A stretch of 34,888 nucleotides of DNA, from contig AUXH01000146.1 in the NCBI GenBank assembly GCA_000482145.1, positions 1 through 34,888 of the forward strand, given 5' to 3'. The position numbers were made by a program, and so were the translations under genes. The notes under the pieces are model-generated. The model was not told where the DNA came from. It ran no database searches and saw nothing but the letters and a program-made list of their open reading frames with translations. This document shows, in pieces, positions 1 to 34,888 of this stretch; the first letter of the stretch is position 1, and each line of letters begins with the position of its first letter. This stretch comes from Strigomonas culicis (taxonomy: Eukaryota > Euglenozoa > Kinetoplastea > Trypanosomatida > Trypanosomatidae).

Positions 1-675
1 AGCGCGCCCGCGGGCGGTGGAAGTTGAGGCCCCGCACGTGCTCGTCCACCGGCGCCGTGGCGCTGCCCCCCACGACCAGTGACAGGTGCACCCCGTCAGC
101 GCGAGCGCGGGGTGGAGCAGGTCCCAGCGCACCGCCCGCCGCAGCGCCGCGGCCTCGCGCACAGGGCCGCAGTGGACGGCGCCGCGCGGCGCACCGTCGC
201 GCCCGCCCTCGCGCGCGAGACGCAGGAGGCGGAAGGAGCTCGCCGCGACGCCGGTGGCCACCGGGGCGCCCGCGTAGCTCAGCGCAAAGAGGGTGCGGTC
301 GGCCGCTTCGTACGTCACCGTGGAGGCGCCGCACCACGCCGGCAGCCCCTCGTACACCGTCGCGTCCAGGTAGTAGGACCGCAGCGGCGCGCCGTGCGGG
401 CCCAGGCAGTCCCGCCGCTGCGCCTCCGCCGCAGCCACGAGCGCGTCCTCCTCCCACTCCTCCTGCCCCTCGCCGGCAGGGCTCGGCGAGTGCGAGTGGG
501 GGGAGCCGCCCTCGCTGTCGCGCAGCGGGTAGTAGTAGATGGGCCGGTCGTTTGTCTCGTCGTCCTCGAAGCGGTCCTCCTCGCTGTCGCACGGGTCGTC
601 GCGCTGCCGGTAGAAGCGGCGGCGCGCCTCGCCGGTGGGGAAGCCGTTGAAGCCGAACTCGTACCAGCTCCGCAT
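1..675 (-). CDS. Unidentified protein, N-terminal part (runs off window)
   Basis: I do not recognise this protein. The ATG at 675 opens a frame that stays open to the window edge (225 codons). It starts MRSWYEFGFNGFPTGEARRR, followed by an acidic, low-complexity stretch (about residues 30-42, rich in D/E) and a Ser/His/Pro patch (about 57-66). A more globular part follows (about 95-193). After about residue 193 (near base 97) the annotated frame becomes implausible, while the neighbouring frame reads DGVHLSLVVGGSATAPVDEH, which looks like real protein; a frameshift or sequencing indel is possible there. No signal peptide or membrane segment is evident. It is the last gene of the left file in this window. 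Coding sense is supported by GC3-rich codon use and by its position in the minus-strand file. Confidence 0.6.
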   Translation of the reverse strand, partial: MRSWYEFGFNGFPTGEARRRFYRQRDDPCDSEEDRFEDDETNDRPIYYYPLRDSEGGSPHSHSPSPAGEGQEEWEEDALVAAAEAQRRDCLGPHGAPLRSYYLDATVYEGLPAWCGASTVTYEAADRTLFALSYAGAPVATGVAASSFRLLRLAREGGRDGAPRGAVHCGPVREAAALRRAVRWDLLHPALALTGCTCHWSWGAAPRRRWTSTCGASTSTARGRA

Positions 676-1028
676 CCGACACTAAAGACCCGCAGTAGAG
701 GTCGCTGGAAGGGACGTGTAGCTGTTGGTAAGACGCCAATCGTAGTGCTTCCCAGAAGTTATGGTGTGGCTGGGGTATTGCATGTGCTTGCACCCCCTCC
801 TTCTACTTGTTTATTCTTGCAGAAAAAAAAACGAGCAAGAGAGGGGAAGAGAAAAACGCATCGCACTCGCATCCACATTCTTATGATTAGCTGCCTGACC
901 ATCGCTCTCGTTGTGATCAGCCACACAGAGAAGGACACCCATTCACGACATGGACACGTATAATCGGCGATAGCGATGACACAAGACCGCTTCACTAAAG
1001 GGCATATAAGGAATATAATAAGTGCAGA
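676..1028. other. Spacer between the unidentified gene and mutY
   Basis: AT-richer spacer that should hold the 3' UTR of the glycosylase gene and the 5' UTR of the downstream minus-strand gene. On the minus strand there is a T-rich tract near 822-835, a plausible splice-acceptor polypyrimidine tract. I see no gene. Confidence 0.5.
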
Positions 1029-2444
1029 CTAGTCTGCTGTTGAGCGAGACCGTTTGGGCGCGGCCGCGGCCGTCTTCTTCTTCGTCACGCGCCCCTGCTT
1101 CTTTCGATCCGGCAGCAGGTGCAGCTCCTTCCACAGCAAGCGGCTCGCGGCCAGCGCCTGCAGCTCCGCCTCGCTCTTCACAAATACGCGTGGCGGCGGC
1201 GCCTCCTCCGTTGCCGTCGCCGTCGCCGCCGCGGCCGTCTTCTTGGGCGTACCCTTGCGTCTTGCTAGACCCGGCTTCGCCTCCTCACTCCGCGGGGGAG
1301 GCTGCGACGCTGCGGCGCCAGCGGGGGCCTGCAGCTGCGCGGCCAGCGCGCCGCACACGCGCGCCTCCTCCGCCCCGTCCGGCCACCGCACGTGGTAAAC
1401 GTCCACCAGCATGTCGATGTGTGAGAAGACGTGCTTCAGCTGCCCGACCCGCCGCGGGGCCGCGGCAGCCCCGCCGCGAAGCGCCTGCACGGCCGCCGCC
1501 GCGGTGGCGCCCCCCGTGTGCCCGAGGGACGGGAGCTCCAGCATCCCGCCGAGCAGCCCGCCCTCCGGCCGCCGCACGACCGCGTAGCGCCGCCCCGCGA
1601 ACTCGTGCACGACGCACACCACCTCCTCCACCCGCTTCTTCGACGAGGCCGCGCGCAGCGGGATGACGCCCTCAATGGCCGTGATCTCGCCATCCAGCAG
1701 GGCCGCGCGCGCGCCGCAGTAGGCCTTCAGCGGGCACTCGCCGCACAGCGGCGCGCCGGCCGGCCGGCAGATAGAGGCGCCCAGCTCCATCAGCCCCTGG
1801 TTGAGCGCGCCGGGGGCCGTGCACGGGGCCGCGCCGCCGGCGGTCATCAGCTCCTGCCCCCACTCCCCCGCGCGTTTGATGCTCGCCGGCTTCTTGGGGT
1901 CCACGTCACGCTCGGCCCGCAGCCGGCTCAGCACGCGCACCACGTTACCGTCCACCGCGATCACCGGCTCATGGTAGCACACGGAGGCGATGGCGGCGGC
2001 CGTGTAGGGGCCGATGCCCGGTATCTTCAACAGCTCCGCCACGCTGCGCGGCATGCCGACTGCCGCACCCCTCTGCTGCTGCTGCGCGTGACGCTCGGTG
2101 AGGTACCGCGCGCCCTCGCGGAGGTACATGGCGCGGCGGTAGTAGCCCATCCCGGCCCACACCGCGCGCACCTCCGCCTCGCTCGCCGCCGCGAGGGCCT
2201 CAATCGTCGGGAAGTGGCTCATCCACGCCGCGTAGTAGCGCACGACGGTGCCGAGCTGCGTCTGCTGCGACATCACCTCCGACACCCATATGTGATAGGG
2301 GTCGTAGCGCTTGCTGTGGTAGGTGGCCGCCGTCACGTGGGGGGAGCGCCAGGGGAGGTCGCGCCGCTGGTGCTCGATCCACCAGTCCACCACGGCGCGC
2401 TGCACGTCCGTGTGATAGGAAGCGCCACGGGCCGCCGCCAGCAT
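1029..2444 (-). CDS. MUTYH: A/G-specific adenine DNA glycosylase (MutY/MUTYH)
   Basis: Base-excision repair enzyme that removes adenine mispaired with 8-oxoguanine. The start is the ATG at 2444 (471 aa); the open frame continues a few codons upstream but has no earlier ATG. Seen: the DLPWR motif near the N-terminus; the catalytic-helix motif SEVMSQQTQ with Glu56; GMGYY; the helix-hairpin-helix LLKIPGIGPYTAAAIAS (about 139-154); the catalytic Asp165 in VDGNVVRVLSR; and a four-cysteine cluster at 226, 234, 237 and 243 that should bind [4Fe-4S]. A C-terminal NUDIX-like 8-oxoG recognition domain follows, with RPEGGLLGGMLELP and KHVFSHIDM. The first cysteine spacing is x7 rather than the usual x6. 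The tail is Lys/Ala-rich (KKKTAAAAPKRSRSTAD) and could be a nuclear signal. It lies between LC8 and the unidentified gene, with no functional link to either. Confidence 0.96.
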   Translation of the reverse strand: MLAAARGASYHTDVQRAVVDWWIEHQRRDLPWRSPHVTAATYHSKRYDPYHIWVSEVMSQQTQLGTVVRYYAAWMSHFPTIEALAAASEAEVRAVWAGMGYYRRAMYLREGARYLTERHAQQQQRGAAVGMPRSVAELLKIPGIGPYTAAAIASVCYHEPVIAVDGNVVRVLSRLRAERDVDPKKPASIKRAGEWGQELMTAGGAAPCTAPGALNQGLMELGASICRPAGAPLCGECPLKAYCGARAALLDGEITAIEGVIPLRAASSKKRVEEVVCVVHEFAGRRYAVVRRPEGGLLGGMLELPSLGHTGGATAAAAVQALRGGAAAAPRRVGQLKHVFSHIDMLVDVYHVRWPDGAEEARVCGALAAQLQAPAGAAASQPPPRSEEAKPGLARRKGTPKKTAAAATATATEEAPPPRVFVKSEAELQALAASRLLWKELHLLPDRKKQGRVTKKKTAAAAPKRSRSTAD

Positions 2445-2772
2445 CGGTGCACAGGACCGCAACTTGCGTAAAACCTACCTAAGTGGTGTGGGAAAGAGTA
2501 ACGTAGAGAGAAAAACAAGGGATAAAAGTAGATCAAAGGAGACGGGTACATGATTGAAAAGAAGAACAGAAAAAAAAAAGCAAGCGAATAAGATGTAGGG
2601 AACTCAAAGACGTAGAAGCAAGGTTGTCTTCTTTTCTTTTTTTTTTTTTGGTGATCTTGTGGATCACATTCTAATAAACATACAAGGTGGAAAGAGTGGG
2701 GAAAAAGAAGAGGAGAGGACAACTTAATTACATCGTTTAGCATCCAACCTTGCACCGGTGCCGTCTATCTCA
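2445..2772. other. Spacer between LC8 and mutY
   Basis: AT-rich spacer of about 330 bases. A T-run at about 2637-2650 (+ strand) and A/G-rich stretches at about 2555-2585, which read as pyrimidine tracts on the minus strand, would serve polyadenylation of LC8 and trans-splicing of the glycosylase mRNA. No gene seen. Confidence 0.5.
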
Positions 2773-3042
2773 TCAGAACTTGAACAGCAGGATACCCGTC
2801 TGGCCTACGTAAAAGTAGATGTAATGGTTCTGCTCGTGGGTCACAAAACTACCAAAGTTGCGGCCGACGAAGCAGCTCCACGTTGGGCCATACTTAGTGT
2901 CGAACTCCTTCTTAATGTGAGCCGCCACCTCGCGTTCGTTGTAGGCCTTCGTGAGTCCCTCCTGCGCGCACAGCACGGCATAGTTCTCCATCTCCTTTGG
3001 CATCTCGGAGAGCTTGACGGTGGCACTAGCGACTTGAGACAT
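2773..3042 (-). CDS. DYNLL1: Dynein light chain LC8
   Basis: Small dimeric hub protein of cytoplasmic and axonemal dyneins that binds short linear motifs in partner chains. The 89-residue length is exactly that expected for LC8. Family hallmarks are visible: MPKEMENYAVLCAQEGL, the helix AAHIKKEFDTKYGPTWSCFV, the core strand GRNFGSFVTHE, and the C-terminal YFYVGQTGILLFKF. The start ATG at 3042 follows AT-rich leader sequence and the stop is TGA. In trypanosomatids LC8 serves intraflagellar transport dynein and axonemal complexes. It is flanked by amastin-like and MutY genes. Confidence 0.97.
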   Translation of the reverse strand: MSQVASATVKLSEMPKEMENYAVLCAQEGLTKAYNEREVAAHIKKEFDTKYGPTWSCFVGRNFGSFVTHEQNHYIYFYVGQTGILLFKF

Positions 3043-4127
3043 GCTTCCTTGTCTTTTGTATTATATGATACTATATAGATATAAATATCTATATAGGGGG
3101 ATATAATTGTGCTTATATATGTATAGGTACTACAGGAGCTTTTGGCTGCGTGTGAGAGAGGAGAGAGAATGGGAAGGAGGATGGCAACTGAAGGAAGCAC
3201 AAGAAACGTGGAGAAAAGGTGAAATAGCCTCAGGCGTGCAGAACAGCAAAACGTGAGGCTCGAGTCCACATCCAAACGAAAGAAGAAGAAAAAAAAGAAA
3301 CAAGAAAATATTCTGTTTTTTAATGCTTCAGTTACAGATAAGCCTTCTAAAACTAAAAACCCTTCAATCTTTTCAACAAAAGAGAAAAAAATTACTACAA
3401 AAAGGGAATCACTATGTTGGCACGATTACGATTAAGTTCCCTAGAATTTATCTTTAACACTATATGTTTCTTTTTTATATATTTATTATTAAAGGAGAGA
3501 AAGGGAGTTATATTTAAAAAAAAAGCACGAATAATTATGAGCAAAAGCTCCCCCTAACAAAGATGCACTCATCTACAAGCGTGAGAGAGAAAAGGGAAAC
3601 AAATAAAAAAAAAGGCAGACTCAAGGAAAGGGCAAAAAAGAGAAGAAAAAGAGCTTTCGGTGTGACGAAAAAACAGCTTTCAGTTCTCTCCTTTTATGAC
3701 GAAACAGAAAAAAGAATCCTTCTATTCCATCTTTTTTCTTTCTTTGATAATGTATACCTTCTATTTACTTTCTTTTCTTTTTCACTATGCTTGAGGAGCT
3801 ATCATCCCGGAGTTCACAATTGTTCTCACCTCAGCCGATATTTTCAATCCTACAACAATGAAAAAAAAAACGCACTAGCTTTATTTGGAAAAAAAAAGAA
3901 ACAGTATTAAAACAGAAAATGAAAAGAAAAGAAAAAGAAAAGGTAAAGGCTCACGTGATGGTGTTCAAGAGGGAGATGCTTAGTATACTCCTGTTTCGTG
4001 CATAGCCTTAAAGTCCGTGAGCGTGCACTCTGCGTCGGCCGTTTCCTCATGAGGGCGGCCGCACTGGGTGCGGGACGCGCCTCCGTGTGCGTTGGACGCC
4101 GAGGCGGCTGCAGCGGCGATGTGGCGC
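3043..4127. other. Long AT-rich spacer (amastin-like 3' UTR and LC8 5' UTR)
   Basis: About 1.1 kb without a convincing gene. It contains A-rich and T-rich runs, short TA-rich words near 3060-3125, and an A/G tract at about 3274-3304 that is a strong pyrimidine tract on the minus strand and a candidate splice signal for LC8. Amastin mRNAs usually have long regulatory 3' UTRs, so most of the region may belong to the amastin-like transcript (inference). Small open frames here are A/T-biased and look accidental. Confidence 0.5.
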
Positions 4128-4769
4128 TCACTTCGCGTGGCCAAGGGCGATGGTCACCACGATGGTAGCATTGGCCACGAATTGGCAGCACCACGCTGTG
4201 ATAAAGAGAATAAGGCCAGCGCCAATGCGGTAATCGTCAGCAAAGACGCCCTGGCCGCAGAGGTTAGCCCAGTACATGGCCAGCATGGTGGACCACACGA
4301 CGAGCACGGCTACCATGTTGATGAAGGACATAATAGCGGCGACGACGGCCAGCTCCGCGTAGTGGAACAGCTCGAGGAAAGCGGTCGCGGACGTGAGGAG
4401 GCCACCAATGATGGACATGACGGAGAAGGTCTGCGCACCCTCCATGAGGGAGTTGCCCTTCGCGCACACAACCTTGCCGGGGCCCCACTCGTCCCAGTCG
4501 ATGTGACGGAACCAGGTCTCAAGGCACTTGGGCTTGTAACCCCAGATGGAATAGCACGCGGTCGAACCCTTTTTTTCCATCATGCCGATGGAGATACCAG
4601 CGGCGCAGAAGACAAAGCCGCACACGTTCAGCACAGTGAAGACGAGCACGCCCATGGACAGAGGGGGCTTCTCGTCTCCCTTCGCAGCAGTGTTTGCCAC
4701 CTGCTCCGCCTCGCTGTTCTTGTTGGAGTTCTCGTCGCCGACGACGGGCTCGTTGTTGGGATTCGACAT
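4128..4769 (-). CDS. Amastin-like surface membrane protein
   Basis: A 213-residue four-pass membrane protein of the kinetoplastid amastin family, expected at the cell surface or in the endomembrane system. Predicted segments lie at about 40-63, 114-135, 139-163 and 184-208. The first extracellular loop carries CYSIWGYKPKC (72-82), close to the amastin signature C-x-[ST]-x-W-G-x-K-x-x-x-C but one residue shorter before the second Cys. The N-terminus is an unusual polar, Asn/Glu-rich extension of about 35 residues (MSNPNNEPVVGDENSNKNSE) ahead of the first membrane segment. The start ATG at 4769 is directly preceded on the minus strand by an A-rich leader. The exact biochemical role of amastins is not settled. 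Confidence 0.87.
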   Translation of the reverse strand: MSNPNNEPVVGDENSNKNSEAEQVANTAAKGDEKPPLSMGVLVFTVLNVCGFVFCAAGISIGMMEKKGSTACYSIWGYKPKCLETWFRHIDWDEWGPGKVVCAKGNSLMEGAQTFSVMSIIGGLLTSATAFLELFHYAELAVVAAIMSFINMVAVLVVWSTMLAMYWANLCGQGVFADDYRIGAGLILFITAWCCQFVANATIVVTIALGHAK

Positions 4770-5443
4770 TTTTTTGTTCTTTTTAGTTAGTAGTGGATAG
4801 CTTTCCTTGTGATTACTTTAATAAATACTCTTCTGATTGAAAAAGAGTATTCTGTCGAGTAAGGTTTGGAGAAATTACTTTTTTTATTTCGCTAAAGAAA
4901 AAAAAAATGTGTCTAGAGTGACTTACAAGGCAATTGTTTTCTTTCAAAGAAGTACAATAGAGTATAAAGACGACCGGGGAGAAGAAGGAAGAAGCACGTT
5001 TGCACACACACACACACACACACACCTCAATGATCCATGCATCTGTACGAGTCGTCGCTCATTACGTTAACACATACAGAAGTGGCATTCCTTTTCTTCT
5101 TCTTTTTACTTCTTTTCTTTCTGATGAGTATTGGTAAGTATAAGAATGTATGAATGCGCAGTAAACCGCAGGTGTGCCCACGCTGCGGCCAACTGCGTTT
5201 GTAAGAAAGTCCATCCATAATAGATGTGTACATGTGTGTGTGTTACCGGGAAATATGCACCAGAGCGAAACATCTGAGGTAAGGTGGTAGCAACATCAAG
5301 AAGAAAGAATGCGTCGCCTCGATCTTCATGCCCATGACGAAGATGATCAGAAAGAAAGAAGTAAAAAAGAAATGGAAAGCAAGGATAAACACAATGGAAA
5401 AGGGAGAAAAAAAGAGTTTTTTTTTTTGTGAGTATAAGGGAAG
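4770..5443. other. Spacer between rhodanese-like and amastin-like genes
   Basis: About 670 bases holding the 3' UTR of the rhodanese-like gene and the leader of the amastin-like gene. It includes a (CA)n tract and several A/T runs. I see no gene. Confidence 0.5.
5003..5025. repeat. (CA)n dinucleotide microsatellite
   Basis: About eleven uninterrupted CA units (TG on the minus, transcribed strand) in the spacer upstream of the amastin-like gene. Likely length-polymorphic. Confidence 0.9.
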
Positions 5444-5989
5444 TCATTCAGCCTTGTTGTAAGGCAGATACTGCAGGAGCACCGCCATGCCGCAGAACCC
5501 AGTGGCGCCGGACACAAAGAGGCCGCATCCGACGAAAAGCGGTAGAGCAAAGAAATTCTGGTTGTAAAAGCGGGTGAGGAGCGTTCCGGAAAGAATCAGT
5601 GTGCTCGCAATGAGATGCACTTGGCGGATAACGGGCAGCGGCGCCTTCTTGTCTTCCACCACCGGCAGTCCTGCCGTCCTCCAGGCAGTGATGCCGCCGG
5701 TGAGATTGTAGAGCCCCACATTGCGGTAGGCGCTGTGGCTCTTTGCCACCACGCCGGCGAGCGACTGAGCGACGATGGAGGAGCGGTCGCCGGAGACGCA
5801 CTGGACACAAATCGGCAGTCTTCCGGCGGCCTGGAGAACTTCGTCCGGCTGCAGGGATGACTTGGGGAAGCTGTGCGAGCCTGCAATGTGCTCGCGGCGG
5901 TACTCAAAGGGTTCACGGACGTCGACGAGAAACACGTTCCTCTCTTTCAACATGCTGTGGAGGGCTGCGGGGGAAACTTGAGTCGCCAT
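5444..5989 (-). CDS. YgaP-like membrane rhodanese (sulfurtransferase) protein
   Basis: A 181-residue protein: an N-terminal rhodanese domain followed by two membrane helices of DUF2892 type, the architecture of bacterial YgaP. Seen: FLVDVREPFEYRREHIAGS (about 20-38); the active-site loop with Cys64 in CVSGDRS (64-70), matching the CxxGxR pattern; NLTGGITAW (95-103); hydrophobic helices at about 122-139 and 145-165; and a terminal motif GATGFCGMAVLL ending in YLPYNK, typical of DUF2892. The first in-frame ATG is at 5989; upstream in-frame codons are not ATG. It probably handles persulfide sulfur in a membrane; which membrane (mitochondrial or other) cannot be told, as there is no clear presequence. 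It lies between the GC-richer cullin and the amastin-like gene. Confidence 0.9.
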   Translation of the reverse strand: MATQVSPAALHSMLKERNVFLVDVREPFEYRREHIAGSHSFPKSSLQPDEVLQAAGRLPICVQCVSGDRSSIVAQSLAGVVAKSHSAYRNVGLYNLTGGITAWRTAGLPVVEDKKAPLPVIRQVHLIASTLILSGTLLTRFYNQNFFALPLFVGCGLFVSGATGFCGMAVLLQYLPYNKAE

Positions 5990-6239
5990 TTTCTGAGAAG
6001 GGAGTTGACGTAATAACCAGCGTGGGGAAAGCAAAAGGGCTTCATCGGTAAGGAAGAAGAGGAAAAGAAAGTGAGAGAGAGAGAGGGAGCATTAAAAGGG
6101 AAATGAGCTTGGTGAAAGAACAGAACGAGAAATGAACATAAAACAGAACAAAGACCTTGAAGTGTTCCGCTTCAGTTAGCATTGGCGGTACCTTTTTGTA
6201 TATGGATCTGATACTGATGAAACGTGTCTGCCGAGTGCC

Positions 6240-8558
6240 TCATGAAAAGCGAAACTCAAACAGCCGCTCCTCGTTGCGTTGGATAAAACCTCGCTGGATG
6301 AGCAGCTCCAAACTCCGCTTCACCATTTTCTCCGAAACGGGCGCGCGCTCCACGTTATGCGGCATGCTGTTGAGATGGTTGGTGATGGCCGCCACCGTCT
6401 GCGCCCCATCACGCTTGAGGAGCTGCATGGTCCCGGCCTCGAGCGCGATGCGGCTCATCCGCACCGTCTCGACGGCGGGCATACTAGGGGCCTCCTGCTC
6501 CCCCAAAGCGCGTGGGATAGTCTGGGGAACCAGATGCAGCGTCGCGGCCGTAGGGTTGAAGCCAAGGTGACGCTCCAACACCGACCGCCGCTGCGGCGGC
6601 CACGGCTGACACAACAGAACGCCGGAGGTGACGAGGGGAGCGAGGATCACCCTGCACTCCACCGGGGTGATCTGGATCTCCTCGCACAGCGTCATGAAGG
6701 GCCACGGTGTCGGGCGGTTAAAGCACTGCAGCAACACCAACTGCGGCAGACTCACCTCCAGGTCCACGTGCGGTTGGCCGCACCCTTCTGCAAGCCGCAG
6801 GCGCACGACGCCGAAGGAGTACCACCGCGAAAACTCCACAATTTGCCCTTTGTTGGCTTCCTGACACACTTCCCTCGCCTCTGCAATCGCAGCGTCCAGC
6901 GCGGGCGGCAGTACAACCTGGGCGCAGCTGTCCGTCAGCGGCCACGCACTCTTGGACAGAACGGCCGACCGCTTTGTGGGGCTGCTGATGTAGATAGCCT
7001 GAGAGGACGCGCTCTGGATCATGGCGCGACTGCGGAATAGTGTCGGGCTCAGATGGATGACACCGAGCAGGTCCAACGTGCGCCTCTCCAGATCTTCGTT
7101 GTAGCAACCGTGCAACAGCCGGCGCGCGAGGTGAGCGCGGTGGGCACCCAGGAAAGCCTCCCGCGCGGATGGATCCACCTCCGGTAGGAAAGAGTACAAG
7201 TGGACGGCTTCTTCCACGGCACTCTTGACCGTCTCATTCACGTCCGCCGCGTGGGACATGGTGTGCGAGAGGCGGTCCGCGATGTGCATGGCGAGGATGC
7301 AGTAGTTGACCGAGGAGGCAGTGCCGTCGACAAAGCCCCACCGCAGTCCCGTCTCGATGGCCTTCTCAACCCCGACGCTGCTCTCCCGGCTGACGGGGGC
7401 GGCCACTTTCAGGCTCTGAAACGTGTGATGAAAGAGTTGGATAATGTCAATGTACATGCCCTCCGTATTGGGCGCGCGACGCACTACATTCTGCAGGGAC
7501 TGGGCGAAGAAGGTGCGGAAGGCGGTCTCGAGGAGAGCGCGGCCCTGATGGCTCATCAGTAGGAGCTCGTAGACGCATTTGACACGCGGGTCGCTCGCAG
7601 CCTCGCTGCACCGCTGCATCCAACTCGCAGAGTCCACCGCTTGGAAGAAGTCGATGTTCTTGTCGACAATCTCTCTGATGAGCCACGCTTTGGCCACATC
7701 GTTCGATACCAGATACTTCTCGGATCGCTCCAGCTCCTTTTGAATATCGCTGAGGCACACTTCCGCGTAGGTTGTGATGTCTTGCCGGCGAAGTGCCTTG
7801 GTTCGCTCACTAAAGTACGTACACATGTTCTTCACGTAGTCTGCCTCGATCACACTTGAGTAAATGCCAGAAGGCAGCATCGCCAATTCGTCCTTCAGCT
7901 CGACAGCCAACTCGACCTCCGTCTCAGAGTTGGTCTCTCGGCCGGTCGTAACCAGCTTGTGAAACTCACTGCGCAAAGCATCCAATAGCGCCGGCGAGCA
8001 CACTTCCTCCATCCACAATCGCAGAGCCAAATCCTCTGTGAGCTCGAAGGGAAACTCCTCCAGCCCGATGACGGACCAGGTGGAGGCCATACAGGAAAAG
8101 ACCGTCTTGAGATGCATAATGGACACAAGGTACGAGCGCCAGAGGCGAATATAGGTCCGGATGATGTGCAGCTCTGACGACTGTGATCGTCCCAGCTCAG
8201 CCGCAAACTTGGTATAGACATGGTCACGCAGATGGCTTTGCAGCAATGCACTGAGGGCCCAGTTCACAACGTGAATCTGAGAAGCCTCTTTGGAGTAGCT
8301 ATCAAAGCTGGGTGATATGGGCAAGCCGTTGCAAGGGTGGGATACCAAGTGGTACGCAAGAACATGCGCATCTAAAGTGGTTTGTGCTATTCCTTTAAGT
8401 GTGAGTGGCTGATCTTTGCAGTCCCTTAATGCTTCATCCCAGTTGAGTATTGTTATACACTTTTCCTTCAATGGATTCCACAAATCGTAAAACATAAAGG
8501 GTTTTGATACCGACTGCGACAACAGCATGGCAAGTGGGCCAGACTCCCTATCAGTCAT
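6240..8558 (-). CDS. Cullin family protein (GC-richer copy)
   Basis: A 772-residue scaffold of a cullin-RING ubiquitin ligase. The N-terminal half is all-helical with cullin-repeat-like segments (for example IIRTYIRLWRSYLVSIMHL near 130). The C-terminal winged-helix neddylation domain is clear: ALEAGTMQLLKRDGAQ, with Lys715 at the NEDD8-acceptor position, then VKRSLELLIQRGFIQRNEE near the end (canonical form: IKK.IE.LI.R.Y..R). The central cullin-homology region is diverged but the length is normal for the family. ATG at 8558, TGA stop at 6240. The 5' leader just before the ATG is a (CAA)n-type repeat on the mRNA strand. It is tandem with, and strongly diverged from, the AT-rich cullin upstream. 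It cannot be assigned to CUL1, CUL3 or CUL4 by eye. Confidence 0.9.
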   Translation of the reverse strand: MTDRESGPLAMLLSQSVSKPFMFYDLWNPLKEKCITILNWDEALRDCKDQPLTLKGIAQTTLDAHVLAYHLVSHPCNGLPISPSFDSYSKEASQIHVVNWALSALLQSHLRDHVYTKFAAELGRSQSSELHIIRTYIRLWRSYLVSIMHLKTVFSCMASTWSVIGLEEFPFELTEDLALRLWMEEVCSPALLDALRSEFHKLVTTGRETNSETEVELAVELKDELAMLPSGIYSSVIEADYVKNMCTYFSERTKALRRQDITTYAEVCLSDIQKELERSEKYLVSNDVAKAWLIREIVDKNIDFFQAVDSASWMQRCSEAASDPRVKCVYELLLMSHQGRALLETAFRTFFAQSLQNVVRRAPNTEGMYIDIIQLFHHTFQSLKVAAPVSRESSVGVEKAIETGLRWGFVDGTASSVNYCILAMHIADRLSHTMSHAADVNETVKSAVEEAVHLYSFLPEVDPSAREAFLGAHRAHLARRLLHGCYNEDLERRTLDLLGVIHLSPTLFRSRAMIQSASSQAIYISSPTKRSAVLSKSAWPLTDSCAQVVLPPALDAAIAEAREVCQEANKGQIVEFSRWYSFGVVRLRLAEGCGQPHVDLEVSLPQLVLLQCFNRPTPWPFMTLCEEIQITPVECRVILAPLVTSGVLLCQPWPPQRRSVLERHLGFNPTAATLHLVPQTIPRALGEQEAPSMPAVETVRMSRIALEAGTMQLLKRDGAQTVAAITNHLNSMPHNVERAPVSEKMVKRSLELLIQRGFIQRNEERLFEFRFS

Positions 8559-8562
8559 ATCT

Positions 8563-8587
8563 TTGTTGTTGTTATTGTTGTTGTTGT
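8563..8587. repeat. (TTG)n / (CAA)n repeat in the 5' leader of the cullin mRNA
   Basis: An interrupted run of TTG triplets on the + strand reads as CAA triplets on the transcribed strand, a few bases upstream of the cullin ATG at 8558. CAA-rich leaders are unstructured and can favour ribosome scanning (known property; its use here is inference). Confidence 0.8.
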
Positions 8588-8644
8588 AAAATGTAAATGA
8601 TCTTTACGCAGACGCAGCACTTTTATGATGTTGCTATGGTGTTA

Positions 8645-8668
8645 CTGCGCGGAAAAAAAAAAAGAAAC
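8645..8668 (-). promoter_or_regulatory. Candidate trans-splice acceptor of the cullin gene
   Basis: On the minus strand a pyrimidine tract including an uninterrupted run of T is followed by CCGCGCAG, the first AG downstream, about 87 bases before the ATG at 8558. This is the usual layout of a kinetoplastid spliced-leader addition site. Confidence 0.55.
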
Positions 8669-8870
8669 AATAATAATAATGAGAAAAGAAAGAGGGAGAG
8701 AGGTGGAGTTTGAAAAAGAGTGATCATAGCAGATCATGTAAAAACAATTCCAAGGTATGGCAGTTGTGATTGTTATCTTTATAAATATATATATAAAGCA
8801 TGAATAGTATCCTTAGTGCCTAAGCACAGCGCTTGTTAGAAATAAACAATACATTTGAAGAGAAATTGAA

Positions 8871-8887
8871 AATAATAATAATAATAA
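8871..8887. repeat. (AAT)n triplet tract
   Basis: Five to six AAT units on the + strand in the cullin spacer. Complementary to the longer TTA tract 160 bases away. Confidence 0.85.
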
Positions 8888-9041
8888 ACTGGGAAACAAA
8901 AAAAAGAAGGAAGCGATGTTTTTTTTTTTTTGCCAGCTGATGTGCTCAAATACGGGGACATCTGCTGCAATAAGACTACCTCATTTCTTTTTTATTTTTT
9001 TCTGTATACTGTTTGCCAAATCGTTTATTTACTTATTGTTG

Positions 9042-9043
<2 letters not shown>

Positions 9044-9077
<34 letters not shown>
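9044..9077. repeat. (TTA)n triplet tract
   Basis: About eleven TTA units on the + strand, just past the stop of the AT-rich cullin on the transcribed strand, i.e. in its probable 3' UTR. Confidence 0.9.
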
Positions 9078-9134
9078 GGTTACTTTTTTGTTTTTGTCTT
9101 GTTCTTTTCATTTTGCACAAGGAATCATTTGAAT

Positions 9135-11498
9135 CTAATATGACATGGCAAAAGTACCGTCTGCAGTGCCACGAATAATGTAACCTCTTTGGATTAAACG
9201 CTCAATACTCTTTTTAATCTGCTTTACATTAAATTCGTATGACTCAAGTGCTTTTTGAACAGCATTTTGAATGTCACTGAGAGAAGCCTCTTGTACGCTC
9301 TTCAAGAATTTTACAATGATTGCTTCCAGCGCAAAAGTGTGCAGATTCTCTGCGCGTGCAGGATTATTAGTGGTGGTGGAAGGGAACTGAGCTTTTGTTG
9401 TGTTGTTTGTTACTCCTGGTTTAAGCACTAACAAATCACCATCAAATGAGCACTCTCCTAACGAGCATTCGGTGCCGTTCAATTTCAATATATTTGTAGA
9501 AAAGAATGGCGCTAAAAATCCCTTACTGATGGCCGGTTGGATATCTGCCTCCTCTGACAGTTTGGTCAAGGTGCACTTCTTCTGTTTGTTGAACACAAAC
9601 GCAAGTCGTGCTTGGCCGAAATAAACGTGGATCTTTGTGTTGCGACCACTAGGATTCTTATAATTCAATATAAAACTTGAATACTGTGGCAAGAAAGATA
9701 TTTTCCTTGAGGCCATTTGATTGCTGTACGCTTTCTGGTAAGAGCTTAAAACATGTTTAATCTTGCTGTAAATTACATCTCTGGCTGAAGGAAGTTCAGC
9801 TAGACGGGACGCGCTTAAATCCCAAGACGACGAGAGAACAAATCCATCCACTGGTACTGACGGCAGTGTGGATCCAAAGTAACGGTTGAACGTGGAGCTC
9901 TCTTTCAGATCTTTGAACATTTTATTACATGAAAAGGCAAAATCAAAATTAACTCCCTTTGCAAACAAATCAGATAGCATTCGTTCCTCTCTCTGCAAAA
10001 AATCGTCGATTCCTTTTTTTTGCACAATATGCATATTTCGGAAAAGACGTTGCTGAAGCAGTGCCTTGTAGCATTTGTGGAACTGCTCCTTGTCTGTGCT
10101 CTTTTTGTAGACATCTGCGACCCAATTCCCGTCTGCAATGTTGCGTGATTCTTCCATTTCTTTTGACGCAAATATGGCCAACAAATGTGCTTCATTTGTT
10201 TTAGTGTAGTACATGCAGTGAGAAGGTAGTCTCTGAAGTGCGAGATGTATGCCATCTGGTATAGCCTCCAGCAAGCGGCATTGTGCACCGAATATTTTTA
10301 TTATTTTCTGATTAAATGTACTAAACACTTTACTCAGCTCTTCGTAAATAATATTGTTTTTCTCCACATCTTCATGCATGGTGTTTTTTGAGAGGCGGCT
10401 CGTTATTGCCTCAAAGGCCGTAGTTAATACTAAATCGCCAACAACCCTTTCAAGCCAGCTTGGTTTAGTCCCACTTCCCAGTAGTATATACAACTTATTC
10501 AAGCACTTTACGTGAACTGGATTCCCAGTTACAGCCTCCCGGAGCCACTCTTGTGAAGACACTACAAGGAAATCGGCCTCTGTGCCAATAAGAATGTTGA
10601 AAACTTCATTTCTCACACGGGCATAAGAACTTTTACTTAAAAAGAATCGGACACGCTTCTCCTCTTTTTTGAATTCAGTCACACAAAATTCAATGTATTT
10701 TTCTGCCCCTATCTTCTTGTAAATTTCCTTTTGATTATGGTAGTAAGCAGAAAGAGAGTTGACGTAAGGCTCTTCCATAATAGCGAGGTATTGCGTTTGA
10801 CGAGAACCGTTGAGCATGCTCAAGTTCAAAGAAAGTCGCTTAATGTCCTCCATTGCAGAAATGCTGACAATTGTACCACCACGCACAGCGGTAACGATGC
10901 CATCTACTTTCTCTCGGAGAATCTTCTCTAAACTGGAGTCTACAATAATTTCCGTCCACAGTTGTAAAGCCAGTAATTCTGTCGGATGAACGATGTGTTC
11001 GGCAGGTAACCCTCGCTGCTGCCACACCCACTGTGAATATGTGAAGCCAGTTTTGATAAGATTAACAGATGTGCTAAATTGTTCGTATGTGTCTAAATAT
11101 CTTCCAATAATATCTGGCTCCTGTATATATTTCTTTCGGATATGCAACTGTTTCTTTAATATGTCCTTCAGCAAGTAAAAGACAGCAAGAACCTGAGTGC
11201 TTTCTGGCTTGTCTCCCGTAATCTGCCGTGGCGCAGTCCCTCTTACCAAGGTTGGTGGATCCGCGCATTTATACGCCGTTAACCGGTAAACAAGCGTATG
11301 GATGATGCATAAATTACGATTTATTTCGTTGTACACGTTTGTTAAATCTCCCTGGTGCGGTTCATTAAAAAAGGAGAAAATCTCCTCGCAGGCATTATCT
11401 ACTGCACTCCATAATGATGGAAAACTGTAAAAATAATTCTCCTCTATTGGCATATGAAATGCAAGCGCCGTTACTCCATTGGCGGTTACAGTCGGCAT
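9135..11498 (-). CDS. Divergent cullin family protein (AT-rich copy)
   Basis: A 787-residue cullin, the first gene of the left file. The chosen start is the ATG at 11498 (MPTVTANGVTALAFHMPIEE); sequence further upstream in frame is TA-repeat translation and non-genic. The C-terminal neddylation domain is well kept: LEAIIVKFLKSVQEAS with Lys733 at the acceptor site, then VKQIKKSIERLIQRGYIIRG. The rest is helical and poorly conserved by eye, with segments such as ALQLWTEIIVDSSLEKILRE that parallel DLALRLWMEEVCSPALLDAL in the neighbouring cullin, which supports relatedness. Base composition is markedly AT-rich (22 of 60 bases G+C in 9961-10020) compared with its partner. Presumably a scaffold for a RING ubiquitin ligase. 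Stop is TAG. Confidence 0.88.
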   Translation of the reverse strand: MPTVTANGVTALAFHMPIEENYFYSFPSLWSAVDNACEEIFSFFNEPHQGDLTNVYNEINRNLCIIHTLVYRLTAYKCADPPTLVRGTAPRQITGDKPESTQVLAVFYLLKDILKKQLHIRKKYIQEPDIIGRYLDTYEQFSTSVNLIKTGFTYSQWVWQQRGLPAEHIVHPTELLALQLWTEIIVDSSLEKILREKVDGIVTAVRGGTIVSISAMEDIKRLSLNLSMLNGSRQTQYLAIMEEPYVNSLSAYYHNQKEIYKKIGAEKYIEFCVTEFKKEEKRVRFFLSKSSYARVRNEVFNILIGTEADFLVVSSQEWLREAVTGNPVHVKCLNKLYILLGSGTKPSWLERVVGDLVLTTAFEAITSRLSKNTMHEDVEKNNIIYEELSKVFSTFNQKIIKIFGAQCRLLEAIPDGIHLALQRLPSHCMYYTKTNEAHLLAIFASKEMEESRNIADGNWVADVYKKSTDKEQFHKCYKALLQQRLFRNMHIVQKKGIDDFLQREERMLSDLFAKGVNFDFAFSCNKMFKDLKESSTFNRYFGSTLPSVPVDGFVLSSSWDLSASRLAELPSARDVIYSKIKHVLSSYQKAYSNQMASRKISFLPQYSSFILNYKNPSGRNTKIHVYFGQARLAFVFNKQKKCTLTKLSEEADIQPAISKGFLAPFFSTNILKLNGTECSLGECSFDGDLLVLKPGVTNNTTKAQFPSTTTNNPARAENLHTFALEAIIVKFLKSVQEASLSDIQNAVQKALESYEFNVKQIKKSIERLIQRGYIIRGTADGTFAMSY

Positions 11499-11545
11499 GA
11501 TAATAAATATATATTTATATCTGTATGAAAAAAATGAAAAAAAAT

Positions 11546-11590
11546 TATATATATATATATATGAGTATGTGTGTGTAAATATATATATAT
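11546..11590. repeat. TA-dinucleotide tracts upstream of the AT-rich cullin
   Basis: Two TA/AT runs (11546-11562 and about 11579-11590) flank a short GT stretch, just upstream (on the minus strand) of the cullin start at 11498. They lie in its leader or promoter-proximal DNA. Confidence 0.85.
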
Positions 11591-12666
11591 GCTTTGATTG
11601 GCAGACAGGCGCCACTTATTCTTCAATGTTTATTATTTTTTTTTATTAGTAGTAGTAGTAGTATTTGGGGTACAAGTTCTAGTACTATTAGAAGAAGAAA
11701 TACTCGAAAGAAATAGTACTTTAAAAAAAATTGTGTATATTGAAGTGAATAACAACCGTTTTTGTGTATAACTTAATCTAAATATCTGCAGATGGAGAGA
11801 TAAATAACACTAACTCTTACACCTGATGTGTTAATCACTGTTGCACGAAGGGAAAAGGAAACGACCCAAATAACTAAAGCACAAATAAGAAAACTGAGAA
11901 TGAAACCTACACGAAAACTACTTAAAGATGCAATTAAAGATAAACAAAAAGCAAGAGGAAGGAAAAGTAACATATAATTCCAAAACAACAATAATAAAAA
12001 GCATAATCGTAGTGGTATCAATGAGTATAAAACAGAAAGAAAAAGATGAAAGAACAAATGATAATGGTGAATATGCAGTTTATATAGTAGTTGTTTAACT
12101 AATGTTCATAACTTTATTATCATATCCGGTTTTTAATCGACTCCTTTCGAAGTTTTATTACCGTTGTAATAACCGATACACTCTTATTACGGAGTCATTT
12201 GAAATGCATGAACAAAAAAAAAACAGGGAACACTCCATGTTTTTCCTTTCAATATATTTCTTGCATTTTTTTTTCTAATGAGCATCCTCTCTTCACTTAT
12301 TAGGTGCTTCCGTAATCTACAAAGAGCCCTTAAATACCCCATGTGAATTACATATCTGTGTTTCATGTTCCCCGTTAGAATTGTTGGAAACCACATGTTT
12401 TCTAACACCCGCCCATGATTACTGACAAAAAATCCGTAAAAACATCGGCGACAACCGCTCACACGCCCCACGCACTTTCTCCTCCCAGCCCTCGCCCCAA
12501 CACCAACGAGGAGCGGCCACCACCGCCACGGAGAAACGCGCGGGGGCAAAGAAATGCCCAAAACAGCCCAGAGCCCCGGGGCGGAAAGGAAGAACAGCGA
12601 CGCAACAACGCAACACCAACACAAAACGAAAAAGCGGCAACCCCTCGGCGAGGGGTGAGGCGAGCG

Positions 12667-12680
12667 CCCCCCCCCCCCCC
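12667..12680. repeat. C14 homopolymer
   Basis: Fourteen consecutive C, followed by GCCCGGGGGG. Homopolymers this long are error-prone in assemblies, so the exact length is uncertain. Confidence 0.8.
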
Positions 12681-12974
12681 GCCCGGGGGGCCGAACCCAG
12701 CCCTTGGGAGAACGCACCCCCGCCGGGGGGACCCAAAAGGGACGCAAACCGCGCCCCCCGACCCCCGCCCAGGGGCCCGGGCCGGCCACGGCGGGCTCAG
12801 GGACCCCGAACGCCCCCACCCCCTACAAACCCGGGCCACGCAAAAAACTATTTTCACGCCACCCGACCCCCGCGTTCGACGTTTATTCCTCGGGCAATCC
12901 GTGCCACGGCCCCCGGCCGGCGGGCTACGGCCCAATTTGGATAACGGGCGTGCCTTCGAAACACCGCGTTGAGA

Positions 12975-12993
12975 GGGGGGGGGGCGCCCCCCG
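12975..12993. repeat. G10 run forming a GC palindrome
   Basis: Ten G at 12975-12984, followed by CGCCCCCCG. The core GGGGGCGCCCCC is a perfect palindrome. An A5 run follows within a few bases. Confidence 0.75.
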
Positions 12994-13108
12994 CCAAAAA
13001 GCAGCCAACACCACGCAAACAAGAAGGGGCCAAAAGGCCCCACCACAGCCGACCAAGGAAGGCCTTTTTATTGATCCCACGCCACATGTCTTCTGCTAAG
13101 GGGGGTGT

Positions 13109-13123
13109 GGGGGGGGGGGGGGG
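13109..13123. repeat. G15 homopolymer
   Basis: Fifteen consecutive G followed by CGCG, within the strand-switch core. It is followed about 33 bases later by C8-T-A10 (13156-13174). Confidence 0.8.
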
Positions 13124-13783
13124 CGCGTCCCCTTCGGATTGGCGGGAGCCGCCCGCCCCCCCCTAAAAAAAAAATAACAGAATCAAAGAGAGAACAGTAC
13201 TCCTCATTCCGAACGAGTGTTTTCACCATTGATACATGAAGAGAACTAGAATACATTAAACCACCCAATTGTTATTCTTCTATTTTTTTGTGTCACGTTT
13301 ACCATAAAAAGAAAAAAAAGCCAATGTGTACCCCATGCGATGTGCGAGAAAGAAGTCCTCTATCTCCTCAAAAAACAAGAATCCTTGCCGTGGCAGGGTG
13401 TACAGATGGGCAAGAAGAATTCTCTTAAGGAAGAAAGAACACTCTTTAAAGCACAGAACAGGAGATTCAATCGAATGAGCAAAATTCATCATGATGCACA
13501 CATGGCATTTGATAACCATTGTTCCCTTCTCCATTGGCTTACTTGCCTACTCCGTAATTCCATTTTCTCCGAGAGCTACACAAAAAGAAGAAAACAGAGC
13601 AAAAGAATGCCACAACAAGAAGACAAACGGCCTGCCCCTTCCCCTTGCAACCCCCCACCGCCCACACGTAGTTTTTCTGCGCGATTGTCTTGACTGGTGT
13701 GTGTGGTTTTCAAAGCCTCGGGCTTTGGGCGGGTTGCTCGGCGTTGTCTTTTTGGGGCCCGAAACGAGGGCGCGCAACCGGCG

Positions 13784-13794
13784 CCCCCCCCCCC
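13784..13794. repeat. C11 homopolymer with adjacent A-rich tract
   Basis: Eleven C followed by ACCCGC and an A5-G-A4 tract. On the minus strand this is a T-run then G-run module, opposite in orientation to the T11-G9 module at 13909. Confidence 0.75.
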
Positions 13795-13908
13795 ACCCGC
13801 AAAAAGAAAACGAATGGGAGACCACCCCGCGGCCGCGGTAGAACGGCTTCCGTAAAAGACACTCCGTGGAGTTTTCATGGCTGCACAACTACCGTGAAAT
13901 GCTCTTGC

Positions 13909-13928
13909 TTTTTTTTTTTGGGGGGGGG
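13909..13928 (+). repeat. T11-G9 homopolymer module
   Basis: Eleven T directly followed by nine G, then CGGGCGCG. The first T-run/G-run module in plus-strand orientation, marking the apparent symmetry axis of the strand-switch region. Confidence 0.8.
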
Positions 13929-14736
13929 CGGGCGCGTGCTTGAAGTGGGTAGAATTGGTGGCCAAAGTCACCTCAGCCTCCCAGATCCTTTTCCAAAGTC
14001 ATGGAAAGATAGTAGCAACCGAGGCGAGACTATGTGTAATGTACGAACGGCCGGGTTCACTCAACCGGTGTTGTGTGTATGCTCGCTGAGCCCCGTTCCT
14101 TGCCCTCAACGGGGGCCTTGCGGGTTTTAAAAGAGGATGGATTTATTGCAACCGTATTGTATTAGATGGAATGCGGCAGTTCAGCGTGCCTGAGCGAGAC
14201 TTCAGAGTGTGCTAGGGGGGAAACTCTAGTAATTCGAGTGTCTCTGGATGCGGCAAATGGGGGCCGCCCTGTGATACTCTTTTTTCTCTTTTTTTGTGGT
14301 GGGGGCGGGGGGTGGCGGGGGCCGCTCCTCATTGCCCGCGGGAGAGCCCCCCGCCGAGCGAAAAACAAGGAGCTGAGCGGTGGGGCCAGGGCACTACCTC
14401 GCCCACTTATAAGGGCCCCGATGGTTTTCATTTAAGAACTCTGTGTGGGGATTTGATGTTGATGCTCTTTTATTTATTCTGTTTGCTTGTTCTTTGGCGG
14501 CTGGTCTTTTTGGTCAAGGGGGGCGGTCGCGAGGCCCCGTGAATGCAGACACCAAGCCGGGGCCAGACGGCTTGCCGGCGGTTGGCACCCTCTTTTGTCT
14601 TGCGGTTTTTTTTTGGTGGTGGCCAGCTGGTTTCAAAGAACTGGGCTGCGGTGTTTTTGGCACTTTTGTTTTTGGTTTTCCAGGGGGTCGTTTTGGCCCA
14701 GGGGCTTGGAAAAGAGAATGGGGGGTGGCGCGCCCG

Positions 14737-14753
14737 CCCCCCCCCCCCGGGGG
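14737..14753. repeat. C12-G5 homopolymer block
   Basis: Twelve C at 14737-14748 followed directly by five G, then CGTTTTTCTCAACG. TCTCAACG also follows a C run on the minus strand near 12970. Confidence 0.75.
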
Positions 14754-15050
14754 CGTTTTTCTCAACGAGCCGTCGCGTGGGTGGGTGTTCCCGCTTGGTG
14801 GCCGCTGGCGGGGGGCTGGGGCCGCTCCGTTCGGGTGGCGGGGGCTCGCCCCGTTGGGGCGCCCGCGGGCGGCGCCAGGCCGCGCCTGCCCATGATCAGG
14901 AGCGGGGCGTTTGCTAAGGGTTGCTCGTTTTGGCTGGTCCCGTGGCGGCCTCGTTCAGGCCCCGGCGGTGGGTGGTTTGTATTTTGCTTTGCCGGCTCAT
15001 CACTAAATTCAGTTTGCTTCCATACTAATTGCGGTTTTTTTTTTTGGTTT

Positions 15051-15074
15051 GTGTGTGTGTGTGTGTGTGTGTGT
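15051..15074 (+). repeat. (GT)12 microsatellite
   Basis: Twelve GT units preceded by T11-GG-TTT, about 170 bases before the first plus-strand ATG and upstream of its candidate splice acceptor. Confidence 0.9.
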
Positions 15075-15159
15075 TGATGTGACTCTTTTTTTTATTTGTT
15101 CTTCAATGGAACTTTGGTAACACTTTAACTTGTTTTTCATAATCTGTTGTCAGCAGTGT

Positions 15160-15206
15160 TTCTTTTTATTCTTTCCTTTCCACTTATCTGGTTCTTTTTT
15201 CTTTAG
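15160..15206 (+). promoter_or_regulatory. Candidate trans-splice acceptor of the GDPD gene
   Basis: Pyrimidine-rich tract from about 15160 to 15204 ending in TTTAG; the AG at 15205-15206 is 41 bases before the ATG at 15247. Confidence 0.55.
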
Positions 15207-15246
15207 AGAAGACTTTACTTTTTTTTTTGCAACCGCTGTGGACGTT

Positions 15247-16278
15247 ATGACTATTAAAAAAGTACTACTTTTTGGGCTGGGGGCTTATGTTTGTATTTCA
15301 ACTAGTTTGATTCTGCTTCCCATTGCGCTCAACGATTGGAGAGCTTCCTTGAGGAGCAAGTTCCCGTACTCTGTTACAGTTATCGCTCACAGAGGTGGGA
15401 CATTGAGAGGCCCGGAGAACACCATTTGTGCTTTTAGAAGAGCACTGGAGGAAGGGCATGCGGATATGCTGGAACTGGACGTTCATCAGTCGAAAGACGG
15501 GAAGATTGTAGTTTGTCATGACAGTCTACTTGATCGAGTGTGCGGTCCAGGCACAGGGGACATATCAAATCTGACTGTTGGGCCTGATCCCGATGCCACG
15601 CTACCGCAGGTGTTGCGCGAAATTCCTATTGAATTTGCAAGTGAGAAAACACATACCTTTAAAGCGGATGCTAGTATTCCTGTGAACAGTGAGACACGCA
15701 TATGTTTGTTAACAGAAGTGTTCGATCGCTTTAAAGGTGTCCCGCTACATGTTGACATCAAGGAGGAGGGGTACGCTTTTGTGAAGCAAGTCTTTGATCT
15801 TTTAGAGGACTACGGGAGAGAGGAAATTACATTCATTGGAAGCAGTCACTGGGGTAACAAAAAGCACATCAATCGATACTTCAGTCTCTGCAGCAAAGAG
15901 AAGCGCTTGCGCTATCGTGTGTTTGGCGGTACCTCTGACTACTGTAGAACACACCTTCTCTATCGAATGGGACTTCTGCCCTTCGTTAAGCTTGATTATG
16001 ATGTTTTTTCAATCCCTGTTCATGTTGGTGCCATGCGGAAAGACTGTGAAAAGGAGTACGGCAATTTTTTGACGCGAATTCTAACCCCCTGGGTCACATC
16101 TCCTACTTTATGGAAATATCTTCAAACTCGCGAAATCGCGGTGCTTGGGTGGGTCTTTAACGAGGAAGAAGATTTAAAAAGAGTTTTGCAATTCCCGTTG
16201 AACGGTCTGATAACCGATGACCCCATTCTTTTATACAATTTGGTCCTCAAGGATCATAATTCCTTGGTGACTCTGTAG
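15247..16278 (+). CDS. Glycerophosphodiester phosphodiesterase (GDPD1/3-like)
   Basis: Membrane-anchored GDPD-family phosphodiesterase, 343 residues, first gene of the right file. An N-terminal hydrophobic anchor (about 5-27) precedes the TIM-barrel domain. Metal/catalytic motifs seen: AHRGG with His48 and Arg49; PENT with Glu57; LELDVH with Glu76 and Asp78; and VCHDS with His91. Later LHVDIKEEG and a C-terminal GWVFNEEEDLKRVL...GLITDDP parallel animal GDPD1/GDPD3 (IWVLNEE...GVMTDYP), which have lysophospholipase-D activity. The substrate is therefore glycerophosphodiesters or lysophospholipids (inference). The ATG at 15247 was chosen because upstream in-frame sequence is the polypyrimidine leader. 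AT-rich codons (23 of 60 G+C in 15961-16020). Confidence 0.93.
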   Translation: MTIKKVLLFGLGAYVCISTSLILLPIALNDWRASLRSKFPYSVTVIAHRGGTLRGPENTICAFRRALEEGHADMLELDVHQSKDGKIVVCHDSLLDRVCGPGTGDISNLTVGPDPDATLPQVLREIPIEFASEKTHTFKADASIPVNSETRICLLTEVFDRFKGVPLHVDIKEEGYAFVKQVFDLLEDYGREEITFIGSSHWGNKKHINRYFSLCSKEKRLRYRVFGGTSDYCRTHLLYRMGLLPFVKLDYDVFSIPVHVGAMRKDCEKEYGNFLTRILTPWVTSPTLWKYLQTREIAVLGWVFNEEEDLKRVLQFPLNGLITDDPILLYNLVLKDHNSLVTL

Positions 16279-16542
16279 AGTGTCTTTTAATATTTTGAAG
16301 CGTTTCGTTAAAGCAACGTAAATGAAAACGGTAGTTTTGGAACCGTTTTTTCCAAATGGTTCTCATTTTGTTTCTACAACAACCTGTTTTGCTAAGCTGA
16401 GTATTGGAGTACATCACCGCGTTTGTATTCACATGTTCACTTCTCCTTTTCATTTTCTTCCCTTCTCTCCTTATCCTTCTCCTTTCTCCACATCAATGCA
16501 CATAAACCGAAACGAGAACCACAACATACTGCCAACCAACAA

Positions 16543-16977
16543 ATGATGAAGTGCGCAAAAATGCTTTGCTACATCCTGTCGGGGTGTGTATTCGCTGCAG
16601 CCATTGCCGTCTTTGCAGATGGACAGTTGCAAGCCAAAAGGCTTTCAATCCCATATAACTTTACCATGTACGTCCCATTGCTTGTTGCTTTGTGTGGAGC
16701 TTTGATTTTAATGATCCCTCATCCCAAACTAATATTTACAAACGATGAATACTACGATTTGGAAGACGAGCGGAACGGCAAAATAGTGTTTTTCATTGCA
16801 GCATTGCTGGTGTTTGCTTCCTTGATTCTTGGCATTTGGAAGGCTTCGGATGATACCCTCAGCAAAACGCCTTGGTCTGGATATTCTATTTTTGCTTCAA
16901 CTCTTCTTATAGGGCTTTTTAATATTGTTCTTATCGTTGGGCGACTCAAAGAAGATGAAAACGAGTACGATTTCTGA
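16543..16977 (+). CDS. TMEM50 / UPF0220 family four-pass membrane protein
   Basis: A 144-residue protein with four hydrophobic segments (about 5-24, 43-60, 84-102 and 115-134). The order and C-terminus match the TMEM50/UPF0220 family: a late motif PWSGYSIFASTLLIGLFNIV followed by VGRLKEDENEYDF parallels the PGIAVFFQN...FKFGRTEDLW end of animal TMEM50A. Expected in ER/Golgi membranes; the molecular function is not well defined. The start is the first of two adjacent ATGs (MMKCAK). Upstream in-frame sequence is pyrimidine-rich spacer. AT-rich codon use like its neighbours. Confidence 0.85.
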   Translation: MMKCAKMLCYILSGCVFAAAIAVFADGQLQAKRLSIPYNFTMYVPLLVALCGALILMIPHPKLIFTNDEYYDLEDERNGKIVFFIAALLVFASLILGIWKASDDTLSKTPWSGYSIFASTLLIGLFNIVLIVGRLKEDENEYDF

Positions 16978-17401
16978 TGTGATGCTTGAATAATAATACA
17001 CTCAGTATCAACCATTTGATCTTGCATATAATAAACGCACATGTCCCTTTTGAGGAATTCGTTTCAACTCTCTACACCTAACTTTGCTTGCATTACAGTT
17101 ATTGCACCAGAGCAAAGCTTGAAATGGTGTTCTTGACAATTGTCCTTCCGTTTTTCTTCTTGTTTTTTTTTTTTTGCTCGCTTCTCGCATCTCGAAAGTG
17201 TTTGATTATTATTCTTTTCATCGTTGTTGTGATTTGGTGTTTTTGTTTAGTGTGCTATGAGTTCAACCCTCTCCCTTCTTCAACTTTCAGCATGCTGTTT
17301 GTTGTTCTCCGTGCTTAACTTCTCGTTTTATTTCCCCTCTTCTATGCCCTTTTAAATGAAATCAAGAAAGCAATAAGTAGTGTACTTCTATACGCAAGAG
17401 G
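16978..17401. other. Spacer between TMEM50 and CEP76
   Basis: About 420 bases. A strong pyrimidine tract at about 17141-17188 (with a long T run) is followed by AG at 17197-17198, and a second weaker tract sits near 17320-17353. Either could set the CEP76 splice site. No gene seen. Confidence 0.55.
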
Positions 17402-19291
17402 ATGACAAGCGAGGGTGCGATCGTTTCACCAGAGAGGCTGGATGAGATGAAATCAGCGATACATTCTTTTCTTGCGAAATCCAATGTGTATGATTCCATT
17501 AGAGATATCGTTGATACCTATGTTTCTGAAAACAAGGATTCAGCCATTCAGGCTGACAGCCCGAGTGATATAATGAGGATCATCAAAGAAAAAGGTATCT
17601 TGAATGAATTGGTCTCCAAGTTGAAAAGTGGCCCTGGTCTAGCTCCTTCGAAAAAGAGCAAACAATTCGCTTTTGTGGAGGGTGAGTGCTATCTCCACGC
17701 TCGGCTTACAGGCGGGCGAGCATTTGTGGATAATGTTGATTTGATGCCTTCCGCATTAAAGAACTATAGTCTTTTTGTGTGCGTGCATTTTGGATCTCAA
17801 CGGTTCCGCTCATCGCCGACAAACTGTTCCACTGACCCGAAGTTCGACGATGATTTTCTTTTTAACATAGAAGCCTCTTCTTTAGGGTACAGCTCCAGTG
17901 ATCTGATCGAAGTGCCGTACCCCCTTCACATAGCCGTTTTCAGAGAGAGTAAGCTGGATAACGTTGCTGAACTCCTCGGTGAAAATATGTGTGACTGGAG
18001 AAAGGTTCTGCGAAGCAATTTTCTTAGTCTCACAATTGAGCTGTGCGGCCGCAATGCAGGTGTCCCTGCTGGTATTGTCGAGCTTCAGCTGGAGCTGCTT
18101 CCGGGTTCCAAAACACAATACTCAGAGAATGAGATTTCCTCTCGATTGGAGAAGCAGCGACTCGCTATTTTGACGGCGGACAGGGAGTTTCTGCTATACG
18201 CAAGGCGGTGGTGGAGCGAATATCAAAGCGCTCGCGAAACACACAAGGATAGAAAGGTGAAAGTTTTCGCCTCTACTTCAAACGGCCGCATGGTGCCAGT
18301 GACTCACTTTGTGTCACCTATGCAAGCTGAGTGCCATCTGTCTTCCCCGTTAGACGCCGCGCGTTTTGTTTCACTCTTCAAGGTACTGAACGAACATTCT
18401 GAAACACCACTTCAGTCCATCGAGAACGAGACAGGAAGTGGTTGGTTATCAGCATCTGTGTTTTTGAGTCAGAGGCAAGGAAGTCAATGCAACCATGCCA
18501 CTCTTTTGTGCTCCTTATTACTGGGCTTCAGCCTCGACGCTTTTTGTGCAATGGGTACCTCCAGAAACGGCAATGTGGTCATGTTTGTTGTTACTTTATC
18601 CAGAGACTCGTCTGGCGTAGCACAAGCCACTATATGGGATCCGGTCTCTGGTGAGAGGAACCCCGTCAACGGTGCCCATGCCTTTGCCACGGTGGATTGC
18701 CTTTTCAATGGCAAATCATTCTTTGCGAACTTCCAGGCCTCTAACAGCCTTTTAACTGCTTCTTTTGAGGTGGAGAATGAAGAGCTATGGAAACCGCTCA
18801 ATCCGCTCAAGCTGCGCATCGTTCCCAAAATCCCCCATGCTCCCATCTTGTGCCAGGATGTGCGTGTACCAGAAATGGAAAAGTCGTTGGAAATGGGTTT
18901 GCGAGAGTATCTCATCGCCCGTCGCAATTCTATGGGCGTCATGACGCAATTCAATGACGATCTATCCTACGCACTAGCCCAAGCACTTCAGAGTTATGAG
19001 AGACAGCGCCGATCTGGCCAAAGTGATGCCTCCTCTTTTTTTGAGTTGTGCGTCCGCGGTGTGCTGGGCCCTGGTAAGACATTCAAGGCCATACCTGTGA
19101 ATGTGTCCCACGAGAACGTGGGGGTCATCATGGATATTATTCAGTCCTCTGATGCCGGTAAAGAGATTGTCGAAACGGTTGCAGACGATGTGAAGTTCGC
19201 CCTTCGCGTCCAAATGTTTCCCTTTCCAGAGGGTGTTCGCTCCGTTTGGGTTTTGCTTGCGGTAGCGTACCGCAATAAACCATCAGAATAG
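17402..19291 (+). CDS. CEP76: CEP76 centriolar/basal-body protein homologue
   Basis: A 629-residue protein close to the length of human CEP76. The N-terminal helical part (MKSAIHSFLAKSNVYDSIRDIVDTYV, quoted in part; residues 16-41) matches the family start. Next comes a C2-like domain (about 90-235: FVEGECYLHARLTGGRAFVD and later IVELQLELLPG), and then a transglutaminase/peptidase-like domain with NHATLLCSLLLGFSLDAFCA (364-383) and ATIWDPVSGERN. In animal CEP76 the segment after the first motif holds a conserved His; here NGNVVMFVVTLS has none, so the fold is probably inactive. CEP76 limits centriole reduplication in animals; here a basal-body role is expected. ATG 17402, TAG stop. DPCD and a CEP120-like gene lie further down the same file. 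Confidence 0.88.
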   Translation: MTSEGAIVSPERLDEMKSAIHSFLAKSNVYDSIRDIVDTYVSENKDSAIQADSPSDIMRIIKEKGILNELVSKLKSGPGLAPSKKSKQFAFVEGECYLHARLTGGRAFVDNVDLMPSALKNYSLFVCVHFGSQRFRSSPTNCSTDPKFDDDFLFNIEASSLGYSSSDLIEVPYPLHIAVFRESKLDNVAELLGENMCDWRKVLRSNFLSLTIELCGRNAGVPAGIVELQLELLPGSKTQYSENEISSRLEKQRLAILTADREFLLYARRWWSEYQSARETHKDRKVKVFASTSNGRMVPVTHFVSPMQAECHLSSPLDAARFVSLFKVLNEHSETPLQSIENETGSGWLSASVFLSQRQGSQCNHATLLCSLLLGFSLDAFCAMGTSRNGNVVMFVVTLSRDSSGVAQATIWDPVSGERNPVNGAHAFATVDCLFNGKSFFANFQASNSLLTASFEVENEELWKPLNPLKLRIVPKIPHAPILCQDVRVPEMEKSLEMGLREYLIARRNSMGVMTQFNDDLSYALAQALQSYERQRRSGQSDASSFFELCVRGVLGPGKTFKAIPVNVSHENVGVIMDIIQSSDAGKEIVETVADDVKFALRVQMFPFPEGVRSVWVLLAVAYRNKPSE

Positions 19292-19604
19292 AAATAGAAC
19301 CTTTCCTTTCTTTCTTTCCTTTTTGAAGTTAATTACTTTGTTTTATTCGCTTCCTACACATAGAAGTACACACTATTAGTACTACTGTTACTGCGAGGAC
19401 TGGAATCGGCAATGATAGGATTTATAACACTTCTGATGATTGCACACGGGTAGCTTCAGTACGCTACTCTGTATTCAACACATGCTTGTCTTTGGTGCAT
19501 TTCTACCCTCTTCTTGTTTTTTCTTCTCACCTTTTTACATATATTTTAACAAGTTTTGTTTTCCCTTTTCTTCTCTTTCTCCTGGAGCGTCGATTGTTTT
19601 CACT
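19292..19604. other. Spacer with splice acceptor of the DEAD-box helicase
   Basis: AT-rich spacer. A pyrimidine tract at about 19557-19583 is followed by AG at 19586-19587, only 18 bases before the ATG at 19605, which supports that start and a very short leader. Confidence 0.6.
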
Positions 19605-19729
19605 ATGCGTCGGTTTGTTCCTTTTTTTTTCGCGGGGCGCCGAGGTGCTCAGCTAGTCGCAGTGAGCCTAGTGAAGCGTGCAGCGCTGCCCCTCTCACAG
19701 GTTCGTTTTTGCGCCACCACAGCCCCGCC

Positions 19730-19763
<34 letters not shown>

Positions 19764-21290
19764 TCGGCCCTTGAACCCGAGAAAAAAGCAATGCCCTCAC
19801 AATTAGAGGTGGACGCCAACCACACTGTATCTATTATAGATGCCTCCGGCAATTCCGTCAGCGTCAAGCCACTGGAGAAGTTCAGTGATCTGACTGACGC
19901 ACCCTCTTGGCTGAAGCAAGGGCTCCAGCGACTGGGGTACCCAACCACTACGGACATCCAAAAGTACACCATTCCTGCCCTGGAGGAAGGCCACGACTTG
20001 ATCGGCTTGGCGCCCACCGGTTCCGGAAAAACGGTCGCCTTCGCGGTGCCGGCGCTGCAGAAGATGAAAATGAACGAGGATGGATCGCCCTCGATTCTAG
20101 TCTTGGCCCCCACGCGGGAGTTGGTGCAGCAAACCACAAAAGTGTTCACCGAGCTTTCGGGAGGCGCTGTTCGCGTGTGCGAGGCGTACGGCGGCATCTC
20201 CCGTTCAGTGCAGGCACGTCAGCTGCACATGGGCTGCGACGTTATCGTCGCGTGCCCCGGGCGCCTGAAGGATTTCCTCGAAGGTGGTGACACCTCCATC
20301 GAGAAGGTTTCGTTCCTCGTCTTTGACGAGGCGGATCGGCTGCTTGACATGGGCTTCAAGCCGCAACTGGACGACATCCTCAGCTACCGCGATGCAAACA
20401 AGAATGTGCAGACGATGATGTGGTCCGCGACGTGGCCGAGCGAGGTGCAGGACTTGGCCCGTACCTATCTCTCTTCCGGGCGCATCATGATCCGCGCAGG
20501 CACGGCAGGCACCGGCCTACAGGTGAACGAGCACATCCGCCAGCACATCATCTTTGCGGAAGGCTTCCGCGAGCGCATCAGCCGCCTCGTTGGCCTCATC
20601 GACGATAAGACGATCGACGACGAGAAGGACAAGCTCATCATCTTTGTCGAGCGCCAGACGGACACCGAGGACGTGGCGCGCGCACTCAGCGAGAAGCTGG
20701 GAATAGACTCTGGCTACGTCGGCATCATCCATGGTGGTTTGTCGCAGCGCCAGCGTGACAATGTGATGTACCGCTTCAAGGGCAATCAGATTCGGCTGTT
20801 GGTGGCCACAGACGTCGCGTCGCGTGGTCTGGATATCCCAGATGTGACCTTTGTCATCAATTTCCAAGCACCCAAAAACATCGACAGCTATTGTCACCGT
20901 ATCGGCCGCACGGGCCGCGCCGGGCGCACCGGTCAGGCATGCACTTTTGTGGGCCGTGCGGATGGCAGCATCGCGCGAGAGCTGATTGACTACTTGAACA
21001 AGTGCAAGATGGAAGTGCCCAAGGAGCTGACCAAGATGGCAGAGGAACATAGAGAGGAGCGGGACAGCAGGCGCCGGAGTCGCTCCCCACAGCGGGGCCG
21101 CAGCTTTGGAGGCGGTAGGTGGCAGCAGCGGGACAACCGAGGCTTCAATAACCACTACAACAGCAATAGAAGAAACTCCAACAGCTCGTACCAGGATAGG
21201 AGCTTTGGAGGCTCGCGTGGTGGTGATGCCTCGCAAGACTCTGCTGGCTTCCGCACTTCCAATGATTGGGGAAGTTCTCAAGGGTGGTAG
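19605..21290 (+). CDS. DEAD-box ATP-dependent RNA helicase, probably mitochondrial
   Basis: A 561-residue SF2 RNA helicase. Motifs in order: Q motif region (Phe93, with Gln119 in DIQK); motif I APTGSGKT (136-143); Ia APTRELV; CPGRL; motif II DEAD (241-244); motif III SAT (274-276); IV IIFVERQTDT; V ATDVASRGLDIPD; VI HRIGRTGRAGRTGQ. The N-terminus MRRFVPFFFAGRRGAQLVAV is basic, hydrophobic and free of acid, like a mitochondrial presequence, and is followed by a poly-Ala tract. The C-terminal tail is rich in Arg, Ser, Gly and Asn (RRRSRSPQRGRSFGGGRWQQ), a likely RNA-binding region. It could act in mitochondrial RNA processing or translation, as the kinetoplastid helicase REH1 does; I cannot say whether it is that orthologue. 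Confidence 0.94.
19731..19763 (+). repeat. (GCT)10 codon repeat encoding poly-Ala
   Basis: Ten GCT codons plus one GCC inside the helicase gene, encoding eleven Ala just after the putative presequence. Pure triplet runs like this vary in length between isolates. Confidence 0.9.
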
Positions 21291-21768
21291 ACACTCCAGC
21301 AGCCTTCCTACAGAAGGAGAGAACGAGCTCTTTGCGCACAAAACGCAAATTCGTTTACTCTCCACTTTTTTTTTTTTATACCAATAATACCATTAATACT
21401 TTTCTTATTCCGGTTTACCCCTTTCATTTAGATCTAAGTAATGTACACACGTATGCACTCGTTTGTCTTTCTCTCTCTTTATTCAGAGCTTTTCACAGTG
21501 TTTTTACTCATGTTTAACAAAATGCACATCATTCTATTTCCCCCTTCAGTGCACTCACAAATGCTGTTGGTGTCCTTCTTTCGGCCTGCTTCCTTCTCCA
21601 GATACCCATTGAACACGCCGCTGTCGCACATCGTCCCTGTCTACCCTGTTTTTTTCTTCTTCTTGTTGTTAGTGTGGAAGAATACAGTTAGCTTTCCTCT
21701 TCATTCTTTTCCGTTTGCTTATACATCAACTGCAATCAACGGATCGTAATACCAATAGTTTAGGTGCC
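21291..21768. other. Spacer between helicase and Sua5 genes
   Basis: AT- and T-rich spacer. A pyrimidine tract at about 21640-21664 precedes AG at 21671-21672, a candidate spliced-leader site for the Sua5 gene. No gene seen. Confidence 0.5.
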
Positions 21769-22920
21769 ATGGCGGAAGTACTGGCGAACACACCAGAGAA
21801 TCTAGCACTCGGCGCCGCTGCCCTCGCACAGGGCAAGCTCGTAGCGTTTCCCACCGAAACGGTGTACGGTCTCGGTGGCAATGCTCTCATGGAGAGCGCG
21901 GTGCGTCGCATCTACGCAGTGAAGGGCCGCCCGGCGACGGACCCCCTCATCTGCCACGTGGACCTCCCTGAAAAGGCACTCCAGTTGTGGGACGGCCAGC
22001 GCGACCCGGCGGCGGTGGCGCTGGCGCAGGCCATCGGGGCCGCCCTGTGGCCGGGTCCGCTGACCATTGTCTGTCGCGCGGCCCCACACTTGCCGGACTG
22101 CGTCACTGGCGGCTCCGGCTGTGTTGGCGCGCGGGTGCCGAACCATCCCGTCGCCCTCGCCCTTCTGCGCCTCGTCGACTTCCCCGTCGCGGGGCCCAGC
22201 GCGAACACATTCGGTCATGTGAGCCCCACCACTGCGGCGCACGTGTACGCGGACCTCGCGCCGCGCGATGCGGAGCTGCTCATCGTGGACGGCGGCAGCT
22301 GCGCGGTCGGAATCGAGTCCACGGTGGTGAAGGTGATCAGTGAGCACGCGATCGAGGTGCTGCGGCGGGGGCGGGTGACGGTCGGCGATATCCAGGCCGC
22401 CATCGCGACGACGCACCCCCACACGCAAATGACGATCCGCGATACGCGGTCCAAATTTGCGGTTGCGGATGCGCCCCAGGACGGCCCTGGCCAAATGCTC
22501 ACCCACTACTCGCCCCGCGTGTCGGCGTCGCTGCTGACACCGGCCAGCATCGCGACGCTCGATGCGCTGCGGCGTGACGGCAGCGCAACGCAACGCATTG
22601 TGGTGCAGCGCGGCCCAGCGACTTATCTGCTGGCGAAGACAGCCTTAATTGACTACAGCGGCATACTGCAGGCCTACAAAGGGGACGTGCTGGCGTACTT
22701 CGATCTCAGTGCCGAGGGCGATGTGGACGAGGCGTGTTTTCGCGTCTTTCAGGCGCTTCGTTGGTCGGAGGAGGTGGCGGGAGTGGAGAACGTGGTCTTC
22801 CCTTTCCTATCGGAGTGGCCGCAGGTGAAGAGCCAGAGCGAGCTGCTGGAGGCGGTGGAAGACCGGCTGTTCCGCGCTGCCTCCGGCACCGTTGCGTCTC
22901 TTGCCGTGCTGGAAGAGTAA
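21769..22920 (+). CDS. SUA5: Threonylcarbamoyl-AMP synthase (Sua5)
   Basis: Makes threonylcarbamoyl-AMP from threonine, bicarbonate and ATP for the t6A37 modification of ANN-decoding tRNAs. The 383-residue length indicates the two-domain Sua5 form, not the short YrdC. Seen: the YrdC core FPTETVYGLGGNA (27-39); the KxR motif Lys52-Gly-Arg54; LWPGPLTIVC; the SxN motif Ser144-Ala-Asn146 in GPSANTFGHVSPT; and GIESTVVKV. The linker GPGQMLTHYSPR (239-250) leads to the C-terminal Sua5 domain, ending around EGDVDEACFRVFQALRWSE. The start ATG at 21769 begins MAEVLANTPENLALGAAALA. GC is higher than in the genes nearer the strand switch. Confidence 0.95.
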   Translation: MAEVLANTPENLALGAAALAQGKLVAFPTETVYGLGGNALMESAVRRIYAVKGRPATDPLICHVDLPEKALQLWDGQRDPAAVALAQAIGAALWPGPLTIVCRAAPHLPDCVTGGSGCVGARVPNHPVALALLRLVDFPVAGPSANTFGHVSPTTAAHVYADLAPRDAELLIVDGGSCAVGIESTVVKVISEHAIEVLRRGRVTVGDIQAAIATTHPHTQMTIRDTRSKFAVADAPQDGPGQMLTHYSPRVSASLLTPASIATLDALRRDGSATQRIVVQRGPATYLLAKTALIDYSGILQAYKGDVLAYFDLSAEGDVDEACFRVFQALRWSEEVAGVENVVFPFLSEWPQVKSQSELLEAVEDRLFRAASGTVASLAVLEE

Positions 22921-23307
22921 GAGGTACCTTCCTGTATCATACTTCGTTTTTGTTTCATTGTATTTGGAGGTCTACTCGTTCTTTTTGATTTGTTTATTCT
23001 ATAATTGTTTCGTTTAATGATTAATCAACTAACACTGACACTGTTCTTTCCCCCCCGTTTTTGCTTTGAATATTCCTGTCTCCATTATACTAACACAACA
23101 ATAGACACATTTTCAACGTGTGAATGAAAAGTTAAAATAAATGTGTTTTGTTTTTTGATCCCACCATACCACAGTTGTTTAATTCCCTCCCTCCCTCTCT
23201 CTTTTCTCTCCTTCATTCTTTTGCTTGTTGAGCAAACTTCAAGAGGAAAAAGAAAGAAAAGGGGAGTCCCACATTTTTTTTTCCAGAAATATACCTCGTT
23301 ACGGCAA
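22921..23307. other. Spacer between Sua5 and RPC19 genes
   Basis: About 390 AT-rich bases with a C6 run and long CT-rich stretches; contains the RPC19 splice acceptor described separately. No gene seen. Confidence 0.5.
23184..23232 (+). promoter_or_regulatory. Candidate trans-splice acceptor of the RPC19 gene
   Basis: A long, nearly pure CT tract (23184-23227) followed by the first AG at 23231-23232, 76 bases upstream of the ATG at 23308. One of the clearest polypyrimidine-AG signals in the window. Confidence 0.65.
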
Positions 23308-23706
23308 ATGGCCTACGTACACCCTAGAGATGCCTTCATTCACCACCAGGAGCAAGTGGAACGGTTCAACGCAGGAGATGAGGTAGATACGTCGACCAAC
23401 CAAAAAGTACTTGTAGACCTTCAGCGCATCACGGACACAGAGTCGATTGTCGTGGTCACATTTTCGCACGAGGACCACACCCTCGGCAACCCGCTCCGCC
23501 ACGTGCTCATGCAGAACCCAGAAGTGACAAGTGCCGGGTACACGATCCCCCACCCTTTAGAGTCCAAGATGCTGCTGCACGTGCAGTCAACGGACTACGC
23601 GGTGGAGGTGGTGGCTGCCGGCCTCGAGCGCCTGGCGGAGTTGTGCGATGAGACGATCGCTACGTTCGATGCCGCACTCGCCCGTGAGCAGCCGAGCGAC
23701 AAATGA
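23308..23706 (+). CDS. RPC19: RNA polymerase I and III subunit AC19/RPC19
   Basis: A 132-residue small alpha-like subunit that pairs with AC40 in the assembly platform of RNA polymerases I and III. The RPB11/AC19 family signature is clear: SHEDHTLGNPLRHVL (53-67), then NPEVTSAGYTIPHPLESKM (70-88) and HVQSTD. The GYTIPHP wording matches AC19 rather than RPB11 of Pol II. The N-terminal extension of about 30 residues before the fold is polar. The start ATG at 23308 follows a strong splice signal. Essential housekeeping gene; no functional tie to neighbours. Confidence 0.95.
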   Translation: MAYVHPRDAFIHHQEQVERFNAGDEVDTSTNQKVLVDLQRITDTESIVVVTFSHEDHTLGNPLRHVLMQNPEVTSAGYTIPHPLESKMLLHVQSTDYAVEVVAAGLERLAELCDETIATFDAALAREQPSDK

Positions 23707-24103
23707 AGAGCTGGTCTGCAGGTACCGGTGCACATCCGAGGTTAACTCTTCCGCCCCCCTTCCTTACCTTGTTTGCATCCATTTACCCTTTAATCATAAC
23801 CTTTTTTTTTAGTAATCTGACGTGTAATAACTGTTAATAACCATATGCATTTATCATCTTTTGTGTTAGCGCATCTTTTTCATTCTATTTACTTGTTTAA
23901 GGCGCACCGTTTTTACGTTGTGCTGGAGTTCGCTTCCTTGTTTAACTGCTCCTGAACCCCTCTTCTTCCGCTCTCTTTATGGCTACTGAGCCAGCTATCC
24001 TTCTTGTATCCAAAGAAGAGATGAAATAACGCTGCCAAAGAAGACAGACGGAATAAAACACATATACTCGTACACCTTTGACTCACATTTATAGTTTTGC
24101 TTC
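23707..24103. other. Spacer between RPC19 and the adenylation-ankyrin gene
   Basis: AT-rich spacer of about 400 bases with T runs (e.g. near 23803-23811) and a CT-rich stretch near 23955-23977. The splice acceptor of the next gene should lie here. I see no gene. Confidence 0.5.
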
Positions 24104-26926
24104 ATGAAGACTGCCGTGCTTGTCAGCGATGAGGCAGACACCTTCCTGCTGGCGGAGTCCATCGATGCCTCGTTGCGCACCCGCAGCGACGCGTGCCCGC
24201 TGTTTTCTCTTCTCTTCACGACAGCGGAGCGAGAGGCGCTGCACCCTGCGGCGCCCCCCGCCAATGACGCAGCGGCGCCGTTCAAGTACGTACTGCACAA
24301 GCGCGCCTGGTTCGCTCTCGCAGACACGATCAAGGGCATGCTCGCCGAGGCGGTGCCGCCCGGCGACGTCCTGTGCCACGTCGGTCTTCTCTGCGCGGAG
24401 ACGTTTTACGCCTGCGTGGTGGAGAGCGTCTGCTTCTACTTGGGCGCGCCCTTCTGCGTGTTCAACCCCGCGGACCCGGAGCGCCGCCGGGCCGAGCTGC
24501 TGGCGCGGCTGCGCCCCTGTCTGCTGCTGACGGACGAGGCGATCGAGGACATGGTGCGGCAGGTGCTGGCGGCACCGGTCGGCGGGGAGTGCCCCGCAGG
24601 AGCGCCCCTGCCACCGGCAGAGGGGACGCCGGCGGCCGTGCCGGACCGGGCGGTGGCTTACTACGTGCACACGTCGGGTTCGTCCGGGTTGCCCAAGTGT
24701 GTGGTGGTGTCGCGCGCGAACATGTACGCCTACGTGACCGGGTTTTGCCTGGCGGCGGAGGGCCTCGCGATCGGCGGCCCGGCCGCTGCGCCAGACCGTA
24801 TCCTGTGCGTCTCCACGCCCTTCTTCGACCCTTCCATTGGCGACACGGCGTCCACGCTGCTCTCGCCCGCCGCGTCTCTGCTGGCCGTCCCGCGCGCGAG
24901 CCTGCTGGCGGGCGAGGTGGGCGCGCTGCTCGCCGCGGCGCGGCCGACGCACGTCGTCACCACACCGGTCGTGTGGTCCGGCGTGCCGGTGCAGGCGCTC
25001 CCGCGCGGCGGCCCGCCACTGAAGGTGTTCATTGGCGGAGAGCGCATGTCGCAGGCGTTTGTCGACACGTGGTGTGGCGCGGTGGAGCTGCATAACGTGT
25101 ACGGGCTGACGGAGGCCACCGTGTACCAGAGCTGTGTCCGCATCCCCCCCGGCGGCCTCTGCGTCGCGGATCTGTCCTGCGGCGTGGGCACGGGGAGCTC
25201 CGCCCTCTACCTGGACCGCCGGCGGCTCTCCGCTGAGGAGGCGGCCTCCGTGGGGGAGATGGCGGGCGAGCTCGTGGTGCGCGGCCCGCAGGTGTGCGAC
25301 GGCTATCTCGGCGAGCCCCCGTCCGCGGCGTCCTCGCCGTTCGGCGTGTGCCACCGCACGGGCGAGCGGCTGCTGTACACGGGCGACCTCGCGGAGCCGT
25401 GTGGCGGGGCCGGCAGCGGCGGCGCGCCGCTGCGGCTGCGCGGCCGGCGGGACTGGCAGGTGAAGGTCAACGGCCAGCGGGTCGCGCTGGAGGAGGTGGA
25501 GGAGACGATGCGGCGCGTGCTGCAGACGTCCTTCGCCGCCTACTGCGCCTGCGTCCTCCCCCCCGCCGCGGGCGGCGACGCGGCGCGGCTGGGGGCCGTG
25601 GCGGTGCTGCCGCCCTGCGGCGGGGCGGACGCGGACCTGCCGCGGGCGGGCGGGGCCCTGCGGTGGGCCGTGCAGCAGCTGCTGCGCCTCTACCTGCCGC
25701 CCGGCACGACGCCCTCCGTGTGGTGCTTCCTGCCGTCGGCGGAGGCGCTGCCGCAGTCCGCGACGGGCAAGCTCGACCGCCGGCAGCTCTCCGAGCGCCT
25801 GGCGGCGCGGGCCGCTGCGGACGGCGGTGAGGCGGCCGCGGGCGCCGACGCCCCGGCGGAGGAGGCGGACGCGCTCTTCCGCCTGGTGCACGCGGTGTGG
25901 GCGCGCTACTTTGGCGTCGCCGTCAGCGCCGGGACGCACTTTGCGCAGGTGGGCGGGGACTCCCTCGGCGCGCTGCGTTTGACGCGGCTCGTGTTCCTGG
26001 CCCTCGGGGGCACCGATGCGGACATCGACGCCCACGGTGTCCTGCCGCCGCCCTTTCGCCCCCACGTGCTGCTCACCCACCCATGCCTCGGGGCCTACGT
26101 GGCGGCCCTGCGCGCGGCGCTGTGTGCGGGCGGCTGCGAGCGGTTCCGTCCCGCGGCGGAGGAGACGGCGGTGCCGCCGCCGGTCGTCGTGGCCGCGGAG
26201 GGCCCGGCGCACTTCCTGGACGTGGTGTCGTTGGGGTGCGTCGACCTCGTGGCGCGGCTGCTGGCGCACGGCCTGGCCGACGTGGACGGCGGCAACACGC
26301 GGCAGCACCGCTGCACCGCGCCGCTGCACGCGGCCGCGAACCTGCCGGCGGAGGCCGCCGCCGTCGCGATGCTGCGCCTGCTGCTCGCGCACGGCGCCAA
26401 GCCGACCTGCGTCAGCCGGGACGGCGTCGCCCCGCACCACCTCGCGGCGACGCACTCCGTCGGGCGGCTGCAGGCACTGCTGGAGGGCGGCGGTGGCGGC
26501 CGCGGCGCGCTGCAGTGCCGGGACAGCCGCCAGCAGTCCGTGCTGCACTTCGCGGCGCGGGCGGGCAGCGCCGCCGTGGTGCGGTACCTCCTCACCGCCC
26601 ACGCGGCCGACCTCGCCGTGCGCGACAAGTGGCAGCGCAGCCCCGCGCACTGGGCGCTGCTCAACGGCCACCGCGACACGCTGCGGGCCATGGCCGACCA
26701 CGTGACGGCGCAGCGTCAGCAAGCGGGCGCCGACGCGAAGGCCGCCAAGCTGGAGGGCGGCGCGGCACCGCGGCGCGGGCAGGGCACGTCGCGGTACACC
26801 CGCCTGGCGGGCCGCAAGACGCACCTCGCGTACGAGTCCCTGCCGGCGATGGCGGCGCGGGTGGCGCCCGGAGTGGAGGAGGTGCGGGAGTGGTGCGCCA
26901 TTCTGGCAGAGGTGGTGGAGCAGTGA
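24104..26926 (+). CDS. NRPS-like adenylation-carrier-ankyrin fusion protein
   Basis: A 940-residue fusion. The adenylation (AMP-binding) domain spans about 30-570: TSGSSGLPKCVVV (A3, about 191); FFDPSIGD (A4) with Asp242 where amino-acid-activating NRPS domains hold the alpha-amino group; NVYGLTEA (A5, 331-338); LLYTGDL (A7); RGRRDWQVKVNGQRVALEEV (A8, Asp450); and ATGKLDRRQL (A10) with Lys556, the AMP-forming lysine. A thiolation domain follows, with Ser620 in VGGDSLGAL as the phosphopantetheine site. About five ankyrin repeats (698-870) then replace any condensation, reductase or thioesterase domain. The enzyme should activate an amino or carboxylic acid with ATP and load it on its own carrier arm; the acceptor is unknown, and ankyrins may bind it. 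The domain order up to the carrier resembles AASDH/ACSF4. A3 has PKC where PKG is usual. Very GC-rich codons. ATG 24104, TGA stop. Confidence 0.9.
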   Translation: MKTAVLVSDEADTFLLAESIDASLRTRSDACPLFSLLFTTAEREALHPAAPPANDAAAPFKYVLHKRAWFALADTIKGMLAEAVPPGDVLCHVGLLCAETFYACVVESVCFYLGAPFCVFNPADPERRRAELLARLRPCLLLTDEAIEDMVRQVLAAPVGGECPAGAPLPPAEGTPAAVPDRAVAYYVHTSGSSGLPKCVVVSRANMYAYVTGFCLAAEGLAIGGPAAAPDRILCVSTPFFDPSIGDTASTLLSPAASLLAVPRASLLAGEVGALLAAARPTHVVTTPVVWSGVPVQALPRGGPPLKVFIGGERMSQAFVDTWCGAVELHNVYGLTEATVYQSCVRIPPGGLCVADLSCGVGTGSSALYLDRRRLSAEEAASVGEMAGELVVRGPQVCDGYLGEPPSAASSPFGVCHRTGERLLYTGDLAEPCGGAGSGGAPLRLRGRRDWQVKVNGQRVALEEVEETMRRVLQTSFAAYCACVLPPAAGGDAARLGAVAVLPPCGGADADLPRAGGALRWAVQQLLRLYLPPGTTPSVWCFLPSAEALPQSATGKLDRRQLSERLAARAAADGGEAAAGADAPAEEADALFRLVHAVWARYFGVAVSAGTHFAQVGGDSLGALRLTRLVFLALGGTDADIDAHGVLPPPFRPHVLLTHPCLGAYVAALRAALCAGGCERFRPAAEETAVPPPVVVAAEGPAHFLDVVSLGCVDLVARLLAHGLADVDGGNTRQHRCTAPLHAAANLPAEAAAVAMLRLLLAHGAKPTCVSRDGVAPHHLAATHSVGRLQALLEGGGGGRGALQCRDSRQQSVLHFAARAGSAAVVRYLLTAHAADLAVRDKWQRSPAHWALLNGHRDTLRAMADHVTAQRQQAGADAKAAKLEGGAAPRRGQGTSRYTRLAGRKTHLAYESLPAMAARVAPGVEEVREWCAILAEVVEQ

Positions 26927-27181
26927 TTGCCACGTCCGCGTGTGCGTGCGCTCTGTATACTTTAGTTGGCGGGACGTAAACTGCATCATAATCGTAACAA
27001 AAAAGCAAACAAACAAAGATTTGGTCGTCATATGGCTTTACGCGCTCGAGGTGTTCACTCTCTCTCTCTCACCTTTTCTGTGAAGACGGATGCAGACGGT
27101 GCACTACATTTTCTGTTCCCCTTCCTCCCCCTTTTCACTCTTTCCACGAGCAATTCAAACTTAGTCACACCCAGCGCGACC

Positions 27182-27787
27182 ATGTCTGCCACATTGGCCG
27201 AGCCCAAGACGTCCGTCATCGTGGATGGCCGCAAGCGCATCACGAGCGTGTTCACCGACGGCTCAGAGATGATCGAGGAGTTCGACGTCGTGACGGACGA
27301 GCTGTTGCTGCGCAAGCGCCGCGCAAAGGGGCCACTGGGCGGCTACGGCAAGTGGACGACGGAGGTCGGGACGGAGGCGCGCTCGCACAACGTCGAGAGC
27401 GCGCTCATCGTCGAGAGCAGCGGGAGCCCGGTGGTCGTGCGGCAGGACACGAAGGAGGCACACGTCTTCCGCATCCGCAACCTGCCCTACCCCAAGAGCG
27501 TGTTCGCCGTCACGATTGAGCGCTCGGGGGAGCAGAGTGTCGGCGAGATAGTCGTCCGCACGTCGAACAAGAAGTACTTCAAGCGACTCGAGATCCCCGA
27601 CATGCAGCGCGCGAAAATCCCCCTCGACCCAGCGAACCTCAGCTACGACGTGAAGCACAATACACTAGTGATCGAGTACAAGAAGCACTTGGCAGTCCTG
27701 GCGGCCGAGAATGTGGCCAAGAAGGAGCGCTCCTCGATGCCGGCGAAGCGACTGGAGAATGAGAATGCACAGTGTCCTCAACAGTGA
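27182..27787 (+). CDS. DPCD: DPCD family cilium protein
   Basis: A 201-residue homologue of DPCD, a conserved protein of ciliated eukaryotes linked to motile-cilium formation and reported to work with RUVBL1/2. Seen in order: VIVDGRKRITSVFTDGSEM (13-30), then IEEFD and LLLRKRRAKGPLGGYGKW; RQDTKEAHVFRIRNLPYPK (87-105), the family hallmark; RTSNKKYFKRLEIPD (126-140); and LVIEYKKH near the end. The start ATG at 27182 matches the expected N-terminus; in-frame sequence upstream is CT-rich leader. A flagellar-axoneme assembly role is expected. Confidence 0.95.
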   Translation: MSATLAEPKTSVIVDGRKRITSVFTDGSEMIEEFDVVTDELLLRKRRAKGPLGGYGKWTTEVGTEARSHNVESALIVESSGSPVVVRQDTKEAHVFRIRNLPYPKSVFAVTIERSGEQSVGEIVVRTSNKKYFKRLEIPDMQRAKIPLDPANLSYDVKHNTLVIEYKKHLAVLAAENVAKKERSSMPAKRLENENAQCPQQ

Positions 27788-28132
27788 AGAGGTAGAGGAA
27801 GGTCTCCTTAAAAAAAAAAGAAATAGATATATATGTGTAATATACATACATAAAGACAACAAAAAACATAATAAACAGCCTACTATCAATAAAGAAAGAG
27901 AGAGTAAATGGTAATTGTAGTCTACGATGATTTCCGCACAACCGTGCTCATTTGTTTTCCCCCTCCCTTTGCTACTTCCCTTTTTCCTTTCTAAAGAAAT
28001 AGTGTAGCGTACAAAACAAAAAAAAAACGTTTCTTCTTTTTTTGTAGTACTCCTAAGAGAGAGAAAAAAAGAGTTTAGTATCGGAAAACCAACAACAGCA
28101 CAGTCTGTAAAAACCACAACACAGAAATCGGT
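27788..28132. other. Spacer between DPCD and the small membrane protein gene
   Basis: A-rich after the DPCD stop, TATA-like words near 27826-27850, then CT-rich (about 27955-27990). No gene seen. Confidence 0.5.
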
Positions 28133-28654
28133 ATGCTGAGGAAAACACTAGCGCGTCTTGTGCGTGACCCCGTCCCGGAGGACACCAAGGCCTTCTACAC
28201 CTGGTTCAGCGGACAAGCCTACCGTCAGGAGCGCGTCATCCCCGGCGGCTACCCCGCCGTGCGCGTGTACCCGGTCTACGGTAAGCGCTGGGTGACCGGC
28301 CGCACGTTCATAGCCTTCCTCGCCGGCATCTCGCTCTTCGGCGCATGGGTGCGCCCTGAGAAGGAGCGCTACAACTTGGAGATGATGATGGAGTTCTCGG
28401 ACCGGCAGACCGCGACGCTGCCGTACCAGAAGGCGGAGGTGAACCTGCGCTCACTCGTGAGCGCCTACAAGCGGTACCGCTACGAGCAGGAGTGTCTGGT
28501 GGACAAGGGCTTCGTCGGCCTCACGTCGGAGTTCCGCAAGTTCTTCTACCACAACGACGTCTGGCGACCGACGCTCTATGACGTGGTGCAGCACCCGTGG
28601 ACAAAGTACGGCGGGCCGTTCAACAGCTACAACTGGACGCTGGGCTACTTCTAA
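28133..28654 (+). CDS. Uncharacterised single-pass protein, probably mitochondrial
   Basis: A 173-residue protein I do not recognise. The N-terminus MLRKTLARLVRDPV is a short basic amphipathic helix like a mitochondrial presequence. One membrane segment at about 56-73 (TGRTFIAFLAGISLFGAW) is followed by a polar, Tyr- and Arg-rich domain ending NSYNWTLGYF. Size and layout (short matrix head, one helix, larger soluble tail) are like accessory subunits of respiratory complexes, but that is inference. Codon bias and clean ATG/TAA boundaries support it as real. Confidence 0.85.
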   Translation: MLRKTLARLVRDPVPEDTKAFYTWFSGQAYRQERVIPGGYPAVRVYPVYGKRWVTGRTFIAFLAGISLFGAWVRPEKERYNLEMMMEFSDRQTATLPYQKAEVNLRSLVSAYKRYRYEQECLVDKGFVGLTSEFRKFFYHNDVWRPTLYDVVQHPWTKYGGPFNSYNWTLGYF

Positions 28655-29195
28655 GGAGGGCGCAGCGGGGGAGACGAGGCGAGAGAGACAAGGAAGGAAC
28701 GAAAAAAATCGAAAAGAAAGGTACCTTTCTTTTCTTGTCCACTTGTTCAGTTCTCTTTTCTTTTACACGTGTAGTACGCAATAGGTAGGTATGAATAGGT
28801 ACTTTTTTTTTGAAATAATAAAAAAAATAGGAAAATAATAGAAGAATGTACACTTTGCATTTCGATTTCTTCTCGTATACTTATCTCCTTTTCATATAAC
28901 ATCTGGTTCTCTATCTGCATGAGAGCTACGTAGTCTTACGTGTTCAAACTGCGAGCGCTTTTTATGAGCTCTGCTGTCACAACAACAACAACAAAAAAGG
29001 AAGTGTGCATCACATATGCACATACAACAACGATTCTTTTCTATTCTTCCTTTTGTCTCCTTGAAGCAGTTATTTCTATAGAGCATATTATATATTAGAA
29101 TAGATCCAACCGAAGAAGCGATCACACGCTGTGGACATCGCTCGCACCTCTTCTTTTTTTTTATTTATTTTAGCTGATACACGTGTTGCGCTTGT
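28655..29195. other. Spacer between the small membrane protein and CEP120-like genes
   Basis: About 540 AT-rich bases with A and T runs, a CAA-rich stretch near 28980-28998 and a T-run at 29155-29163 followed by TTTTAG near 29171-29172, a possible splice acceptor just before the next ATG. No gene seen. Confidence 0.5.
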
Positions 29196-30755
29196 ATGAC
29201 AAGCACGGCGCCGGTCGCGAGTCCGTCATCGACGGCAGGCGATCTCCTGCGAGGCTCCGATGAGTATGCGGCCGCCTTCGACCTGGAGGTGTGGAAGGCG
29301 CAGCAGCAGGCCCGGCTGCGCGCCCAGCTGCGCCAGGCAAAGGAGGAGCTCGAGAAGCGCATGCAGGTGGAGTTCGACCGCAAGCGGCGGCAGGAGGTGG
29401 AGGCGCTCGACCGCACGCGCGGCGAGCTGGAGCACCTGGCGCAGCAGCTGGAGGCCGCCGGCGCGCTGCTGCAGCGGCGGTCCGCCCAGTTCGAGGCACG
29501 CGAGGCCGCCTTCGAGGCGCGCCGACAGAAGGTGGCGGAGCAGCACGAGCGCCACCTCACTCGGGTGGAGACCCGCGCGCGGCAGAGCGTCGAGGAGGCG
29601 GAGCTCGCGATCGCCTCGCTGCAGGCGCAGCTTCACGAGCGCGACGTCGCGGCGGCGCAGCTGGAGGAGCGGCTACAGGCCGCGGAGACGGAGTACGACC
29701 TGCTGCGGCGCAAGGCGGCGCGCTACCTCACCGCCGGGGGCGAGGGCGACCACCAGCGGCTGCGCGAGGCGGAGGCGCGGCTCGCGCAGGCGGAGAGCCA
29801 GGCGCAGGATCTGCAGCGGCAGCTGCGGCTGCGCCTCGACGAGGTCGAGCGGCTGCAGCGGGCGAACGCGACGCTGGAGCGCGAGCTGCGGGCGAGCGAG
29901 GTGCAGGTCGCGGACCTCCGCCATCGCCACAGCGAGCTCGTCGACCAGTCCCACCGGCGCGAGCGCAACCACCTGGAGCAGGAGCGGCAGCGGCTGGACG
30001 CGCAGCAGCGCGAGCAGCGGCGCGCCGTCCGCGGCAGCGCGCTCCTCTCGCAGCTGCTGCCCGGCGGCGGCGGCCCCACGCTGGCCGCCGCCGCGGCCGC
30101 GGGCGGGCGCGACGACCTTGTGGGCATGCTGCAGCAGCTGCAGCAGGAAGTCGTGGCGGGGCTGCGCGAGATGGACGCGCAGCAGCCGTGGGGCGCCGCG
30201 GCCCCGCCGCCGGTGCGGTACGCGGAGCGCCCCCTCCCGCCGCCGCCGCCGCCCATCGTCGTGCACATGGAGGGCGACGAGCTGCCCCGCTCCGTGTCCA
30301 CGCTCTCGGAGGACATCAAGAGGCTGCAGGCGGAGGACGATGAGGACGGGGCGCTCGCCGCCCCGGCGGTGGAGGTGTCCGCGGTCAGCACCAACTACGC
30401 GCGGGCCGACGACAGCTGGATCGAGGGCCTCGGGCGCGACCTAGGCCTCTCCGCCGGCGCGGCCACGCTGCCTCCGCTGGCGCCCACCGCCACCACCACC
30501 ACCGCTGCAGCCTTGGCCGCGATCGCGCCGGCTCCGGAGGACTTTGTGCGGGCGGCGCAGCACCGTGCGACGGACGCGGCCGCCCACGCGCAGAGCACGC
30601 GGGAGGAGATGACCCGCTTCGTGGAGCAGCTCAAGATGAACCGGCAGAAGCTGCTGGACACGGGGGTGTACGAGCGGGACCACCCGGTCGTGGCGGAGAT
30701 GGGGGAGAAGATCGACTTGTACGAGAGCTACCTGCGGAACCACCCACCGGCATGA
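29196..30755 (+). CDS. CEP120-like centriolar coiled-coil protein
   Basis: A 519-residue protein dominated by coiled coil (about 25-285) that begins AAAFDLEVWKAQQQARLRAQ, strongly reminiscent of the start of the CEP120 coiled coil (ELEVWK-type). It ends with LLDTGVYERDHPVVAEM (486-502), matching the LxRTGVY...I..L terminus of CEP120. The N-terminal C2 domains of full CEP120 are absent. A Gly/Pro/Ala-rich linker (about 285-345) and an acidic stretch (VSTLSEDIKRLQAEDDEDGA) separate the coil from the tail. CEP120 acts in centriole elongation and appendage assembly, so a basal-body role is likely. Coiled-coil matches are easily inflated; the C-terminal motif is the better evidence. Confidence 0.8.
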   Translation: MTSTAPVASPSSTAGDLLRGSDEYAAAFDLEVWKAQQQARLRAQLRQAKEELEKRMQVEFDRKRRQEVEALDRTRGELEHLAQQLEAAGALLQRRSAQFEAREAAFEARRQKVAEQHERHLTRVETRARQSVEEAELAIASLQAQLHERDVAAAQLEERLQAAETEYDLLRRKAARYLTAGGEGDHQRLREAEARLAQAESQAQDLQRQLRLRLDEVERLQRANATLERELRASEVQVADLRHRHSELVDQSHRRERNHLEQERQRLDAQQREQRRAVRGSALLSQLLPGGGGPTLAAAAAAGGRDDLVGMLQQLQQEVVAGLREMDAQQPWGAAAPPPVRYAERPLPPPPPPIVVHMEGDELPRSVSTLSEDIKRLQAEDDEDGALAAPAVEVSAVSTNYARADDSWIEGLGRDLGLSAGAATLPPLAPTATTTTAAALAAIAPAPEDFVRAAQHRATDAAAHAQSTREEMTRFVEQLKMNRQKLLDTGVYERDHPVVAEMGEKIDLYESYLRNHPPA

Positions 30756-31180
30756 GGGCTGCTGTCTACTTACCCCACTCCCTCTCTGTGTGTGTGAGTG
30801 TGTGTGCGCTCGACATGGGCAGTTTTTTTGCTTCAGGTTTAGAAGTTGGAGCGAGCGTGACCTCGTGTTGTTGCGTTGTTGTGTAAAAGTACTATATGGA
30901 AGATTCTTCTTCCTTCTTCACTTTTCTACATCATACATTTGGTGTGATAGATTTCCGTCTTTTTTCCGTCTTACTGCAAACAGTACCGAAATCTCTCTCT
31001 CCTTTTTTTTTATTGCCTTCTTCTGTTTCCTCCTTGTCTGGCCCACAACTTGGATGCACATGTTGGTATCTTATGAGTAGCTCCAACAGCGCCTGTCTCT
31101 CCTCCTATCTCTTTTTTTTCTTCTTCTTCAAGGTAGTACACAAGTATATATATATCCCTATACGTCTGCATCGGCGCCCC
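30756..31180. other. Spacer with splice acceptor upstream of the 31181 gene
   Basis: T-rich spacer of about 425 bases. A CT-rich tract at about 31092-31129 with a T8 run is followed by AG at 31131-31132, 49 bases before the ATG at 31181. A short TG-rich stretch lies near 30786-30808. No gene seen. Confidence 0.6.
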
Positions 31181-32602
31181 ATGCTGCACCGCATTCCCCT
31201 CACGACGGTGCTGAGCGCGCCCGGCAGCCGCCACCGGGTGCCGAGCCGCACGTACCACGCCGACGTGAGCAACCCCTTCTTCCGCTACCTGGACTCGAAC
31301 GACACGCGCGTCGTGCGCCACCCGCTGGTGGACGTGAGCGCGGCCGCGCCCGAGGACTACGAGACATATGTCGGCGAGGATGTGTGGCAGCGCGGCGAGC
31401 GACGCGACGACGACGGCGACGAGGCGACCGACGACCCGCCGCCGCGCTTCGACGACGTGGTGGAGTGGGTGGCCGCGACGATGGAGGAGCCGTGGGCGCG
31501 CGACGGCGTCGTGTTGTGCGGCCGCTACGCGGTGGCCGACGACGCCGGCGCGTGGGCGCTGCCTTCCCAGACGGCGAGCATCCACCACCCGCACGAAGTG
31601 TTCGTGCTCATGAAGAGCTCCATCAAGTTCCTGCGGGACGTTCGCGCGCAGTTCCGCCACGCCGCCGCGGCGGCGAGCGCCGGCACCAAGGAGCCCTCGC
31701 TGCAGTTCACACTCGCCAAGGCGATGTCCGGCGAGGAGGCGCGCGAGATGCGCGTCTATGTGCCTTACGCGGTGCACCCGTGCGGCGACGGCGCGGCGCC
31801 GCTGCAGCTCGCGCCGCTGTACGACTACGCGGCCATTTGCCAGCGCTGTACAGACGTGTGCCTGCCGCCGCTGATGGCGTGGACGGAGGCGCAGCACGAC
31901 GCGCACTTTCGGGCGATGCTTGCGCGGGTGCGCACCGCGGCGGTGCTGGAGCGGCACCTTGCGGCGGATCCCTCCTTCCTGCCGCGGCTGCTGCCGCCGG
32001 GCGCGGCAACAGCCGCCGCCGCCGACCCGTGGGCGCCGTTCCTCCTCCTCCTCGCGGTGGACGTGCTCTTCGACGGCCCCGGCCACCCCATATACGTGCT
32101 CAGCGCGAAGGTGCGCGTCGTCGCGCGCCGCGCGCCGGCGGACGCGGCGAGCGACGCGCCGTACCTGCTGGAGGACGCGGCGAGCGACGCGCCCGCGGTG
32201 GCGGAGAGGGCAGAGCTGGAGGAGGAGTCCGCGGCACGCTTCTTCCGCCTCTTCCGCGACGTCGCGCACTGGAACACCTACATCGCGGAGGTCGAGCGGC
32301 GGCGGCGCGCGGCGGGCGAGGACGGGGGCGAGGTGGCGCGCCAGCTGCGCCGCGACACGGACGCGGACGCGAAGGCGGTCGCCGAGGCGGGCGACGGCGC
32401 GCCGCCGCGTGAGAGCGCGGCCACCGGGCTGCATTACGTCGTGGTCGCCTCCGAGTTCGGGGATCTCGTGCACACGGGCGAGGCGGTGGAGAAGATGGGC
32501 CTTCCGCTGGAGTTCTTTCAGCCGGAATTGCTACAGGGCAACCCGGAGCTGCTGGCGATCATCGAGCAGATGAAGCGCGACATGGAGAAGGCGAAGAAGT
32601 AA
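31181..32602 (+). CDS. Uncharacterised protein, probably mitochondrial
   Basis: A 473-residue protein I do not recognise. The N-terminus MLHRIPLTTVLSAPGSRHRV is basic and acid-free, like a mitochondrial presequence. The middle is globular (RYAVADDAGAWALPSQTASI; HEVFVLMKSSIKFLRDVRAQ; PLYDYAAICQRCTDVCLPPL), with one hydrophobic stretch WAPFLLLLAVDVLF that is probably a buried core helix rather than a membrane span. An acidic Ala/Asp segment contains a tandem duplication (DAASDAP twice). The C-terminus is helical (LLAIIEQMKRDMEKAKK). Its general look, with a targeting signal and no catalytic motif, would fit a kinetoplastid-specific mitochondrial or mitoribosomal protein (inference). The start ATG sits 49 bases after a clear splice signal. 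Confidence 0.85.
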   Translation: MLHRIPLTTVLSAPGSRHRVPSRTYHADVSNPFFRYLDSNDTRVVRHPLVDVSAAAPEDYETYVGEDVWQRGERRDDDGDEATDDPPPRFDDVVEWVAATMEEPWARDGVVLCGRYAVADDAGAWALPSQTASIHHPHEVFVLMKSSIKFLRDVRAQFRHAAAAASAGTKEPSLQFTLAKAMSGEEAREMRVYVPYAVHPCGDGAAPLQLAPLYDYAAICQRCTDVCLPPLMAWTEAQHDAHFRAMLARVRTAAVLERHLAADPSFLPRLLPPGAATAAAADPWAPFLLLLAVDVLFDGPGHPIYVLSAKVRVVARRAPADAASDAPYLLEDAASDAPAVAERAELEEESAARFFRLFRDVAHWNTYIAEVERRRRAAGEDGGEVARQLRRDTDADAKAVAEAGDGAPPRESAATGLHYVVVASEFGDLVHTGEAVEKMGLPLEFFQPELLQGNPELLAIIEQMKRDMEKAKK

Positions 32603-33547
32603 TAATAACACAAACATACACACTCACCAGTAAAGTACAGAGCATTAAGCAAAGAAGCACAGACCAAGACCATTTAGATATGGAGAAGAGGTGTGTAGAT
32701 GATGCAACACTACAACATGAATGACAGACAATTGTTTTTTTTTCCTGTTTATTTCTGTCCTTATAGAGCTATTATGTATACTCTCTCCCCCCCCCTCTCT
32801 CTTCCCTTTTCGTTTTATCTTGTCAACATAAAAGTGGAAAAGAAATCAATATATATATATATATATATACATATGTAAAAGCCATAATCATTTCTTTTTT
32901 TTCTTTTCTGTACGCTTAATTCGACTGTTTTTTTTCTTTTGTTCTCCATTTTTTTTTAGTTGAGTATACGTTTGTGTCAGTTGAAATTTACTTATCACGA
33001 GATAACGCGATAACCTTATAACTACAGCTATCGATATACAGATAATAAAGCATTAAATATACATATAGTTGTTTTTTGAAATCTTCTATCGTTATCGTTT
33101 TTAGTGATAATTAATATAAATAAAAAAGCGGAAGCGGTTCATCATTGCTCCACAGCGGATTGTACACCGTACTTGTGTATACACAATCTTGCATATATAT
33201 ATAAAATAGTTGCTGAATCAATTTTAAAAAAGGAAAAATCTCAAAGAGAAAAAACCTGCACAAAGACTAAACAACAACAAAAAACAACAACGACATTTAA
33301 TCCTTAGACCAAGTAAACGTAAAAGAATAAAAAAATAAATAATTCATTAAATCAAAGAGAAAACAATAAAATATAATTAAAAAAAAAGTAGAATAGAAAA
33401 AAAAAGTCATCAAAAGAAAGTAGTGGACGTGTAGCGAAACATCAAAGAAAAAAAAAAGGAAAGAAGAGACAATACGTAATCTCCTCTCTTTCCCTATTAT
33501 ATACACACATTGTATCTTCCCATAGCCTAGTGATAGAACCATACTTG
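32603..33547. other. Long AT-rich spacer before the protein kinase gene
   Basis: About 945 bases without a gene. It holds T runs (e.g. 32733-32741), a C8-type run near 32788, a (TA)n tract at 32849-32869, a cluster of GATA/TATC words (32998-33110) and many A runs. A CT tract at 33480-33495 followed by AG at 33524-33525 is a candidate splice acceptor for the kinase. Confidence 0.55.
32849..32869. repeat. (TA)n dinucleotide tract
   Basis: Ten AT units in the probable 3' UTR of the 31181-32602 gene. Confidence 0.9.
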
Positions 33548-34888
33548 ATGCACAAAGGAAAGATCGTAGGTAATGAAAACAAGTACCGCATCCAGGATCG
33601 CGTGGCCACCGGCGCCTTCAGCCAGGTGTACACGTGCACGTCGCTCGCCTCCGGCACGCGCTACGCCGTGAAGATCATCGACCGCCGCCTCGCGGAGAAG
33701 AACAACATGGCCGCCGCGCTCATCCGCGAGGTGAACGCGATGGAGGTGATGGGCGAGTCCCCCTTCGTCGCCAGCATCTTTGACAAGCTCATCTCCAAGC
33801 ACAACTACTATATCATCATGGACCTCGCGGAGGGCGGCACGCTGCTGGACTACCTGCGGCAGGTGCGACCGGCGCCGCGGCCCGGCGCCGGCCACTGCCC
33901 GTCCTGGGTGACGCGCTTCCTGAAGCAGCTGCTGCTCGCGCTGGAGACGATCCACGCGCACGACATTGTGCACCGCGACGTGAAGCCGGAGAACATCCTC
34001 CTCGACAAGGAGCGCAGCCGCATCAAGCTGACGGACTTCGGCTTCGCCTGCTACGCGCCGGTCGGCGCCAAGCTGTACCGCGCCTGCGGCACGCTCAAGT
34101 ACTGCGCGCCGGAGCTGCTGTGCGAGGAGCCGGAGTACGACGGGCGCAAGGTCGATGTGTGGGCGGCCGGCGTCACGCTCTACGTGATGCTCTTCAACAC
34201 GTACCCGTACCTGCCCAGCGCCGGCCGCGTGGACCCCGACGCGATGCTCGCGCTCATGGCGGCGACCGACTACACGGTGCCTCCCGGCGCCATCCCGGCG
34301 GCGCTGGAGGACCTGCTGTCGCACATGCTGTGCAAGGACCCCGCCGCGCGGTGGTCCGTGGCGCAGCTGCAGCAGCACCCCTGCCTACGCGACGTGAGCG
34401 TCGAGGGGCGGCCGCTGCTGTCCTCCGGCGCCTCCGGCGTCGCGCTCGACCACGAGGCAGCCGAGATGCCGCCGCCGACCGCTTCCTGCAGTGTGTTCGA
34501 CGACGTCGATGATGGTTTCTACGACCGCAGCACCTTCGCGCGGCCGCCGCCGCGCCCGTCGGCCGGCCGCCGCGCGATGCGCAGCTCGCTGAGCACCGCG
34601 AAGCACCTCAGCGTCGACGAGGACATCGTCGGCATGACGGAGCCCTTCCTGACCGCGCAGGCGCTCATGATATCCATCGAGAGCGACAGTGAGGAGGAGG
34701 CGCCGCGGTGGCGCAGCCGCCGCGGGCCGCGGCGCGGCCCCCGTGCCGGTGCCGCGCCGCCGCGGCCGCCACAGGGCGAGGACGACGAGACAGACGAGTC
34801 GGGCTACTCCTGCAGCGGCTCCGGCACGGATGACGAGGAGGCGGAGGAGGACGGCGCGCCGGGCGCCAGCTGCACCAGCGCGCCGCAG
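33548..34888 (+). CDS. CAMK-type Ser/Thr protein kinase, C-terminus cut by window end
   Basis: 447 codons from the ATG at 33548, open to the window edge. The kinase domain spans about 13-276: a Gly-rich loop ATGAFSQV (variant of GxGxxGxV); AVKII with Lys42; the alpha-C Glu61; HRDVKPENILL with Asp144; DFGFA with Asp163; GTLKYCAPELL; and DVWAAGVTLYVML, a CAMK/SNF1-like wording. All catalytic residues are present, so it should be active. The tail beyond about 290 is low-complexity: FDDVDDGFYDRSTF, then Ser/Asp/Glu-rich and Arg/Pro-rich stretches with many possible phosphosites (ESDSEEE). No calmodulin-binding or UBA segment is evident in the visible part. Substrate unknown. Confidence 0.93.
   Translation, partial: MHKGKIVGNENKYRIQDRVATGAFSQVYTCTSLASGTRYAVKIIDRRLAEKNNMAAALIREVNAMEVMGESPFVASIFDKLISKHNYYIIMDLAEGGTLLDYLRQVRPAPRPGAGHCPSWVTRFLKQLLLALETIHAHDIVHRDVKPENILLDKERSRIKLTDFGFACYAPVGAKLYRACGTLKYCAPELLCEEPEYDGRKVDVWAAGVTLYVMLFNTYPYLPSAGRVDPDAMLALMAATDYTVPPGAIPAALEDLLSHMLCKDPAARWSVAQLQQHPCLRDVSVEGRPLLSSGASGVALDHEAAEMPPPTASCSVFDDVDDGFYDRSTFARPPPRPSAGRRAMRSSLSTAKHLSVDEDIVGMTEPFLTAQALMISIESDSEEEAPRWRSRRGPRRGPRAGAAPPRPPQGEDDETDESGYSCSGSGTDDEEAEEDGAPGASCTSAPQ

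What the first reader, a model, noticed from the sequence alone, without database searches (positions are those of the whole stretch)
24104..26926. Adenylation-carrier-ankyrin fusion: a minimal NRPS-like system with no visible offloading domain
The protein has a full set of adenylation core motifs (including Asp242 and Lys556), an apparently intact phosphopantetheine serine (Ser620), and then ankyrin repeats where NRPS-like enzymes normally carry condensation, reductase or thioesterase domains. Asp242 suggests an amino-acid substrate. An enzyme that charges its own carrier and then uses ankyrins to find an acceptor could be an aminoacylating or acylating modifier of a protein or small molecule, or a storage/sensing device. 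AASDH/ACSF4 is the closest known architecture up to the carrier but ends in a PQQ-type propeller. I cannot exclude that homologues are already annotated in other kinetoplastids.
Basis: partly seen in the sequence, partly recalled or inferred. Interest (0 to 1): 0.82.

Follow-up and report, generated by a model that had tools for sequence, protein, structure and literature searches.

The report
Amino-acid-charging enzyme with ankyrin tail
A single-celled organism of the Leishmania and Angomonas group carries an enzyme that looks built to activate an amino acid, hold it on its own swinging arm and hand it over through an ankyrin docking module; close relatives exist in Leishmania, and what it makes is unknown.

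Summary
The 940-aa ORF at 24104-26926 is an adenylation domain (A), a carrier (T) with Ser620 in GGDSLGAL, about five ankyrin repeats and a conserved C-terminal tail. No condensation, reductase or thioesterase domain was found. It is not a one-off: twelve full-length homologues (named ones from Leishmania, Porcisia, Novymonas, Leptomonas) and one divergent member were found. Asp242, Lys556 and Ser620 are kept in 14 of 14, and the pocket reads DPG[VI]FG[VIL][VI]YK in 14 of 14. The model superposes on A-carrier modules of EntF and LgrA. The A domain groups with NRPS A domains. Locus tags place the gene four genes from CEP76 in three species, as here. It was not seen in Trypanosoma, Phytomonas or Bodo, whose CEP76 was. 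Best reading: a single-module aminoacyl carrier passing its amino acid in trans to an ankyrin-docked partner. Activity, substrate and acceptor are untested. Six literature searches showed no description. New variant of the A-T-X kind (AASDH, Ebony).

The parts
24104..26926 (+). Whole gene: 940-aa adenylation-carrier-ankyrin protein (P0001)
24137..25813 (+). Adenylation domain, aa 12-570, with core motifs A3 TSGSSGLPK, A4 FFDPSIGD, A5 NVYGLTEATVY, A6 GELVVRGPQVCDGY, A7 LYTGD, A8 GRRDWQVKVNGQRVALEEVE, A10 LPQSATGK
   Evidence: motif names recalled
24827..24829 (+). Codon of Asp242 (equivalent of GrsA Asp235, which binds the alpha-amino group in NRPS A domains)
   Evidence: invariant 14 of 14; aligned with NRPS rows; GrsA numbering and role recalled
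25769..25771 (+). Codon of Lys556 (equivalent of GrsA Lys517, catalytic A10 lysine)
   Evidence: invariant 14 of 14; numbering and role recalled
25868..26122 (+). Carrier (thiolation, PCP-like) domain, aa 589-673
25961..25963 (+). Codon of Ser620, expected 4'-phosphopantetheine site in GGDSLGAL
   Evidence: invariant 14 of 14; attachment inferred
26198..26701 (+). Ankyrin domain, about five repeats by the helix pattern of the model, aa 699-866; W843, R845, L853 and N854 of the last repeat invariant in 14 of 14
26780..26923 (+). Conserved C-terminal tail, aa 893-940, partly helical, no family hit

Best explanation
A single-module, NRPS-like aminoacyl carrier enzyme of some trypanosomatids. A phosphopantetheinyl transferase arms Ser620 (inferred). 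The adenylation domain makes an aminoacyl-adenylate from ATP and an alpha-amino acid, perhaps a hydrophobic one (inferred from the pocket), and transfers it to the carrier thiol (inferred from intact motifs and the A-carrier fold). No offloading domain was found, so the ankyrin domain and conserved tail are taken to dock a fixed partner, either the acceptor itself or the enzyme that moves the aminoacyl group to it in trans (inferred from invariant loop residues at positions that usually vary in ankyrins). Shown: architecture, motif integrity, family, predicted fold, shared locus. Not shown: activity, substrate, holo state, partner, product.
Against: PP-binding falls below Pfam's cut-off and TIGR01733 far below its own 317.4. 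P0004 (TSGSTGDPR) and P0005 (TSGSTRDPK) have an altered A3 and P0012 altered A6 and A8, so activity may be weak or lost in some species. No phosphopantetheinyl transferase passed the cut-off in the genome; the one candidate has 20.5 to 22.3 bits against 25, and PDB and NCBIfam did not confirm it. Only 5 of the 50 rows reach into the carrier, two of them with rmsd over 17. The conserved-loop argument was counted on two of about five repeats, and in the fourth repeat positions 2 and 14 vary. No experimental data.
Confidence: 0.6

Rival explanations
1. It is the loading module of a split small-molecule pathway: the charged carrier is met by free-standing reductase, condensing or oxidising enzymes, with ankyrins as the docking element, and the product is a free metabolite (amino aldehyde, amide or dipeptide).
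For: Stand-alone A and A-T proteins serve partners in trans in bacteria (recalled). Three NAD_binding_4 matches exist in the genome.
Against: No condensation domain and no PF00975 thioesterase found in the genome. Of 14 neighbouring frames given to Pfam, 12 had a hit and none looks like a biosynthetic partner: CEP76, DEAD helicase, Sua5, Rpb3/Rpb11-type subunit, DPCD, GRIM-19, D123, GDPD, two cullins, MutY-like, amastin; but trypanosomatid gene order rarely reflects pathways (recalled).
Confidence: 0.2
2. It is an amino-acid sensor or store: charging changes the ankyrin surface and signals amino-acid status without a chemical product.
For: No offloading motif outside glycine-rich stretches in 14 members; conserved ankyrin loops.
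Against: A thioester-bound store is costly and I recall no precedent; no regulatory domain seen.
Confidence: 0.08
3. It activates a carboxylic acid other than an alpha-amino acid (acyl-carrier ligase).
For: Acyl-CoA ligase models also match, up to 61.7 bits.
Against: Asp242 invariant 14 of 14; those models score below TIGR01733 and below DltA, whose substrate D-alanine is an amino acid; the tree places the family apart from five other AMP-binding proteins of the genome.
Confidence: 0.07
4. It is a scaffold whose enzyme activity is being lost; the ankyrin block and tail carry the function.
For: Altered A3 in P0004 and P0005, altered A6 and A8 in P0012; A less conserved than ankyrin.
Against: Asp242, Lys556, TGD and GGDSLGAL kept in 14 of 14, the pocket changing only among Val, Ile and Leu, also in P0086 at 25% identity.
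Confidence: 0.05

Closest known systems
Unstudied trypanosomatid orthologues, e.g. 'AMP-binding enzyme family protein' Leishmania donovani (P0002), ABB37_01584 Leptomonas pyrrhocoris, JKF63_03629 Porcisia hertigi, LSCM1_03235 Leishmania martiniquensis
   Same: Full length, same domain order, catalytic residues, pocket and tail; three of these four known to lie four locus tags from CEP76
   Different: 37-43% identity to the window protein; the window protein branches outside the twelve
AASDH / ACSF4-U26 (beta-alanine-activating enzyme)
   Same: Single-module NRPS-like enzyme without a regular condensation domain, possibly a protein modifier (PMC10531068 passages); A-T followed by a repeat-type domain (recalled)
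   Different: Ends in a PQQ-type propeller (recalled), here ankyrins; A domains not compared
Ebony (insect beta-alanine conjugation to biogenic amines)
   Same: Single-module NRPS-like enzyme (PMC10531068 passages)
   Different: Atypical condensation domain (title of a reference seen); here ankyrins
LgrA initiation module and EntF (bacterial NRPS)
   Same: A-carrier sequence and predicted fold
   Different: They carry formylation, condensation or thioesterase domains (entry titles and recall)
Lys2 / alpha-aminoadipate reductase
   Same: A-T start (recalled)
   Different: TIGR03443 only 27.3 bits of 1030.1 on P0002 and not among the 25 shown for the window protein; no reductase family

Membership tests
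NRPS-like single-module (A-T-X) enzymes | Adenylation domain of the amino-acid type with complete core motifs | tested here: met
   motif list recalled; 3 of 14 members have altered A3, A6 or A8 residues
NRPS-like single-module (A-T-X) enzymes | Carrier domain with phosphopantetheine serine | tested here: met
   Ser620 in GGDSLGAL 14 of 14; superposition; Pfam score below cut-off
NRPS-like single-module (A-T-X) enzymes | Holo-form and amino-acid loading | not testable with these tools
   needs biochemistry
Canonical NRPS | Condensation domain | tested here: not met
   no PF00668 in the protein or found in the genome
AASDH / ACSF4-U26 | C-terminal PQQ-type beta-propeller | tested here: not met
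   C-terminal part is ankyrin, all-helical in the model
AASDH / ACSF4-U26 | A domain clades with AASDH | not tested
   no AASDH sequence fetched
Lys2 aminoadipate reductase | C-terminal reductase and TIGR03443 over its cut-off | tested here: not met
   no reductase family; TIGR03443 27.3 bits on P0002, cut-off 1030.1
Ebony | C-terminal condensation-like domain | tested here: not met
   the C-terminal part is ankyrin; no direct comparison with Ebony
Ankyrin-repeat protein | Several ANK repeats over Pfam cut-off | tested here: met
   Ank_2 47.7 bits, cut-off 27.3; Ank_2 hit in 13 of 13 members at E<=0.1

The most novel reading that the evidence does not exclude
A dedicated tRNA-independent aminoacylation system of trypanosomatids, in which a self-charging carrier uses an ankyrin dock with a fixed partner surface to aminoacylate one specific protein or small molecule, without any offloading domain of its own.
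Probability: 0.3. Interest if true: 0.8.

Novelty: new variant of a known kind. Interest (0 to 1): 0.55.

Why it matters
What receives the amino acid from eukaryotic A-T proteins such as AASDH is, as far as I recall, an open puzzle. This family offers another design in genetically tractable organisms, with an ankyrin dock that can serve as bait for the acceptor. It is single-copy in the window's genome, carried by Leishmania and not seen in Trypanosoma, and six literature searches showed no description of it.

Tried and rejected
A cryptic offloading domain after the carrier: rejected. Lys2-type enzyme: rejected. A bacterial or archaeal A-T-ankyrin relative: the genome-contig scan with A1 gave 56 pattern matches, none a relative; it rests on two short peptide patterns, so it is weak. 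A paralogue in the same genome: besides the gene itself only a weak ankyrin match at C122 (E 1.5e-4). First structure model (pLDDT 65.9) was replaced by the second. Padloc hit PDC-M72A covers ankyrin residues 704-857 only. I wondered whether the tail is SOCS-box-like; Pfam at E<=0.1 showed none and I went no further. The window pocket shares 6 of 10 letters with one recalled isoleucine code; I do not treat that as an assignment. P0077, an algal A-domain protein, sat beside the family in the quick tree but not; it is a long branch and I draw nothing from it.

In print: searches found 0 papers; 2, 3, 2, 24 (15 listed). I saw listings only, except abstract, outline and passages of PMC13384848 and passages of PMC10531068 (found), PMC5006380 and PMC4890743. 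None describes this protein. One search gave nothing useful. Subscription journals are largely outside that library.

Full report
Observation. The ORF at 24104-26926 on the + strand is real: 940 aa from ATG to stop. Pfam finds AMP-binding (83-402, E 1.8e-26) and ankyrin families (Ank_2 788-866, E 2.4e-12) over their cut-offs, and PP-binding at 594-628 below its cut-off (17.4 of 20.8 bits). NCBIfam's best model is amino acid adenylation TIGR01733, 162.4 bits, itself below the cut-off of 317.4; the best fatty-acyl-CoA ligase model among the 25 shown has 61.7 bits.

Family. Of 84 proteins at E<=1e-3, 12 carry both AMP-binding and ankyrin domains and align over 90-99% of the query at 37-43% identity; the other 72 are NRPS or A-domain proteins at E 8.5e-31 or weaker. 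A profile search listed 120 of 357 hits and added one divergent member, P0086, 1719 aa, E 1.4e-126. The two searches scored only 7,984 and 7,986 candidates, so more distant members can be missed.

Residues. In an alignment with 22 NRPS-type proteins Asp242, Lys556 and Ser620 are identical in 14 of 14 family members. The ten pocket columns, placed by recalled GrsA landmarks, read DPGVFGVVYK in the window and DPG[VI]FG[VIL][VI]YK in all 14. As a control, 19 of the 22 other rows have Asp in the first column and 21 Lys in the last, and 6 resemble recalled Ser, Thr, Asn/Asp or Leu codes (for example DVWHISLIDK, DFWSLGMVHK, DLTKVGHVGK); the rest I cannot place. The substrate is not assignable; Asp242 argues for an alpha-amino acid. 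Against full integrity: P0004 and P0005 each have one changed A3 residue, and P0012 has changes in A6 and A8.

Conservation by segment (13 members, mean pairwise identity): N-terminus 51%, A 59%, carrier 68%, ankyrin 66%, tail 65%, linkers 19-30%. In the last ankyrin repeat, positions 3, 5, 13 and 14, which are freely varied in designed ankyrins (recalled), are invariant in 14 of 14 and position 2 in 13 of 14; in the repeat before it, positions 3 and 13 are invariant, position 5 is kept in 13, and positions 2 and 14 vary. Only these two repeats were counted. That points to a conserved partner surface on the last repeats. The tail (893-940) has no Pfam hit.

Kinship. In a maximum-likelihood tree of 54 A domains the 14 family members form one clade (100/100), P0086 outermost and the window protein outside the twelve others (100/99 for those twelve). 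They sit on the NRPS side of a 100/100 branch that parts them from five other AMP-binding proteins of the same genome, presumably acyl-CoA synthetases (two of these five were read on the wrong strand in the earlier runs). The program warns that long branches meet at that join. Relations to particular NRPS are unresolved. AASDH, Ebony and Lys2 were not in the tree.

Organism and locus. Amastin and the CEP76 matches mark a trypanosomatid. A CEP76 tree of 31 rows, chosen from 120 listed of 193 hits, puts the window beside Angomonas deanei (100/99; a 444-aa fragment), apart from Leishmaniinae and Phytomonas. Gene order here is CEP76, DEAD helicase, Sua5, an Rpb3/Rpb11-type polymerase subunit, then this gene. 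Locus tags of CEP76 and this gene differ by four in L. martiniquensis, Porcisia and Leptomonas pyrrhocoris. I infer that the gene is old in this locus and inherited vertically. CEP76 of Trypanosoma, Phytomonas, Bodo and Angomonas was in the same database, but no homologue of this gene from them appeared; for Angomonas the CEP76 entry is a fragment, so that absence says little.

Genome. One copy only. No condensation domain and no PF00975 thioesterase found; three NAD_binding_4 matches; one PP-binding match, a 150-aa ACP-like protein at C23. That search missed the window's own carrier, so other divergent carriers could be missed too. Phosphopantetheinyl transferase: none at E<=1e-3; one candidate frame at C14 with 22.3 bits or 20.5 bits, below 25, holding VGVDL and FSLKESVLK, which fit recalled Sfp-type motifs. 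PDB and NCBIfam searches did not confirm it. The assembly has 670 contigs and may be incomplete.

Mechanism. The simplest reading is a self-charging aminoacyl carrier that hands its amino acid in trans to a partner held by the ankyrins. Activity, substrate, holo state and acceptor are inferred. Rivals are a split small-molecule pathway, a sensor or store, a non-amino-acid ligase and a decaying scaffold.

Known or new. Single-module NRPS-like proteins of animals are known (AASDH/ACSF4-U26, Ebony; PMC10531068 passages). The homologues here are annotated by domain name or as hypothetical. Six literature searches showed no description of an A-T-ankyrin protein. I rate it a new variant of a known kind.

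Noticed in passing
window 24089-27031, minus strand: A 980-aa open frame runs antisense to the whole gene; no Pfam hit at E<=0.01. Probably a by-product of G+C near 0.76 in the region.
   Followed up: partly
window 1-34888: G+C swings from 0.344 to 0.767 per kilobase within one window; the cullin gene at 9-11.6 kb is A+T-rich and this gene is the most G+C-rich stretch.
   Followed up: no
window 6240-8558 and 9135-11615, minus strand: Two neighbouring cullin genes, the first with a neddylation domain below Pfam's cut-off (20.6 of 36.9 bits).
   Followed up: no
L012:889-1956: Candidate Sfp-type phosphopantetheinyl transferase, below Pfam's cut-off, in a 356-aa frame.
   Followed up: partly
window 26780-26923: Conserved C-terminal tail with no known family; its core (KKTYLAYET in most members, KRTHLAYET in P0086) is kept even in the 25%-identity member.
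   Followed up: partly
P0004, P0005, P0012: Leishmania enriettii, L. braziliensis and L. martiniquensis proteins carry odd residues in A3, or in A6 and A8, which may mean weakened activity there.
   Followed up: no
contig C182 of G000, 15078-30092, minus strand: Six AMP-binding genes on one contig, all on one strand (which scored 14 of 21 candidates).
   Followed up: no
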